Source: Leptolyngbya sp. FACHB-321
Lineage (GTDB): Bacteria > Cyanobacteriota > Cyanobacteriia > Leptolyngbyales > Leptolyngbyaceae
Direction: 5' to 3'
DNA length: 64,000 bases
NCBI RefSeq assembly: GCF_014695975.1
Contig: NZ_JACJPI010000064.1
Location: 186,001 to 250,000 of the forward strand
Shown here: positions 1 to 64,000 of the stretch, one piece after another
How positions within the stretch are numbered: position 1 is the first letter of the stretch
Layout of the letters: every line of letters begins with the position of its first letter
Notes under the pieces: model-generated
The model's database searches: none
Told to the model about the DNA's origin: nothing
What the model saw: only the letters and a program-made list of their open reading frames with translations
Made by a program: the position numbers and the translations under genes

Positions 1-1438
1 TGTTTGAAGTGAGTTGCAGCAGATACGCAGACTGGGCAGAACTGCTAAAAGATGCCTTCCCTTCGTTCAATTGAGGATGAGCGACTACTACATCATGGGC
101 AGATTTGCTAAATTCCCATAGGGTGTACTCAGGTGACAGATTGAGTTGAGAGACATCAATGGTAATTTGATGGGGTGAGTTTTGGTCATTGACTAACAAG
201 ACATAGACGTTACCAGTCTCATCTCTCGTTGTGATGGTGAGCGTATCTGAGCTAGTAGGAGTACTGAGGAGAACTGTTCTGCCGCCCTGAAGCGCTCTAG
301 TTGCCATGCGAAAGGCGTAGTAGCTTAAACGACGACGACCATCTGCATCGATTAGACCTTCAAAATCAGAGTTGCGTCCCCAGCCGTAGAGCGAAAAAAT
401 ATGACTGCCATAAACATAGGTATCTCCTGGTTGTGAGGCCCGAATCATATTTTTGATCAGATTGAGGGAGAAGTTCAGGCTGTTATACCCACCTGTGTAA
501 GTGCCCCATTCTCCCAGCCACAACGGCGATCGCGCATGAACCGTGCCTCGCATCCAAGTCCTGACTCGGCGCACGTATAATGAAATGTCGCGGTCATAAT
601 TGTGTACGTTAATCGTGTCGAAATAAGCGGGTACGGTCTTCAACGTATCAGCAGGCCACTGGCTGCCACCAATTGTTTTGGGTGCGTGAATGTGAAATTG
701 ACGTTCGGGTAAGTAAGTGCGATAGACATATGTGATCGCATCAGCGGCTACTCGCACCAACTCAAAGTAATCAGCCTGATTTCCACCCCATCCCTGTTGT
801 CGATTATCTGGTTCGTTGTGAATCTCAAAGTCATCAACGTGATAATCATTCCGTACATTGAGCCAGTATGCTGTTGCAAATACGTGCTCCCACCACTCGT
901 TCCAGTCGTCCTTGGTGCGCGGTGGGTTCAGTTGTAGTGCCCAATTTGGGCCCCAGCCCGGATCGCTATTGCGAATGGTCAGTACAGGACGAATATGATT
1001 TTGCTTAAGCGTTTCAAAAATGGTTCTGGCACTGCCCTGCCATAGCTCTGCCGGTGTACCAGAAAAGGCATAATCCGAGCCGCCCACGGGGTTTGTCATC
1101 ACTGCATCCCACTGTTCCCAAGGAATCACATCAGGATTGGCCTTGATTTGAGCGATCGTAGGGAGTCCGTAGGCTCCATCATCGTCCTCTCTTTCCCAGC
1201 GGGACATGCCGCCATAAAGCCGATACGTGTTGATTCCCAAATCCGCGATGTCTGCTCTATCGAAATTGAGGTTACCTTCGCAGGCCCCAATGTAACGGGT
1301 GCTAACTCCAGTCACTGTGTTGTAGATTGTGATTCCTGCTTTAAAGCTCGGTGAAAATGCTTGACCCGTGGAACTTAAGCCGATGCTAATCCAGCATCCC
1401 AAAACTAGACTGAATGCGAATTTTAGTAAACGGTTCAT
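1..1438 (-). CDS. Secreted glycoside hydrolase-like protein (3' end beyond window)
   Basis: The frame is open from an ATG at 1438 to the window edge, so the C-terminus is missing. The N-terminus (MNRLLKFAFSLVLGCW...) reads as a signal peptide ending near SSTGQA. A TIM-barrel hydrolase-like body follows. It has a likely acid/base glutamate in FEIHNEPDN and a second conserved glutamate in PLWLGEWGTYTGG, the pattern of clan-A glycosidases (GH5/GH39-like). The start overlaps the stop of the upstream methyltransferase gene as ATGA, so the two are probably translationally coupled. As the last visible gene of a glycan export operon it may trim or process the exported polymer. Substrate and exact GH family cannot be read from the sequence. 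Confidence 0.72.
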   Translation of the reverse strand, partial: MNRLLKFAFSLVLGCWISIGLSSTGQAFSPSFKAGITIYNTVTGVSTRYIGACEGNLNFDRADIADLGINTYRLYGGMSRWEREDDDGAYGLPTIAQIKANPDVIPWEQWDAVMTNPVGGSDYAFSGTPAELWQGSARTIFETLKQNHIRPVLTIRNSDPGWGPNWALQLNPPRTKDDWNEWWEHVFATAYWLNVRNDYHVDDFEIHNEPDNRQQGWGGNQADYFELVRVAADAITYVYRTYLPERQFHIHAPKTIGGSQWPADTLKTVPAYFDTINVHNYDRDISLYVRRVRTWMRGTVHARSPLWLGEWGTYTGGYNSLNFSLNLIKNMIRASQPGDTYVYGSHIFSLYGWGRNSDFEGLIDADGRRRLSYYAFRMATRALQGGRTVLLSTPTSSDTLTITTRDETGNVYVLLVNDQNSPHQITIDVSQLNLSPEYTLWEFSKSAHDVVVAHPQLNEGKASFSSSAQSAYLLQLTSN

Positions 1439-2607
1439 ACAGGCTTAAGCCGTTGGGCATCAGCGAGTTGATCAGCGTGACTACATAAAGTGCGCCAGCG
1501 CATCGGAGGGTTCAGCATCCCGGTTTGAGGTGCATCAGCGGAAATGGTCAGAGGATAACGGTGCCAATGAAAATCGTAAATTTGTTGCCAGTCGGGGCTA
1601 AAAATACCGGGGTTGATAAAATAATGGCCTTGAATTAGATCTAAGCGATCGATCTGCAATTGAAGACGATGTGGACCTTTCTGAGCATCAGGTAATATAT
1701 CCATTGCAACGTGAGTATCTAGATAAATATCGCCTGATGCGTTGCTCAGACTGAGATTGAAAATAGCCGCTTTTACCGGAGACTCAAGCTGATACTCCAA
1801 TTCTAGAGTGATTCCTTCACCACTATGAATTTCAGCAACCGGGAGACAAGTAAGATTTAGGATCTTGATCAACTGTGAGGGGTTATTCTCAGAAGCAATT
1901 GATTCTGCTTCGGAGACGGAGGATTGCTCTACACAGCGATTGAGGTAAATTTGAGGATGCACCAGGCTTTGGTTTGACCAAGTCGATCGCAGTGCTAGCT
2001 CTTGAAGCTTCGGGTAGCGGAACAGGCGATCTCGTCGCACAAAAATAAAGCTATTTTGGGCATACCAGGGTTCTACTCGGGGATGGTTCCAGATACGTTC
2101 CCGCAAAACATCAATTGCAATGTATCCCCGTTCCTCAAAGCGTTGAATCCAGTAATCCGGCCATTGTTCATTAATGTGATGAGTTCCGCCTTGATAGGGA
2201 ATTGCCGCCGAAAATAAGACTACATCACTGAGCCTAACTAGAGAATTCACAAAACTAGAGGCGCTTTCTTCGGGTAAATGCTCGGCAACTTCCAGAGACA
2301 TGGCTAGATCAAAGGCTTGATCCAATAACACAGGTTGAGACAGGTTCCAGGATACAAACTGATGGACAGGAATCTGAAGGTTTGCAGGCTCAACATAGCT
2401 ACCATCGATCCCTAAAACATCCTCAATTCCATGTTCCCGAAACATCGACAGCCAAGTGCCATCGCCACACCCAACATCGACTACCTGTTGTGGTTGAATC
2501 CAGTCCAGAATCATCGGCACAATCACCGCAGCAGACTGTCGGGAACCATCCCGCAGGGCTTCAAAAAATGCCTGATCATAAAGTTCCTGGACACTTTGTT
2601 CCGTCAT
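1435..2607 (-). CDS. SAM-dependent methyltransferase fused to a Wzt-type glycan-binding domain
   Basis: 390 residues. The N-terminal half is a class I methyltransferase: motif I VDVGCGDGTW at about residues 43-52, an acidic LGIDGS after strand 2, and SLEVAEHLPEE further on. From about residue 250 to the end the protein matches the C-terminal domain of the neighbouring ABC ATPase. Both share YD(F/Y)HWHxYPL (here residues 344-353), then a G(M/I)LxPPM(R/K)W tail. In the family this domain of Wzt binds the end of the exported polysaccharide. I infer that this enzyme methylates a sugar of the glycan, possibly as a terminating cap. It lies just after wzt (about 50 bp) and overlaps the hydrolase gene by 4 bp. 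Confidence 0.8.
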   Translation of the reverse strand: MTEQSVQELYDQAFFEALRDGSRQSAAVIVPMILDWIQPQQVVDVGCGDGTWLSMFREHGIEDVLGIDGSYVEPANLQIPVHQFVSWNLSQPVLLDQAFDLAMSLEVAEHLPEESASSFVNSLVRLSDVVLFSAAIPYQGGTHHINEQWPDYWIQRFEERGYIAIDVLRERIWNHPRVEPWYAQNSFIFVRRDRLFRYPKLQELALRSTWSNQSLVHPQIYLNRCVEQSSVSEAESIASENNPSQLIKILNLTCLPVAEIHSGEGITLELEYQLESPVKAAIFNLSLSNASGDIYLDTHVAMDILPDAQKGPHRLQLQIDRLDLIQGHYFINPGIFSPDWQQIYDFHWHRYPLTISADAPQTGMLNPPMRWRTLCSHADQLADAQRLKPV

Positions 2608-2658
2608 TGGAGTGATTCCCCTTCTAGTGCATTTGCCACTGGGTAGAAATGAGCTTGG

Positions 2659-3897
2659 TTACAATGCAACAACCTGAGCCGCCATTTCCCATTTCATAGG
2701 AGGACTTAAGATGCCTTGAGAAGGAATATCAGACTCAACCACTAATGGGTAGACATGCCAGTGATAGTCATAGGCATACGACCAATCTTCCTTAAACACT
2801 CCAACGTTGACAAAATACTGACTGCTACTTAGGTCGATGCGATCGCATAGGAGCCGAATTGTATGCTTACCTTCAAGCTGAGGAATTGGAATATTCATAC
2901 TGGCTGTATTCACATCCAAGCAAAGCGTTCCATCCTCCTGGCTAATGCTGACACAGAAGATAGCTGTATCCAAAGGTCGTGTAGTAAAACAATCAATTTC
3001 AACACAAAGGGCATCGCCGCTCATCAAGATGCCGTTGGGCAGCAACCGAACATCGGTAATTTCAACTTCCTGAGAACCAAAGCGATTTTCGTTTACCCGC
3101 AATTCAGTGCCCATGCGAGTCACCTGGGGAGGACGATGGGGGGTGCGTTGCTGGCTTTGCGATCGCATCTCCATCGTGTACTGTCCTGCTACCACAGTCG
3201 GTTCACCGTAGGCTTCAACAGTGCCATGTTTAAGCCAGAGGGCACGATCACACAACCGCTCTACCTGACTAACACTGTGGGATACCAGCACAATCGCGCA
3301 GCCCTGCTCTTTCATCTCCGCAATGCGGTTTAGGCACTTAGTCTGGAAGGACAAATCCCCTACGGACAAAAACTCATCTACCAACAGAATTTGCGGATTG
3401 GTATGCACCGCAACCGAGAAGGCAAGGCGCATCATCATTCCAGAGCTATAGGTACGGACTGGATTATCAATGAATCTTTCCAATTCAGCAAATTCTACAA
3501 TTTTATCAAATCGACGGGAAACTTCCTGTCGTGGCAACCCTGCTACAATAGCTGCCACGAATGCATTTTCGCGCCCGGTTAAATCTCCATGGAATCCAGC
3601 TCCTAAATCAAGGAGTGCACCAACCTGCCCTCGCATTTTGATACGCCCTTCCGTTGGATGGGCAACTTTGCCCAATAGTTGTAAAAGTGTAGACTTTCCA
3701 GCGCCATTGTGCCCAAGAATTCCCAGCATTTCCCCAGCTGCAACTTCAAAAGAAACTCCCCGCAAAGCCCAGAACTGATCCACTGCTTTTATGCATCGCA
3801 GCCCTGATAATGCTGCTTCCATAAAGGTTTGCGGTTTTTGAGAATGATACCGACTAAAACATTTTCCTAAATTTTCAACAAGAATGGCAGTTTGCAT
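2659..3897 (-). CDS. wzt: Polysaccharide ABC transporter ATPase with glycan-binding C-terminus (Wzt)
   Basis: 412 residues. The nucleotide-binding domain has Walker A GHNGAGKST (62-70), the signature region YSSGMMMRLAF (150-160), Walker B LLVDE (171-175) and the switch histidine in VLVSHS, as in the TagH/KpsT/Wzt family. The extra ~150 C-terminal residues form a Wzt_C-type beta-sandwich carrying YDYHWHVYPL (376-385). In the O9a system this type of domain recognises the modified end of the finished chain before export. Directly upstream and abutting is the permease gene. Together they should move an undecaprenyl-linked glycan across the inner membrane. Confidence 0.9.
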   Translation of the reverse strand: MQTAILVENLGKCFSRYHSQKPQTFMEAALSGLRCIKAVDQFWALRGVSFEVAAGEMLGILGHNGAGKSTLLQLLGKVAHPTEGRIKMRGQVGALLDLGAGFHGDLTGRENAFVAAIVAGLPRQEVSRRFDKIVEFAELERFIDNPVRTYSSGMMMRLAFSVAVHTNPQILLVDEFLSVGDLSFQTKCLNRIAEMKEQGCAIVLVSHSVSQVERLCDRALWLKHGTVEAYGEPTVVAGQYTMEMRSQSQQRTPHRPPQVTRMGTELRVNENRFGSQEVEITDVRLLPNGILMSGDALCVEIDCFTTRPLDTAIFCVSISQEDGTLCLDVNTASMNIPIPQLEGKHTIRLLCDRIDLSSSQYFVNVGVFKEDWSYAYDYHWHVYPLVVESDIPSQGILSPPMKWEMAAQVVAL

Positions 3898-4701
3898 TTA
3901 AATCTCCTCTACAAACCGAAGGCTTTGATGCTTGAAAAGTCGATATCCAATGGGTAACAACACCAAGGTAATGCCTGCGATAATTGCCATGGCTAGCCAA
4001 TCCGGTTGAACTCCCCAAATCAAAATTTGCCGATAGCAAGTAATGATATGAACGACAGGGTTCAGACCATAAACCTTCCAGTATTGGCCGGGAATGCTTG
4101 TCAGTTCATAAAAGACAGGGGTTAAGTAGAACAAGAATTGTAGCAAAACTCCTAAAGTATGCTGAGTGTCTCGAAAGGTTACATTGAGGGCTGCAAGAAA
4201 GTAGGCAAAAGTAACTGTTAAAGCAAATTGAAGCACATGAAGTATAGGCAGAATCAGAATCAGGGGCGTTAATCTGACCCCATCGAGTAACAGAAAAACG
4301 ATTAAGACAGGTAATGCCAGGATAAAATGAATTAAACCTGTAGTAACAATCACAACAGGCAAAATAGCTGTCGGAAAACTTGGCTGTCGAATCAATGCAC
4401 GACTATTGATAATGATTCCAGTAGCCTGAAATAGGGAATTTTGAAACCAATTCCAAGCCAACAATCCAACAAATATATAGGATGCATACTGGGGAATATC
4501 AATTTTGATAATGACCTGAAAAACAAAGACAAAAACCAACAGTTGCAAGAGGGGATTGACAAGGGTCCAAACCACTCCTAAAGCTGATCGTTTGTACATA
4601 AGTTTCATGTCACGATCAACCAGGGTTTGCAACAACTCGATAATGTGAGGTAGTTTCCAATGGTTGTAGCTGGGGCGTGTTGCTTCGGGAAACAGAGGCA
4701 T
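3898..4701 (-). CDS. wzm: Polysaccharide ABC transporter permease (Wzm)
   Basis: 267 residues, the usual size for ABC2-type permeases of the Wzm/TagG/KpsM group. The N-terminus carries the typical amphipathic region ending LMYKRSALGVVWTLVNPLL, followed by about six hydrophobic segments (including LLQLLVFVFVFQV and the final AIIAGITLVLLPIGYRLF). The stop directly abuts the start of wzt. This is the membrane channel half of the exporter. A 70-bp gap separates it from the upstream tandem glycosyltransferase gene, so it probably sits on the same transcript. Confidence 0.9.
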   Translation of the reverse strand: MPLFPEATRPSYNHWKLPHIIELLQTLVDRDMKLMYKRSALGVVWTLVNPLLQLLVFVFVFQVIIKIDIPQYASYIFVGLLAWNWFQNSLFQATGIIINSRALIRQPSFPTAILPVVIVTTGLIHFILALPVLIVFLLLDGVRLTPLILILPILHVLQFALTVTFAYFLAALNVTFRDTQHTLGVLLQFLFYLTPVFYELTSIPGQYWKVYGLNPVVHIITCYRQILIWGVQPDWLAMAIIAGITLVLLPIGYRLFKHQSLRFVEEI

Positions 4702-4771
4702 GATGGTATTCCATTAAGTAAGGGAGGGGCATAGGTCAGGCGCACAACACCTTCATTGCAAACCTCTGGCG

Positions 4772-7486
4772 TCAAACGGCAATGGTGTTTGTTTCAGCAA
4801 CCGTTTCGTTAGCAACTATTTCAGTAGAAGCTCCTTCAGTAAAAGATACTGTGGAAAGACGTTCTGTTAGGGGAATATAAGGTTGGCTATAACCCAACTG
4901 CTGAACTCGCCGATGCGATGCCCATAAAGACCAAGCACCAGCAAGATGTCCTAAAACTTCTAAGATGACTAGAGAAATGGGATAGCGGCTTTGCCCTTTC
5001 AGTTTATGAATAATCCGTCCAGCATGCCATTGGGGCAGGGTGACCAGCAGATGTTTGAGCGATCTCCAATCCTGCTCCTCCAGAATTAGCGTGAGATGGT
5101 AAGCGACATGACCTTTACTATAGTTATAGAGTTGACGGCGTAGGGCAGGCATATCCTGGCGGTGCTTATGCCAGACGAATGCTGTTGGTTCATAAGCGAT
5201 GGTGTAGCCAGCCTTCAAGATTTTGTAAAAGAAGTAAATATCTTCGCCGCTCCCTGATGGCATACCAGCTCCAAGAGCTTCGTCTAGCAAGCCGATCTGA
5301 GGATCTGCAAATAAACAAGCACGACAGGCAATGTTAGCGGTTCCACCCAGTAGCCAAGTTCGCACCACTTCTTTTGAAGAGAACCAGTCAGATCCACCCT
5401 CAAAACGCTCAAAACCTCGTCCTAGCCCTCCATCACCATAGCTTTCAAATAGACGCTGAGAGGCAGACTCCAGTTCGACGGGAAGGATGTTGCCTGTTAC
5501 AGCCATCACTTCAGGGCGGTCAAATGGAGTTAGCAGATTCTCTAGCCAAGCGGGAGGGACCGTGGTGTCATCATCTAACATCACCACAATTTCACCTCGG
5601 CTTGCAGCAATACCTGTGTTACGTGCATAATCTGCACCGGGGCGTGACTCGATCATAAGCTTCACTTGAGGAAATTCTGCCACGATGGATGCTGTTAAAT
5701 CAGATTGCGGGCGGTTGTCCACCACAATGATTTCAAAGGAACAGTCAGTATCCTGCTTCGTCACACCTCGTAAGCAGTTTCGTAAGTCATCAGGGCGATC
5801 ACAGGTACAAATCACGATGGATGCAGAGATCGCCTGGTCAATGATGGTTGGACGTAAGACAGCAGTATCTAGCAGTAACTTAGACCGCTCAGGCATAAAT
5901 CGTTGAGCCAGTGGAAGTTGAAGCCTTGCCCAGTAGTCAGCTTCACCCAGCTTCTGATCGGGATCAAAGAGTCGATATCCCAACTCACTAATAATGGCAT
6001 CCCTAAGTCTTGGTGCACTAATGATTTGTTGATGATTCCACACATAAATCTGACCAATTCCTGCTCCTTGCCAGGTTACAATCACCCTCGTTCTGTCATA
6101 GTCTACGGTATCTGTAAGGGCCTCAACGGGAAGGGTTAACTCCACCGTACGTACAGCAGTGCGATGTTGGCGATCTCCCTGTTCCTCCTGCATCCTCACA
6201 TAGGAAGACTGAAGATGGGGGGCAGGATTGGTTATTTCCTGCTCAATCTTCGCAGCAGCTTTCCGTGCCGAACCATAACCCAATATGCTGGCAATACTGC
6301 CGGACACCTCTGCAAAGGCCAAATCACGAGACAACCAGCTACGTCCCAATACCGCCGCAGCAAATTGACCCACGATTCGAGTTCGTGTCCACCAAAGTCC
6401 GATGCTCAAAGCGGTTTTACGCTCGTCCCTATAAAGCATTGCATTATGCAAAAGATACACTGTCCTGCTACCAACACGGCGGTAATGCGCTTGAAGGCTG
6501 GCATTATCTGTTACAACCTGATGTCGTACGATCGCCGCAGGTTCATAAACCAGCACGTGCCCATGCTTCAATACTCGACAGAACAAATCCAATGCCCCCG
6601 CTCCATTTAACGATGAATTCATCGTCAGAGATGGATCAAAATAGCCAATTTGTTCAAATACTGTTCGTCTAACAGCCATGTTCAAGTCTGTGCCCATCCA
6701 CCAAGGATGTGCCACTAGATCTCTAGGCAGAGGTTTCCCCTGCCCCGTGTGAAACCACTTGCGTTCACAGCCTAGAGCAAAGCCTCCATAGTTTTCAAAT
6801 CGGTACTGGGAGTCAGTATCTAAGGCTTCGGGGACGACCAGCCCGGTCACTACCATAACCTCAGGGCTTTCAGCAAAACGAGTCGCTAAGGTCTTGACCC
6901 ATTCTGAGTCAGCAACACTACGGTCATCAACATAGGCAATAATTTCACCTTTGGCTTCCAGTGCCGCCCGATTTCGAGCCCAGTTGAGACTAGGATGGGA
7001 TTCATGAACATAGTGAATGTGCGGATATTTGGTACGGATGAGTTCCGCTGTTGTGTTATCACTGGGCGCATAATCCACCACCATATAATCCACATTTGGA
7101 TAGTTAAGGTGGCTCAAAGCATCTAGACAGCGACGCAAATCCGTCAGGTGATCATGTGTGCAAATGGCTACCGTGACCGATGGCAGAGATGTTGAATAGG
7201 ACGGGAGTTGCAAATTTAATAGTTTTGACAAGCTTAATTCAGTTGTAGCCACATCATAACTAAGCTGAACCTGCAACGCTTGATGCAAAATTGACCAACG
7301 GTACTTTTCCAGAATCTCGTGGGCAATGGTTGTTGCCAAGCAACGACCATCGTGAACCGGAAGTTGAACAAAACCAAAGGGAACACCGTGCCACCTTACC
7401 AGAGCTTTGAGTTTTTGAAATCCTGTTAAGTTCTCAATGGTTTGGAGGGGGTGGCTCAACTCAATATCGATAAGCTTTATGGACAT
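4772..7486 (-). CDS. Tandem two-module GT2 glycosyltransferase (first module divergent)
   Basis: 904 residues made of two copies of a ~450-residue unit: a lead domain of ~90 residues, then a GT-A (GT2) domain. The lead domain is visible at residues 1-75 (IDIELSHPLQTIE...HGVPFGFV) and again at about 445-515 (VELTLPVEAL...GAGIGQIYV). The second GT2 module looks intact: CTCDRPDDL, VVDNRP, SRPGADYARN and the metal motif VMLDDDT. The first has CTHDHLTDL, VVDYAP, SHPSLNWARN and VDDRS at 186-190, so several positions conserved in its relatives are changed. It resembles the next gene over its whole length. It probably adds sugars to the glycan exported by Wzm/Wzt. Confidence 0.85.
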   Translation of the reverse strand: MSIKLIDIELSHPLQTIENLTGFQKLKALVRWHGVPFGFVQLPVHDGRCLATTIAHEILEKYRWSILHQALQVQLSYDVATTELSLSKLLNLQLPSYSTSLPSVTVAICTHDHLTDLRRCLDALSHLNYPNVDYMVVDYAPSDNTTAELIRTKYPHIHYVHESHPSLNWARNRAALEAKGEIIAYVDDRSVADSEWVKTLATRFAESPEVMVVTGLVVPEALDTDSQYRFENYGGFALGCERKWFHTGQGKPLPRDLVAHPWWMGTDLNMAVRRTVFEQIGYFDPSLTMNSSLNGAGALDLFCRVLKHGHVLVYEPAAIVRHQVVTDNASLQAHYRRVGSRTVYLLHNAMLYRDERKTALSIGLWWTRTRIVGQFAAAVLGRSWLSRDLAFAEVSGSIASILGYGSARKAAAKIEQEITNPAPHLQSSYVRMQEEQGDRQHRTAVRTVELTLPVEALTDTVDYDRTRVIVTWQGAGIGQIYVWNHQQIISAPRLRDAIISELGYRLFDPDQKLGEADYWARLQLPLAQRFMPERSKLLLDTAVLRPTIIDQAISASIVICTCDRPDDLRNCLRGVTKQDTDCSFEIIVVDNRPQSDLTASIVAEFPQVKLMIESRPGADYARNTGIAASRGEIVVMLDDDTTVPPAWLENLLTPFDRPEVMAVTGNILPVELESASQRLFESYGDGGLGRGFERFEGGSDWFSSKEVVRTWLLGGTANIACRACLFADPQIGLLDEALGAGMPSGSGEDIYFFYKILKAGYTIAYEPTAFVWHKHRQDMPALRRQLYNYSKGHVAYHLTLILEEQDWRSLKHLLVTLPQWHAGRIIHKLKGQSRYPISLVILEVLGHLAGAWSLWASHRRVQQLGYSQPYIPLTERLSTVSFTEGASTEIVANETVAETNTIAV

Positions 7487-7557
7487 GGGATAAACTCCGG
7501 GCTTGAAAGCGAAGGAACTAGTTCAATCAGCGTTATTTGGTTATGGTGCAGCAAGGG

Positions 7558-10263
7558 TTACCTCACAGGACTGCCAGCCAGCACTTGATCCTCAATTGTT
7601 ATTTCTGAAGCAAGTCCAGTGTTAGACATAGTTTGTGAGACACGTTCTGAAACAGGTATGTAAGGACTGCTATACCCTTCGTTTTGAACGCGAACATGGG
7701 AGCGCCAAAGGGACCAAGGCCCTGCAAGATGTCCTCGAATTTCAAGCCATTGGAGGGGTAATGGATAATCTGTTAATCCCTTTAGGCGATCCCGGATCCG
7801 ACCAACATGCCACTTGGGAATATCTATCGCTAGCATCGTCAGCACTCGAAAATCTCGCTCGCGCAGCAGAGTGGTAAGTTGGAATGAGACAATGCCCTTG
7901 CTATAGTTATAAATTTGTCGACGCAGAGCATCCATGGTGCGCCGATGCGTGTGCCAGGCTAATGCCGTCGGTTCATAAACAAGGGTTTGACCTGACTTAA
8001 TAACTTTGTAGAAGCAGTAGGTATCTTCACCCACGCCTGAAGGCATTCCAGGGCCTAAGGGCTCATGTAACATACCAATTTCAGGTTGCTGGAAGATACT
8101 TGCTCGGAACGCTGCATTGGCGGTTGCTCCTAGTAGCCAGGCAGGTACTGCATGGGGCCAGCGCTGAAACCAGTCGCGGTTACCTTCAAAGCGATTAAAT
8201 CCACGGCTGAGTCCTCCATCTCCATAGTTTTCAAATAACCATTGGGATTTTGTTTCTAGCTCGATGGGTAAAGTGTTTCCTGTAACAGCCATAACATCAG
8301 ATCGGACAAAGGGCGCAACCAGTTTCTCGAGCCAGTCTGATGGTAGTGTCACATCATCATCAGTTGCGATGATGATATCTCCTGTACTTGCAGCAATGCC
8401 AGCATTGCGTGCATAAGCTAGTCCTTGACGGGATTCATTAACCAGCTTGACCCCTGTAAACTGAGCCACAATTGGCGGTGTGACACCAGATGCAGGATGA
8501 TTGTCCACTACAATGATTTCGACTTTGCGTAGGGTTTCCTGTTGCAGAAGATAACGCAGACACTTGGGCAGGTCGTTGGGGCGATCGAAGGTGGCAACAA
8601 CAACGGAGACCGACACCTCTGGTGGCAAAGTCAGATGTTTAGTGCTGAGGGTTACAACGTCTCGCGGGGGTGAGTACTCCTGATAGAGCTGATCGATTGC
8701 CAACGACCAGCGCACATCTCCTGATAGTTTCTTGTAGGGGTCAAGAAGTGTTAAACCTAGTGTGTGCACAATGGCATCTCGCAGGCGGGACTGACTGATA
8801 ACCTGGCGGAGGTTTTGGATGTCAACTTGACCAATTGCTGCTCCCCGCCAGGTTAGAAAAACTCGTGTTCGCAAATAATCTGTCACATCAGTAATACTAG
8901 GCAGAGGTTGCGTTAGTTCAACTGCGCGAATGGCAATGCGATCGCGCTCATCCATAGTTAAGGAACGCATAGGTGTCTTTTCTGACACCTTGGGTAGTAA
9001 TGGACCATATTCTTGCTCAATTTGGGCTGCAATTTTGCAGGCTTGTTGGTAACGTGTTAGCCCTACCAAGGAACCTTTAATTTCTCCACAGACAATATCA
9101 AGTGGGAGAGTAATAGTCCCTATAAAAGAGTTGAAAAATTTGCGAAAATGCCATTCACGAACTAACCACAATCCCCACTTCACCAAATCAAAGCGGGCGT
9201 TGGGATATTTTAGGAAATGACAAACTAGGTAAGAATAGGCACTACCGTTATTAGTGAGCTGGGTTTTAAGCTTTTCATACTCCCGTCGGTGACGGTGGCG
9301 GATCATGGCTCTTGGTTCGTAGACCAGACAATAACCTTCTCGCAGAACCCGAAAGAACATCTCAATGTCCCCACCACCATTGGTGACGGTACCTACATCA
9401 AGAGCTGGATCAAAATAACCAATTTTGTCAAATAAGCGTCGACGGAATGCCATGTTTGCGCCTGTACCATATCGTCCAGCATTCCACAACATTTCCCAGG
9501 AAAGCTTTTGTCCAGGTTCAACTTGGTACCAAATCCGCTCAAATCCGCGTCCAAATCCACCGTTTTCTTCAAATAGAACCTGTGCTTTCGTTTCAAGTTC
9601 GTAGGGAACGACTAACCCAGTCACAGCCATTACATCTGGGTCTTCTGCAAACACCTGAGCAAGTCTTTTCACCCAGTCTCTATCAACTATTACGTCGTCG
9701 TCTGTATAAGCGACAATTTCACCTTTGGCTTCTAACGCCGCACAGTTACGCGCCCAATCTAGCCCTGGTCGTGGTTCTCGGATATAACGCGCTTGGGGGT
9801 ACTGAGACATTAGGTTTTTCGTTGACTCAGTTTTTGGGGCATTGTCAATGACCAAGATATCTAGATTGGGGTAGTCAAGTTTCAGAATTGCATCCAGACA
9901 AAGCTTGATGTCTTCAGGACGGTCACGCGTACATACTGCCACTGTCACGAGGGGTAACTCACCATCATATTCAGCAGGTGGCAGATTTATTAAATCCTCT
10001 AAACGCAAATCTTCGGGTCGATGAGATGATGCCAACCCATTCTTCAATAATTGACAGATAATTGCCCAGTTATGGTGCTCTAAAATTAGCTTACTCAGTG
10101 TTTCAGTTGTGCAGCGGCCTAACGTAATGGGTGCATTGACATAACCAAGAGGAACTCCATGCAAGCGCACTAAGCCCTTCAATCCCATATATCCATTTAA
10201 TCCCTCAATGGTTGGAATTGGACGGCTAAGTTCAATATCAACAACTTTAATTGGATAAAGCAT
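7558..10263 (-). CDS. Tandem two-module GT2 glycosyltransferase
   Basis: 901 residues, a full-length paralogue of the downstream gene, again [lead domain + GT2] twice. Lead domains begin VDIELSRPIPTIEGL and VELTQPLPSITDV. Both GT2 modules keep the usual motifs: CTRDRPEDI, VIDNAP, PRPGLDWARN and TDDDVIV (DDD at 188-190) in the first; TFDRPNDL, VVDNHP, SRQGLAYARN and TDDDVTLP in the second. Two active sites in one chain suggest it adds two residues or alternating linkages, as known dual-domain glycan polymerases do. The ~90-residue lead domain is not a domain I can name. The gap to the downstream gene is 71 bp. Confidence 0.86.
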   Translation of the reverse strand: MLYPIKVVDIELSRPIPTIEGLNGYMGLKGLVRLHGVPLGYVNAPITLGRCTTETLSKLILEHHNWAIICQLLKNGLASSHRPEDLRLEDLINLPPAEYDGELPLVTVAVCTRDRPEDIKLCLDAILKLDYPNLDILVIDNAPKTESTKNLMSQYPQARYIREPRPGLDWARNCAALEAKGEIVAYTDDDVIVDRDWVKRLAQVFAEDPDVMAVTGLVVPYELETKAQVLFEENGGFGRGFERIWYQVEPGQKLSWEMLWNAGRYGTGANMAFRRRLFDKIGYFDPALDVGTVTNGGGDIEMFFRVLREGYCLVYEPRAMIRHRHRREYEKLKTQLTNNGSAYSYLVCHFLKYPNARFDLVKWGLWLVREWHFRKFFNSFIGTITLPLDIVCGEIKGSLVGLTRYQQACKIAAQIEQEYGPLLPKVSEKTPMRSLTMDERDRIAIRAVELTQPLPSITDVTDYLRTRVFLTWRGAAIGQVDIQNLRQVISQSRLRDAIVHTLGLTLLDPYKKLSGDVRWSLAIDQLYQEYSPPRDVVTLSTKHLTLPPEVSVSVVVATFDRPNDLPKCLRYLLQQETLRKVEIIVVDNHPASGVTPPIVAQFTGVKLVNESRQGLAYARNAGIAASTGDIIIATDDDVTLPSDWLEKLVAPFVRSDVMAVTGNTLPIELETKSQWLFENYGDGGLSRGFNRFEGNRDWFQRWPHAVPAWLLGATANAAFRASIFQQPEIGMLHEPLGPGMPSGVGEDTYCFYKVIKSGQTLVYEPTALAWHTHRRTMDALRRQIYNYSKGIVSFQLTTLLRERDFRVLTMLAIDIPKWHVGRIRDRLKGLTDYPLPLQWLEIRGHLAGPWSLWRSHVRVQNEGYSSPYIPVSERVSQTMSNTGLASEITIEDQVLAGSPVR

Positions 10264-10331
10264 TTGCTAATGTCCTCTAATTAGATGCGTGATTAGGATT
10301 CATGGAGTCATGCGGTCGTGGAACAGTCGCT

Positions 10332-11432
10332 TTAAGACTCGGAGCAGGGTGAATAGGCAGACAACGGTTGCGGAGCCTGGGCAAGCTGAGAGATTATGTG
10401 ATGAAACACATTGCCAACGAACAGTTTGAGGGCAATTGCACCCTTGCGTTGATAAATAGTCGCTAGGGAAACAGGTGCTCGATGAATCTGCGCAATTGCT
10501 TGCGGCTGAGACGATCTCAATCCCAGCAAACTCTGAATTAGTAGACGATAAAATCCAATGCGTATCCAAGGTGTGACCGGATCTGCTTGGATAACCTGCT
10601 TTAACCAGTACAAGGTGGTGCGGTAGTCTTGGCAGCGATGGCTTTGGTAGGCAAAGTAGCCATAAAGATTGCTGCTAGACAAGCGAAATAAGTAGGATGG
10701 AAACTCGGGTCGCTGCTGGCGCACGTTTTGCATAACCAGCGCGTGCGATCGAGCCATTTGAGTGTAATCACAGGACATGCTGATTGCCCGTTTGCGATAT
10801 CCCACCAAAAACTCTGGCACTACACGAAATTCATAACGTGCTGCAATTCGCAGATATAAATCCCAGTCTTCGCAACCTTGAGCATTTTGCGATCGCAACG
10901 TCGGGTCATATCCGCCTACCTGCTCCAGACAACTGCGTCGCATGATGGAAGCACTAGCATTGCCCAAAAAGTTGTGACAGACCAACGTAGAGAAAACATT
11001 ACCCTGAATTTCTGCTGCCCGGAAACTGCCCAGAAGGGCATCGGATTCGTCAATGTCTACAGACCAGGAATACACCAACCCTACAGAGTTACCTCCCTGC
11101 ATCATGCACTGAACTTGCCGTTCAATGTTTTCGGGATACCAGATGTCATCCGCATCGATCGATGCAATAAACTCACCTAGTGCCTGAGCGATCGCCAAAT
11201 TACGAGCGGCGGCAACTCCTGCATTTGCCTGATGCAATAATTTGACTCGATCGTCCTCTTGAGCAACCATAGCAACGATTTCTGGTGTTTGATCGGTAGA
11301 ACCGTCATCTACAACCAACACTTCCAGATTGCGATAGGTCTGGGTCAGAACTGATCGCAACGTTCGCGCAATTGAAGCAGCAGCATTGTAAGCCGGAATA
11401 ATCACCGATACCAGCGAAGTGTCATTAGGCAT
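10332..11432 (-). CDS. GT2 family glycosyltransferase
   Basis: 366 residues from the ATG at 11432; a GTG one codon earlier is also possible. The N-terminus is a classic GT-A fold: VSVIIPAYNAAASIARTL, VVDDGSTDQTPEI, the AGVAAARNLAI segment and the metal motif SIDADDIW at about 90-98, then GCEDWDLYLR. The C-terminal ~120 residues have no motif I recognise. The start overlaps the end of the upstream GT2 gene by 8 bp, so the two are likely made together. Likely a cytoplasmic sugar transferase of the ABC-exported glycan; donor and acceptor unknown. Confidence 0.87.
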   Translation of the reverse strand: MPNDTSLVSVIIPAYNAAASIARTLRSVLTQTYRNLEVLVVDDGSTDQTPEIVAMVAQEDDRVKLLHQANAGVAAARNLAIAQALGEFIASIDADDIWYPENIERQVQCMMQGGNSVGLVYSWSVDIDESDALLGSFRAAEIQGNVFSTLVCHNFLGNASASIMRRSCLEQVGGYDPTLRSQNAQGCEDWDLYLRIAARYEFRVVPEFLVGYRKRAISMSCDYTQMARSHALVMQNVRQQRPEFPSYLFRLSSSNLYGYFAYQSHRCQDYRTTLYWLKQVIQADPVTPWIRIGFYRLLIQSLLGLRSSQPQAIAQIHRAPVSLATIYQRKGAIALKLFVGNVFHHIISQLAQAPQPLSAYSPCSES

Positions 11433-12510
11433 CACTGACCCCTACCAAGCGCTTCAAGGTTCGCCGGAAACGGAAGCGTCTCATACCCACGGGCTGCCAC
11501 TGCTTTTGCGAGTGCATGATGGTTCCCAAACCAAAGGCAATTCCACTGTAGAAGTAGTACAGCCAATGCATGAAAACGGCTCTGCTGGCAAAAACGAGGC
11601 CACGTTTCTGCTGAAAAAACTGGTAGACATCGCGGTTGAGCCAGAGTAAGATTGCTGCCAACAGCCCCATCAACCAACCCATGTGCGGAACGTAAACAGT
11701 CAGCGGTAACAACACCAGCAAACTATAAACGGCTACTACACTCATCCGGTTAGACCCCTTAAGATTCAAATCATTTACGAATCCGTTGGGGTACTCCAGC
11801 AACAGTTGAGTCCAGGGAATGCCACGATCGAAAATATCAACCTTAATCAGGCTGCCTAACCGCCAGGCTTTGTGATGTTTGACCTGCACCTGTTTCGCCA
11901 GCTGGATTTTGCCACCCGCTTGCTGAATGCGATAGCCAAGGTGAATATCTTCAATGCTGGGGCGAGGATAGCGCCGCACATCAAAGCCACCCAGCTTCAG
12001 GAAGAGCGATCGCCGCACGGCTCCACAACCCGCCCAGAAGGTGGTTGCTTCTTCATAGCCTGTTTGGTGCACGTAGTGATGCATCAAATTTTTGAACTGA
12101 GCGACGAAGTTCTTTGCTTTGGGGGCGTCGTCGTAGGAGCCAAATACGGCGCTGATGTGCGATTGGCTCTGTAATACCTGGGCCAATTGGGCTAAGGTAT
12201 CTGAGTGCACTTCACAGTCCGCGTCAACGAAGCAAAGGAATTCTCCTTGGGCGATCGCAGCACCCAAGTTGCGGGCTGCTCCTGGCCCCAAGCGACCATT
12301 CGTGTGGAGGAGATTTGCACCAAATTGTTGGGCGACGATCGCGGAGCTGTCGGTGGAACCGTCATCCACCACAATCAGTTCCCAATCCCGAAATTCTGAT
12401 TGGTTAATGGCGTTTAGGCAATCTACAAACGCCTGGCCACCGTTATAAACAGGAATAACAATCGAGAGAAGTGGAAAAGAAGGGTCAGTAGATAGCGATC
12501 GTGGGTTCAT
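11425..12510 (-). CDS. Membrane-associated GT2 family glycosyltransferase
   Basis: 361 residues. The GT-A motifs are LLSIVIPVYNGGQAF, VVDDGSTDSSAIV, GPGAARNLG and the metal motif FVDADCEVH, followed by GGFDVRRYPRPSIEDIHLGYR, where the ED pair is the likely catalytic-base region. The C-terminal third contains hydrophobic segments (VVAVYSLLVLLPLTVYV, GLLAAILLWL, and a last one around YYFYSGIAFGLG). It is therefore probably anchored in the inner membrane, like GT2 enzymes that act on lipid-linked acceptors. The stop lies inside the start region of the next GT2 gene, and the upstream oxidoreductase gene ends 9 bp before this start. Confidence 0.86.
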   Translation of the reverse strand: MNPRSLSTDPSFPLLSIVIPVYNGGQAFVDCLNAINQSEFRDWELIVVDDGSTDSSAIVAQQFGANLLHTNGRLGPGAARNLGAAIAQGEFLCFVDADCEVHSDTLAQLAQVLQSQSHISAVFGSYDDAPKAKNFVAQFKNLMHHYVHQTGYEEATTFWAGCGAVRRSLFLKLGGFDVRRYPRPSIEDIHLGYRIQQAGGKIQLAKQVQVKHHKAWRLGSLIKVDIFDRGIPWTQLLLEYPNGFVNDLNLKGSNRMSVVAVYSLLVLLPLTVYVPHMGWLMGLLAAILLWLNRDVYQFFQQKRGLVFASRAVFMHWLYYFYSGIAFGLGTIMHSQKQWQPVGMRRFRFRRTLKRLVGVSDA

Positions 12511-12519
12511 TGAGTTCTC

Positions 12520-13977
12520 CTACATCCATCGTCCGGTCGCACTGGTTAAAGGCTGCACCTCAACTGCCGTCTCTGGAAACGTTTTTTCGATAAACCGGAA
12601 TACATCTTCCACAACTCCATCACTATTCATGTAGTGGAATGAGCCGGTTCGACCAACTAGATGTAAGTTAGGCCACTGACTGAAATAGTTCTTGACTGCT
12701 TGCAGTTTTTCCTGATAGCCAATGCGGTAGACCGGATAGGCGTATGGAACGCGCAAAACCCAGCTTCTGTGAACGTCCGCCTTGTTAGTCCAACCAATTT
12801 GATCCATCTGCTCCACAACTTGGTTCAGAATCTCGTCATCGGTCATTTGCCAAACCGATTCACCGCGGCTCGCAAAAATCTCGATCGCCAACGAGGTGTA
12901 AGAACCATCGGGCACCATTTCGCTTGACCAATTCTTTGGCTCATGAGTGCGCCCAAACAATAGATTCTTGAGCGGAAAGTACGTCCAGCTATCTCGGCTG
13001 ACTTGAGGCTTTTTGAGCGCGACAAATAAGCAGATAATGTCTCGATACTCCAGGTCGTACTGCTGCGAGATTTCCTGGCTGCCCCATTCGTCGGGAATTG
13101 ATTCCAGTAAGGCATCGAGTGGAATCGTAGACACAACCTGATCGGCTCTCAGTGTTTGATGAGAGCCATCCTGATGTTGAATGGCTACCTCAAAGCCGTC
13201 GCTGGTGGGAGTGCAAGTCAGCACTGAAGTATTGGTATAGATTGTGCCGCCCAGGTCGAGAATCTCGCGCTCTAAGGCTTGAGGAATCATACCGAAGCCA
13301 GCACGGGGGTAGTAAAACTCAGAAATCGCGGTTGCTGGTGTTTCTTTAGCAGGAGCGATCGCCTGTTGCACCATTTTGCGAAAACTGGGAATGCTAATTC
13401 TCTGGGCAGCCCATGCAGCGGATAACTCATTACAAGGAATGCCCCAGACTTTTTCTGTGTACGGTTCAAAGAAGACTTTATAGAGCGCTTTGCCGTAACG
13501 TTTAATGACCCAGTCTTCAAAGGAAACTTCTGGACGCTGACGTTCAGTCACTTTTGATGCAAGATAACTCACTGCCATGTGAGCAGCTTTAAGAGGTGAG
13601 AACGTTGAGATTGCCTTGGCGATTTGAATCGGGTAGTCGACAAACTGGCCATTGAGATAGATATGGCTAGTACGAGGAACGGTCAGCAAATCCGACTTGA
13701 GCAAGTCTTTCAGCCAATTCACAACGGTTAGGTTATTGCTATGAAAGCGATGACCACCAATATCAAATCGGAACCCTTCTTTCTCAAAGGTACGTGCAAG
13801 CCCGCCTACCTGTGAGCCTTTTTCGATTAAGGTGACTGTGCATCCTTTCTTCAGCAACGCTTGTGCGGCTGTTAGCCCTGCAAGTCCACCCCCCAAAACA
13901 ATGAAATGTTGTTTTGGGAAATCAGGTGATTGCACTATTGAACTAACCGTCGGTCTCGTATTCGCAACTGTTATCAT
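12520..13977 (-). CDS. FAD-dependent oxidoreductase, UDP-galactopyranose-mutase/protoporphyrinogen-oxidase-like
   Basis: 485 residues. The dinucleotide-binding motif GGGLAGLTAAQALLKKG is near residue 28, followed by LIEKGSQVGGLARTF and GGHRFHSNN. Further conserved blocks are SFEDWVIKRYGKALYKVFF and YTEKVWGIP, and near the C-terminus LHLVGRTGSFHYMN. This is the FAD enzyme family often found beside GT2 genes in polysaccharide loci and loosely related to UDP-galactopyranose mutase. The substrate is unknown: it may be a nucleotide sugar or a lipid carrier. It is the first gene of the minus-strand operon, so the operon promoter should lie just upstream, at about 13978-14100. Confidence 0.8.
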   Translation of the reverse strand: MITVANTRPTVSSIVQSPDFPKQHFIVLGGGLAGLTAAQALLKKGCTVTLIEKGSQVGGLARTFEKEGFRFDIGGHRFHSNNLTVVNWLKDLLKSDLLTVPRTSHIYLNGQFVDYPIQIAKAISTFSPLKAAHMAVSYLASKVTERQRPEVSFEDWVIKRYGKALYKVFFEPYTEKVWGIPCNELSAAWAAQRISIPSFRKMVQQAIAPAKETPATAISEFYYPRAGFGMIPQALEREILDLGGTIYTNTSVLTCTPTSDGFEVAIQHQDGSHQTLRADQVVSTIPLDALLESIPDEWGSQEISQQYDLEYRDIICLFVALKKPQVSRDSWTYFPLKNLLFGRTHEPKNWSSEMVPDGSYTSLAIEIFASRGESVWQMTDDEILNQVVEQMDQIGWTNKADVHRSWVLRVPYAYPVYRIGYQEKLQAVKNYFSQWPNLHLVGRTGSFHYMNSDGVVEDVFRFIEKTFPETAVEVQPLTSATGRWM

Positions 13978-14365
13978 TTAGCTCTATCTCCAAAGGGTGT
14001 TTCTCTTAACTGCTCCAATGCAAGGGAAAGTTGACTTGCGCAGTCAGCCGCGACGGTCTACTTGTAAGAAGCTGTGCCTTATTAATACTGAATCAAATCT
14101 AGATGACTTACCCCGCTCAGCAATCAGTGAGTAGCCTCAGTAAAAAAAACTTAGGGCGTATCCCTAGAGTTGGTTAATGTAACACTGTGGATTTACTAGA
14201 ACACTCGTGTAACCTCCCACACTCAAAAGGGGATTTACTAGAGTAGCTACTCAAACTTTGTGAAAGCTATATATTGTTGTCAGTTTTATAAGTTTAATTT
14301 AAGTAAATCTGTGGACTTAGAGAAATCCAATAGACGTTGCGCAGTCTAGGTTTAATAAACCTCGT
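13978..14365. other. Intergenic region upstream of the glycan operon
   Basis: There is no gene here. It should hold the promoter of the minus-strand operon beginning at 13977. A 12-bp perfect palindrome, GAGTAGCTACTC, lies at 14241-14252. The phrase GGATTTACTAGA occurs twice nearby. I could not identify a terminator or a known operator. Confidence 0.5.
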
Positions 14366-14551
14366 CTAAGTTGAAACCCGTAGTTTTTCTTCTTCTGGAT
14401 CAAGGTGCTTTTTCACCCATAGGCAGTCCGCCAGAGCTAAGAATTGCGCATTAATCTCCTGCTGAAAGTGTTCCACTCGTTGACGTAACTGAGCTTTGTT
14501 GGCATAGCGGGCGTGATAAGTCATATCCTCGCGTAACCTATTACATATCAA
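14366..14551 (-). pseudogene. Probable transposase C-terminal remnant (IS630-like)
   Basis: A short open frame of about 60 codons with no convincing start of its own; a TTG at 14551 is the only nearby candidate. The product runs LREDMTYHARYANKAQLRQR and ends ADCLWVKKHLDPEEEKLRVS. From memory this resembles the C-terminal end of IS630-type transposases of cyanobacteria, where an LWxKxxLDPExEKL tail follows the DDE domain. The upstream part is gone and replaced by sequence belonging to the IS1-type remnant on the other strand. Assignment to IS630 is tentative. Confidence 0.45.
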
Positions 14552-14554
14552 GCA

Positions 14555-14896
14555 TAGGGTCGAGTCGCGACAGTGACAAAGACGAGCTGGTCATAGGCAA
14601 TCATAGCGCCCAGACATTCGCACCGTTATGGCATTTGGTCGGCCTCTGGCATTGCTACTTCTATGTGACTGACGGCAATCGGGTTTAGCCACTGTTTATC
14701 CCACACGAAGACTATCCATCTGGTCAGTAAGACTTACATGATGCGCGTAGAGGGCGAAAACATACGCTTAAGCCATGATCTTGCCCGACTGCATCGCAAA
14801 ACCTTGTGCTATTCCAAGTCAGTAATCATGCTGGGGCACTCAGTCCGGTTGCTACTTCACCATCTAAAATTCTGGGATGTTCCGGTGCTTACCTGA
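14555..14896 (+). pseudogene. IS1-family transposase (InsB-like) pseudogene
   Basis: Reading the plus strand gives DELVIGNHSAQTF, PLWHLVGLWHCYFYVTDGN and then an in-frame TAG. After a frameshift near 14710-14720 the frame continues HLVSKTYMMRVEGENIRLSH and RLHRKTLCYSKS, ending VPVLT and TGA at 14894-14896. The TYMxRVEGENxRLRHxLARLHRKTLCYSKS block is the conserved C-terminus of IS1-type InsB transposases in cyanobacteria. The N-terminal part is missing. With a stop, a frameshift and a lost 5' end it is inactive. No clear terminal inverted repeats were found. Confidence 0.8.
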
Positions 14897-14943
14897 TTCA
14901 TACTTGAATCCAGCAACGCCCTTTTTTGTGGCTTTCGCTTGGC

Positions 14944-15153
14944 TCATTGAGTCAAGCAAGAAATTGCGACCGTCTTGGTGAAGAGCGGCAGGCGCGCATG
15001 CTGGTCATTGTTGGGGTAGGCACAGAGCGCAGGATCAACTAGGCTTTGCCGCAATGCCTGCATGTCTTTGACGGTAATGAAGGAAAAATTTGGCTCGGCA
15101 CACTGCCCTACCCCAATCAGAAGCGCATATCCGTAAACAAAGGTCTGAGCCAT
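14944..15153 (-). pseudogene. Truncated caspase-like peptidase, N-terminal fragment
   Basis: An ATG at 15153 opens a 69-codon frame: YALLIGVGQCAEP, then TVKDMQALRQSLVDPALCAY and PNNDQHARL. This is the start of the caspase-like (peptidase C14/metacaspase) domain, whose first strand is typically ALLIGVG followed by the D-AL-L-D-CxYP segment. The His/Cys catalytic region is absent. After NDQHARL the reading frame departs from the family and stops at 14944-14946. It is therefore a broken relic next to transposase remnants. Confidence 0.65.
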
Positions 15154-15282
15154 GACTTCATCTGGCTAGAGAAATTTATCTGGTTCCAAGATAGCTGTTC
15201 TCAATTCGTCTGTCTTAGGAATCGAATGATCTTTCTTTAAATCTTGTAATATTTGTTTACAGCACTTAATGAATTATTGGCA

Positions 15283-15299
15283 CCTCCTTACTAAGGAGG
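15283..15299. repeat. 7-bp perfect hairpin in the decayed region
   Basis: CCTCCTT-ACT-AAGGAGG forms a perfect 7-bp stem with a 3-base loop. No T-run follows on either side, so a factor-independent terminator is unlikely. It may be an end of a lost element. Confidence 0.4.
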
Positions 15300-15492
15300 A
15301 CAAACGTCTTGCAGCATTCCCACTCTCTAAAAACTGATTGCGCTTATCTGCGAAAACCGATCCAAAAGCAAAAGTGCTCAAAACGCTGGTGGAGAGATCA
15401 ACTTTTAAGGTAGGAAAATAACTGGGGTAAGTTTGAGGTAAATTTTTGAAGAAGTACCTGAGACCTTTGTCTTACAGCAATTAGCTAAAGTC

Positions 15493-15534
15493 TCCTAAGC
15501 GGTAGGTCGAGGGTTCGAATCCCGCCAGTCCCGT
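15493..15534 (+). pseudogene. 3' part of a tRNA-Arg(CCU) gene
   Basis: The tract starts at the anticodon loop (CTCCTAA, anticodon CCT) and continues with the 3' anticodon stem GCGG, the variable loop, a T-arm with loop TTCGAAT and the 3' acceptor strand CAGTCCC plus discriminator G. The 5' half is absent: no matching GGGACTG acceptor strand occurs about 70 bases upstream, and the base run before the anticodon loop does not pair with the stem. The T-stem has one mismatch (GAGGG against CCCGC). 3' tRNA fragments of this kind are typical of attachment sites left by integrated elements. Confidence 0.6.
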
Positions 15535-15695
15535 GCTTTTTAGCTATCCCTTGGGAGATTTCTAAGGGAAAATTTACCGTTGGTGAGGGGCGATCGCTGC
15601 CTAAGTCTTCGTCTTTAGCAGCGAACTTTGTTACTCCCTCTGCGTGTATTTTGTTTGTTAGAAATCTCCTTCAGTCGACCATCGCGCAAGGCAGC

Positions 15696-16394
15696 TTAAA
15701 GCGGTAGTCGATCAATATTTTTGTTGCAGCCAATCACGACCATAGCCGATCCCGTATGCAACGTTGTGTTGGGATTAGGGTTAATCTCAAACTTGTCGTC
15801 CTGGCTCACGGCAAGCAGGTTTAAACCATAGTGAGAGCGAAGCTTAAGTTCAGCGATCGTTTTGCCATTAAAAGATTCAGGCACCAAGATCTCAACAATA
15901 CTGTTGTCTGGGTCAAGTTCAAAGCGTTCTAAAATGCTGGGACGAGTAAGGGCACGGGCTAAAGAACAGCCCATCTCATGTTCTGGGAAAACGACATGAT
16001 CTGCCCCAACCTTTTTCAGCAGTTTTTCGTGAATTTGAGAGGAGGCTTTTGCAACGACATGAGCGACTCCAGCTTCTTTAAGATTGAGTGTAGTAATCAC
16101 ACTTTCTTCGACATAGTTGCCGATCGCCACAATCACCGTATCAATTTCGCAAATGCCAGCCTCCTGAAGGGCAGCCGGATCGGTAGAATCTAACTGTACA
16201 GCCTGTACTGCAATGCGATCGGTCAGCGCTTGGGCAACGCGCTTTTCATCCGCATCAACACCCATTACCTCGTAACCCAAATTGTGCAACGTATGACAAA
16301 CGGCTCGTCCAAAGCGCCCTAAGCCAATTACCGCATAGTGCTTGCTTTGATCAGGTTGCAAGCTACGAAAAAAACTCAAGAATGTCAGGTTCAC
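15696..16394 (-). CDS. ktrA: Potassium uptake regulatory subunit KtrA (RCK domain)
   Basis: About 232 residues from a GTG at 16394 (VNLTFLSFFRSLQ). A TTG nine codons upstream would lengthen it, but the GTG fits the family's N-terminus better. The RCK_N Rossmann fold shows VIGLGRFGRAV, then VMGVDADEKRV with the acidic residue that holds the nucleotide. A conserved VVAIGNYVEESV follows. The C-terminal RCK_C domain starts near SIVEILVPESF. It binds nucleotides on the cytoplasmic face and gates the KtrB channel. It lies downstream of ktrB on the same strand with a ~270-bp gap. Confidence 0.9.
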   Translation of the reverse strand: MNLTFLSFFRSLQPDQSKHYAVIGLGRFGRAVCHTLHNLGYEVMGVDADEKRVAQALTDRIAVQAVQLDSTDPAALQEAGICEIDTVIVAIGNYVEESVITTLNLKEAGVAHVVAKASSQIHEKLLKKVGADHVVFPEHEMGCSLARALTRPSILERFELDPDNSIVEILVPESFNGKTIAELKLRSHYGLNLLAVSQDDKFEINPNPNTTLHTGSAMVVIGCNKNIDRLPL

Positions 16395-16663
16395 AGGCGA
16401 ACTCCGAGCGGTTAGCTCCAAATTTTGTGTATATGCTCAGGCGCAGTACTTTTTGGCAGAAGTGATCGGATGTAGCGACTGAGTCGAACGCTACACTAAT
16501 GGCAATCGATCGCAGCTTGTCTCAGTTTGCATCGACAGGCTTTGTTCACGTAGTCAGTGGTATCCATCACCAAGACTCAACCAAGAAGTAGCAACTCAGA
16601 TTCTCTAGCCTATCAAGAAGCGTAACGATGCACCGCTTTTGGAGGATCGGGTTTCACAACGAG

Positions 16664-18004
16664 TTAACCCACCAGTAAATTTTCTTCTGGATACCGTACC
16701 ACGCTAGGGCTAGGGTCGCCAAGAATTGCGCCCATCAGGAGCAAAACGCCAACCCGACCGATGTACATCGTTACTATGATCATTAACTTACCAAACGTCG
16801 AAAGACCGGCGGTGATGCCCGTTGAAAGACCAACCGTGGCAAAAGCCGAGACGACCTCCAACAAAATGCTAATAAAGTTGATCTCTGGATCGGACAGGGC
16901 AACGAGTGTCGTCATCACAATGACGGTGACCAGCGAGCCAACCGCTACACCCACGGCTTTGAGAATGAGTGAGAAGGGAATCTGCCGCTCATAAAGCGAT
17001 ACGTCTTCCTTGCCTTGCAAGATTGCTTTTGTACAGCTGGTTAGCACTCGTAGCGTGGTGGTTTTGATGCCGCCTGCGGTGCCACCAGGGCTGCCGCCAA
17101 TCAGCATCAGGGCGATCATGATAAACAAGCCTGCCGTGGTCATTTTACTAATATCGATCGTGTTGAAGCCAGCGGTTCGAGGCGTGACCGCTTGAAACCA
17201 GGCTGCTAACACCTGCGTACCAAAAGGCATGGAGCCAAGTGTGTTGGGATTGCGTAGTTCGACCAGAAAAAGGGCAAGTGTACCAGCGACTAACAAGATT
17301 ACTGTAGTGCTCACCGCAACCTTGAAATTGAGGGAGAATACGAGCCGCCCGGGTCGTCGCAGCAGGCGATCGCGCAGCCATGTATACATCTCAAAAATTG
17401 CCTCGTACCCAATCCCACCAAAAATAATTAGCCCAGAAATGACTAGATTCAACAACGGCGATGCTTGATAACCGATGAGATTGTCTGCAAACAAACTGAA
17501 GCCGGCATTGTTCCAAGCGGTAATACTGTGAAACGTTGCCAGCCACAGCGCTCGCTGCAAACCATGCGTTGGTGTAAACACAATCAGCAGCAAAAAAATG
17601 CCAGTGATTTCAAAGAGCATTGTGGTCGCAATGATAGAGCGGATGACCTGCGCTGCGCCTCGCAACTCACTGCGATCGAGGGCTTGCTGCACAGCAATTT
17701 TGTCTCGTAGTCCAAACTTGCGCCCCACCAACAGCAGCAGAAACGTTGTTGCCGTCATGTAGCCCAACCCGCCTATCTGGACCAGCGCCAAGAGCACAAC
17801 TTGCCCAAAAGGTGAGAAATACGTACCTGTATCTACTACTATGTGCCCCGTCACGCAAGCGGCAGAGGTTGAGGTGAACAACGCTACCAGTAGATGATCC
17901 CAACTCCAACCGCCTTGACTAATGGATAATGGCAGCGCTAACAAAAGGGTGCCAAGTGCGGTGATAGCGATAAAGCCTAGGCAAATTGTGCGAGAAACGG
18001 TCAT
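16664..18004 (-). CDS. ktrB: Potassium uptake membrane subunit KtrB (TrkH family)
   Basis: 446 residues and hydrophobic throughout. The four P-loop segments of the TrkH/KtrB fold are visible: TSTSAACVTGHIV, ITAWNNAGFSLF, VTPRTAGFNTID and SAFATVGLSTGIT. Each has the filter glycine at the expected place, so a working K+ (or Na+-coupled K+) channel is likely. The glycine-rich segment GGSPGGTAGGIKTTT between the last repeats matches the intramembrane gating loop. With KtrA it forms the Ktr system used by cyanobacteria in salt and osmotic adaptation. Confidence 0.93.
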   Translation of the reverse strand: MTVSRTICLGFIAITALGTLLLALPLSISQGGWSWDHLLVALFTSTSAACVTGHIVVDTGTYFSPFGQVVLLALVQIGGLGYMTATTFLLLLVGRKFGLRDKIAVQQALDRSELRGAAQVIRSIIATTMLFEITGIFLLLIVFTPTHGLQRALWLATFHSITAWNNAGFSLFADNLIGYQASPLLNLVISGLIIFGGIGYEAIFEMYTWLRDRLLRRPGRLVFSLNFKVAVSTTVILLVAGTLALFLVELRNPNTLGSMPFGTQVLAAWFQAVTPRTAGFNTIDISKMTTAGLFIMIALMLIGGSPGGTAGGIKTTTLRVLTSCTKAILQGKEDVSLYERQIPFSLILKAVGVAVGSLVTVIVMTTLVALSDPEINFISILLEVVSAFATVGLSTGITAGLSTFGKLMIIVTMYIGRVGVLLLMGAILGDPSPSVVRYPEENLLVG

Positions 18005-18404
18005 TTAAGTAGTTAACCGATAGTGAAGTGAAAGAAAAGCCACCCTGCCTGCCTGTAACAAACTAATCGCTATCTAAGGCTAAGCGAAGCAAGAACTTAA
18101 GCATCCTTTGAGCTGTGTGCGATCTTACAGCTTTCGATCGTCTTTTCTCTAGAGTTGCCGCTAGATGGTTGCATAAGAGTGCGATCGAGCGATGCCATAG
18201 TCTGAACGACTTCCTCTCAAAGGCTCAAGCGTATCGATCCGAGGAGAGAGGCGAGAGCAAGAACCTTGTTAGAGTACCCGCTTTTCATGCAGCATCTCTT
18301 TCAGAGGAGACACGCATTTAATTAGCCTCATTTGTACACTGATAGCTAAAGTAACGCAGTCATTTGGTGAGCGAGTGACTGCAACCAAATTGCCTGAGGA
18401 CACT
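18005..18404. other. Intergenic region between divergent ktrB and the DUF3611-type gene
   Basis: About 400 bases without a convincing gene. It must carry promoters for both divergent genes, but I saw no clear -35/-10 pair or operator. A 68-codon frame at 18115-18321 has no recognisable motif and is not accepted. Confidence 0.5.
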
Positions 18405-19031
18405 ATGCAAACCAGTAGCGAAAGAACATCTTCAACTGCCAAGTTTGAGCAGATTGCAACTGTTTTACAGATTGCTGGCTGGGCTAGCTTACTTGTCCAG
18501 GCTGGGCTAGCTGCTGTTTCTGGTGTGCTGTTACTGCTAGCTGTTTCAGGGCGGAGTTTTAATCAGGCGATCGGAACTACGACGGGCGTTCCTGGAGTTG
18601 GCGTTGCCACCACCCAAAGCGCCACTCCAAGCATAGGCATTGGTATTTTTTGGGCAGTTTGCGGTGCGTTAGTTTTGCTGTTTGGGGTCTATCTTGCCTT
18701 TCGGCTCATGCGTTTCGGTAAGCGACTTCGCAATCCTAGCCCTGCGATTCATCCTCAACGAGCTAAGGTGATGCACGTGTTATGGCTAGGAGTCGTTACA
18801 GGGCTAATCGGTATGCTGCTAATGCTTTTAGGCACAGGAGCGACGATCGGAGTGCTGTTGTCTAAGTCAATTGCCCAGCCGCAAGGAGTTGCCATTTATG
18901 ACCCTAATCGCATTATTCGATCGCTGGATGTCTTTGTAGCCGCTGCCAATACAACAGGAGTGACAGCTCATTTTGCTGGGACAGTCGCTTCGTTAAGCGT
19001 GTTTAACTGGCTACACCGTCCTTCAGATTAG
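18405..19031 (+). CDS. DUF3611-type membrane protein
   Basis: 208 residues from the ATG at 18405, which has TGAGGA five bases upstream. A GTG ten codons earlier lacks such a site. It has three to four membrane segments: ASLLVQAGLAAVSGVLLLLA, IGIFWAVCGALVLLFGVYLA and LGVVTGLIGMLLMLLGTGA, with a last weak one near the end. The pattern, with FEQIATVLQIAGWASLLVQA at the front, resembles the DUF3611 family of cyanobacteria and plastids, whose role is unknown to me. It converges on dnaN with only 6 bp between the stops. Confidence 0.65.
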   Translation: MQTSSERTSSTAKFEQIATVLQIAGWASLLVQAGLAAVSGVLLLLAVSGRSFNQAIGTTTGVPGVGVATTQSATPSIGIGIFWAVCGALVLLFGVYLAFRLMRFGKRLRNPSPAIHPQRAKVMHVLWLGVVTGLIGMLLMLLGTGATIGVLLSKSIAQPQGVAIYDPNRIIRSLDVFVAAANTTGVTAHFAGTVASLSVFNWLHRPSD

Positions 19032-19037
19032 AAACCT

Positions 19038-20204
19038 TCAGGATCGTACTTGTACGGGCATCACAAGATAAGTCATCTTAATGCTGCCGAGGGGAGTGAC
19101 GATCGCCGGACTTGTTGCCGTATTCAACTGGATTTGGATTTCGGTGGTGGCGATCGTCTTCAAGCCATCCATCAGATATTTCACGTTAAACGCTACATCC
19201 AGGTCATCGCCTGTAATCTGTGCGGGAATTGTTTCTTTGCCGCTACCCACATCCTGAGCATCAACCGATAGCGAAAGTAGTTGGCTGGTGCTATCTAGAG
19301 TCAGTTTGACAATATTGTTTTTCTGGTCTGCCAGCACGGCAATACGTTCCAGGGCACTCAACAACAAGCGTCGTTCAGCGGTAATCTGGCGCGAAAACTG
19401 ACGTGGCACTAGTTGACGATAGTTGGGGTATTGCCCTTCGAGCAGGCGGCTAGTGAGGCGCTGATCGGTCCATTCAAAGACAACCTGGCTCTGGTCAAAA
19501 TGAACGGCAACATCACTACCCGTTTGCCGTTCGAGCATTTTGGTTAACTCTTGCAGTGCCTTAGCTGGAATCGTCACATCTAGCGCTTTTTCAGCTTCAT
19601 TCGCAGTACCGCCAGCCTCAGATGCCTCTGCATTCATGGTTTGCACCACAGTGAGGCGATGTCCGTCCGTGGCGGCAAACTCCAAACCATCGGGCTGCAT
19701 GGTCAGGTGTACACCCGTCAGCACTTGTTTAGTTTCATCACTGCTGGCAGAAAATAAAGAACTCCGCAACCCTTCGAGCAGGTTTTCAATCGAGAGGTAC
19801 GCTACTTGTCCTGCTTCCACAACGGGCAGTTCAGGAAAATCCTCAGCACCCATGCCGCGCATCTGGTAGCGCCCTGAGGCGCAGGTCAACGTCGTGAGAA
19901 AGTTTGCTTCAGCAGTTTCCCCCGTCCCATTCTCTAGCGTGATATCGCCATCGGGTAAGCGGGAGACAATATCCGTCAAAAGCTTGGCAGGTAAGGTCAG
20001 TGTTCCACCCGTAATCACATCTGCAGGAAAGCTAGTTTGGATGCCGAGACTGAGATCAAACGCACTGAGTCTGATTTGCTGCAACTCTTGGTCAGCAACC
20101 AGAAGAATATTCGCCAGAATAGGATGACTTGGGCGCGACGAGACGGCACGGCTTACCAGCGTGAGATTGGTGCTAAAGCTGTTTTGAGAGCAAACCAGTT
20201 TCAT
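19038..20204 (-). CDS. dnaN: DNA polymerase III beta subunit (sliding clamp)
   Basis: 388 residues from the ATG at 20204 (MKLVCSQNSFSTNLTLVSRA). The frame stays open 28 codons further upstream, but that leader is Pro/Gln-rich and unlike the family. The three clamp repeats are recognisable: VSSRPSHPILANILL near the start, AATDGHRLTVVQT in the second, and the C-terminal LVMPVQVRS that ends the protein as in other DnaN. It encircles DNA as a dimer and tethers the replicative polymerase. The cluster of DnaA boxes directly upstream suggests the gene sits beside the origin. Confidence 0.95.
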   Translation of the reverse strand: MKLVCSQNSFSTNLTLVSRAVSSRPSHPILANILLVADQELQQIRLSAFDLSLGIQTSFPADVITGGTLTLPAKLLTDIVSRLPDGDITLENGTGETAEANFLTTLTCASGRYQMRGMGAEDFPELPVVEAGQVAYLSIENLLEGLRSSLFSASSDETKQVLTGVHLTMQPDGLEFAATDGHRLTVVQTMNAEASEAGGTANEAEKALDVTIPAKALQELTKMLERQTGSDVAVHFDQSQVVFEWTDQRLTSRLLEGQYPNYRQLVPRQFSRQITAERRLLLSALERIAVLADQKNNIVKLTLDSTSQLLSLSVDAQDVGSGKETIPAQITGDDLDVAFNVKYLMDGLKTIATTEIQIQLNTATSPAIVTPLGSIKMTYLVMPVQVRS

Positions 20205-20436
20205 GGGAATGTGACCTTTGCGTTGAGAGGGCGGCTGTGTAGCTGGGCAGAGCGGTGGCTGTGGTGAGAACTGGTGCTGAACTAGCAAACGGAACGCTAT
20301 CTGTAGCGGTTGAGAGCGTTGTCTGCGTATGTTAGCACCCTTGTTTTGAACAATCCAGCCTGTTTTTTTAGCATTTTTGCGCTTAATTTCTACAATCCGG
20401 ACTTAAGTAATTCTTATTTAAACAGTAGTAGTAGAG

Positions 20437-20634
20437 CCTGTGGAAAATGTGGAGAAGCCTCTAAAATGCGACTGGTCGATTCTTTGAGCCAGCTTTAAAC
20501 CTGTGGAAAACCTGTGGAAAACTTACCGATCTTTGCACAGAGTATTTATACCTAGTTAAGTTCTCCACGATCGTCTCAAGTTTTAGACAGGCTTTCCACA
20601 TAGTTTTCCACAGAAAAGTCTAAGGTTTTCCACA
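20437..20634. other. oriC: Probable chromosomal replication origin (DnaA-box cluster)
   Basis: TTTTCCACA boxes, the cyanobacterial DnaA-box form, are dense here. In one orientation they lie at 20439-20447, 20502-20510 and 20513-20521, each preceded by CC so that CCTGTGGAAAA repeats three times. In the opposite orientation they lie at 20604-20612 and 20626-20634, with a one-mismatch copy (CTTTCCACA) at 20592-20600. Weaker variants (TGTGGAGAA at 20448-20456, TTCTCCACG at 20561-20569) also occur. The flanks are AT-rich. Location immediately upstream of dnaN matches known cyanobacterial origins. The AT-rich unwinding element is not pinpointed. Confidence 0.72.
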
Positions 20635-21032
20635 TAAATTCGATCGCTTTATCTTTCGCAATGTTTTGCTTAATAAAACTTCGTGAAGCATCAAACAGTG
20701 GCTAAAGTTCTTCACAACCTGCCCAAAAGCAATCCATAAGTGGGGCTGATCAATTGACCCTCACAATTGCCAAATCAAAAGAGACAAAGGATCTAAGCCC
20801 CTTGTCTCTACAACATAATGCGAATTAATTTTGCTCTTCACTGATCGCTCGTGAGCACTAACTGCTAGCCGCTTTTACAGAAGTTGATTACAGCAGTCAC
20901 GGTGTCGCCAAGCATAACCAAGCGTTCAAAAGTCAGCAGGAAATTTTACGGCTTTAAACGTACCTTTGAAAACGAAGTATGGGCGATCCCCGCTCTATCT
21001 CTATTGTCTAAGCAGTTTTGACATCGGTGCTT
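20635..21032. other. Intergenic region between origin and glycoside hydrolase gene
   Basis: About 400 bases without a gene. It is AT-rich next to the DnaA boxes and may contain the unwinding part of the origin. I saw no other structure. Confidence 0.4.
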
Positions 21033-23051
21033 CTAAAGAGGTTGCGGTGTCGCCGTTACAGGAGGCACTAACGCTGCGTCTGATGCAGAGAGTTGGATAA
21101 TCAAAGGTGCATCCGAGACGTTGAGAGTTAGCTGGGTGGGAGCGGTGTAGCGTGCCAAGGGAGCGATCGATTGATTGGGCGCATAGGTTGTCGCTTGAGC
21201 AAACGGCGTATTGAAATTCAACGTGACGTTTTGACCAACGGCAGCCTGAGCAGTGCTAGGTACTTCGAGCCAAAGGACGAGGTAGAAGTCACCGTTGCTC
21301 TTCTCCAAAAGCGTGTGATGAACGTTCTGAGTGCTGCCACCTATTGAGAAATTGAGCGCCCCTAGTGGTGCTGCGGGTGCGGGTGTTGTAATCGGTGCAG
21401 GTGTCGCTGTGACTGGTGTGAGGGGCGCAGGTGTCGCTGTGACTGGCGTTGTCGGTGCGGATGTTGTCGGTGTCGTGGGTGCAGGTACTACCTCTGGTTT
21501 GGGATCGTCAAGCAGGGTAATCAGGTTTTTTAAGGCAGTGTAGGCAGGTTTGGGTGTGCCATTGCTGCGAATGATGCCGTAGTTGTTTTCGCTATTGTTG
21601 GGGTCAGCTTTTTGATCCATCAGCTCGTAGGAAAAGGTGCGAGGCGCACCAGCATTGAAGCTTTCGAGAAAGAGTCGAGGGAGATATTTCGCCTGTACAG
21701 CTTCTGAGACAGGACGATCGGACGTGGGGCTACCAGTAGAGTAGCCGACCTCAGTGGCGATCAAGGGCTTGGTGCCAAAGGGTTGCGATCGCATGGCATA
21801 ATCTCTAGCTAGGCTACCGTCACCGGGATTATTGGGATTGTTGTAAGGGTGAAAACTGCCGTAGTCTACCCACTGGCTCAAGTCGCCGATCGCGCCGCTA
21901 GAGTTGGCATACACAAACGAGGGACCAATGATAGGAATATGTGCTGTCGCTGGGTCTGCCTTGAGTGCAGTATAAACGTCTCTCGTAAAGTCCCGTACGT
22001 AGCTGATCCAGCCGTCTCCTGTGACTGGTTGACCATTACGGGTATAGGGAAAGATTCTGTGGAATAGGTCAAATTCATTCAAGATTTCGACGGCTTCCAC
22101 ACCCTCTGCCACCAGGTTTTTGACAAAGTTTGTCACTGTATAGCCGGGTGGCTTGATGTCGTAAGAGGCATCAGGACCAATGCCAATGTTTGGGTCAAGC
22201 ACTAGGGTCGATTTGATGCCCAGTCTACCTAGCTCGTTGATGCGGTTAATCCAGGTAGGGTCGCTGCCGCCATCGCGAATATGGCGAATGCCCAAATCGA
22301 GCAAGCTTTGTTTGACGAACGGATAGTTACCGTATGCTGTGTCGTAATAGCGAACGTGGGTATTGATGCCGATCGAATCGACAAAAGCATCAGCACTTTT
22401 GGCGGGGGCACCAATAGCAAAAGGAAGCGTACTAGTACCTTGAAAGAGTTGGCTGGCAGGAATAATTTCTTTTGCTTGTGTCGGGCTAGACCATAGCAGT
22501 TGAGCGGTCGCGCCACCTGCACGCTCATAATATTCCAGCTTGATGTCGTAGTTTTGACCAGCGGCAAGAGCGATCGTACCACTGTCTTCAGTCAGGTCAT
22601 GATCAGCCCAGTTGTCAATCAGCAATTGCCCATTAACCCATAGTCGAACGCTATCATCCGATCGCGTGTAAAACGTGTAGGCTTCAGTAGACTTAGCTTG
22701 CACTTGCCCTGTCCAGCGCACTGCAAAATTGTCGGCTGCTACAAGCGAATTAGGTGCCTGATTGCCCCAGGTAAAGTTAACCGTCGGATTAATTTCCGAC
22801 CATTTCAAAGTGGTGAAGTTCTTGCCTTGAAAATATTGCGCTCGCAACCCAGGTTGGTTAACGATAGCTGCACTTGGTTCAGGGGAAGCAAGAGTACCAG
22901 ACGTACTACTACTGCTGGCGGTAGCGCTACTAGAGAATGTAAACAAGCTATCTGCCAGAGTGCTAAGAGCAGGCGCAACGATCGAACTAGCGCTAACGCC
23001 TGGATTAAGATCAGGGCTACTTGTAGCGGCTGCGGTGATTAAATCTGACAC
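21033..23051 (-). CDS. PA14-domain glycoside hydrolase-like protein
   Basis: 672 residues from a GTG at 23051. A Ser/Ala-rich N-terminus has no clear signal peptide. A PA14 domain lies at about 65-200 (GLRAQYFQGKNF, YTFYTRSDDSVRLWVNGQLL, YDIKLEYYERAGGATAQLLW). Next comes a TIM-barrel hydrolase-like region (IGINTHVRYYDTAYG, IRHIRDGGSDP) with a likely acid/base in VEILNEFDLFH and a second glutamate in PLIATEVGYSTGSP. A Pro/Thr linker with a 10-residue repeat (TPVTATPAPL, TPVTATPAPI) joins a C-terminal beta-rich domain. PA14 domains often bind sugars. It stands alone between dnaN and the spl-like gene, outside both glycan operons. Substrate unknown. Confidence 0.75.
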   Translation of the reverse strand: MSDLITAAATSSPDLNPGVSASSIVAPALSTLADSLFTFSSSATASSSSTSGTLASPEPSAAIVNQPGLRAQYFQGKNFTTLKWSEINPTVNFTWGNQAPNSLVAADNFAVRWTGQVQAKSTEAYTFYTRSDDSVRLWVNGQLLIDNWADHDLTEDSGTIALAAGQNYDIKLEYYERAGGATAQLLWSSPTQAKEIIPASQLFQGTSTLPFAIGAPAKSADAFVDSIGINTHVRYYDTAYGNYPFVKQSLLDLGIRHIRDGGSDPTWINRINELGRLGIKSTLVLDPNIGIGPDASYDIKPPGYTVTNFVKNLVAEGVEAVEILNEFDLFHRIFPYTRNGQPVTGDGWISYVRDFTRDVYTALKADPATAHIPIIGPSFVYANSSGAIGDLSQWVDYGSFHPYNNPNNPGDGSLARDYAMRSQPFGTKPLIATEVGYSTGSPTSDRPVSEAVQAKYLPRLFLESFNAGAPRTFSYELMDQKADPNNSENNYGIIRSNGTPKPAYTALKNLITLLDDPKPEVVPAPTTPTTSAPTTPVTATPAPLTPVTATPAPITTPAPAAPLGALNFSIGGSTQNVHHTLLEKSNGDFYLVLWLEVPSTAQAAVGQNVTLNFNTPFAQATTYAPNQSIAPLARYTAPTQLTLNVSDAPLIIQLSASDAALVPPVTATPQPL
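21395..21458. repeat. 30-bp direct repeat in the Pro/Thr linker
   Basis: Two near-identical 30-bp units within the glycoside hydrolase gene (GCAGGTGTCGCTGTGACTGG at each start) encode TPVTATPAPL and TPVTATPAPI on the minus strand. Such in-frame linker repeats can vary in copy number between strains. Confidence 0.6.
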
Positions 23052-23655
23052 TGGTATTTTCCCTGATAAACGAAGGTTGCTTAACGAGTCTCAGCACTAA
23101 ACCCTAAAAACAGAGTGCATTAAGCTGCAATCTGCATTAGAGGATGAAGGTGTTGAAGACTGGTGGTAACTACTTGTAGGGAACACACGAATTGGGATCT
23201 GAAAGACATTCGTAAAGGTACGAAGAGGATTAAGTTAGCGGGCTGCCTTTAAGTGAAACGTAGAACCAAAACGGTTCCTGACCCCCGCACCAAAAGAGTT
23301 TATAGACGGCTTTTTGACTGCATCATTGCCTTCATTGCATTCATTTCTTTCACGAGCAAAATAATAGTTGAAGCTATAGCTTGACGACTGTAACCTCAAA
23401 AATTGTGAAGATCAAACCGAACGATGCACCCAAGTTAAACACACGTTATCTTCAGCTATACAGCATGAAATTGCAACCGCACTAACTTAAAAATTCTTCT
23501 CAAAATTTTCATAAAATTTAACACTTAGGGTCTGTATCGCCCTACTTACGGATGGGTTTTTGCCCACTATCAGGGCGTAAGATCCTCCTCTTGAGGGCGG
23601 TTTGGGCGATCGTGTCGTCATTATCATGAAGGAATGTTACTAGCAGTCGTTTACA
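23052..23655. other. Intergenic region between divergent hydrolase and spl-like genes
   Basis: About 600 bases with no credible gene. A 12-bp perfect palindrome AAGCTATAGCTT lies at 23370-23381. Promoters for both divergent genes should lie here, but none is clear. Confidence 0.45.
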
Positions 23656-24720
23656 GTGCAAACAACCGTTAATCTTCCTGCTGTTTCACGCTTATGGATG
23701 CCTGAGCGTGTTCTCTTTACTCCATCAGCTCTGGAATTGCCCTGGGGTCAGCAAATTTTGTCGCGGGTGCAGGCATTAGACCTTCCGGTCGAAGAGTTGC
23801 CGCGCGATCGCCTGACTGGTCTGCGGGGTGAAGATGACCGCGAGACGTATGCGATCGCTAAGCGTACCCTTGCTGTTGTCGTTGCGCCGCCCAGCCATTT
23901 CAAGCTCAGCCCCATTCCACCGTCGGCAGACTGGCAGTTTCACCTGGCGGAAGGCTGTCCTGCCCACTGCCAGTACTGTTATCTGGCGGGTAGTTTGCAG
24001 GGTCCACCAGTCATTCGTGCCTATGCTAATCTGCCGCAGATTTTAGAAAACTTAGCGGCGTACGAGCGTCCCGGTCAGGCAACATCCTATGAAGTAAGCT
24101 GCTATACCGATCCACTGGGTATTGAACACCTGACAGGTAGCCTTGCTGAATGCATTCGTTACTTTGGTACTCGTCCTGATGCTCACCTGCGCTGGGTCTC
24201 AAAGTTTGATGGGGTTAACCACCTCCTTGACCTGCCCCACAATGGACACACGCGCTGTCGTGTGAGCGTGAACGCAGCACCCATCTCTCAACGGCTAGAA
24301 GGTGGTACCGCATCTGTTGCCAAGCGCCTGCAAGCATTGCGGCAATTGGCGTTACCTCGATCGCGGGGTGGTGGCGGTTATCCCATTGGGCTAGTGATTG
24401 CTCCCATTATGCCGATCGATGATTGGCAGACTCATTACAGTGAGCTTTTTGATGCGATCGAGTCGGCGATTGACTTTGACTGTAACCTTACCTTTGAGCT
24501 GATTTCTCACCGCTTTACCCCTGGCTCCAAGGACGTGCTGCTGAGTTGGTATCCCAATACATCCCTTGACCTGGATGAGTCTACCCGTAGCGTCAAACGC
24601 AATAAGTTTGGTGGCACCAAGTATGTCTACGAGGCCGAGATGATGAAAACCCTGCGCCGCTTTTTTGAGCAGGAAATTGCCCGTCGTTTTCCTCAGGCAA
24701 AAGTGCTTTATTGGACTTAG
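23656..24720 (+). CDS. splB: Spore photoproduct lyase-family radical SAM protein
   Basis: 354 residues from a GTG at 23656; an ATG 13 codons later (MPERVLFTPSALELPWG) is an alternative start. The radical SAM cluster motif is EGCPAHCQYCYL (CxxxCxxC), near residue 97, preceded by a conserved RLTGLRGEDDRETYAIAKRT. The C-terminal YNTSLDLDESTRSVKRNKFG and YVYEAEMM match the SPL family. In spore formers SPL repairs the thymine spore photoproduct. Cyanobacteria make no such spores, so here it may repair other UV lesions or do another radical reaction. The symbol denotes family resemblance only. It converges on the GT4 gene at 24728. Confidence 0.8.
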   Translation: MQTTVNLPAVSRLWMPERVLFTPSALELPWGQQILSRVQALDLPVEELPRDRLTGLRGEDDRETYAIAKRTLAVVVAPPSHFKLSPIPPSADWQFHLAEGCPAHCQYCYLAGSLQGPPVIRAYANLPQILENLAAYERPGQATSYEVSCYTDPLGIEHLTGSLAECIRYFGTRPDAHLRWVSKFDGVNHLLDLPHNGHTRCRVSVNAAPISQRLEGGTASVAKRLQALRQLALPRSRGGGGYPIGLVIAPIMPIDDWQTHYSELFDAIESAIDFDCNLTFELISHRFTPGSKDVLLSWYPNTSLDLDESTRSVKRNKFGGTKYVYEAEMMKTLRRFFEQEIARRFPQAKVLYWT

Positions 24721-24727
24721 AGTCGCT

Positions 24728-25780
24728 CTAGAGCAATTCGGCGTACACTTCTAGGGTTTCTGCATGGACTCGTGAGACCTTGAGCCAGTCGAGATTTTGC
24801 TGCGATCGCCCTTTCCACGCCTCCAACAAGTCAGGATCCCGTAACAGTGGGGCGATCGCCTCTGCTAGAGCTGTAGGGTTAGCGGCTGGGACGAGAATAC
24901 CTGCGGCTCCACCATCCAGCGCTTCGGGAATGCCATCGACGTTGCTGGCGGCGATCGCACAGCCAGCTTCCCGTGCTTCTGAAAGCACCAGCCCAAACGG
25001 TTCCTGACGAGAGGCAAGCACAAAAATGTCGGTGGCGTCGAGATAGCGCTGCGGTTCTGCCTGGTAGCCTTCAAAGTGAATGCGATCAGCAACGGCTGTC
25101 TGCTGTGCCTGTGCCTCAAACTCAGCCCGATCAGGACCATTCCCAATTAAATAGAGATGCACGTCAGGAAACTCAGCTGCCAGTGGCTCGAAGGCGGCGA
25201 TTAAATCTGCAATGCCTTTGCGATGATACATTCCGGCAAGGGTGGCGATTGCAGGACGCTGAAGTTTGACGGGTGGCAGTGTTGCTAATCCTTCACGAGG
25301 GCTGCCCAGCGTGCCATTGCAAACGACCCGCAGCTTCGTTTTGGGAATGCCCTTGCGCGCCATTGACTGTGCCACTGATTGGCTGACTGCTATGACGCGA
25401 TCGGCGAGCCCCATCAAGATCGCGCTGCGCTGAAACTCATTGTGCACGGTGGAGACTAACCCATAGCGTGGTTTTCCTCGCAAGGTTCGTGCCAACACCA
25501 TGCCAGTCATCATGTGGGCATGAACAATGTCGGGCTGTACCGATCGCACCAGCGCTTGATAGCTTCTAGCGGCTCGGAGCAACTGTAACGGGTGGCGACG
25601 CTGGTCTAACTGGATGTGCTGCACGTCGTATTTTGCCAGCAGGCGATCGTACTCTCCTCCCGCAGAGGCAACGGTCACGGTATGTCCGGCTTCTGCCTGC
25701 AAACATGCGAGATCGACAGCAACATTGACAATGCCATTGCCAATTTCTTGAACGTGGTTGAGGATGTGCAGAATCCGCAT
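24728..25780 (-). CDS. GT4 family glycosyltransferase
   Basis: 350 residues, GT-B fold. The N-terminal domain starts MRILHILNHVQEIGNGIVNV with VDIAHAHM-like DIVHAHMMTG in the middle. The C-terminal nucleotide-sugar domain has IATLAGMYHRKGIADLIAAF, LYLIGNGPDRAEFE and the E(x7)E-type signature region EPFGLVLSEAREAGCAIAAS. It is the last gene of the long minus-strand locus and starts 3 bp after the stop of the upstream GT4 gene. Probably a cytoplasmic transferase for the exopolysaccharide repeat unit. Confidence 0.86.
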   Translation of the reverse strand: MRILHILNHVQEIGNGIVNVAVDLACLQAEAGHTVTVASAGGEYDRLLAKYDVQHIQLDQRRHPLQLLRAARSYQALVRSVQPDIVHAHMMTGMVLARTLRGKPRYGLVSTVHNEFQRSAILMGLADRVIAVSQSVAQSMARKGIPKTKLRVVCNGTLGSPREGLATLPPVKLQRPAIATLAGMYHRKGIADLIAAFEPLAAEFPDVHLYLIGNGPDRAEFEAQAQQTAVADRIHFEGYQAEPQRYLDATDIFVLASRQEPFGLVLSEAREAGCAIAASNVDGIPEALDGGAAGILVPAANPTALAEAIAPLLRDPDLLEAWKGRSQQNLDWLKVSRVHAETLEVYAELL

Positions 25781-25783
25781 AGC

Positions 25784-26932
25784 TTAACCGGCTCGTAGGG
25801 CATCGGCTGCTATCAGGTGAGACAACACTTTCACATATTGATCAACCACGCGATCGACCGAAAACTCTTGGGCGCGTTGTCGCAATACGTCAGGCGCGAT
25901 CGGGGCTTGCAAGGCTCCCAAAAGACCCTCTGCTAGCGCAGCAGCATCCCGCATGGGCACCAGCGTACCGTATTTGCCACCGTCCAAAATTTCAGCCGGA
26001 CCACTGGGGCAATCGGTAGAGACGATCGTGGTGCCTGCTGCCATCGCTTCTGCTACCACGTTGCCAAACCCCTCAAAGATGGAAGACAACGCAAACACGT
26101 TAGCGTGAGCCATGTACGTGTAAGGATTTTCAGCAAAACCGGGCAGCGCTACATCGTCTTGCAGTCCCAATGTTTGAATCTGTGCCTCTAGTTTGGCGCG
26201 ATCTTCGCCTTCGCCCAGGATCATCAGCCGTGCCAATCGCTGCCGTCGTACGATCGCAAAGGCTTCTACCAATGTTGGAAAATCTTTCTGGCTGACCAAT
26301 CGCCCTACGCCCAAAATCACAGGTGGTTCTCCGGCTGCAAACCAGGGATGATCAACGGGCTGCTGCATTTTTGCTAGTACAGCGGGCGTGACAACTGGAT
26401 TGTAAATTACTTGAATTGTGTCGGCTGGCATGCCTGTCAACCGAGCAACATCCTCCGCTACGCCTCTAGAAGCTGCCACGATCGCATCTGCCCAGGGATA
26501 AAACAAACGCACCAATTTGGGTCTGATGCGCCCGATCGTGTGGGGTTGATGATCGCGAAACTGCTGTGAAAGATTGGTCTGCACGCACATCACAATGCGA
26601 GTCGATGCACCTGCCAAGCGCTGTGCCCAAGTTGCTGAGCTGAGAATATCCAGCGCTGACAAGAGAACAGAGGGCTGCTCTTGCTGCAAGTAGCGTCGCA
26701 ATGCCAGCGTTTTTGACACCAGTAGCGGCGATCGTGCCTTCAAATCCACAATCCGAATGGTGGATGGCACTGTGTCTAGATAGGCTCCTTTTGTTTCTGC
26801 CAGCACCAGATCGATTTTGAAGCCACGTTCGGCAAGACCTTCTGCTAGATGCAGCATGGCTCGTTCGGCACCACCACCTTCGAGGGCTGGAAGGAAGACG
26901 CTGATGGAGGGGGTAGATGGAGGTAGGGGCAT
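25784..26932 (-). CDS. GT4 family glycosyltransferase
   Basis: 382 residues from the ATG at 26932 (MPLPPSTPSISVFLPALEGG). The open frame runs much further upstream into the preceding gene, but that part is Arg/Ser-rich shadow sequence of the acyltransferase-GT4 gene. The GT-B motifs are GGGAERAMLHLAEGLAERG, then VSQKDFPTLVEAFAIV, LMILGEGEDRAKLE, and SIFEGFGNVVAEAMAAGTTI containing the E(x7)E pair. The gene sits 4 bp from the next GT4 and follows a purine-rich spacer, 26933-27039. Confidence 0.85.
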   Translation of the reverse strand: MPLPPSTPSISVFLPALEGGGAERAMLHLAEGLAERGFKIDLVLAETKGAYLDTVPSTIRIVDLKARSPLLVSKTLALRRYLQQEQPSVLLSALDILSSATWAQRLAGASTRIVMCVQTNLSQQFRDHQPHTIGRIRPKLVRLFYPWADAIVAASRGVAEDVARLTGMPADTIQVIYNPVVTPAVLAKMQQPVDHPWFAAGEPPVILGVGRLVSQKDFPTLVEAFAIVRRQRLARLMILGEGEDRAKLEAQIQTLGLQDDVALPGFAENPYTYMAHANVFALSSIFEGFGNVVAEAMAAGTTIVSTDCPSGPAEILDGGKYGTLVPMRDAAALAEGLLGALQAPIAPDVLRQRAQEFSVDRVVDQYVKVLSHLIAADALRAG

Positions 26933-27039
26933 GGGAGGAAAGGATGAGGGATGAAGGATGAAAGAGGAGAGGGAGACGGGGAAAGCAGGGGAGGCAGAGA
27001 ACGCGAGGGAAGCAAGAACGTTTTGAGTTAACTCAGCCT

Positions 27040-29415
27040 TTAGCCTTCTGCCTTCACTACGGCTTGCAGGAGTTGATCGATCTGTTGTCGAATGTGGCTC
27101 AGTGCAAAGCGATCGGTGGCTTGGGTTTGAGCGGTTTGGACGATCGCCTGTGTATGTGCTGGGTCTGCTCGACAGTGGGCGATCGCGGCTGCTAGTGCCT
27201 GTGCGTCTCCGGGTGGCGTTAGCCAGCCAGTGACTCCTGGTTCTACCAGTTCCACTGCGCCGCCAGCAGCAGCGGCAATAATGGGTCGCCCACAGAGCAT
27301 CGCTTCGACGATGACGCGCCCAAAGGGTTCTGGTGCAGTGGAGGTATGGGCAATCACCTCGCACGCTTGCATGATGGGCACTACATCCGACCGAAAGCCG
27401 AGAAACTGCACTCGGTCTTGTAGTCCCAGCGTTGTCACTTGCGTCTTCAGCGCTTGCACATACTCCTGTTCGCCAAACAGCGCATCGCCTACCAAGACTG
27501 CTATCACATCCTTGGGGCAATGAACTAGCGCCTCAATAAGGATGTGCTGTCCTTTCCAGGGCGACAGACGGCTGAAATGCCCGATCGCAAATTTGCCGTC
27601 TAGCCCAAGCTGCTGTCTCTGGTTCAGATTCACTTGACCCAACGTTACATCTAACTGATAGGCGGCTGGCTCGAAGCCGTTATAAACCACAGTGACCAGT
27701 TCTGCGTGTCCACCTGCCTGAATGAAAGCATCACGAGTGGCATTAGATGTGGCAATGACCCGACTAGCGCAGCGATTTGCCAATGTAACAGCAAGACGGC
27801 GATTGGTGCGGCTGAAATGATCGGCTGAAAGGATGTCGTGCAGATGGTAAACCAGAGGACGACGGCTGAGTAGGCTTGCTAACGCCCCAACCACCAACGC
27901 TTTTTGAGTATTGGCATAGATCACATCATAATCGCGGCTGAGACGGGCAACAGTGACAGCAATGGGTAGCAGTTGACCGAGGCTCTGAAGACCCTGTACC
28001 AGACCGCTTTCTTTGCGAACCGCGATCGACTTGGTTGCTACCACTTTGACCGCTACTCCCTGTTGTTGCAATGCCGTTTTGAAGGCACCATCTGCAAAGA
28101 GACAGACTAAGCTGCGATCGCGGTACGGCTGCACAAGATCCAGCAAACATAGTTCTGCGCCGCCCAAGGCACCACTCTGATCCAGAAAAAGCACCTTGCT
28201 TGCTGTGGCAGTGACCGGATCAGACGCTTTTGTTGCTGTTGCTAGTTGATTCACAAGCGTTCCTCTTAGTCGATAGACCAATGGTTTTTCGAGCCATACA
28301 TACGTTAGGCAACCTACGCTCAAGGTGGTCAGCAGCAACAAGCTAATTGTCGCCGAGTAACCAATGATGCTAATAAGTTGAGCCGCAATTGTCAGCTTCA
28401 ATAAGGCAGATAAGCAGGGATAGTGGGTCAAATAAATGGAGTACGATGCATCGCCCAGGAACGAAAAGAGACGTACAAAGGGGCGCGATCGCTGTACTTC
28501 TAACGTTGCTGCGCCGATCACAATCAACGTTGAAGAAATGCCATAGATCACGATTGGATTGAAGGGGAACGATCGCTCAGTTTGAGCAACACCAAACGCG
28601 ACAAAACAAGCCGTCCCTAACAGCAGTAAAAACGTATTGCTTGCCTTTAGTTGCTTCTGGAGGACTACATAAGCTGCCAAACAACCGAGCATAAACTCTA
28701 GATTGTGTGGACTAAAAATAAACCACAGCAAAAAATGTTGTTCTGGGTCAAAAGCACCTGCAATGTTGAGTAAAAAGATTGCCAATGTGCCCACAAGCCA
28801 GCCTGAAAGTAAGCGACTGAAAAGCTTGAGCGGGAATAAAATTGCTAACGCAAAAATGAAGTAAAACAGCACTTCATGGCTCAGCGACCAGCCTACGATC
28901 AGGATCGGCAAATGCGCTTGTGGCAGCAGCCATAGAGACTTCAAAATGACATCTAACTGACGCTCATACCCATAACCAAATTGCGGTGCGAGAAAGTAGA
29001 CCGGCAAGATGGCTAAGGTTACTAACCAATAGAGTGGGTACACCCGAATCAACCGTTTGAGGATGAACGGTTTTAGGCGATCGCGCCGCCCTATATCTGT
29101 CTGATGTACAAAGAAAATAATAAAGCCGCTGAGTACAAAGAAAAAATCAACGCCAGCGCTACCAAAGGTAAACAGATTTGCCAAAAACGCTTGACCCAGC
29201 TTCTCTTGACTAAGCTGTGTCACATGAAACAGCAGCACTAGTAGAGCCGCGACCCCTCGACAAATTTGAATCCCCTCCAGACGAGGTTTAGCGACTTTTG
29301 GTAAGTGCTCCAGTTGCATGGAATCGCGATCATATGGCTCCTTCTCTGCTTTTACTTCTGTTCTATTCCTGAATGATTGTTTGATCGGTAGACTGCCCCT
29401 ATGCGATGCCATCAT
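27040..29415 (-). CDS. Acyltransferase 3 - GT4 glycosyltransferase fusion
   Basis: 791 residues. The first ~375 residues are an acyltransferase-3 (OafA/YrhL-type) membrane domain: LEGIQICRGVAALLVLLFHV, GVDFFFVLSGFIIFFV, WSLSHEVLFYFIFALAILF, about ten membrane segments, and YSIYLTHYP. After a short linker a GT4 enzyme begins (VLFLDQSGALGGAELCLLDL). It ends with SPWKGQHILIEALVHCPK, a nucleotide-sugar site and EPFGRVIVEAMLCGRPIIAA. Acetyl or other acyl transfer and sugar transfer in one chain is unusual. The start overlaps the O-antigen-ligase-like gene as ATGA. Probably decorates and extends the exopolysaccharide at the inner membrane. Confidence 0.85.
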   Translation of the reverse strand: MMASHRGSLPIKQSFRNRTEVKAEKEPYDRDSMQLEHLPKVAKPRLEGIQICRGVAALLVLLFHVTQLSQEKLGQAFLANLFTFGSAGVDFFFVLSGFIIFFVHQTDIGRRDRLKPFILKRLIRVYPLYWLVTLAILPVYFLAPQFGYGYERQLDVILKSLWLLPQAHLPILIVGWSLSHEVLFYFIFALAILFPLKLFSRLLSGWLVGTLAIFLLNIAGAFDPEQHFLLWFIFSPHNLEFMLGCLAAYVVLQKQLKASNTFLLLLGTACFVAFGVAQTERSFPFNPIVIYGISSTLIVIGAATLEVQRSRPFVRLFSFLGDASYSIYLTHYPCLSALLKLTIAAQLISIIGYSATISLLLLTTLSVGCLTYVWLEKPLVYRLRGTLVNQLATATKASDPVTATASKVLFLDQSGALGGAELCLLDLVQPYRDRSLVCLFADGAFKTALQQQGVAVKVVATKSIAVRKESGLVQGLQSLGQLLPIAVTVARLSRDYDVIYANTQKALVVGALASLLSRRPLVYHLHDILSADHFSRTNRRLAVTLANRCASRVIATSNATRDAFIQAGGHAELVTVVYNGFEPAAYQLDVTLGQVNLNQRQQLGLDGKFAIGHFSRLSPWKGQHILIEALVHCPKDVIAVLVGDALFGEQEYVQALKTQVTTLGLQDRVQFLGFRSDVVPIMQACEVIAHTSTAPEPFGRVIVEAMLCGRPIIAAAAGGAVELVEPGVTGWLTPPGDAQALAAAIAHCRADPAHTQAIVQTAQTQATDRFALSHIRQQIDQLLQAVVKAEG

Positions 29416-30824
29416 TCACCTCCCGGTTGCAGCAGATGTTGATAGCGATAGAACCGCTGGGCTGCCAGTGCCATACCTGCAAAGCTCCACATCACCACGC
29501 CTGATAGTGCCAGCATTGAGCTGCCTAGTCCGATTTGGGCAAATACCCCCAGACTGATGGCGCGTGCAGCACTTACAAACGGGTCGGTTTGCCCTTCCTT
29601 GCCGCGAAACAGGCTAAAGAATAAGAGAACCGTACCGCCCAGATATGGCAACGTACCAAACCAGCCCAGGTTGAACAGCAGGGTTAAAATACCGCTGTCG
29701 TTGCTGCCCAGGCTGTCGTTTGTGAGTACAAACCCTAGCCCGTTGCCCGGAATTTCTGCCAGCGCTTCACCCATAATCTGACCGTAGCCTTCTAGCCGCT
29801 GGTTATAGCTCACGTCGTCTTGCGTATTTGAGAAGGTTTGCAGACGAGCGGCGATCGCCCCCGAAAAGGGCTGTGTATTCACCAGCGGCACCACGCACAC
29901 TGCCATCACTAGAATCGTCACAATCAACCGCATCTGCAAACGGGGCTTGAGCGAGGGCACAAAGGCGACTACGCCCACTGCCCAACCCAACCATGATGCT
30001 CGCACCAACGACAGCAAAAACGATAGATAACCCACACCTCCAGCCGCAAACCGCAGCGTACCCTGATTGTTAAACAGCAGCAGCAAGCCTGCCATCATCA
30101 CTGTCGCAAAGGGACCTGGTGAATTTAGAGTGCTGAACACGCGCATTCCTAATGGCTCTGGTGTGCCAAAGGCGATCGCCTTGGAGCTAATCAGCCAAAA
30201 GCGATCCCACTCTGGGGCAACAAGATATTGCAGCACCCCGTATGCCCCCATCACCAATACACCCCACAAAAAGACCCGTTCCACATTCTGCCGATACGCT
30301 GGATAATGCCGCCAATGAACAAACAAATGAAACCCAAATAAAATTGGCGCTAACCAGTTCAGCAGCGGCACGACAACTGCTGTCGGTGGATACTTAATCA
30401 GCCCCACCAGCAAGCCGTAGAAGACTCCCGCCGCCGACAAAATGAACGGCAAGCCATCCTGACGCAAATAGCGGGGCAGGTATTGTACAAAGGTCAACCC
30501 CGTCAGCATCATGACCAGAAATGGTGCCAGCAATACAGGGCTAGGGTCAACCCATCCGCTTTGAAAATCAATCAAGCGCCGCACAAAGGGCGTTAAAAAC
30601 GCAATCCACCAGGTAAATCCGATGTACAGAACGGGATACCGTTTAAACAAAAACAAGCCGACTAGCAGCGCGATCGCTGGATATGCCAACCGCAGTAAGC
30701 CACCTGCACCCGCCAAAATGCACAGCAGCGAAAAGCACACCAATCCCAACATGGCAGTCCATGCCAGCGTTGGCTGTAAACCAAACTGAGGACGGTGATT
30801 GGGAGTAGTGACGTTGGTTTGCAT
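29412..30824 (-). CDS. O-antigen polymerase/ligase-like membrane protein (Wzy/WaaL type)
   Basis: 470 residues from the ATG at 30824 (MQTNVTTPNHRPQFG). The frame stays open 20 codons further upstream only because it runs through a CTTCTGCCTT-type spacer. It has about ten to twelve membrane segments (AMLGLVCFSLLCILAGAGG, LAYPAIALLVGLFLF, LGWAVGVVAFVPSLK). A large loop carries RLEGYGQIMGEALAEIPGNG, followed by LGSNDSGILTLLFNLGWFG. This matches the large periplasmic loop region of the Wzy_C/O-antigen ligase superfamily. Likely the polymerase of the Wzy-type locus. Confidence 0.8.
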   Translation of the reverse strand: MQTNVTTPNHRPQFGLQPTLAWTAMLGLVCFSLLCILAGAGGLLRLAYPAIALLVGLFLFKRYPVLYIGFTWWIAFLTPFVRRLIDFQSGWVDPSPVLLAPFLVMMLTGLTFVQYLPRYLRQDGLPFILSAAGVFYGLLVGLIKYPPTAVVVPLLNWLAPILFGFHLFVHWRHYPAYRQNVERVFLWGVLVMGAYGVLQYLVAPEWDRFWLISSKAIAFGTPEPLGMRVFSTLNSPGPFATVMMAGLLLLFNNQGTLRFAAGGVGYLSFLLSLVRASWLGWAVGVVAFVPSLKPRLQMRLIVTILVMAVCVVPLVNTQPFSGAIAARLQTFSNTQDDVSYNQRLEGYGQIMGEALAEIPGNGLGFVLTNDSLGSNDSGILTLLFNLGWFGTLPYLGGTVLLFFSLFRGKEGQTDPFVSAARAISLGVFAQIGLGSSMLALSGVVMWSFAGMALAAQRFYRYQHLLQPGGE

Positions 30825-30923
30825 GAGGGCAGAAGGCGGGAGAAGATAGAAGGCAAAGGGCAGGAGGCAGAAGGCAAAGGGCAAAAAGCGGGAGTTGAGA
30901 GAAGGTAAAACAAACTCAAACCT
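30825..30923. repeat. Low-complexity purine/pyrimidine spacer (AGGCAGAAGGCAAAGGG type)
   Basis: Short spacer built of repeated AGAAGGCAAAGGG/AGGAGGCAG units. The same family of motifs recurs at about 26933-27060, 54070-54190, 60455-60490 and 63840-63885. It is non-coding and extends neighbouring open frames artificially. Confidence 0.55.
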
Positions 30924-31742
30924 TTAATGCTTCTCTGGCGATCGCCCGTTTTTCCAATCAATTTCGTAGAGCTTGATTTCCTTTAAAAAGATGTAGAAGC
31001 TCCACAGCCCTGACAGCGTAAAGCCAGCCATACCTTGACGAAACATGCCATACCAAACGTATTGCTGTACAAACTTTGCGGATGGTTTAAGCAAGAGTCG
31101 CAGCAGGCTAAAGCGAGTGCCGTTACGATGGGCTTGTTGGGCATCCAAATCGGTGTAGCGGTTAAAGCGAATGACTAAATCGCTGATGTCACGGAAGCCG
31201 TAGTGCCAAATCACGCCAGGTAGTTTAACAACGGGTGCATTTTTAATATCGGGTCCTTCGTGTACCAAAACATTTTTGATGCGAAAGATGGTTTTGTTGT
31301 AGAGGCGCGTGTGATATTCCGGTCGAGTGTCGAGCCACGTATCCCAAAAGTCGCCGATGCGAACGGCAGAAAAAGCGTTGGCTACGATCGTCGGTGCTTG
31401 TTTCCACTCCAGCAAGGCGGCGGCTAAGCGATCGTCAATGACTTCATCCGCATCAATAAAAAAAATCCAGTCGTGCTGTGCATGGTCAGCTCCAAAATTA
31501 CGCTGGTCGGAGTAGCCTGTCCAGGGATTGTGATAAACCTGGCAGTCCAGCTCGCGGGCAATTTGCACTGTTGCATCCTGACTACCGCTATCAACTACCA
31601 CTACCTCATCCGCAAATGATTGACATGAGCGAATTGCATTGGCGATACATTCTTCTTCGTTAAGCGCAATGATGACGACGGACAACGATCGCAGCATCGT
31701 TGCTGTTGGTTTAGTAAGAGTTTGTTCTGAACTCAGGTGCAT
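30924..31742 (-). CDS. GT2 family glycosyltransferase (WaaE/KdtX-like)
   Basis: 272 residues; a second ATG 15 codons in (MLRSLSVVIIALNEEECI) may be the true start. The GT-A motifs are VVIIALNEEECIANAI, VVVDSGSQDATVQIA, YSDQRNFGADHAQHDWIFF and the metal motif FIDADEVID. Then AVRIGDFWDTWLDTR and RLYNKTIFRIKNVLVHEG follow, the conserved blocks of the WaaE/KdtX-like group that adds core sugars to lipid-linked glycans. A C-terminal amphipathic or membrane segment is visible near GMFRQGMAGFTLSGLWSFYI. Confidence 0.86.
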   Translation of the reverse strand: MHLSSEQTLTKPTATMLRSLSVVIIALNEEECIANAIRSCQSFADEVVVVDSGSQDATVQIARELDCQVYHNPWTGYSDQRNFGADHAQHDWIFFIDADEVIDDRLAAALLEWKQAPTIVANAFSAVRIGDFWDTWLDTRPEYHTRLYNKTIFRIKNVLVHEGPDIKNAPVVKLPGVIWHYGFRDISDLVIRFNRYTDLDAQQAHRNGTRFSLLRLLLKPSAKFVQQYVWYGMFRQGMAGFTLSGLWSFYIFLKEIKLYEIDWKNGRSPEKH

Positions 31743-31850
31743 AACGACGCAGCCTCTAGGGATGGAATCAAATGACAGAAATGAATGAAAAGTTATGATG
31801 CGATTAGTTGATACTATTTAGTCAAAAATGTAGGGTTAAAGTTAAGTTTT

Positions 31851-32939
31851 TCATGGTTTTGATGGGGCTGATAATTGTAATAAAAAGGACTTAAATGTAC
31901 TGGCTTGATTATGTGTAACGTACCATTGGTGAGCAGCATCAGCGATCGCTTGTAACTGCTCCATTGCTAGTGACTCTGCCTGCATACCAGCAAACAAAAA
32001 ATTGGTTTCAGCTTGCAACCCATCTAGCAAGGTTGCTTTTTCCTGTGTGACGATCGGCACCAGTCCATGAGCGCAGTAGGTTGCAAAAACGCCAGATTTT
32101 GCTAGATGCCCGTTATCAGTCGAGTAGACAATACCTGCAAGTGAATCAGACATTAATTGGCTAATCCTTGCAGCGGGCTGTTCACCCATCTTAACTAAGG
32201 GAATGCCCGCTAACGTCGATTGATCAAGGTGCAACGGAGAGCCAATGTCACAAATCTCTTCAATGCCTAAAAGCTGACAACAGTTTTTGAGCATGGCTTG
32301 CGATCGTTGATAAATTCTGGCGCGTCGTCCCGGTGTACCAAAAACGATTAAGCGTCTCTGGCGTTGTTCGAGGGGTAGTGGTTTTTCTAATTCGCCGATA
32401 TTAGAAAAGACCGGAAGATTAAGAATCGATGGCTGTTTGTCTTTTGCTAAAAAGTACTTTGCTATGAGGGTTTTTGTGACCGCATTGTTTGTGATAATGA
32501 CATCGGCTAATTGAGCCAGTTGCCATGCCACAGAACGCTGCCAGGGAAAGAGATAAAACGTCTTCTTGAGCAGATAGAAGGATGGAAACTCATGAAACAT
32601 CACAAGCAAGCGCAGCGATCGCTGTTGTTTCATGGTTTCGAGCGCTTTCACTAACCAAACGGGTATACCACGCTTGGCATCGTAAGGATAATCAGAAAAG
32701 TGCAAAATAACGGCTTGAATGTGTTGGGGAATGGCATCGACAAAGGCTTGTGGGCTATGTGTATGCAACGGCACAATGGGAAAGCGCTCGTCACCAAACA
32801 TCTTTTCTTGATGGGCAGTCATAAAATAAGTGCGAATGTTGCACTGAGAAAGCCCCTTTGCCAGTGTCATTGCATAATCGCCAATGCCGTCGATCGTGGG
32901 TGGTAGTCTTGGGTAAATTTGTAGAATATCCATAGGCAT
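31851..32939 (-). CDS. Putative GT-B glycosyltransferase
   Basis: 362 residues; the start may be this ATG or the one two codons later. The N-terminus MDILQIYPRLPPTIDGIGDYAM resembles GT4 proteins that begin with a glycine-rich donor-binding turn. The middle has RQRRLIVFGTPGRRARIY. The usual C-terminal E(x7)E motif is not evident; instead HGLVPIVTQEK and NFLFAGMQAESLAMEQLQ are found. It is therefore a divergent member or a protein with only the fold. It lies within the exopolysaccharide gene run. Confidence 0.6.
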   Translation of the reverse strand: MPMDILQIYPRLPPTIDGIGDYAMTLAKGLSQCNIRTYFMTAHQEKMFGDERFPIVPLHTHSPQAFVDAIPQHIQAVILHFSDYPYDAKRGIPVWLVKALETMKQQRSLRLLVMFHEFPSFYLLKKTFYLFPWQRSVAWQLAQLADVIITNNAVTKTLIAKYFLAKDKQPSILNLPVFSNIGELEKPLPLEQRQRRLIVFGTPGRRARIYQRSQAMLKNCCQLLGIEEICDIGSPLHLDQSTLAGIPLVKMGEQPAARISQLMSDSLAGIVYSTDNGHLAKSGVFATYCAHGLVPIVTQEKATLLDGLQAETNFLFAGMQAESLAMEQLQAIADAAHQWYVTHNQASTFKSFLLQLSAPSKP

Positions 32940-32986
32940 AACGTTAGCTTTAATTGAATTAGTTTATGAGTTCTAACTTTATTAGC

Positions 32987-33000
32987 TTGAATTAATTCAA
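32987..33000. repeat. 14-bp perfect palindrome
   Basis: TTGAATTAATTCAA is a perfect palindrome in an AT-rich 84-bp gap between two minus-strand glycosyltransferase genes. Related TGAATTAA phrases lie on both sides (GAATTAG before, TGAATTAACTTGAG after). It could be an operator or merely AT-rich sequence. Confidence 0.4.
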
Positions 33001-33023
33001 CTGAATTTATTCGCTTAAATGAA

Positions 33024-34325
33024 TTAACTTGAGTGTGAAACAACCCTTTTTGAGCGTTCTGGAACTTTTAAGACTTGCTGCATTGATTGTTGAATGAGGT
33101 GCACGATATTGGCACGATCGTAATGTTTGATAGCAGTCATCCGTGCGGCGGCACCTAAGCGCTCACACTGCTCATCATTTTGCAACAGGCTGACACAGGC
33201 GTCTGCAAACGCTCTAGGGTCGTCTCGCCGCAAAAATTCCCGCCCATCCTGAAATTCCAGCCCTTCTGCACCAATACTCGTCGAAACCATTGGCTTGCCA
33301 TAGGCAGCCGCTTCCACCAGTTTGACCCGCGTCCCGCCACCGGACAGGATAGGGCAACAAACCACACGCGATCGACGATAAAGCGCCTCCAGATCGTCCA
33401 CAAAGCCCGTAAACTCTACTCCTGGAATGCCTTTTTGGTAGCTACGAATATTTTCTGGCTGCTTCCCAGCAATAATAAGCCGCGCCTCTGGCACTTGCTC
33501 CCGCACCTGTGGAAACACTTCCTCAATCAAAAAATTAGCCGCATTGATGTTGGGGTAGTAGTGGTACGCGCCCAGCAAAAGCAGCGTTGGCTTCGCAGTA
33601 AGCGGTTGTGGCTGCGGCAGCTTGACCGCATTGGGAATAGTCACCACACCTGCTATGCCCTGGTTTGTGAGATACGCTCTGTCTTGCTGCGAACACACAT
33701 AGGTCTGTTTTGCCAGCCGCATGGCTTGCCGTTCGCCCCACCACAGCGCTGGCAGTTGCAGATAATAGAGGGAGGTAACAAGCCGCGTGGGCGGTTGCCG
33801 AATGTCACGCAGAAACGCAATATGCTCAATATCGTCCAGGTCAAAGAAAATAGGTGGCAACGGTTGGCGAGTGAGCAAGGCAGGGCACATCGATCGCAGC
33901 CGATGAATGAATACTGCTGCTGGCTTACGGCTTAGGCACGTTTCAAAAGCTTGAATTTGCAAGGGTTGGCTGGTGCGGACTAAATCACGCTGCTGAAAGA
34001 AATTGAGCATTCCTGGTGCTTGCTGCTGCCATTTTGACAGTGGCTCAGTGTACACAAACTCTGGGCAAAGAAAGAGCTTAAGAGGAAGATCCCAGTGTTC
34101 TGAAAGCGCTTTTTCGGCAGTGGCGATCGCGCTCGGCGATGTGTCTATTTCAGGCGGAACGTAAAACAGCACATCTAATTGAGCTTTAGCAGAACGGCTC
34201 TTTTTCAGGACTAGCTTTATCGCATCAATGAACATTGCCATGCGCTTATAAGTGCCCTGCACATCAAGCCGTAGATCGCTAGGAAAGTGAGTTGAAACGA
34301 AGAGCATTCGCATAGCAATTAACAT
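33024..34325 (-). CDS. GT4 family glycosyltransferase
   Basis: 433 residues; in-frame ATGs at codons 5 and 7 (MRMLFVSTHFPSDLRLDVQG) are alternative starts and no clear ribosome site decides. The motifs are VFIHRLRSMCPALLTR, FFDLDDIEHIAFLRD, VTIPNAVKLP, LLLLGAYHYYPNINAANFLI, LIIAGKQPENIRSYQ and CCPILSGGGTRVKLVEAAAYG, containing the GGGTRVKxxE pattern of a GT4 subgroup. It ends 16 bp before the pyruvyl-transferase-family gene begins upstream on the same strand. Probably adds one sugar of the exopolysaccharide. Confidence 0.82.
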   Translation of the reverse strand: MLIAMRMLFVSTHFPSDLRLDVQGTYKRMAMFIDAIKLVLKKSRSAKAQLDVLFYVPPEIDTSPSAIATAEKALSEHWDLPLKLFLCPEFVYTEPLSKWQQQAPGMLNFFQQRDLVRTSQPLQIQAFETCLSRKPAAVFIHRLRSMCPALLTRQPLPPIFFDLDDIEHIAFLRDIRQPPTRLVTSLYYLQLPALWWGERQAMRLAKQTYVCSQQDRAYLTNQGIAGVVTIPNAVKLPQPQPLTAKPTLLLLGAYHYYPNINAANFLIEEVFPQVREQVPEARLIIAGKQPENIRSYQKGIPGVEFTGFVDDLEALYRRSRVVCCPILSGGGTRVKLVEAAAYGKPMVSTSIGAEGLEFQDGREFLRRDDPRAFADACVSLLQNDEQCERLGAAARMTAIKHYDRANIVHLIQQSMQQVLKVPERSKRVVSHSS

Positions 34326-34341
34326 TGAATTAAGCGGAAAA

Positions 34342-35370
34342 TCAGGCTGGTTTGGTTCTGAACTGCTGTCGCCAGCACTCTATTGCAGCTGTATCAACGG
34401 TAATCTTAGTCACGAACGGCTCACGGATCCAGCGCTCCATAAAGGCAAAATCAGCGCGATCGACAGAGGGCAAACCAGTTTCTTGAGCGATTTCGGTTGC
34501 ACGATGATCAATCCTTAAAATGAGCGCTCGACGCTTTGCTAAAAGACAGCGAATGCCACCATGAAGCCGGGTGCCGATGTAGTCTAGCGAAACATCTGAT
34601 TTGAGCAGATTTTCTAAGGCTGGCAAGGAACGCTCCAGTATGGTTACAGGTAGATTAAAGCTGGTGACATAATCACGATCGCCTGCGCCCTGCGGCCAAA
34701 AATAAACCGTTTCGTAGTGAGATGTGGCTAGCTCTAGCAGCTTTCGGTCAAGTTCAATATTTTTGGAATAATCGGTCAGCATGACCAAGGCATTAGTTGC
34801 TTTTGTTTGTGGAATAGCATCCGGCTGGAGGTTGGCTAGTGGCCACATAGTGGGACAGCCTGTATTAATGACATTCCGAATCCCGATCGATTGCAACTTC
34901 TTCTTTGTGTAATTATCTCTAACTGAATGGCTGCCTTTGTAGGATAGTGCTAGATGCAGCAGCGCCAGTGTGTACAAGTTCGGTCTACCCTGGTATTGCC
35001 ACCAGCTTACACCTAGCAAAAGAACTCGCTTCCGTAACCGTAACGCATCACGCAGAACAATCTTCCACTGGTTGTAGTGATTCATGTTTGATGACAGCAA
35101 ATTTGTGCCACCAACGATAGCAATTGAACTGGCTTGAATCATTTGGAGGTGTGTTTCTTCTAACGGCGCATGGGTAGAAAGTTTAGCAATATTTTGGCTG
35201 CCGAAAAGAGAGTCGATTTCGCGTAGCACTGCCTGCTGAATAATTAGATCACCTAAATTTTCGCTCGGGCGATCGTTATGGTCTTCCATCCCTGGATCAA
35301 GCAAGCAAATTTGAGATGAAGCAGACGTTTGAGTAACGTTTTCAGGCAGGGTAAGTGAGGTTTTCAGCAT
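34342..35370 (-). CDS. Polysaccharide pyruvyl transferase family protein
   Basis: 342 residues. The family pattern is visible: an N-terminal DPGMEDHNDRPSENLGDLII with a conserved N-GD, AIVGGTNLL in the middle, LLLGVSWWQYQG, a SHSVRDNYTKKKL segment, LVMLTDYSKN, and near the C-terminus YIGTRLHGGIRCLLAKRRA with the conserved R-HG pair. Members transfer pyruvate from phosphoenolpyruvate to sugars as ketals (CsaB/WcaK-like). Here it would put an acidic group on the exopolysaccharide. A 322-bp gap upstream separates it from the next gene and may hold a promoter. Confidence 0.8.
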   Translation of the reverse strand: MLKTSLTLPENVTQTSASSQICLLDPGMEDHNDRPSENLGDLIIQQAVLREIDSLFGSQNIAKLSTHAPLEETHLQMIQASSIAIVGGTNLLSSNMNHYNQWKIVLRDALRLRKRVLLLGVSWWQYQGRPNLYTLALLHLALSYKGSHSVRDNYTKKKLQSIGIRNVINTGCPTMWPLANLQPDAIPQTKATNALVMLTDYSKNIELDRKLLELATSHYETVYFWPQGAGDRDYVTSFNLPVTILERSLPALENLLKSDVSLDYIGTRLHGGIRCLLAKRRALILRIDHRATEIAQETGLPSVDRADFAFMERWIREPFVTKITVDTAAIECWRQQFRTKPA

Positions 35371-35692
35371 AGGGATAGACTCCTGAAATGGATCAAACGT
35401 ATAAACTCCAAAAACATCTAAACACGAAAGAAGTCTCGTTTCCGTTTATAAATTATTACCTTGTTGACTATTAAAAGAAGTGACTTTCAACCATTAAATC
35501 CTGGTGCAATAATTTTGAATGCGGAAATCTGGAAAACAAATAATAGCAGCTTTGTCGCTAATGCCAAGTCACCTCTGAGACTGCGTTGGATTTAGAAAAA
35601 GTTGGTTGCTGATCATTTTTCACTTGATATTGACTGCTCATCGCTGCCTGTCTATTTCTCTAAACGATAATGCTTTTTGAATTCTAAAAAGT
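35371..35692. other. 322-bp intergenic gap inside the exopolysaccharide locus
   Basis: No gene visible. It is AT-rich and the longest gap between the genes from 24728 to 47260, so it may hold an internal promoter for the downstream half (35370 to 24728). No convincing hexamers were seen. Confidence 0.4.
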
Positions 35693-36901
35693 TCAATGGG
35701 TTACTCCAGCTATTGTTGATGAGTGACTGCTTGATTGGGTTGGTAGTGAGAGCGTTTGCAGCACGCTGAACGTTTTTTCGATCATGCTTGCTTGAGAAAA
35801 GTGTTGCGCCTGTTGTTGTGCTTGCTGTGCCATGGCCTGCATTTCATTAGGGTGTTGTAATGCCCATTCAATGGAGTGGAGCAGCGCCTCACGATCGCCG
35901 CTAGGACACAGCAACCCATGCACTTGATGTGTCATCACTTCAGGAATGCTGCTGACGTTGGTAGTGACGATCGGGAGTCCATATGCCATCGCTTCTAGCA
36001 GCGCAAACGGATGCCCTTCAAAGCGAGTGGGAAAGACAAATAGATCAGCGCTTTGCAAGAGGCGAGGCAGATCAGAGCGGTGACCGATCAGCAGCACTTT
36101 GTCAGCAATGCCCGCGCGATACAGACGATCGCACAAGCCCTGTCTCTGTTCACCGTCTCCAGCCCACACAAACCGCAGATCGGGGTCTGACTCCAGTAAT
36201 GCTGGTATTACTTCAAGCAGATCTTCATAACCTTTTTGGGGCGTGAGCCGACCCACAGTTAACAGGAGCTTACTGGTTGCGGGGATGCCTAACTCCTGGC
36301 GCACCTGTTGACGGAGAGCGGCGATCGCCTCAGAGTTACGGTCTAACAGCGTTGGTAGCTGAATGCCGTTATAGATGCAGAGCAAGTCGCTGGTGGGCAT
36401 CTGAAACAAGTTGGCAAGCAGCGGACGATTTGCTTGGGCGTTTGTAAGCCACTGCTGCCGTCTAGCGCGTGCCCAGGTGTAAGCATGACGGCGCGATCGA
36501 CTTAAAGGAATGCCCTCTGGTGGAATCAAATGAAACATGACGGCTGTTGGTATTTGCAGCCAGCCACAGGCGACAATACTGCCCAAACAGTGGTCTGCCC
36601 AAGGTAGGTTGATGAGAACGACATCTGGTTTGATAGCTAGCAATAAGGCACGAGTCCGGACGCTGCGTAGAAAGGCTGACGCCATTGCCTGAACGCCCCG
36701 GCTACTCGGCTCGGCAATCGCCAACGGGTGGCAGGACGCATGATTAGCTTCGAGGGCTTGCCGCAGCGAGGCGTTGCTATCGGCATAGGGTAAGGCAACG
36801 TGAGTGTGCCATCCTGCCTCGATAGCCGCAGCGGCGATCGTCAGCACATATTCTTCTGCCCCACCCCGCACGGTTGCTGAAGTAATGATCAAAAGTTTCA
36901 T
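35693..36901 (-). CDS. GT4 family glycosyltransferase
   Basis: 402 residues from the ATG at 36901 (MKLLIITSATVRGGAEEYV). The frame is open 21 codons further, but that extension overlaps the upstream GT2 gene. The ATG overlaps that gene's TGA as ATGA. The GT-B motifs are RGGAEEYVLTIA, LLTVGRLTPQKGYEDLLEVI, FVWAGDGEQRQGL and FPTRFEGHPFALLEAMAYGLPIV with the E(x7)E pair. A typical GT4 sugar transferase of the exopolysaccharide locus. Confidence 0.87.
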   Translation of the reverse strand: MKLLIITSATVRGGAEEYVLTIAAAAIEAGWHTHVALPYADSNASLRQALEANHASCHPLAIAEPSSRGVQAMASAFLRSVRTRALLLAIKPDVVLINLPWADHCLGSIVACGWLQIPTAVMFHLIPPEGIPLSRSRRHAYTWARARRQQWLTNAQANRPLLANLFQMPTSDLLCIYNGIQLPTLLDRNSEAIAALRQQVRQELGIPATSKLLLTVGRLTPQKGYEDLLEVIPALLESDPDLRFVWAGDGEQRQGLCDRLYRAGIADKVLLIGHRSDLPRLLQSADLFVFPTRFEGHPFALLEAMAYGLPIVTTNVSSIPEVMTHQVHGLLCPSGDREALLHSIEWALQHPNEMQAMAQQAQQQAQHFSQASMIEKTFSVLQTLSLPTQSSSHSSTIAGVTH

Positions 36902-37818
36902 AGATTGCCCACCTCTTTTGACCCAAGTTGCCCACGCTTCCAGTGCTTGTAAAAAGGCTTCCATAGGGCAGCAGGTAAGCTAGGACGCAGGTAGCCATAG
37001 ACCCAAACCAAGCGATAAAGGGGCGAGCGCAGCAACCAATAAAGATCTTTCTTCTGTTGCAAAATAAAGCGCCAGTCTGCTACCACAGCATGACACCACC
37101 TTTTACAGGCATCGCGTAGACCCATATCCTGTGCATACAAGGTTTGCAGCGCTAGTGTCTCCCGGTAAGTGCGCCTGTAAACTTGGCTGAGAGGTTCGTT
37201 ATGAGAATGGTAAACGGCAGCATCTGGTACATAGAGGATTGTGTGACCCAGCATTAGCATTGCCGATGCCCACTCTACGTCTTCACAACCCGAAAGGGTC
37301 TCGTCAAACGGATGTTTTTCCCAGCACTGGCGACGTATGGCAGCGTTGGCATTGGAAAAGGTGCGCTCGTCTGGATTTTGAGGGTTAGCTTGTACTCGGG
37401 GTTGGTCCCCATAAAAGCTGCGATACTCCCGCTCTATAGGTGGATAGGCATCTAGATGAGGTGCCTGTTTGCCATAAACCCCCGCAACACGAGGATCATC
37501 AAAAGGCTCGACCAGATGTCTTAACCAGTCACGATCGCAAGGAAACGCATGGGCACTGAGAGCGATAACAATTTCTGCTTGCGTGGCAGTAAAGCCAAGG
37601 TTCAGCGATCGCCCAAAGGTGAAGTCCTCAGGACGCATTGTAATTAGCTTGACATCCGCTCGTTGTTTAACAATGTCGATCGTGCCATCGGTTGAACCCG
37701 AATCAACGACCACAATTTCGTCTGGCTTTAAGGTTTGGTCTGTCACTAAAGCAAGCGTCTTATCAATGTCTTTTGCTTCGTCTTTCGTCCGAATTAAAAT
37801 GCTGGTTCTTGGGTTCAT
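36898..37818 (-). CDS. GT2 family glycosyltransferase
   Basis: 306 residues. The motifs are TSILIRTKDEAKDIDKTL, VVDSGSTDGTIDIV, FTFGRSLNLGFTATQAEIVI and the catalytic region SGCEDVEWASAML. Where many GT2 enzymes have DxD, this one has IALSAHAFPCDRDWL, as in the rhamnosyltransferase-like group that uses SAH(A/D) followed by a later acidic residue. Its TGA overlaps the start of the next GT4 gene (ATGA). Likely a rhamnosyl- or related transferase. Confidence 0.82.
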   Translation of the reverse strand: MNPRTSILIRTKDEAKDIDKTLALVTDQTLKPDEIVVVDSGSTDGTIDIVKQRADVKLITMRPEDFTFGRSLNLGFTATQAEIVIALSAHAFPCDRDWLRHLVEPFDDPRVAGVYGKQAPHLDAYPPIEREYRSFYGDQPRVQANPQNPDERTFSNANAAIRRQCWEKHPFDETLSGCEDVEWASAMLMLGHTILYVPDAAVYHSHNEPLSQVYRRTYRETLALQTLYAQDMGLRDACKRWCHAVVADWRFILQQKKDLYWLLRSPLYRLVWVYGYLRPSLPAALWKPFYKHWKRGQLGSKEVGNL

Positions 37819-37862
37819 AGCAATCTTTAATGAAGCAATATTAAAATTAGTTAGAGAATGCT

Positions 37863-38687
37863 TTAGTTAGTTGAAAATTTGAGCATTTTTGCTTTGATAG
37901 CATCTGGTAATGCCTGGGGTTTATGAAGAAAATACTGCATACTCGCCCAGAAATCGCGACCAAAAAGCTGCATTTGTTGATGTAATGGCAACTGTTTACG
38001 ATAATGCTTGATCAATTGCATAACCCGTTGATTCATCTGACCGTTATGCATATCATTCACAGTCTTTGTACCCTCTAACCGACGATAGTTACCCCAAATC
38101 TCATCAACATAAACGACATTAGCTGCCTGAACCGCTCTGAGAATAAAATCTAAATCCATTGAGTAATGATTAGCAATGTCATAAAGCCCAACTTTTTGAT
38201 GCAATGCTGTGTGATAGAAGTAAGCCGCAGGATTACAGGGGTATGGATGAATATTCACGCCAGCGACCAACTCAAAAAGACTTAATTTTGCTGGTCTATT
38301 GACCTCAACTAGTCTGCCATCATCATCCCAAATGTTGCAATTGCCGACCAGTAAGGTTGGCTCAGGTAATACTTTGAAGCGATCGACAACCCGGTTTAAT
38401 ACACCTGGTTCATACCCATCATCGACGTTGAGCAGCCCCATAATTTCTCCGCTTGCCATGGCAATGCCTTTGTTCATAGCATCTGATTGTCCGCGATCGG
38501 GTTCAGAATGCCAGCGGATATGAGGGTAGCGATCGGCATACTGCCGTATAATTGGCACCGTTTGATCGGTTGAATCACCATCAATAATAATGTGCTCAAG
38601 ATCAATGCAGTTTTGTTCAATAACAGCCTCGATGCAAGTAGCGATAAAGCGCTCACTGTTATAAACCGGAGTAATAATGCTCAACAT
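37863..38687 (-). CDS. GT2 family glycosyltransferase
   Basis: 274 residues, N-terminus MLSIITPVYNSERFIATCIE. Further motifs are HIIIDGDSTDQTVPII, PDRGQSDAMNKGIAMASGEI and the metal motif LNVDDGYEPGVL, then PCNPAAYFYHTALHQKVGLYD and YSMDLDFILRA. This arrangement is typical of the WcaA/colanic-acid-type GT2 subgroup with GQ(S/Y)DAxNKG. The spacing to the neighbours is small (45 bp downstream, 26 bp upstream), so it is part of the same operon. Confidence 0.86.
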   Translation of the reverse strand: MLSIITPVYNSERFIATCIEAVIEQNCIDLEHIIIDGDSTDQTVPIIRQYADRYPHIRWHSEPDRGQSDAMNKGIAMASGEIMGLLNVDDGYEPGVLNRVVDRFKVLPEPTLLVGNCNIWDDDGRLVEVNRPAKLSLFELVAGVNIHPYPCNPAAYFYHTALHQKVGLYDIANHYSMDLDFILRAVQAANVVYVDEIWGNYRRLEGTKTVNDMHNGQMNQRVMQLIKHYRKQLPLHQQMQLFGRDFWASMQYFLHKPQALPDAIKAKMLKFSTN

Positions 38688-38713
38688 AAGGTTTTAAAAG
38701 AAAAACTCTAAAA

Positions 38714-39670
38714 TCAGAATGCTATATACGTGTTGAATATAGCTGCAATGGCAGCCGAAAGACGAACTCTACGACCTAGATAGGACTGCTGCCAAAGCAG
38801 TGATCCAACATAACGTACGAGCGTTCGATCGTCTGATTGCGAAGCATTTTTTAGCATATGTTTAGCATAGTTAGACATACGATCACAAAAGAGCATTTCC
38901 GCTGCTTCACTACTTACGTTAGCGTAGCTAAGTACAGCCCGTTCAATCGCTTCTAGCTGTTGCCAAAAATCGACTTTACGCCACGTTTTGTACTGGTAAT
39001 TTTGATCATGTTGGTTATAGTGCAAAAGCTCAGGGCTTTCAATAACCAATGAGGGAAATTGAGCACAAATTCGCGCAAAGTACTCCAAATCACAGGAATA
39101 GGAGTACTGTTCATTAAACCCTCCGACCGCAGCAACGATCTCGCGGTGTAGCGTTACTCCAGACGGTGTTGTGGTTGTGTTTAACACTGCCCAAGCTCCA
39201 GGCTCTGCCAAACGATAACGAAACGCTTGATCAAGGTGTGAGTTAACTGCACAATGGGCAATGAGAGCCGGTTCGCCCACTAATGTACAGGCACGTCGAA
39301 TCGTTTGCAGAGAAGTAGGAGTGATACGATCGTCGTCATGAATAATGCAAATCCAATCTTGTGAAGCGTCTGCAAGACAACGATTCCAGGTTTTGACCAT
39401 GCCGTGGTTCGATGAATTTGATAGCAACTTAACTTGAGGAATGCTACGCAAGGTTTCAGCAGTTGCATCTTGAGAACCGTCGTCTACTATCAAAAGCTCA
39501 TCATTGGGTAGTAGTTGAGGCAGCAATTGCTGTACTAATGTCACTACTAACTGACAACGGTTGTAAGTCGGAATGGCGATCGTCAGGGGCAGCGATGCTC
39601 CAAAAGTAGTGCTACGCCAGTTTTTTGGTGATGCCTCAGCTTGGCTACATTCAGTTTCAATTCTGGGCAT
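38714..39670 (-). CDS. GT2 family glycosyltransferase
   Basis: 318 residues. A ~25-residue leader precedes SLPLTIAIPTYNRCQLVV. Further motifs are LLIVDDGSQDATAETL, HGMVKTWNRCLADASQDWI, the metal motif IIHDDDRITP and FNEQYSYSCDLEYFARICA. The C-terminal ~100 residues are helical and not diagnostic. Same strand and small spacing as its neighbours. Adds a sugar of the exopolysaccharide; specificity unknown. Confidence 0.85.
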   Translation of the reverse strand: MPRIETECSQAEASPKNWRSTTFGASLPLTIAIPTYNRCQLVVTLVQQLLPQLLPNDELLIVDDGSQDATAETLRSIPQVKLLSNSSNHGMVKTWNRCLADASQDWICIIHDDDRITPTSLQTIRRACTLVGEPALIAHCAVNSHLDQAFRYRLAEPGAWAVLNTTTTPSGVTLHREIVAAVGGFNEQYSYSCDLEYFARICAQFPSLVIESPELLHYNQHDQNYQYKTWRKVDFWQQLEAIERAVLSYANVSSEAAEMLFCDRMSNYAKHMLKNASQSDDRTLVRYVGSLLWQQSYLGRRVRLSAAIAAIFNTYIAF

Positions 39671-39739
39671 AGTCGCTCCTACAAAAGTAGTTTAGGAGGG
39701 ATAAAATTTAAGTTAACTTCGACTTCTGACTGGTGACCG

Positions 39740-40795
39740 CTAAACCAGAACACTCTTTAAAGCTCTAGCCAATGTGTTTGTAAAAACGTCCAGGTTGTAT
39801 TTTGTTTCGCACAAACGACGACCTCGATCGCCCATGGCGGCAGCTTCTTCTAGATGTGCTAGTAAGTAGGCGATCGCCTGTTGCCACCCAGCAATATCGT
39901 TTGGTTCTACCCAAAGACCAATCCCTTCTTTCTCTAGATCTAGGTCAATGTGTTTGTTTCGCGTCATGATAACAGGCTTGCCAACTGCCATTGCGTCTAA
40001 CAAACTGGTAAGCCCTGCTAAATCTTCTGTCTCTGTTAGTGGAATGGCGATCGCAAAGGCACGACGATAAGCTGCCAAAATAGCTGGATATGAAACAGCA
40101 TTATTGTGCGAGTTACTAGCAGTTACTTCGATGCGCTCAGTCCCATACGCTACAGTTGGTGCTGTTGCTGCTGAACAATAGATTTTCAGCAAACAGTCGA
40201 TACTTGAGACTGCTTTGACTAACGTATTGTGGTCGCGCTTTGTCTTGCCTGCACTTACAAATAAAGGAGCGTTGCTAACACTCACTTCTACAGTCGGCAC
40301 TTTAGTTTCATAAAAAGATAAATCAGCTCCCCACTCAAGCAAATCCATCTTTTTAGAGGGATTAGGTTGCAAGCGATACGGCTGCATTGTGGTTGAACTA
40401 AGACACAAGAGATGATCATGCCCGTTTAGAAAGATGGCATTTCTCAGCGTGTGCCTCAGTGGGTGGTGAATGAGTGCAACTAATGGTTTGCGGAATAAAC
40501 GCAGCGATCGCAGTAACGCCAGCAAAAATGTATTTGTTTGACAGGCAGAATAAATAACATCATAGTCCGTACGGCTAAACAGAATCCGCAGTTGCTGACC
40601 AAGGTGGTCGCCTAAGCCAAGTTTGCGCCCGATTTTATTGAGAAGTTTAGATGTTTGATACGGGAAAATTTTGACTTCAATATCATGCTGAGCAAGGTGC
40701 GTTGCACCCCACAGATGATGCCCAGGGTATTCGCCCTTTTGCCATAGCTCCCAGGCATGATCCATTGGATAGTTATTGATGAACAATACTTTCAT
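39740..40795 (-). CDS. Putative GT4-like glycosyltransferase
   Basis: 351 residues. N-terminus MKVLFINNYPMDHAWELWQK, then YPGHHLWGATHLAQHDIEVK and DYDVIYSACQTNTFLLALL. The C-terminal half has SAGKTKRDHNTLVKAV, the region AIPLTETEDLAGLTSLLDAM and AVGKPVIMTRN. The glycosyltransferase E(x7)E motif is replaced by ETEDLAGLTSLLDAMAVGKP, common in GT4 subgroups. Specificity cannot be read. It lies between a GT2 gene and the MsbA/HepA-type exporter gene. Confidence 0.75.
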   Translation of the reverse strand: MKVLFINNYPMDHAWELWQKGEYPGHHLWGATHLAQHDIEVKIFPYQTSKLLNKIGRKLGLGDHLGQQLRILFSRTDYDVIYSACQTNTFLLALLRSLRLFRKPLVALIHHPLRHTLRNAIFLNGHDHLLCLSSTTMQPYRLQPNPSKKMDLLEWGADLSFYETKVPTVEVSVSNAPLFVSAGKTKRDHNTLVKAVSSIDCLLKIYCSAATAPTVAYGTERIEVTASNSHNNAVSYPAILAAYRRAFAIAIPLTETEDLAGLTSLLDAMAVGKPVIMTRNKHIDLDLEKEGIGLWVEPNDIAGWQQAIAYLLAHLEEAAAMGDRGRRLCETKYNLDVFTNTLARALKSVLV

Positions 40796-40884
40796 GAAAA
40801 CAGTTAAGTAGTCAACAATAAGCGGTCTTCAAGCAATTGAGTTTTAGGACTTAACACCTCATTAAGTAACACCTCACTCAGCAT

Positions 40885-42786
40885 TTATGGTTCAACATTG
40901 ATCATGCCAGCGATCGCAGGATCGTTAGCACGATTGCCCGTTTCATACTGCATCTGGTGATAGTTCCAGAGCTTACCGCGCTGCTCAAGGAGCGCTTGAT
41001 AGCCGCCTTCTTCGACAATCCGCCCTTGCTCCATTACCACGACTTTGTCAGCACGAATGATGGTGGATAAGCGATGGGCAATAACAATCACTGTGCGTCC
41101 TTCTGCTAACTTTTCTAACGATGCTTGAATCAACCGCTCGGAAATAGAATCCAGGGCGCTGGTGGCTTCATCAAGAATCAAAATTTCGGGATTGCGAAGA
41201 ATAGCACGGGCAATTGCAATGCGCTGCCGTTGTCCACCGGAAAGCCGCACACCCCGATCGCCCAAGCGAGTAGCAAACCCTTCAGGCATTTCTTGAATGA
41301 ATTCCAATGCGTTTGCCAGCCGTGCTACTTCAACGATTTCGTCGTCTGTTGCGCCTTCACTGCCGTAGGCAATGTTGTCACGCACACTGGTATTAAAAAT
41401 GAAGGTGTCCTGGCTGACGATCGCAAACCGTTTACGCAGCGAATTGATCTGAAACTCTCGAATGTCTACACCATCAATCAGAATGCTGCCGTGCGTGACA
41501 TCATAAAAGCGAGGAAGCAAATCGACTAGAGTCGTTTTACCTGCTCCTGATGCGCCTACTAACGCGGTCATTTCGCCCTGTTTAATCGTTAAATTGATGT
41601 CGGTAAGAATGGGCTGCTGCGGATCGTAACCAAAATCAACCGACTGAAACGCGATCGCAGCTTGTAAGCCTGGAAACTGACGCTCTCCATCCTTTAGGTA
41701 GGGCTTGTTGGCAGTGCTAAGCAATTCGCGAATGTTATTGAGCGATCCCCAATAGCTGCTCATGGCAGCTCGACTACCATTAATTTCGTGCAGCGCGGGC
41801 ACCAGACGAAACAGTAGAAAGAGAAACGTCAACAGTGACGCAGTTTGCATAACACCGTTGCTAACAAAGAGGGTCAGCGCCAGGATAATCATGCCGACTA
41901 ACACCGTGGTCGCTAAGCCTTCTGCCAACGGACGTACCAGCGCAAAGCCACGAGTGGCTTTCATCGACGCATCCAAGACATCAGCACTTGCTTGATAGAA
42001 CCGTCTGCGCTCAAAGTCCTGCGTCGCAAAGGCTTGGACAGTGCGGATGCCGTTGATAAACTCCATCGCGATCGAGGTAAACCGACCGTTGGTGATGGAC
42101 ACTCCAGCACTAGCCTCACGAATACGTGCGATGAGCTGGGACAAGGCTACTGCCAGTAGGCTGAATAACGCTACCGAGATGAGCGATAGCTGCCACGAAA
42201 TCCGGAACATCAGGAAGACGTAAACACTAAGCGTGAGGCTGCGCGTCACAATAAAGGCTAGCAACCCAAACGCAGATTGCAGTCTGCCGATTTCACTAGT
42301 GAGCGTGTTGAGCAATTCTCCAGAGTGCGTTTTGGAGAAAAAACTGAGGCTTAACGCCTGCAACTGCTCAAAGATTTGCTTCCGCAAGCGATCGATCAGC
42401 TTTTGCTGCGTTAAATCAGTGTAAATCTGTGTGAGATAATTGAACGTCGATCGAATCCAAGTTGCCGTGAGAATCAGCGCTGAGACGCGATAAAGGCGAT
42501 TGATCGAAGGTTCATTGATGCCTAAAATTCCCTGGTCAAACCAGCCGACTCCAGTCTGAAAAGGCGGTGCATCGGGGTTAACCAGGCTTTGCAAAAAGGC
42601 TAACAGAAAGCCAAAGCTAAACCCCTCAAACGATGCTGCCCCGATTGCGCACAAGATTGCTGCCACCGCAACCATGGGAAAGTGTTTAAACTCTCGCAGA
42701 ATAGTGTAGTTTTCTTTCCAGAAATCTGTGGCTTTCAGCGTCCTTTTGAGCGATCGACGAATGGGAGCGGGAATTTTTAGCAGCAT
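40885..42786 (-). CDS. MsbA/HepA-type ABC exporter (fused membrane and ATPase domains)
   Basis: 633 residues, full-length half-transporter. The membrane part (about 1-340) has six segments, including AVAAILCAIGAASFEGFSFG and SLISVALFSLLAVALSQLIA. The ATPase part has Walker A GASGAGKTT, signature RLSGGQRQRIAIARA, Walker B ILILDEATSALD and the switch histidine VIAHRLSTI. The N-terminal region resembles HepA, which heterocystous cyanobacteria need for envelope polysaccharide, but the match is by eye. In this Wzy-type locus no Wzx flippase gene is seen, so this exporter may move the lipid-linked units or the polymer across the inner membrane. Confidence 0.88.
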   Translation of the reverse strand: MLLKIPAPIRRSLKRTLKATDFWKENYTILREFKHFPMVAVAAILCAIGAASFEGFSFGFLLAFLQSLVNPDAPPFQTGVGWFDQGILGINEPSINRLYRVSALILTATWIRSTFNYLTQIYTDLTQQKLIDRLRKQIFEQLQALSLSFFSKTHSGELLNTLTSEIGRLQSAFGLLAFIVTRSLTLSVYVFLMFRISWQLSLISVALFSLLAVALSQLIARIREASAGVSITNGRFTSIAMEFINGIRTVQAFATQDFERRRFYQASADVLDASMKATRGFALVRPLAEGLATTVLVGMIILALTLFVSNGVMQTASLLTFLFLLFRLVPALHEINGSRAAMSSYWGSLNNIRELLSTANKPYLKDGERQFPGLQAAIAFQSVDFGYDPQQPILTDINLTIKQGEMTALVGASGAGKTTLVDLLPRFYDVTHGSILIDGVDIREFQINSLRKRFAIVSQDTFIFNTSVRDNIAYGSEGATDDEIVEVARLANALEFIQEMPEGFATRLGDRGVRLSGGQRQRIAIARAILRNPEILILDEATSALDSISERLIQASLEKLAEGRTVIVIAHRLSTIIRADKVVVMEQGRIVEEGGYQALLEQRGKLWNYHQMQYETGNRANDPAIAGMINVEP

Positions 42787-42888
42787 AACTGTTCAGTAGA
42801 GGATTGTAACCTTAGCCTTTATTGTCAGTGGTCGCTGTGGTGTCAGCAAGTGCTTAACCGAAACCCACAGAGACTCTTTACCAGCAGG

Positions 42889-43800
42889 CTAAAAGGCACC
42901 AAACCCTGAAAGTACTTTGGGTACTGTAAGTAGGAGAATCTTGAAGTCCTGACGCAGCGACCAGGTGCCTAGATAACGCAAGTCAACTCGGTTTACGTCA
43001 TCCAAATCGCGCAAGTGCGATCGACCCGTAACCTGCCAGATGCCAGTAATGCCAGGGAGAGCATTCAACCGTTGCCGCACTGCCGGACTCAGCCGTACCG
43101 CATCATAAAGTGCCCAGGGACGTGGACCCACCAAGCTCATCTCGCCTCGCAGTACATTAATCAGTTGGGGTAACTCATCCAGGCTATACTTCCGCATCCA
43201 GCGACCAATGGGCGTCACGCGGGGATCGTTTTCGCATTTATGCAAACCCGCCTGCTGTCCCATAACCTGATGGTGGTACAGTTCTGCACCCGTAATCATT
43301 GTGCGGAATTTTAGAATCTGAAACAGTTTGCCGCGCTCGCCAACGCGCCACTGGCTGAAGAAGATGGGACCCGGCGACTGAAAGAGAATCAAAAAACTGA
43401 GACCGAGCATGAGAGGCCCCACTACTAACAGAAGGGCAACAGCCGCACTCCAATCAATCAGCCGTTTCAGCCTCCACTTCAAGTGATTTTGCTTTTTGGG
43501 TAAAGCAGGAGTACTGGGTACACGCAGGTAGGCAGGTTTGTTAACTTTGGCACAGGCATCTGCCCAAAGTGCTAACGCGGCTTCACCCAGATCTGGGGCT
43601 AGCTTGACTAAATGAACGGGCGATCGCTCCAGGCAATCTGCCAGCAACTGCTCACTTTCTAATGCCAGCAATGGCAGCGTGGTTGGCTGCTGCGAAAGCG
43701 TGAGCAAGAGTTGCTTTTGTCTCCAGGTGAGAGTGTAGTAGGGGGGGCGATCGGGTTGGATGCCTGTCGCTGCTTTGCTCAGAAGGGAAAGAGTAGACAT
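42889..43800 (-). CDS. Initiating sugar-phosphate transferase (bacterial sugar transferase family)
   Basis: 303 residues. After ~110 N-terminal residues with no recognised fold there is one membrane segment (AAVALLLVVGPLMLGLSFLIL), preceded by the conserved RLKRLIDWS. The catalytic domain follows: SPGPIFFSQWRVGERGKLF, FKFRTM as ILKFRTMITGAE, the block TPIGRWMRKYSLDELPQLIN, and VLRGEMSLVGPRP, all hallmarks of the WcaJ/PglC/WbaP family. It transfers a sugar-1-phosphate to undecaprenyl phosphate on the inner membrane and starts the repeat unit. Short form, without the extra N-terminal helices of WbaP. Confidence 0.9.
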   Translation of the reverse strand: MSTLSLLSKAATGIQPDRPPYYTLTWRQKQLLLTLSQQPTTLPLLALESEQLLADCLERSPVHLVKLAPDLGEAALALWADACAKVNKPAYLRVPSTPALPKKQNHLKWRLKRLIDWSAAVALLLVVGPLMLGLSFLILFQSPGPIFFSQWRVGERGKLFQILKFRTMITGAELYHHQVMGQQAGLHKCENDPRVTPIGRWMRKYSLDELPQLINVLRGEMSLVGPRPWALYDAVRLSPAVRQRLNALPGITGIWQVTGRSHLRDLDDVNRVDLRYLGTWSLRQDFKILLLTVPKVLSGFGAF

Positions 43801-43915
43801 AAGCGTAGGGAGCCTTTAAGCGGTAGATTTGCCGTCTGATTTACTGATTTAGTGGTTGAATTGCCCGATGTCGTTAATGGCAGCAATATTTAATGCCAAT
43901 CTGCAAGGTATCTAT

Positions 43916-46138
43916 CTACAAAGAGGCTAATTGTCCTTTACGGTCGTATTGTCCTTTACGGTCGTAAGCAAGATAACGGTTTACCGCTAGGTCAGCGCCG
44001 TTTGCAATGATGCCAATGATGTTCAGCTTGCCTAGCAGCGCTGTTGCTTGCAATAGTTCAGCACGGGTCACATGACCAATACGCCCGACCAGCACCATAC
44101 TGCTGCAAAATGAGGCTGTTAGCATGGCATCGACAATGCCCAAAACGGGTGGTGCGTCGATAATAATGAGGTCGTAGGTTTGCTCTAACACCTGCATTAA
44201 ATCGCCCATACGATCAGCACTCAACAGTTGGGCAGGATCAGCAGGTATCGGACCAGAGGTCAGAATCGACAGTGGAATGTCAGTGTAGGAGTGCGATAGC
44301 TGAATATCGCTGCTTTGTCGGAGGGGCGTTTGCCGTGTGAGCAGGGTCGAAAGCCCATACTGGTTAGGCAAGTCTAGCTGTTGGTGCAGGCTAGGACGAC
44401 GCAAATCGGCATCGATCAGCAACACGCGTTGGTGTAACCGTGCGGCACTGATTGCCAGACCAAGGGCAATGGTTGACTTGCCTTCACCCGCCAACGCCGA
44501 AGTAACCACCAGGGAACGTAAGCCAGCCGCACTCGGCAGCAACTGGATATTCTTATAAATCAAGTCCAGGGATTCACGAAAAGGTTGCCAATGGACGACT
44601 TGCATGACAGGGGGCAAACTACCTGCTTCTCGGAAGGGCACTAACGCCGATAAACCTTCTTCTAGCTGTAGTGTTGGCACCATGCCCAATAGCGGGACAG
44701 TCGCTTGCTTCAAGTCGTCTGGAGTGTGTACCGAATCATCCATCGTGTCTCGAATAAAGGCGGCGACGCTGCCAAGCATCAGCCCTGCAACGGCTCCCAG
44801 AAGAATGTTTTGCTTCAAGTTGGGTCCAATTTGTCTACCCAGCTTGGGTTCTTCAACCACTTGCCAGTCGAAGCCACCGCGCGCAATTTCGAGGGCAATA
44901 TCCTGGCGGGCTTTAAGCAATTGTTGCAGCGTGTCACGACCAATCTGCACTTTGGGCTGAAGACGACCATATTCTGCCAGCAAGCTGGGAAAGCGCTGCA
45001 ACTGCTGCTGGAGTGATCGTTCTGCCTCAGCAAGACTTTGCGCCCGACCTTGCAAGGCGGCTAAATTTACCTGCGACTCTACAAGCGCACTTGCCAAGGT
45101 GAGATCGGTTGCACTCAACTGCCCAACGCTCAGACCAGAATCGCCTTTTACATCAACCTGTGCTGCATTGCTGCCCAAAATGCGACGCACCTCGTCTGCC
45201 AGCAAATTGCGCTGCCGCTGCCGTTGGTCGATCGCCTGCTGCACAAAGGGGCTAGCAGGTTTGAAGCGCAGACGTTGCTGCACGATTGCCAGTTCACTCT
45301 TTTGAATTTCATTCAGCAAGCTTTGGTAACGAGACGATTGGCTGAGCCGTGCGGCAATCAACGCCTGCTGTGGTGAAAGTGCCAATTCTTTCTGGAGTGT
45401 TTGATAGCGACCCTGTACCTCCCGCATTTGAGCCTGATTGCTTTGCCGCTCTTTTTGGACGTTGCTGAGAGCGTCGATCAAAGCGCGTGACTGCAACTCT
45501 GGGTCAACCAGATTTTGGCTCTTGCGAAACTGCTCCATGTCATTTTCGGCGCGATCGACTTGCCGTTCAACTCGTGGCAGTTGCTCATCTACAAAAGAGA
45601 GACCGCGAGTGAGCCGCAGCTTTTGCTGTTCGCGGTTGTAGTCCTGGTAGACCCGCTGAACTGCTTTCAACACTTTCTGCGTTTTTTCTGGGTCATCGCT
45701 GGTGTAAACGACTTGAAAAATTTTAGTTTTTACCTTGTCTTCTTCAACTTGCGTCAAGACCAGTGCTTTTTGCAGTTCTGCTGCCTTCAAGTCAGGATAA
45801 TCTGTCTGCAAAAGGGCAACTGCCTTTTGTAACAGTTGCGAACCCCGCATTTGAGTCAACTGAGTGGAGTAATCAATTTCTACCGTGCTGTCAGCAAACT
45901 GATTTTCTGCTCCCGTACCTGCATCTTTTTTGCTCTGGTAGTTTGGTTCTACCAAAAGCTGCATAGAGCTTTGATAAATCGGCTTTTTTAACAATGTGTA
46001 AACGGTTACAACTGACAGAACGCCAAAGAAGATACCCACTAGCCAAAGCCGTCGCCGAAAGAGAGCAGCAATCAACTGCCCATAGCCTGGATCGGTTTCA
46101 GCAATGCCGCTAACGTTACCTACAGTCACAACTACCAC
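43916..46138 (-). CDS. wzc: Wzc-type chain-length regulator and tyrosine autokinase
   Basis: 740 residues from a GTG at 46138. An N-terminal Wzz domain with a membrane segment (LWLVGIFFGVLSVVTVYTLL) is followed by a long periplasmic coiled-coil part rich in Gln/Leu/Arg (about 190-420). A second membrane segment is at about 465 (ILLGAVAGLMLGSVAAFI). The cytoplasmic BY-kinase domain has Walker A SALAGEGKST, Walker A' VLLIDADLRRP and Walker B IIIDAPPVLG. The C-terminal tail is short, with three tyrosines in NRYLAYDRKGQYDRKGQ, two in a duplicated YDRKGQ unit. It controls chain length and export with the Wza-type porin. Confidence 0.9.
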   Translation of the reverse strand: MVVVTVGNVSGIAETDPGYGQLIAALFRRRLWLVGIFFGVLSVVTVYTLLKKPIYQSSMQLLVEPNYQSKKDAGTGAENQFADSTVEIDYSTQLTQMRGSQLLQKAVALLQTDYPDLKAAELQKALVLTQVEEDKVKTKIFQVVYTSDDPEKTQKVLKAVQRVYQDYNREQQKLRLTRGLSFVDEQLPRVERQVDRAENDMEQFRKSQNLVDPELQSRALIDALSNVQKERQSNQAQMREVQGRYQTLQKELALSPQQALIAARLSQSSRYQSLLNEIQKSELAIVQQRLRFKPASPFVQQAIDQRQRQRNLLADEVRRILGSNAAQVDVKGDSGLSVGQLSATDLTLASALVESQVNLAALQGRAQSLAEAERSLQQQLQRFPSLLAEYGRLQPKVQIGRDTLQQLLKARQDIALEIARGGFDWQVVEEPKLGRQIGPNLKQNILLGAVAGLMLGSVAAFIRDTMDDSVHTPDDLKQATVPLLGMVPTLQLEEGLSALVPFREAGSLPPVMQVVHWQPFRESLDLIYKNIQLLPSAAGLRSLVVTSALAGEGKSTIALGLAISAARLHQRVLLIDADLRRPSLHQQLDLPNQYGLSTLLTRQTPLRQSSDIQLSHSYTDIPLSILTSGPIPADPAQLLSADRMGDLMQVLEQTYDLIIIDAPPVLGIVDAMLTASFCSSMVLVGRIGHVTRAELLQATALLGKLNIIGIIANGADLAVNRYLAYDRKGQYDRKGQLASL
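43930..43965. repeat. 18-bp tandem duplication in the wzc tail
   Basis: TGTCCTTTACGGTCGTAT/A occurs twice in tandem near the 3' end of the wzc gene (minus strand) and encodes YDRKGQ twice. The copies differ by a single base at the junction, so the duplication looks recent. Confidence 0.55.
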
Positions 46139-46183
46139 CCTTAACCATAAAGAATCTAGCCTAAGTTCTTAGCCACCATAGGC

Positions 46184-47260
46184 TCAAGTGATACCAATCG
46201 CTTGTTCCACCTTGCCAAAGAACGCTTCTTCAGAAAAATGCTCTAGGGCGTGGTCTCGAATCTTGCGATAGTTCCACTTAATTGAGTTGGCTGCTAACAA
46301 CGCAGACTGCAATGCTTCTGGCGATTGCCGATTGAACAGAACGCCGGTTTTGCCAGGAATTTGAGTGTCTAAAACGCCACCTGCCCCATATGCAATTACA
46401 GGCGTACCACTGGCATTGGCTTCAACGGGTACAAGTCCATAATCTTCCAGTGCCGCCACGATCACAGCGCGGGTTTTAGACATTAGCTGAGTGCGATCGA
46501 CATCGCTAACGTGCCCAAGAAAGTGAATGTTTTTCATTGCTTGCGCTTCTAACCGTTTTCGTTCAGGACCTTCACCTGTCACTAACAGTGTTAGACCTAA
46601 CCAATTAAAGGCTTCGATGATAATGTCGGTCCGTTTATAGCTAATCAGCCGCGCCGAGGTGAGATAAAAATCGTCTTTTTCAGATGAAAAAACAAATTTT
46701 TTGCTATCGATCGGATAGTTAATGACGATCGCAGGCTTCTTATAAACAGTTTGAATGCGTTCTGCAACAATACTTGAATTAGCAATGTAGAGATCTGGCT
46801 CTTGAGAGTAGTTTAAATCCACTCGTCGCATCTGCTGAAAGACCTTTTCTAACAGCGGATAGAGCTTTCTAAACGTAGTATACTCTCGCAGATAATTGCG
46901 TGTATCCCATAGAAAACGAGTAACGTTGTGGCAAAAGCAAATGTGTCGCGCTGTTGGGTTTTTGCGAACCGCTTTGGCAAAGCTGCTGCTGCTGCTGATA
47001 ATGAGGTCGTAGTCTTGTAAATCGAGCGATCGAAAGGCTGGAAAGTACAAAGGCGCTAGCAGCCTAAAATACTTGCTAGCGCCTGGAACATTCTGCAAAG
47101 CTGTTGTATGAACGACCCGATCGTGAAGGTCGATCGTCCGTTTGGGGTCGTACACCGAAGTGAAAATATCCGCATCCGGATAGCGCTTGCAAAGCAATTC
47201 AAAAACCCGCTCTGCTCCCCCCCGTTGAGTTAGGTAGTCATGCACCAAGGCAATTTTCAT
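46184..47260 (-). CDS. GT4 family glycosyltransferase (WbaZ-like)
   Basis: 358 residues. N-terminus MKIALVHDYLTQRGGAERVF, then DYDLIISSSSSFAKAVRKNP, HICFCHNVTRFLWDTRNYL and DLYIANSSIVAERIQTVY. The C-terminal domain shows SARLISYKRTDIIIEAF, LLVTGEGPERKRLEA and AALEDYGLVPVEANASGTPVIAYG with the E(x7)E pair. The pattern is that of WbaZ/mannosyltransferase-like GT4 enzymes of O-antigen loci. It is the first gene of the long minus-strand unit, and the 849-bp region beyond it should carry its promoter. Confidence 0.86.
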   Translation of the reverse strand: MKIALVHDYLTQRGGAERVFELLCKRYPDADIFTSVYDPKRTIDLHDRVVHTTALQNVPGASKYFRLLAPLYFPAFRSLDLQDYDLIISSSSSFAKAVRKNPTARHICFCHNVTRFLWDTRNYLREYTTFRKLYPLLEKVFQQMRRVDLNYSQEPDLYIANSSIVAERIQTVYKKPAIVINYPIDSKKFVFSSEKDDFYLTSARLISYKRTDIIIEAFNWLGLTLLVTGEGPERKRLEAQAMKNIHFLGHVSDVDRTQLMSKTRAVIVAALEDYGLVPVEANASGTPVIAYGAGGVLDTQIPGKTGVLFNRQSPEALQSALLAANSIKWNYRKIRDHALEHFSEEAFFGKVEQAIGIT

Positions 47261-48109
47261 AACTAAAAAGCAACCACTGTGGTTTTGAACTTAATTATCC
47301 AAGCGATGGCTTTAGTAAAACGATTGCTCGTGATCAGATAAGCCGCTTGAGTCCCTAATGTTCAGAAATCCTGCGATGTCGCCTAAACAAGTTGTACATC
47401 GATGGATTCAACTTATGTACTTAATCACATTTGATCAAGCACCAACATCTTTAAGGCTCATTAACTCACAGGGAACAACTATGCAGGAAAATGACCAGCA
47501 GTGCTACACCGTAACTAATACGGGTATCAATCTATGCGGTCTTATGTCAGTAAGGGTCTGGTGAAATTTCACTCACCATATCACCTTAATCGAACAACAA
47601 ACTTAACAAAGCGTAGAGATCAAAATTCAGCGAAACATCTCTCTAAAGGCGTAATTTTTAATTCTCGCCAGATAATTTTATTTGTCAGTTACTAAAAATG
47701 GTGAAACGAATCAGTTTAATTTGGTGCTTGAAAGGAGGCGATCGATCGATTTAAGTTGTGGAAAACTGCGTGCAAGCAAACTTCTAGAGTTGCTTTTAAT
47801 ACATCTTGAGTGCATAAGTTTGTAGCCTTTGCTGGTGTTAGGCAAGGCTCTAGAAGCAGCTAAACAATGTTCTAGACCTTCTTCAACTCTAGCTTTGAGT
47901 CTTGCTTTGGTTTGATATGTTCTGCTTTGAAGCAAGTGACTAAAATTACCACTGAGAAAGCTTGCTCGTTTGCTTAACTGAGGCAGCCTATGATCGCCTA
48001 AAAACGTAAGTGGTTAACTCGATTGTGCCTGTGACTTGAGAACTTTGAGGAACCTTTTTGGTATTTCTTCGTCTTCATTCGCATACTTGCCCCACAGTAT
48101 TACCGCGTT
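47261..48109. other. 849-bp divergent regulatory region between GT4/wzc unit and wza-type gene
   Basis: Large non-coding gap between two divergent halves of the exopolysaccharide locus. Two small open frames (47358-47564 on plus, 47711-47935 on minus) show no recognised motif, start signal or protein-like bias. It should contain both promoters and any shared regulatory site. I could not assign a -35/-10 pair or an operator with confidence. Confidence 0.5.
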
Positions 48110-49606
48110 ATGCCTCTGGCTCAACCATTCCGGCTTGCAAAGCAGACAACCTGCGCGATCGATTGGCTCCCTCCAACCATCATCGTCGGTTCCTTGTTTT
48201 TAGCCTCTGTGGGCACAGCTCAGGTTCCCAATCGCACCCTTAACCCCTCCGTACTGCCTACGAATGCCTCGCTAACTCAGGCTGAAGATGGCTACTTATT
48301 AGGCTCTGGTGATCGTGTCCGCATCGACTTTTTCAATGTGCCCGAATACAGCGGCGAATATTTGGTGTTACCCAATGGGGCAGTCAATTTGCCGCAGGTG
48401 GGTGCAGTGCCTGTACAGGGTCGAACGCTCAAGCAAGCAGCTGCTGCCATTGCCGCACGATACGAACCTTACCTGACTCGTCCCCTAGTTACTATTGGCT
48501 TGCTCTCAGCACGACCGTTGGCGATCGCGATCGCGGGAGAGATTAATCGTCCCGGCACTTACAACGTACAAGCGATCTCAGCGAATGCTGATACAGGTGT
48601 TCCCAGCGTCACCCGCTTGATTCAATTGGCTGGTGGTGTGACTCAGGCGGCAGATGTGCGCCAAGTCGAAGTGCGTCGTCCGCGTCCTTACAATGCAGGT
48701 GCAGATGAGGTTATCAAGGTTGATTTATGGGAGTTGCTCAAAGCCGGTAACTTGCGACAGGATTTGCGATTACAAGATGGTGACAGCATTTTTATTCCAT
48801 CTGCTACCAGCGTTGATCTAAATGAAGCGCAGCGTTTAGCAGCGGCAACGATTGCGGCTCCCAGCGATCGCCCCATGCGGATTGCAGTCGTTGGTGAAGT
48901 GAATCGTCCTGGTCCCTACATTCTGACTCCTGACCAAACGAACCCAACGAACCAAACCAATGGTGCGTCGTCTACACCCTTGCCCACTAATGCAAACTTA
49001 AAAGTTCCTACGGTCACGCGTGCCATTCAGACAGCAGGCGGCATTACGCAAACCGCCGACATCCGCAATGTGGAAGTGCGACGCACGACTCAGGCAGGTC
49101 CCGTGCAAACCATCAAAGTTGACTTCTGGAGTTTGCTCCAGGCTGGGGATCTGCGTCAGGATTTGCCGCTTCAGGAAGGCGATACGATCGTCATCCCTAC
49201 TGCCCCTGCTTTGGACAATACCGAAGCAACTAAGATTGCTGCTGCTAGTTTTGCGCCCGACCGCATTACGGTCAATGTTGTGGGTGAGGTGGTGCGATCA
49301 GGTCCGGTTCAAGTTCCGCCCAACACGCCGCTAAATCAGGCATTGCTGGCAGCGGGTGGCTTTAATAACCGTGCCAAAAAGGGTGAGGTGACGTTCATTC
49401 GTCTCAATCAAAACGGCACCGTAGCGCGACGCAATATTAACGTTGATTTTGCTCAAGGCATCAGCGAGGCAAACAACCCACCAATGCGAAACAATGACAC
49501 GATCGTTGTTCGACGATCAGGTCTTGCGACTGTATCGGATACGTTGGGCTCTGTACTGTCGCCGATCGGTGGGGTCTTTAGCATCATTAATCTATTGGGT
49601 TTTTGA
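48110..49606 (+). CDS. wza: Polysaccharide export outer-membrane protein (Wza type)
   Basis: 498 residues, with an N-terminal hydrophobic stretch (TIIVGSLFLASVGTAQ) acting as signal peptide. The Poly_export domain begins near residue 63: GYLLGSGDRVRIDFFNVPEY, LPNGAVNLPQVGAVPVQGRT. Three SLBB domains follow, each opening with a glycan-export signature: IAGEINRPGTY, VVGEVNRPGPYIL and VVGEVVRSGPVQVPPN. Proteins of this family form the export channel across the outer membrane, working with Wzc. Divergent from wzc and convergent with the ylqF gene (41 bp apart). Confidence 0.88.
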   Translation: MPLAQPFRLAKQTTCAIDWLPPTIIVGSLFLASVGTAQVPNRTLNPSVLPTNASLTQAEDGYLLGSGDRVRIDFFNVPEYSGEYLVLPNGAVNLPQVGAVPVQGRTLKQAAAAIAARYEPYLTRPLVTIGLLSARPLAIAIAGEINRPGTYNVQAISANADTGVPSVTRLIQLAGGVTQAADVRQVEVRRPRPYNAGADEVIKVDLWELLKAGNLRQDLRLQDGDSIFIPSATSVDLNEAQRLAAATIAAPSDRPMRIAVVGEVNRPGPYILTPDQTNPTNQTNGASSTPLPTNANLKVPTVTRAIQTAGGITQTADIRNVEVRRTTQAGPVQTIKVDFWSLLQAGDLRQDLPLQEGDTIVIPTAPALDNTEATKIAAASFAPDRITVNVVGEVVRSGPVQVPPNTPLNQALLAAGGFNNRAKKGEVTFIRLNQNGTVARRNINVDFAQGISEANNPPMRNNDTIVVRRSGLATVSDTLGSVLSPIGGVFSIINLLGF

Positions 49607-49647
49607 GCAAAGGCGCTCAACCTTTAGCTCTGAAGATCAACTAGCTC

Positions 49648-50508
49648 TTAACTGCTAACTACTGACCGCTCCATAGGGTATTCCAGCGCGATCGCCCCCA
49701 GTACTCCGGTACGAAAATCGTTCAATACTTGACGTGCGGTGCGTTCCACATCGCCTTTGTGCCGATGGGTTGCCAGTTCGTGTAGATAGCTTTCGCCAGT
49801 AAACGGTTGAGCATCCAGGTTGTAGCGTGCTTGCAAGACAGACTCGATCGCCCGTTCCTTGAGCAACTCGATCAGCGCAGCGGCAATCCGCTGATTGTCG
49901 TAAGCGGCTTCACCAATGTCGTCGCAAATTGCCAGTTTGAGTGCGGCATCCTGATCGGTCAAGCGCGATGGCAGCACTCCGGGCGCATCCAGTAGCTCAA
50001 TTTGATCCGAAATTCTAACCCAGCGCAGTTGTTTGGTAATGCCTGCACGACGAGCGCTGTCTACGACACGCCGATTCAGCAAACGGTTGATCAGTGCTGA
50101 TTTACCAACATTGGGGAAACCGATGACAACGGCACGGACGGGACGGGGCAACATACCACGATCGCGCCGACGCTGATTCATCTGCTCCCCTGCTCTCTGG
50201 GCTGCGTGCAACACCGTTTCAATGCCTTTTCCATGTTGGGCATCAGTAAAATAGGGTTCGTCTCCCTGCGAGCGAAACCATTCTGTCCACTGCTGCCGCG
50301 CTTGCGTGGAGATCATGTCAATACGGTTCAGCACCAGCACGCGCCCTTTAGTGCCCAACCACTGCTGCACTTGGGGATGCTCTGTTGATTGTGGAATCCG
50401 CGCATCTCGCACTTCCAGTACGACATCAACACGCTTAAGCTGCTCCATCAGCGCTTTTTCGGCTTTGGCAATGTGACCGGGATACCACTGAATCGAAGGC
50501 GTAGTCAT
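49648..50508 (-). CDS. ylqF: Ribosome biogenesis GTPase YlqF (RbgA)
   Basis: 286 residues. The order of GTPase motifs is permuted: G4 (LNRID, a NKxD variant) near residue 60 comes before G1 (GFPNVGKSALINRLL) near 134 and G3 (LLDAPGVLP) near 176. This permutation defines the YlqF/YRG family. The N-terminal IQWYPGHIAKAEKALMEQL and VVLEVRDARIPQSTEHP match RbgA. It helps assemble the large ribosomal subunit. The start overlaps the stop of the nucleotide-cyclase-like gene as ATGA, so the two proteins are coupled. Confidence 0.92.
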   Translation of the reverse strand: MTTPSIQWYPGHIAKAEKALMEQLKRVDVVLEVRDARIPQSTEHPQVQQWLGTKGRVLVLNRIDMISTQARQQWTEWFRSQGDEPYFTDAQHGKGIETVLHAAQRAGEQMNQRRRDRGMLPRPVRAVVIGFPNVGKSALINRLLNRRVVDSARRAGITKQLRWVRISDQIELLDAPGVLPSRLTDQDAALKLAICDDIGEAAYDNQRIAAALIELLKERAIESVLQARYNLDAQPFTGESYLHELATHRHKGDVERTARQVLNDFRTGVLGAIALEYPMERSVVSS

Positions 50509-51188
50509 GACAGTCCAACCAACTTGTAGAGGGTGATCGGTTGCTTTCTGCCGCTTAAGAGCTTTGAACCCAAAGTTTCTACCTGAATTCGATCAGCGCA
50601 GTATTGATAAGTTGCTTCCCCAAGAATGATGTCACACTGATGCTCCTGAGCCGCCCTTTCTAGGGCAACAGTCAGATTAACGCCATCACCAACTACTGTA
50701 TATTCCATCCGTTTGCTAGAGCTAATATTACCAACCCCCACTCTAGCAGTGTTAACGCCTATGCCAATTTGCAGGGCTGGCAGGTTGGTAGATGCGAATT
50801 GGGTATTCAGGTGTACGAGGCGATCGCGCATAGCAACCGCTGTTTCCACCGCTTTCCAGGCATGATCGTCAAGCAATACAGGCGAACCAAAAACTGCCAT
50901 AAGCGCTGCGCCAATGTACTTGTCGAGCGTACCTTTGTGCTCAAACACGGCATCTACCATCGTTTCAAAGTATTGATTGAGCAAGCTCACTGTTGCTTCT
51001 GGTTCCATGCTCTCTGAAAGCGTTTCATAGTTACAAATATTGGCATACAAGATGGAGACTTCTTTGACCTGGCTTTCCATTTTGCTGGCTTCAGCATTTG
51101 CCAATAACTGCTCTGCCAGTTCTTGCGTCATATAGCAATACATTGTTTGCCGTAGCATCGCGTCATCTTTTGCATTGGTATCAGTCAT
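50505..51188 (-). CDS. Class III nucleotide-cyclase-like protein, catalytic residues lost
   Basis: 227 residues; the whole protein is one cyclase homology domain after a ~40-residue N-terminus. Alignment by eye with class III cyclases shows the first metal aspartate replaced by Asn50 (LYANICNY), the second by Ala94 (YIGAALMAVFG instead of GD) and the transition-state Arg by Ala175 (VNLTVALE). The substrate-region Asp of the MDYTV motif is Glu162. The fold elements (GTLDKYIG, IGIGVNT, YTVVGDGVN) remain. It should be catalytically dead or greatly altered, so a regulatory role is more likely. Coupled to ylqF. Confidence 0.85.
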   Translation of the reverse strand: MTDTNAKDDAMLRQTMYCYMTQELAEQLLANAEASKMESQVKEVSILYANICNYETLSESMEPEATVSLLNQYFETMVDAVFEHKGTLDKYIGAALMAVFGSPVLLDDHAWKAVETAVAMRDRLVHLNTQFASTNLPALQIGIGVNTARVGVGNISSSKRMEYTVVGDGVNLTVALERAAQEHQCDIILGEATYQYCADRIQVETLGSKLLSGRKQPITLYKLVGLS

Positions 51189-51200
51189 GGAGCCAGTACG

Positions 51201-51386
51201 TTACTTCATGTCTAGCGATCGTAACTGATTAAGCAGATTCTCTTTGCTCAGAACGTAAACATGATTGATGGGATTCGTACTAATTTCAACATTGGCGGCT
51301 GAAAAAACGACGATCGGCGTGACGAAACGCAGTCCTTTATGTCCTTCGATTCTTTGACATGAAACCCAGTCTACGCTTTCAGTGCT
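51201..51386 (-). pseudogene. Possible remnant of a longer coding sequence
   Basis: Minus-strand open frame of 61 codons, from a TAA at 51387-51389 to a TAA at 51201-51203, without any usable start codon. It reads protein-like: VSCQRIEGHKGLRFVTPIVV, FSAANVEIST, HVYVLSKENLLNQLRSLD. The IVVFS and VYVLSKENL pieces recall the end of NERD-type nuclease-related domains, but this is weak. It may be a decayed 3' end of a lost gene or chance. Confidence 0.28.
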
Positions 51387-51596
51387 TTAACACCGAGAAC
51401 TTGCACTAGGACTGCGGAGAGGTTTTTTCCGCAATTAGGGTTAACAGTTGACGAGTTTCTTGACAATAAATGATCTGTAGTGGATTTCTGAGGATCTGCT
51501 AGCACTGCCGCTAGAATAGAAGACTGTTGATAATGAATGGCTCATCGCAATGAACCCCATTCATTCGTTAGCCTTCATCCTTCATCCCTTCCTGCC
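51387..51596. other. Non-coding leader of der
   Basis: Region before the ATG of der. It contains the sequence TTGACG at 51450-51455 and a repeated CTTCATCC/TTCATCCCTT stretch just before the start. No clear -10 was fixed. Confidence 0.35.
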
Positions 51597-52961
51597 ATGC
51601 CCTTGCCTACTGTTGCTATTATTGGTCGTCCTAACGTGGGCAAGTCTACCGTCGTCAATCGGCTGTCGGCGTTGCAGGATGCCATCGTGTTTAATGAACC
51701 AGGTGTCACCCGCGATCGCACTTACAAACCAGCCTTTTGGCGCGATCGAGAATTTCAAGTTGTGGATACAGGTGGTCTGGTGTTTGACGACGACACCGAG
51801 TTTTTGCCACTCATTCGCGAACAGGCACTGGCTGCGCTGGCAGAAGCAAGTGCCGCCATCTTTGTAGTGGATGGTCTTACGGGTCTAATGCCGTCGGATG
51901 AAGAGATTGCTAGCTGGTTGCGGCAACAGGCTGTGCCCGTTTTGCTAGCAGTAAACAAATGCGAGTCGGTGGATCAGGGGGCAGCGCAGGCGGCAGAATT
52001 TTGGTCGCTGGGCTTGGGCGAACCATTTCCCATTTCGGGTATTCATGGCAACGGGACGGGCGAACTGTTGGATGCGTTGATTACACACCTGCCGCCTGCC
52101 AATGAGATTGAAGAATCTAACGAAATTAAAGTAGCGATCGCAGGACGACCCAATGTAGGCAAATCGAGCCTGCTGAATGCGTTTGTTGGCGAGACACGCT
52201 CGATCGTTAGCCCGATTTCTGGCACGACGCGAGATGCGATCGATATGGTGGTGCAGCACGGCGAACAAACCTATCGCCTTATTGACACAGCAGGCATTCG
52301 CAAGAAAAAGAATGTCGAGTATGGACCTGAATTTTTTGGCATTAACCGTGCTTTCAAGGCGATTAATCGTGCTGATGTGGTGCTGTTAGTGATTGATGCG
52401 CTGGATGGCGTGACTGAGCAAGACCAAAAACTAGCGGGACGGATTGCCGACGAAGGGCGTGGCTGCGTCATTGTGGTGAATAAATGGGATGCAGTCGAAA
52501 AAGATGCCTATACTATTTACGACCATGAAAAATTAGTGCGAGAGCGTCTCCACTTTACCGAATGGGCAGACGTGATCTTTATTAGCGCCAAAACTGGACA
52601 GCGCGTGGAAAAGATCCTCGATATGGTGAACATTGCTGCCGAACAACAGAAACGGCGTGTTTCTACCTCTGTTATTAATGAAGTGCTAGAAGAAGCGGTT
52701 GGTTGGCACTCTCCGCCTACGACACGTCAGGGTCGCCAAGGCAAAATTTACTACGGCACGCAGGTCAGCAGTCGCCCACCGGCAATCGCGCTTTTTGTCA
52801 ATGATCCCGCTTTGTTTAACGACAACTATCGCCGCTACGTCGAAGGTCAGTTTCGCAAATCCCTCGGCTTTGTTGGCACACCGATTCGCCTCCTGTGGCG
52901 TGGTAAGAAAACAAGAGACGTTGATCGCGATCGCGTGACAGCAAACCGAGCAACAAGATAA
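51597..52961 (+). CDS. der: GTPase Der (EngA), ribosome assembly
   Basis: 454 residues from the ATG at 51597 ([20 protein letters not shown]). An upstream in-frame start at 51537 would add 20 residues of repeat-like sequence and is less likely. Two GTPase domains are in tandem: [13 protein letters not shown] and NKCE in the first; [18 protein letters not shown] and NKWDAV in the second. The C-terminal KH-like domain includes [19 protein letters not shown]. It acts in assembly of the 50S subunit. Confidence 0.96.
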
Positions 52962-52964
52962 GCA

Positions 52965-52992
52965 GTTGTTAGTTGCTAGTTGCTAGTTGTTA
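52965..52992. repeat. Heptanucleotide repeat (GTTGYTA)4
   Basis: Four heptamers in tandem, GTTGTTA-GTTGCTA-GTTGCTA-GTTGTTA, just after der. Short tandem heptamers of this kind are a known feature of filamentous cyanobacteria. Confidence 0.8.
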
Positions 52993-53037
52993 GACTTTTC
53001 TAGCCAGCCGTTAGAAACTAAAAGCTAAAAACGATTC

Positions 53038-54030
53038 ATGGATTTGCTCCGCTCTCTGCCCCTGGGGCTATACCTTGAACAACCCATTACCTGGCTGCAT
53101 CGGCTCGATCCCCGGCTGAAGTTAGCATGGTTGATGACCTTCCTGGCAGCGCCGCTGCTAGCAAATGCCTTTTGGCGGGTCCTGTTATCGGCATTGCTTG
53201 TTCTCCTTACTGTTCTAGCCCTAATTCCTTTGCGGGTATGGCGACAGCAGATGGGCTGGCTGTTGACGCTCAGTTTTATGGTGTTTGCCTTAACCACCGT
53301 GCTACCCGATGGGCTAAAAACACGGCATCAGCCTCGCTTACCTGTAGATGAGCTTGCTTTTGCCCAACAACCAAACAAGCTGCCACCTGTCGCAGCGCCA
53401 CTTCCCTGGTACAATCCGCTGGCTGTTGGCAAGCCGTCTGTATCACCGCCTGCGGGCACGTCGCCTACCGTCTTACCTCAGCCCACAGACTACCGCTACG
53501 TCGTCTTCAAGAGCCGCTGGTTCACCATCACCAAGCGATCGATTGCTTTAGCCATTCGCTACAGCACACTCCTGTTTACGCTCATCTACAGCACCAATCT
53601 TTTTTTGCTGGTTACTTCGCCAGAGGAGATTACAGCCGCGATCGAAGATTGGATGTCTCCTTTACGCCGCTTCAATTTACCTGTAACAGAAGTAGCCCTC
53701 ACGCTGACGCTCTCGCTCCGCTTTATCCCCCTTGTGCTTGAAGAAGTGCAGAACTTGATGCGATCCGTCAGCACCCGTGCAATCAACTGGCGTAAGTTGG
53801 GCTGGCGGCAGGCACTGCAAGTTTGGTTGACCGTTGCCGAACGCTTGCTCGAAAACCTGCTGTTGCGGGCAGAGCAAATTGCTAGTGCTATGAAAGTCCG
53901 AGGCTTCACTAGCCCCAATGAACATCAGGTGCAATGGCATCAGTTTCGCCTGAAATGGGTCGATTGGCTGGCGATCGTCACGCTTGCAGGACTATGGGGT
54001 GCGCGTTTGGTCTGGGGTTGGGAACTTTAG
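53038..54030 (+). CDS. EcfT/CbiQ-family transmembrane protein
   Basis: 330 residues with five to six membrane segments, such as WRVLLSALLVLLTVLALIPL and WLLTLSFMVFALTTVL. The C-terminal cytoplasmic part has RRFNLPVTEVALTLTLSLRFIPLVLEEVQNL, then RAEQIASAMKVRGFTSP with the conserved A-x-x-x-RGF motif by which EcfT proteins contact the two ATPases. Energy-coupling-factor transporters import vitamins or metals through varied S-components, which are not encoded here. The ~70-residue Pro-rich loop in the middle (PPVAAPLPWYNPLAV, SPPAGTSPTVLPQPT) is an insertion often seen in cyanobacterial members. Confidence 0.8.
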   Translation: MDLLRSLPLGLYLEQPITWLHRLDPRLKLAWLMTFLAAPLLANAFWRVLLSALLVLLTVLALIPLRVWRQQMGWLLTLSFMVFALTTVLPDGLKTRHQPRLPVDELAFAQQPNKLPPVAAPLPWYNPLAVGKPSVSPPAGTSPTVLPQPTDYRYVVFKSRWFTITKRSIALAIRYSTLLFTLIYSTNLFLLVTSPEEITAAIEDWMSPLRRFNLPVTEVALTLTLSLRFIPLVLEEVQNLMRSVSTRAINWRKLGWRQALQVWLTVAERLLENLLLRAEQIASAMKVRGFTSPNEHQVQWHQFRLKWVDWLAIVTLAGLWGARLVWGWEL

Positions 54031-54305
54031 AGAGGCTGGAGGCTAAACGCTAATAGTCAAGAGTTTGGTCATTATTTAGTCCTCAAAACTAACTCAGAAC
54101 TCTCCCTTGCCTTTTTTGCTCCCCTTGCCTCCTCTGTATCCTCCTCGCTCCTCTGTATTTTCCTCATTTCTCTGTATCTTCCTTACTCCTCTGCCCCTTA
54201 TCACAGATCATTTTTATGCCTGAGATAGAGGCATCGTTATCACGTAAAGTGATGTCATACCTACATTAAGGTGTACTATCCTCTCCGTCGTCCGCCTAGA
54301 CCTGA
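54031..54305. other. Intergenic region before pipX with pyrimidine-rich tract and two inverted repeats
   Basis: A C/T-rich tract covers about 54100-54190. Two small perfect inverted repeats follow: ATGCCT-7 bases-AGGCAT at 54216-54234 and ATCAC-5 bases-GTGAT at 54239-54253. They could be regulatory sites for the pipX-pipY pair. No canonical NtcA box (GTA-N8-TAC) was found. Confidence 0.5.
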
Positions 54306-54575
54306 ATGAGCAACGAAGATTACTTAAATCATCCGAATTTTGGCTTGCTTTTTAGAGTCTGTCTGATCGACACAGCGCGTGAGTTGTTTACAACGCTTTA
54401 TGCACAGCGCTTGTTTTTCTTAGTTGCCAATGGCGATGAAGGGTTAGAGTTTGAGTCTATTACTCGCACTGATGCCCGCATTCTGGTCGAAAACCGGATG
54501 CGAATGTTGCGTCGTCAAGGGCAGCAGCAGGATTACAATCAGCTTCAGGTGATTTATAAACAAACATTTCAATGA
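54306..54575 (+). CDS. pipX: PipX, NtcA coactivator and PII-binding protein
   Basis: 89 residues, the family's exact size. The N-terminal Tudor-like domain runs YLNHPNFGLLFRVCLIDTAR, LFTTLYAQRLFFLVANGDEG, FESITRTDARILVENRMRML; the C-terminal helices run RRQGQQQDYNQLQVIYKQTF. It binds PII (GlnB) or NtcA depending on 2-oxoglutarate and ATP/ADP, linking nitrogen status to transcription. Its stop overlaps the start of the pipY gene (ATGA), the usual arrangement in cyanobacteria. Confidence 0.95.
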   Translation: MSNEDYLNHPNFGLLFRVCLIDTARELFTTLYAQRLFFLVANGDEGLEFESITRTDARILVENRMRMLRRQGQQQDYNQLQVIYKQTFQ

Positions 54576-55261
54576 CAGCGTTTTCTCAACTTGGCGGTAC
54601 GATCGCAGAACGCATTCACCAGATTCGTCAAACGCTGCCAGATTCGGTGCGGTTGCTTGCAGTCACCAAGCAAGTTTCGATCGAATTAATGCGAGCTGCG
54701 TATGATGCGGGGGTGCGAGATTTTGCCGAAAATCGAGTGCAGGAAGCAGAGGCAAAACAGGCTCAACTGCATGACCTTACAGATGTAACCTGGCATTTGA
54801 TTGGGCATCTGCAAAGCAACAAAGCGCAAAAGGCATTGGAGTGCTTTCAATGGATTCACTCGATCGACGATTTAAAGCTGGCGCAGCGACTGAATCGATT
54901 AGCAGCACCACTACCGCAAAAACCACAGTCATTGCTACAAGTAAAGCTGCTGCCAGATCCAACAAAATATGGATGGTCAGTGGCAGAGCTGATGACCGAT
55001 CTGTCAGTCTTAAATCAATGTGAAGATCTCAGGATTCAAGGATTGATGACAATTCTTCCCTATGGGTTAACGTCTACAGAAGCAACGACTGCCTTTCAAC
55101 AGATGCAAACCCTAGCTAATACAATTCGGCAGCAAAATTTACCCCATATTCAAATGCAAGTGCTGTCAATGGGAATGTCGAATGACTATCGCTTTGCAGT
55201 GCAGGCAGGGGCGACGATGGTTCGCTTAGGGCGCATTCTCTTTGGCGATCGTCCTGCATAA
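54572..55261 (+). CDS. pipY: PLP-binding protein PipY (YggS/PLPBP family)
   Basis: 229 residues. The pattern is AERIHQIRQTLPDSVRLLAVTKQV with the PLP-binding lysine in AVTKQ, then FAENRVQEA, WHLIGHLQSNKAQKAL and SIDDLKLAQRL, ending VLSMGMSNDYRFAVQAGATM and VRLGRILFG. The family keeps vitamin B6 and amino-acid pools balanced and has no enzyme activity known. It is translationally coupled to pipX. Confidence 0.94.
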   Translation: MTAFSQLGGTIAERIHQIRQTLPDSVRLLAVTKQVSIELMRAAYDAGVRDFAENRVQEAEAKQAQLHDLTDVTWHLIGHLQSNKAQKALECFQWIHSIDDLKLAQRLNRLAAPLPQKPQSLLQVKLLPDPTKYGWSVAELMTDLSVLNQCEDLRIQGLMTILPYGLTSTEATTAFQQMQTLANTIRQQNLPHIQMQVLSMGMSNDYRFAVQAGATMVRLGRILFGDRPA

Positions 55262-55703
55262 CCATTGCTAAATCGAGCCAAAAAGTTGCTTCAGATCTGC
55301 TGGGATTGATTGCAAAAAGTTTGAGAAAAAATGAAGCGATTTTCAAAAGATCGAGTATCTTGTTCCCTAGGGTCTGATGGCTTGTTAAAGGAAGCGACCT
55401 AGACCGATCGTTTCCCTCTGCCATTAATGACTTAAACATCCTGATCGAAAAAACTTTTGGTAGTATGTTTGGATTTCGGTATCTGGATGTATACTATTCA
55501 TTCAATTCGGTCAAAGCAGGCAGGGCGTTTAAGCTATTTGTTTGTAGATATAAGCCTTCATCAGTTGGGCTTTTAGTTAAGAGGTTCGGGAGGCAATTTC
55601 CTTTTTGCTACCTCTAATATTACGGACTAGATTTAGCATGATCCCTGCTTTTCCGGTCGTTATGCGTTTCTCAATTAACTCTGATCGTGATGGAGCGTGA
55701 ACA
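55262..55703. other. 442-bp intergenic region before sepF
   Basis: No gene. It should contain the sepF promoter; TATACT at 55490-55495 with TTGGAT at 55469-55474 (15-bp spacer) is one possible but weak candidate. The distance to the start is ~210 bp, so a long 5' leader would result. Confidence 0.35.
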
Positions 55704-56318
55704 GTGAGCAACATCTTCACCAAGCTACGAGACTTTGTTGGATTTAACGAACCTATGGACTACGAATACGAGTACGACGAAATGGATGGAGACGAGTATC
55801 AAAATCTCTATCAGCAAGAGCACGCGCAACCTGCTGCTGCACCGCAAGAAGATGCACGCACTCGTCGCCCCAGTCGCTTGCGCGATCGTCCCCCACTCGG
55901 TACTGAAATTGGCACCATGAACGCAGCACCTATGGGCAACGTTATTGGTATGCCCGGCGTAGGCGTAAATGGTGTTTCGGAAGTTGTGGTGATGGAACCA
56001 CGTTCCTTTGAAGAAATGCCTCAAGCAATCCAGGCATTGCGCGAACGCAAGTCTGTAGTGCTTAACCTTACCATCATGGATCCCGATCAGGCGCAGCGCG
56101 CGGTTGACTTCGTAGCTGGTGGCACCTACGCGATCGATGGTCATCAAGAGCGTATTGGCGAAAGCATTTTCCTCTTCACCCCAAGCTGTGTTCAAGTCAG
56201 CACTCAAGGGGTTCCAGGTTATGAAGCGCCACAAACTCAGCAGCCTCAAGCACGCGCTCCGCGTCAGGCAGCACCCGCGCCAGCTTGGTCAAACGAGCCA
56301 ATGAGAATGGCACAGTAA
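55704..56318 (+). CDS. sepF: Cell division protein SepF (Cdv2)
   Basis: 204 residues from a GTG at 55704 with GGAG eight bases upstream. The amphipathic membrane-binding N-terminus is [14 protein letters not shown], followed by an acidic stretch ([14 protein letters not shown]) and a charged linker. The SepF core follows: [58 protein letters not shown]. It anchors and bundles FtsZ at the division site. The pipX-pipY-sepF-proC order is common in cyanobacteria. Confidence 0.94.
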
Positions 56319-56320
56319 AA

Positions 56321-56388
56321 GCTGTCAGTGTTCAGCTATCAGCATTTAATTGCGTTTTGCTGACGGCTGACCGCTCATTGCTGACAGC
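56321..56388. repeat. Nested palindromic repeat between sepF and proC
   Basis: Outer arms GCTGTCAG (56321-56328) and CTGACAGC (56381-56388) enclose inner arms TCAGCTATCAGCA and TGCTGACGGCTGA. The transcript could fold into a long hairpin. It resembles dispersed CTGACAGC-type repeats of cyanobacterial intergenic regions and may separate or attenuate the two genes. Confidence 0.6.
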
Positions 56389-56406
56389 TCAACGGAGACG
56401 GTCAAA

Positions 56407-57210
56407 TTGTCTATTAAACTTGGTCTGATTGGCGGCGGGGTAATGGGGGAAGCTCTATTATCCCGTCTTGTCGATCGTGGTGTTTACGCACCACCAGCTA
56501 TTTTGGTAAGTGAACCACAGGCAGAACGACGAGCTTTTTTGGCGCATACCTATGGCGTTCAGGTGACAACCGAGAATCAAGCCGCTGTCGAAGCCGATGT
56601 GCTGTTATTGGCGATTAAACCTCAGCTTTTTGGTGCAGTGACGTCACCGCTGGCAGAACAAATCGGGACGCGATCGCTGCTAGTACTTTCGATTTTAGCG
56701 GGAACACCGCTGAGTAAGCTGGAAGCCGCGTTTCCTAACCAGCCTGTAGTGCGGGCGATGCCGAATACACCCGCTACAGTCGGCGCAGGTATGACGGCGA
56801 TCGCTCCTGGTGTTCACACACAACCGCATCATCTGGCACAGGCACGACAAATTTTTGAGGCAGTAGGTGAAGTGGTAGAAGTCCCCGAAGCGGCTATGGA
56901 TGCCGTTACAGGGCTATCTGGTTCAGGACCAGGTTATGTTGCACTGATGGTAGAAGCTCTTGCGGATGGCGGTGTTGCGGCAGGCTTGCCACGGGCGATC
57001 GCGCTTCAACTTGCGCTCCAAACGGTTAAAGGCACTGCACAGTTGCTTCAGTCATCGGGGCAGCATCCAGGTGCTCTGAAAGACCAGGTAACGAGTCCTG
57101 GTGGCACGACTATCGCAGGCATTGCAGCACTTGAACGCGCTGGCTTTCGTTCGGCAATCATTGAAGCTGTCTTAGCTGCCGATCGGCGATCGCAAGAATT
57201 AGGACGTTAA
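56407..57210 (+). CDS. proC: Pyrroline-5-carboxylate reductase
   Basis: 267 residues from a TTG at 56407 with CGGAGA about 8-9 bases upstream. The N-terminus LGLIGGGVMGEALLSRL is the NADPH-binding turn, followed by LLLAIKPQLFG, RAMPNTPATVGAGM and the conserved DAVTGLSGSGPGYVALMVEA with the catalytic-loop pattern. It ends DQVTSPGGTTIAGIAALERAGFR, diagnostic for ProC. It carries out the last step of proline synthesis. Confidence 0.96.
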   Translation: MSIKLGLIGGGVMGEALLSRLVDRGVYAPPAILVSEPQAERRAFLAHTYGVQVTTENQAAVEADVLLLAIKPQLFGAVTSPLAEQIGTRSLLVLSILAGTPLSKLEAAFPNQPVVRAMPNTPATVGAGMTAIAPGVHTQPHHLAQARQIFEAVGEVVEVPEAAMDAVTGLSGSGPGYVALMVEALADGGVAAGLPRAIALQLALQTVKGTAQLLQSSGQHPGALKDQVTSPGGTTIAGIAALERAGFRSAIIEAVLAADRRSQELGR

Positions 57211-57321
57211 GCGAAGCGTGCCTATTGTGACCACGTTTAAATAGTGGGGACACTATCTCTGCTGAGGTTGTATGGGTATCCTGAACATCGGGAGACTGCT
57301 TGACCTTTCAACTCATGCCTC

Positions 57322-59706
57322 ATGCGAACCAGCGAAAAGACGGTTCTAACGCAACCTTACCTGGAGCTAACTAACCAGGGCACAACGGTTCAACGTTTTC
57401 TGACGCAGGAACAGCACCTTCTAGGACGAGATGCCCAACGCGCCGATCTGGTTCTTCCTGGCGACTGGCAGATGATTTCTGGCTGTCATGCACTGTTGCG
57501 GCGATCGGGCGAAGATTACTGCCTTTATGATGGCGATGGTCAAAAACCGAGCACAAACGGCATTTTTCTGAACCGGACTCGGATTACGCCCTCAAAAGGT
57601 TATTTACTCAAGCATGGGGCAGAACTGCGGATTGGGCAGAATCCTCACAATCAGGTGACGCTGATTTACCGCAATCCCTTGGGTGCGGAAGTAGCGGAGA
57701 TGCCAGAGACGCGATCGCTCTCGCTAAAGAACCGAACGGTTTCTCTAGGGCGCGATCCCCAGGCAACATTGGAACTGGATGCGCCGATTGTCTCTCGCCG
57801 TCATGCCACGATCGAACCAGACGGGCAGCGCTACATTCTGCGAGATCACAGCGCCAATGGTGTGTTTGTTGACGGAACGCGGGTTAACGGTAGTCTTGTA
57901 TTGCCTGCGGATTGCACGATCCAAATTGGTCCGTTTACCCTGGTTTGTCGAGATGACGTGCTGAAAGTTGTCGATCGCGGCAACCAGATTCGTTTAGATG
58001 CGTGGGAATTAGTGCGGGAGGTGCCAGGGAAGCGAAAGGAACACCGTCGCCTTTTGGATGACGTGTCGCTGGCGATCGAGCCTGGACAGTTTGTGGCACT
58101 GGTGGGCGGCAGTGGTGCTGGCAAATCAACCTTAATGCGGACGCTGTTGGGGATTGATTCGACTGACAAAGGGGTTGTTTATCTGAATGGCACCAACTTG
58201 CGTCGTAACTTCGGGATGTACCGCGCCCAAATTGGCTACGTTCCCCAAGATGACATCGTGCATCGCGAATTGACCGTTGGGGAGGTGCTAACCTATGCCG
58301 CAAAGCTGCGCCTGCCTGCTGATACTGACATCGCCGCCATTGTTGAAAAAACGCTTGATCAGATTGAAATGAGCGATCGATCTGATGTGTTGGTTAGCAA
58401 ACTCAGCGGTGGTCAGCGGAAACGAGTCAGTATTGGTGTGGAGCTACTTGCCGATCCCAGACTGTTTTTTCTGGATGAACCGACATCAGGGCTTGATCCC
58501 GGACTGGACAAAAAAATGATGCAGCTTTTGCGGAAGCTGGCAGATGAGGGGCGCACCGTTATTCTGGTAACTCATGCGACAGCAAACATTAAGCTATGCG
58601 ATCGCCTTGCTTTTGTCGGACGGGGCGGACGGCTTTGCTATTTTGGTCCACCGCTTAAGGCGCTAGCGTTCTTCCAAACCGGATCGGATGACTTTGCCGA
58701 CATCTACAACGAACTGGAAAAAGGCGAGACGATCGTGCGCCAATGGGCAGAACGCTTCCGCCACTCTGATGATTATTGGCAGTACGTTACCGGACACCTT
58801 ACCCCTGGTAATGGCAACAAGCCACGAGCGATCCCAACACCTAGCAAAGGTACGTCCTTTCTGGCTCAACTCTGGCTGCTGACGCAGCGCTACTTTCAAC
58901 TGGTTCGTCGCGATCCCGTGAACCTGCTGCTGTCGTTGCTTACAGCACCGATCGGCATTAGCCTGATCAGGCTGGCAGTCGGAGACAAAAGTCCCCTCGT
59001 CCTTGCAGAAACGCCTGATCCTACACTGGCTCCACTGGCACTGCGCGTTCTCTTTGTGTTTACCTGTGCGGCTCTCTGGGTGGGGCTTTCTAGTTCCCTT
59101 CAAGAGATTATCAAAGAGTCAGCCATCTACCTGCGAGAGCGACTGGTCAATCTTGGTTTATTTGCGTATCTAGGGTCAAAAGTCGTCATTCTCACCAGTC
59201 TAGCGCTGCTGCAAACGCTGCTGATTGTATGGGTTATTTTGCTCGGTTTTGCTGATCCTGCTCCTACCATCCTTACCTGGGAACTAGGTGTTGGCGTGAC
59301 GACCTTTCTCACTCTGCTTGCCTGCATGAGCATGGGGCTAATGGTTTCGGCGATCGTCCGTAATGCCAGCCAGGCAAATAGTGCCCTTCCCCTCTTGCTG
59401 CTGCCTCAAATCATCTTCTCTGGTGTCCTCTTCCGCATGGATAGCTTGACCAGCAAACTATCCTGGCTAATGCTGAGCCGTTGGTCGGTTGGTGCCTACG
59501 GTACGGTCGTGAATATTAACGCGATGGTGCCAGAACCAACGAAACTTCCAGATGGCAGTACAATTCCGCTTCCTTTTGAGCCGACAGCCGTTTATGATCC
59601 CTCCTGGCGCAACTTGATGCTGAATTGGGGGATGCTTTGCCTCCATGCAGTGGTGTATCTGGTCGTCACGTTCTGGGTACAAAAGCGAAAGGATATTTTT
59701 AAGTAG
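57322..59706 (+). CDS. FHA-FHA-ABC transporter (ABCG-like, ATPase and permease fused)
   Basis: 794 residues. Two FHA domains come first: residues ~18-105 (LLGRDAQRADLVLPGDW) and ~125-215 (VSLGRDPQATLELDAPIVSRRHATI with the SxxH core, then RDHSANGVFVDGTRV). An ATPase domain follows: Walker A GGSGAGKST, signature LSGGQRKRVSIGVEL, Walker B LFFLDEPTSGLDP. The C-terminal part has six membrane segments (RVLFVFTCAALWVGLSS, SALPLLLLPQIIFSGVLF). FHA domains bind phosphothreonine, so transport is probably controlled by a Ser/Thr kinase; none is in the window. Substrate unknown. Confidence 0.88.
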   Translation: MRTSEKTVLTQPYLELTNQGTTVQRFLTQEQHLLGRDAQRADLVLPGDWQMISGCHALLRRSGEDYCLYDGDGQKPSTNGIFLNRTRITPSKGYLLKHGAELRIGQNPHNQVTLIYRNPLGAEVAEMPETRSLSLKNRTVSLGRDPQATLELDAPIVSRRHATIEPDGQRYILRDHSANGVFVDGTRVNGSLVLPADCTIQIGPFTLVCRDDVLKVVDRGNQIRLDAWELVREVPGKRKEHRRLLDDVSLAIEPGQFVALVGGSGAGKSTLMRTLLGIDSTDKGVVYLNGTNLRRNFGMYRAQIGYVPQDDIVHRELTVGEVLTYAAKLRLPADTDIAAIVEKTLDQIEMSDRSDVLVSKLSGGQRKRVSIGVELLADPRLFFLDEPTSGLDPGLDKKMMQLLRKLADEGRTVILVTHATANIKLCDRLAFVGRGGRLCYFGPPLKALAFFQTGSDDFADIYNELEKGETIVRQWAERFRHSDDYWQYVTGHLTPGNGNKPRAIPTPSKGTSFLAQLWLLTQRYFQLVRRDPVNLLLSLLTAPIGISLIRLAVGDKSPLVLAETPDPTLAPLALRVLFVFTCAALWVGLSSSLQEIIKESAIYLRERLVNLGLFAYLGSKVVILTSLALLQTLLIVWVILLGFADPAPTILTWELGVGVTTFLTLLACMSMGLMVSAIVRNASQANSALPLLLLPQIIFSGVLFRMDSLTSKLSWLMLSRWSVGAYGTVVNINAMVPEPTKLPDGSTIPLPFEPTAVYDPSWRNLMLNWGMLCLHAVVYLVVTFWVQKRKDIFK

Positions 59707-59822
59707 CTAGGCTGCTCTTCAGCTCATTCGGTACTTTGACTGCTTGAAGAAGTCAGGAATTTAACTCGCTTTTATAATGAAATGCTGGTGCCCAATGTCT
59801 GACGAAGTGAGGTGTTGAACGC

Positions 59823-60413
59823 TTGAGTGAAAGCCGCTTTGATGTTGCCTCCATTATCCAGGGATATGCCCAGGGCTATTTCCTCATGGCGGATAATACA
59901 GGGGATTCGCTGGGCTGGTATTCCAGTCGAGAACGGACGTTGATTCCCCTAGATGAGCGGTTTCGCTATCCCCGATCGCTCCAGCGAGTCCTTAATCAAG
60001 AGCGTTTCACCGTAGCAGTGAACCGAGACTTTGAGGCGGTGATTGAGGGATGCGCCGATCGCGAAACGACCTGGATTTCGGCAGAACTGAAAGACATTTA
60101 CCGATCGCTGCACGCAGCAGGATGGGCACACAGTTTCGAAACCTGGCAGGGCGATGAACTGGCAGGCGGCATTCTAGGGTTGGCGATCGGCGGTGCTTTC
60201 ATTGGCGAGTCGATGTTTTTTCGCATTCCTGATGGCTCAAAGGTCGCAATGGTGAAGCTGGTAGAAAGATTGCGCGAGCGACAGTTCGTTCTCTTTGATG
60301 CCCAAATGATGAACCCCCATCTGGAACGGTTTGGTGCCTATATTATCGGCAGCAGGCAATATAACACCTTGCTGAAGCAGGCACTTAAGCGGCAATGTTC
60401 GTTGGAGGATTGA
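59823..60413 (+). CDS. aat: Leucyl/phenylalanyl-tRNA-protein transferase
   Basis: 196 residues from a TTG at 59823. The pattern is [80 protein letters not shown] and [12 protein letters not shown], then [17 protein letters not shown]. All are conserved Aat blocks; the SMFFR loop holds the substrate. It adds Leu or Phe to protein N-termini, feeding the N-end-rule pathway. Slightly short at the N-terminus compared with E. coli Aat, as usual in cyanobacteria. Confidence 0.93.
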
Positions 60414-60488
60414 CCTTGAGTCTCTAAACACCCTCTGCAAACGCCAGGGTATTTTTAGTTGCTTTTGCCTTCTGCCTTCTGCCTTTTT

Positions 60489-61190
60489 CTACGCCAAGTA
60501 CGGTGTCCAGCGCTCCAACAAACCCGGCGATCCATACCAAACCCGATTGCCTCTAGGAGAATGCATCGCGCCGTCAAGAATCAGATTTTCGGCACCATTT
60601 AAGTGGGCAGCCTCGATCGGTGTGATGCCATCGCCCCATGTGTTGCCCTGTCCGCACGTCAATTTATAGCTGCTAAAAGCCAACCAGCTTCGCCAGCGAT
60701 CCCCGTAGATCGCTTTTCCCGCAACGCAGACGTAGCGTACATCTGAGTAAAACGCGCCAGGGTAGCTCAGGTTAACAAAATCGAGATTTTTGCGCGTCCA
60801 GCGTTCCAAACTAGTGTGCGGCGTACCGAGTGTAACGAGTGTTGCTACCCGATCACGGGCAGACCAGGCACAATCATCCACATCATTAGGATGAACACAG
60901 TATGGTTTTTCGCCCAAATAGATGCGTGACAACCACCCACCAGCTGAATGCCCCACCAGCGTCACTTTAGGCACGTCATACTGCTGAAGCACCTGTTTCA
61001 CCGTGGTATCCAGCACCCGCAGAATGGGAGATACTGACCGACCGCCGATCGTGGGCACCCAGTCTTGCCAGCGCAAGGGCACTGTAACCGCTGGAAAGCC
61101 TAACGTTTGGAGCGTCTTTTCTAAAACACGGTATTCCAACGCGCCCGCAAGATAGCCTGGCAAAATAACGATCGGTAGAGGCATGGGCAA
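60489..61190 (-). CDS. Lipase/esterase-like alpha/beta hydrolase
   Basis: 233 residues. The nucleophile elbow is GHSAGGW (Ser in VTLVGHSAGGWLSRIY), the likely acid is Asp in GNTWGDGITPIEAA and the base His in GAMHSPRGNRVWYG. The oxyanion loop is VILPGYLAGALEYRVLE. The triad order and size fit the triacylglycerol-lipase-like group of small alpha/beta hydrolases in cyanobacteria and plants. It is cytoplasmic by sequence; the substrate is unknown. Confidence 0.8.
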   Translation of the reverse strand: MPMPLPIVILPGYLAGALEYRVLEKTLQTLGFPAVTVPLRWQDWVPTIGGRSVSPILRVLDTTVKQVLQQYDVPKVTLVGHSAGGWLSRIYLGEKPYCVHPNDVDDCAWSARDRVATLVTLGTPHTSLERWTRKNLDFVNLSYPGAFYSDVRYVCVAGKAIYGDRWRSWLAFSSYKLTCGQGNTWGDGITPIEAAHLNGAENLILDGAMHSPRGNRVWYGSPGLLERWTPYLA

Positions 61191-61492
61191 GAAGAGTAAA
61201 GATTGGCAGCTTTCCTAAAATTTAAAGCGTTTTTGCTGACAATAGGAATTAGCAACGAGGGCGATCGCTTTTTCCAGATCAGCCCAGTACGGCTTGTAAA
61301 GTTAGGATGGCGGGTATTGGGTGTACTTCCTTTCAGACAAAAAACGCTATAACTCCTTAGTCCTTATCTCCTTATACAGTTTCCAAACTGGCAACAAAAC
61401 GCGATTAGTCCAACCGCGAGCGCTAAGATTTGAAGCAGGGCGTTTCTTCTCGATCGCGTGCTTCCATTGCCCCATGACCGAGCGTATCTGCT
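61191..61492. other. 302-bp intergenic region before the TonB-like gene
   Basis: No gene, repeat or clear promoter seen. It lies between divergent genes. Confidence 0.35.
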
Positions 61493-62572
61493 ATGTCTAA
61501 TTCCTTATCACCCAAAAGGCGACCCCAGATTAACCAGGAAACCCTGGAGCGGGTGCTAGAGAAATTGCGCCAACCAGCTTCGCTGTCTGTCTTAGCCTCT
61601 CTTGTGGCACATGGCGTGCTAGGGGCATCGTTACCAAGTCTGTTGGCTAGCCAGCCGGAGGAGCTAGATACACAGCGAAGAGTGCAGGTTTTGGAACTGT
61701 CCCCTGCTGAGCAAAGGCAGCTGCCGACGCTCGATGCTGCTACGCCACTTCCCCCATCACTTCTGCCTGCTAAACCCTTGCAGCCAAACCAGCCAGCACC
61801 AAAGCTGCCTGATCCTAAGGTGTATAACGAGCCATCGCTTTACACCCTCCCGCCTTATCCGCCACCAACCTTCTCTTTCCCGGTGCCGCCTTCTATTTTT
61901 GATATTCCTGCTTCGTCAGCAAAGAAGCCGCTAAGCCCCTCGACTCCTCAGCCGCTTGCTCCCAAACCGCCTCCTGACTTAGCGCCGCCTCTGGCATCAA
62001 AGCCCCCTGCTGAATCCAAGCCAGCGGATGCAGATGCTAAAGATTCTGACCAGCCGACTGCTACTCCAAGTGCGCCAACCCGTGCAGAGAAGCTTTCGCC
62101 AGAACAAATTGCTGCACTTCAGGCAGATGCAGCCCGATCGCGTCAGTCCGATCCTTCATACACCTTCAATGGTCCAGAAACCGAAGAAAAAGCGGCAGGA
62201 GTCTTTAACGATAATGTGACTGCTTTCATAGACAGGGCGGCGAAGGTAACGGCTGGCAATGTTGATGACAGCCGCTTTTACAAAACGCCTGAGAGGGTGA
62301 CTGATCTCTTTCCAAAGGATGCCTGTCCGTCGGTGAGAGGGGTGCGTAATGCTTCCTTTAGCGCGATTGTGAAACCCGATGGCACCCTCGCAGAACCGCC
62401 CGTTGTGCTGCTTACATCAGGCTACAAAGGCTTAGATACGGCTGCGATCGAAGACATTACCACCACCACGAAAAATAAAAAATTTAGTGATGGTGATAAG
62501 TTCCAGCTCATTCGCTTCGACTACACCTTTGACCCCAAAACGGTTTGTCCTAAGTCTGCTGATCCTGCTTAA
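61493..62572 (+). CDS. Proline-rich TonB-like protein
   Basis: 359 residues. A weak hydrophobic stretch near residues 30-50 (ASLSVLASLVAHGVLGASLP) follows a basic start. The long middle is rich in Pro, Ala and Lys (KPLQPNQPAPKLPDPK, PQPLAPKPPPDLAPP). The C-terminal ~100 residues, NASFSAIVKPDGTLAEPPVV and IEDITTTTKNKKFSDGDKFQ, resemble the small beta domain of TonB proteins. TonB spans the periplasm and passes energy to outer-membrane transporters. The assignment is by layout rather than by a clear signature. Confidence 0.6.
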   Translation: MSNSLSPKRRPQINQETLERVLEKLRQPASLSVLASLVAHGVLGASLPSLLASQPEELDTQRRVQVLELSPAEQRQLPTLDAATPLPPSLLPAKPLQPNQPAPKLPDPKVYNEPSLYTLPPYPPPTFSFPVPPSIFDIPASSAKKPLSPSTPQPLAPKPPPDLAPPLASKPPAESKPADADAKDSDQPTATPSAPTRAEKLSPEQIAALQADAARSRQSDPSYTFNGPETEEKAAGVFNDNVTAFIDRAAKVTAGNVDDSRFYKTPERVTDLFPKDACPSVRGVRNASFSAIVKPDGTLAEPPVVLLTSGYKGLDTAAIEDITTTTKNKKFSDGDKFQLIRFDYTFDPKTVCPKSADPA

Positions 62573-62709
62573 GCGTTTGGTTCGCAGCAATTTGTACAAA
62601 ACACATTGTTTATTAGAGTTGCGTGTGTGATTACCCGAATGCGCTACTCTGACTGAGATAAAGTTGTTTGCGTACTCTTTGCGGACTTGTGGGTCACGTG
62701 CGATCGTCT

Positions 62710-63768
62710 ATGGTTCTTGATGCGTCTTTTGCAGCCCAGCTTGCAGCGTCTGCTGAACGGCTGTTTTACTTGATCGATCGCTTTCAGACAGCGAAGATTT
62801 TAGTCGTCGGCGATTTGACGTTGGATGAGTTTCTTACGGGGCAGGTGGAGCGGCTGTCTCGCGAAGCGCCTGTGCTTATCATTCGCCATGAAACGACCCG
62901 ACAGGTGCCGGGTGGTGGCGCAAATGCGGTCTATAACTTTGCGAAACTAGGCGCACATGTAAAAGCTGTGGGGCTGCTAGGTGTTGATGACCAGGGGAAA
63001 GCACTACGCAGCATTTTTGAAGGCGCAGGTATTGATACGCAAGGAGTTCTGCTGGACAGCGATCGCCCCACTGTGACCAAAACGCGGATTTCGGGTCATG
63101 CTCGCCAGTCAGTAACGCAGCAGATTGTGCGGGTCGATCGTAAGTCGGATGATTTGCCCGATGAATTGCTCCAGCTTCAGCTTGCCGACTACATCCAGCA
63201 GCACGTTGGCACCGTTGATGCGGTTGTCTGCTCCGATTATGGCGATGGCACCTTAACGCCACCGGTCATTCAAGCAGCGCTGACCCATTCGCTCAGTGTT
63301 GTTGACGCTCAGATCGGACTCGATCGCTACACAGGCGCAACGGTTTTCACACCCAATCTGCCTGAAGCCGAGCAAGCTGTTGGTTATTCGCTCGTTAGTT
63401 CATCAGGTAATCCGGCTGACCTAACGCAACTTCAGCAAGGTGGACACGCCCTCTTGCAGCTGACTCAGGCAAAGCAAATGCTCATCACTCGTGGCGAAGA
63501 GGGAATGAGCTTATTTGATCGCGACGGCACTCAGCACCATATTCCTGCCTTTAATCGTACGGATGTTTTTGATGTAACAGGCGCAGGCGATACCGTTGTC
63601 GCTGCCTTCACGCTGGGGCTGATCGCAGGAGCAACCTCATGGGAAGCAACCGTTTTAGGCAACCTGGCAGCCAGCATTGTCGTCCGGCAGTTTGGCACCA
63701 CACCCACAACGCCAACCGAGATGAAAGCCTCGCTTCAGGCGCTTTTGGATGAGTTTCAGCATGAGTAA
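62710..63768 (+). CDS. PfkB-family sugar kinase, HldE/RfaE kinase-domain-like
   Basis: 352 residues from the ATG at 62710; a TTG 14 codons upstream would extend it. The motifs are KILVVGDLTLDEFLTGQVER, VPGGGANAVYNFAKLGAHVK, VCSDYGDGTL, FTPNLPEAEQAV and DVTGAGDTVVAAFTLGLIAG with the catalytic Asp in GAGD. The pattern is that of the N-terminal kinase of HldE, which phosphorylates heptose-7-phosphate in LPS-core synthesis. The cytidylyltransferase domain that follows in HldE is absent, so the partner would be encoded elsewhere. Other PfkB sugar kinases are possible. Confidence 0.75.
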   Translation: MVLDASFAAQLAASAERLFYLIDRFQTAKILVVGDLTLDEFLTGQVERLSREAPVLIIRHETTRQVPGGGANAVYNFAKLGAHVKAVGLLGVDDQGKALRSIFEGAGIDTQGVLLDSDRPTVTKTRISGHARQSVTQQIVRVDRKSDDLPDELLQLQLADYIQQHVGTVDAVVCSDYGDGTLTPPVIQAALTHSLSVVDAQIGLDRYTGATVFTPNLPEAEQAVGYSLVSSSGNPADLTQLQQGGHALLQLTQAKQMLITRGEEGMSLFDRDGTQHHIPAFNRTDVFDVTGAGDTVVAAFTLGLIAGATSWEATVLGNLAASIVVRQFGTTPTTPTEMKASLQALLDEFQHE

Positions 63769-63892
63769 GGAGTGATGAGGCAAGGGGCTTAGCTATCAGG
63801 CGCTAGGAGTCAGAAGTCAGAAGTTGGAACTTAAAAGACTGCTTCTGCTCCCCCTGCTTCTCTGCTCCCCTCCCTTACCTCAATAAAAGATC

Positions 63893-63940
63893 AGAACAGT
63901 TGGAATTAAGTAGTACAAATATACTGTTCTACGTGTAGAA
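63893..63940. promoter_or_regulatory. Candidate operator/promoter region with inverted repeats
   Basis: AGAACAGT (63893-63900) and ACTGTTCT (63923-63930) form an 8-bp perfect inverted repeat 22 bases apart. TTCTAC-GT-GTAGAA (63927-63940) is a second, overlapping one. They lie 31 bases before the ATG of a possible gene at 63971. A TAGAAT hexamer in the second repeat could serve as -10, so the repeat could be an operator over the promoter. Confidence 0.45.
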
Positions 63941-63970
63941 TACTCTCAGCAGAACGTTGAGGAACTCTCT

Positions 63971-64000
63971 ATGCAACCAGCGCTTAAATTCTCGCTCGAA
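63971..64000 (+). CDS. Possible start of a gene cut by the right window edge
   Basis: ATG at 63971 opens a frame of ten codons (MQPALKFSLE) with TTGAGGAA 8-16 bases upstream. Too little to name, but the ribosome site and the palindromic region before it support a real start. Confidence 0.45.
   Translation, partial: MQPALKFSLE

Follow-up and report, generated by a model that had tools for sequence, protein, structure and literature searches.

Locus organization

The window, i.e., the whole stretch of DNA analysed, comprises 64,000 nt from the genome of Leptolyngbya sp. FACHB-321, whose two PsaA/PsaB genes mark it as a cyanobacterium. Open reading frames reveal two adjacent minus-strand genes, which encode protein A and protein B. 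Each protein is built as LD-GT2-LD-GT2, where LD stands for a lead domain of ~95 residues found in front of each GT2 core, and the two genes together carry four modules, A1, A2, B1 and B2 (Table 1). PF00535 matches above its cut-off in both halves of both proteins, with scores of 140.5 and 171.7 bits and two matching stretches per protein. Upstream of the protein B gene are two more GT2 genes and the gene of an FAD enzyme. Downstream of the protein A gene are Wzm, then Wzt with a Wzt_C domain, and then a methyltransferase with a Wzt_C domain of its own. The adjacent Wzm permease and Wzt ATPase with a C-terminal glycan-binding domain are the arrangement by which an ABC transporter-dependent polysaccharide pathway is recognized.

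Table 1. Positions of genes and protein parts in the window
Feature	Position	Strand	Remarks
Exported protein, truncated by window edge	1..about 1438	-	glycoside-hydrolase-like by eye only
Methyltransferase fused to Wzt_C	1435..2607	-	PF13489 and PF14524, both above cut-off
Wzt, ABC ATPase with Wzt_C glycan-binding domain	2659..3897	-	PF00005 and PF14524
Wzm, ABC-2 type permease	3898..4701	-	PF01061, E 1.6e-18
Protein A	4772..7486	-	904 aa, LD-pseudoGT2-LD-GT2; tandem gene adjoining Wzm
GT2 core A2	5132..5824	-	aa about 555-785; LDDDT / GSGEDIYFF / HKHR intact
Lead domain A2	5879..6160	-	aa 443-536; profile E 8.3e-24
Degenerate GT2 core A1	6494..7183	-	aa about 102-331; VDDRS / NGAGALDLF / RHQVV
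Lead domain A1	7196..7480	-	aa 3-97; profile E 1.5e-28
Protein B	7558..10263	-	901 aa, LD-GT2-LD-GT2; motifs intact at both GT2 sites
GT2 core B2	7909..8613	-	aa about 551-785; TDDDV / GVGEDTYCF / HTHR intact
Lead domain B2	8656..8937	-	aa 443-536; profile E 8.2e-25
GT2 core B1	9283..9954	-	aa about 104-327; TDDDV / NGGGDIEMF / RHRHR intact
Lead domain B1	9967..10251	-	aa 5-99; profile E 8.9e-31; AlphaFold2 pLDDT 81 when modelled in isolation
GT2 without LD	10332..11435	-	relatives at 22 of 33 LD loci
GT2 without LD	11425..12510	-	usually paired with the FAD gene
FAD-dependent amine-oxidase-like protein	12520..13977	-	PF01593, E 1.3e-34
Second region dense in minus-strand genes	23000..47300		several glycosyltransferase-like genes, no LD
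MsbA-like exporter gene	40885..42786		within the second region

Several of the neighboring genes have relatives elsewhere. The methyltransferase-Wzt_C protein beside Wzt may cap or mark the chain recognised by the exporter, and its relatives are found near exporter genes at two other loci (L042, L068). The truncated exported protein is conserved next to exporter genes at L042, L045 and L068. The GT2 and FAD-enzyme pair is also present at loci without LD (L104, L105) and looks like a separate two-gene unit. The MsbA-like exporter gene of the second region resembles the exporter of the type II LD operons described below.

The lead domain as a protein family

The whole modules were aligned all against all. 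Modules A1 and B1 display 44% identity and A2 and B2 54%, and identities across the two types are 27-33% (E 1e-30 to 1e-57). With the lead regions alone, identity within type is 46% for A1/B1 and 47% for A2/B2. Between the two types, pairwise comparison gives a weak signal, with z of 5.8-8.2 against shuffles for three pairs and just 1.8 for A2/B1; the family profile, however, detects all four LDs of the window at E 1e-23 to 1e-31. The lead regions are thus homologous within type by alignment and across types by the profile. An earlier note on this DNA had described a ~90-residue lead domain present twice in each protein, each copy before a GT2, giving four copies in two genes, and this is confirmed; the V-E-L-xxP-L and G-x-x-x-G-x-V patterns that it pointed out agree with the alignment.

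With a profile built up from the LDs of the window, 43 LD copies were detected in the first relatives. Among 4146 shuffled or reversed proteins, the best E given by the four-seed profile was 0.65. When proteins with LD doublets (see below) were held out of the profile, the doublets were still found, with E values as low as 3.5e-11, against 0.22 for the best decoy among the 4146. These sequence comparisons establish LD as a real family. Its distribution in cyanobacteria is patchy, with 19 positive genomes among 291 sampled, and outside of them LD occurs in Deinococcus, in the actinomycete Dietzia and in Rhizobium, and more weakly in Ensifer, all of these non-cyanobacterial relatives coming from plasmid records only. 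An LD search of the Leptolyngbya sp. FACHB-321 genome gave no second LD site, and a scan of genome contigs with the full protein as query gave a distant GT2 as the sole match.

The domain had not been recognised by the earlier note, and it corresponds to no described domain in Pfam or NCBIfam. With 29 members scanned there was no consistent match; the best single-member E was 0.04 in Pfam and 0.0088 in NCBIfam, and no family was hit more than once. A sequence search of the PDB with LD gave chance-level matches only, matches in viral contigs and phages are confined to the GT2 region, and no description of LD was found in the literature search. LD is also highly variable, with one invariant column among 29 rows.

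Structure prediction was informative for LD alone and poor for the whole module. The AlphaFold2 model of LD, made from an alignment of four sequences only, has a mean pLDDT of 81, about 90 over residues 1-60, and displays a small beta-beta-beta-alpha-alpha topology of three strands and two helices. LD is thus predicted to be a small module that folds independently. Searches with this model gave nothing significant with Foldseek (best E 0.19) or with VIA-align (best Z 3.3). The whole-module AlphaFold2 model (pLDDT 46) was of too low quality and was set aside.

Exporter association and origin of the tandem genes

A polysaccharide ABC exporter is present at 32 of 33 LD loci, 18 with Wzm/Wzt and 14 with an MsbA-like exporter, and one locus has neither on the fetched stretch. 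The control, GT2 loci without LD, has an exporter at 1 of 20. It should be noted that, given the common descent of the 33 LD loci, the count represents an association and not independent events. Two types of operon are seen. In type I, Wzm and Wzt come after LD-GT2 modules that are encoded singly or in tandem; in type II, an MsbA-like ABC exporter is followed by two single LD-GT2 genes. Tandem proteins are confined to type I operons or to the one stretch without an exporter. The proposal that tandem proteins always sit near wzm/wzt holds for 10 of 11 tandem loci on the fetched stretches; the exception is one G012 contig, whose stretch has no exporter. The tandem locus of G043 is split over two contigs, and the exporter adjoins the second fragment.

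In a quick tree of 77 modules, the tandem second modules form one side of a branch with a support of 100, apart from the first modules. The adjacent single LD-GT2 genes of type II operons show the same split as the tandem modules, in the same order. The sequences thus indicate that modules of types 1 and 2 were encoded by neighboring genes before they were fused. The simplest reading is that an old, divergent pair of LD-GT2 genes fused and that the resulting tandem gene was then duplicated to give the A-type and B-type genes.

The msbA2 operon of Sinorhizobium meliloti consists of two glycosyltransferases and an MsbA (PMC3687685). Kinship with this operon was considered and dropped, as the matches listed for the Rhizobium LD-GT2 at E <1e-10 included none from S. 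meliloti.

Lead domains in other enzymes

Most LD copies are located directly before a GT2 core. LD is also found in doublets, C-terminal to GT2 and in proteins devoid of a glycosyltransferase. In several genomes, sulfotransferase-LD-LD-polysaccharide deacetylase proteins are encoded right after Wzt, as are GT2-LD-LD-NodS-type methyltransferase-deacetylase and GT2-LD-LD-deacetylase proteins, and one protein has the architecture LD-LD-GT2-LD-LD. LD is therefore not specific to glycosyltransferases, and its sequence distribution indicates that it moves among different enzymes of one pathway. Module-2-type glycosyltransferases without a detectable LD are present in the LD operons of three genomes (G012, G028 and G044), and LD is thus dispensable for glycosyltransferase catalysis. 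Heterotypic pairing of LD classes within the doublets was considered and rejected; the module-1 and module-2 profiles gave no one-of-each split, and most doublets scored higher with the module-1 profile.

At locus L058 (2319-5807, minus strand), a single chain of 1162 aa carries a GT2 and two LDs together with methyltransferase (NodS-type) and deacetylase (NodB-type) parts. At L075 (11428-13500, plus strand), a Wzt with a C-terminal sulfotransferase fusion adjoins the sulfotransferase-LD-LD-deacetylase protein, and similar genes of 690 aa are present in L077, L080 and L082, the domain scan covering L075 only. Loci of the L075 type probably specify sulfated exported polysaccharides.

Loss of catalytic motifs in protein A

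Comparison of the first modules shows that A1 has VDDRS for the TDDDV of B1, NGAGALDLF for NGGGDIEMF, and RHQVV for RHRHR. A1 lacks the metal-binding DXD (DDR), the catalytic Asp (GAL) and HRHR; the DXD and the catalytic Asp/Glu are present in B1, B2 and A2. The loss of these motifs suggests, short of proof, a loss of activity in A1: in Klebsiella pneumoniae O7, a domain with NXD is active (PMC11231755).

The damage is shared by A1 and six A-type counterparts from other genomes, located next to Wzm (n=7). The DXD and the HRHR region are gone in all seven first cores, whereas loss of the catalytic acidic residue is limited to some of them. The motifs are kept in every tandem second module and in every B-type first module. 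Intact first modules have mean pairwise identities of 63% in the LD core and 70% in the GT core, and second modules have 34% and 60%, and 40% and 68%, respectively. In the degenerate first modules the values are 44% for the LD core and 36% for the GT core. LD is thus the better conserved part in degenerate modules and the GT core in intact ones, and constraint has shifted from the GT core to LD. Degenerate modules form long branches and their cores evolve faster. The quick tree hinted at several independent origins of the degenerate module, but a single origin is not rejected by the AU test (p 0.363).

A model for the locus and alternatives to it

The locus may encode the cytoplasmic machinery that assembles a surface polysaccharide of the cyanobacterium for export via the neighboring Wzm/Wzt. 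Protein B would be a bimodular, polymerase-type glycosyltransferase whose two GT2 sites attach two of the residues in a repeat unit. Protein A would stem from duplication of a B-like tandem gene; its second GT2 would work, and A1 would have become a pseudo-glycosyltransferase, a subunit without catalysis that is kept for a structural, binding or regulatory role. If ABC-dependent O-antigen systems are a guide, the growing chain would be handed on to Wzm/Wzt. LD most likely tethers the pathway enzymes to a common partner, be it another of these enzymes, the exporter or the nascent glycan. The account as a whole, with LD docking, a two-site polymerase B, a pseudo-glycosyltransferase fused to an active one in A, and export by Wzm/Wzt, has in our judgment about an even chance of being right. 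Only tentatively do we propose its more specific form, in which LD is a docking domain that gathers glycosyltransferases, sulfotransferase, methyltransferase and deacetylase at the exporter, with the degenerate glycosyltransferase beside Wzm as an organising or length-setting subunit.

A possible alternative, though a doubtful one, is that LD is an acceptor-binding, i.e., carbohydrate-binding, domain for a common lipid-linked glycan and is carried by every enzyme that acts on it. This would account for the occurrence of LD within the same operons on glycosyltransferase, sulfotransferase, methyltransferase and deacetylase proteins alike, and for its retention on degenerate modules, and Wzt_C glycan-binding domains are likewise common to Wzt and the methyltransferase at this locus. 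A common pathway could equally reflect common acceptor recognition, which weighs against docking. However the single invariant column, the absence of a match to any carbohydrate-binding family in the PDB and Pfam searches, and the module-2 glycosyltransferases of the pathway without LD speak against glycan binding. We infer that docking to a common partner is the preferred role. The idea in the earlier note that the lead domain may act on the acceptor or in bringing modules together gains indirect support.

That A1 is a functionless, pseudogene-like module on its way out would agree with the long branches of the degenerate modules. It is unlikely given that the reading frame is open in seven genomes, that the degenerate module is in every case fused to an intact second module, and that its LD core is better conserved than its GT core, where intact modules show the reverse. 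The position of most LD copies directly before a GT2 core would fit a mere structural addition at the N terminus of a GT2 subfamily, with no separate role; this is improbable in view of the doublets C-terminal to GT2 and in glycosyltransferase-free proteins, the related glycosyltransferases without LD, and the confident fold of LD modelled alone. Least probable is a four-step repeat-unit assembler in which both tandem proteins attach two different sugars one after the other, as the earlier note had supposed: B does have two intact GT2 sites, and polymerases with tandem GT2 units are known from ABC-dependent systems (PMC11231755), but B alone has two such sites, A1 and its six counterparts being comparably damaged, and the degenerate cores evolve faster.

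Comparison with known systems

Returning to the docking model, a degenerate glycosyltransferase module would be a natural test of a non-catalytic role of glycosyltransferases in polymer assembly, and LD, if its role is as proposed, would serve as a sequence tag for finding ABC-exported polysaccharide pathways. Among curated families, the best match of the GT cores is MftF, the mycofactocin glycosyltransferase (NCBIfam TIGR03965; 181.9 and 196.9 bits). Kinship with MftF was rejected; both scores are below the 280-bit cut-off, and the strongest matching falls within the GT regions and outside LD. Chondroitin synthase (PDB 2z86/2z87) likewise has two GT2 domains in one chain and scores best when the PDB is searched by sequence with protein B (E 1.8e-8); the GT cores alone align, however, and LD has no match there.

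Closer in arrangement are K. pneumoniae O7 ORF6, O12 WbbB and Escherichia coli O9a WbdA, which also have two GT modules per polypeptide and are encoded next to wzm/wzt (PMC11231755). In ABC-dependent O-antigen systems, the parts of the polymerase are distributed in varying ways between single-module and multimodule proteins, which form complexes (PMC11231755). A conserved pseudo-GT module in bimodular O-antigen polymerases was not found described in the literature searched. None of these polymerases is described with LD, and in their systems the scaffold is a coiled-coil ruler protein. Enterobacterial enzyme assembly and hand-over to the ABC exporter have mostly been worked out with such coiled-coil scaffolds; LD, common to several kinds of enzyme, would if the model is correct represent a different, portable solution for holding the enzymes of a pathway together.
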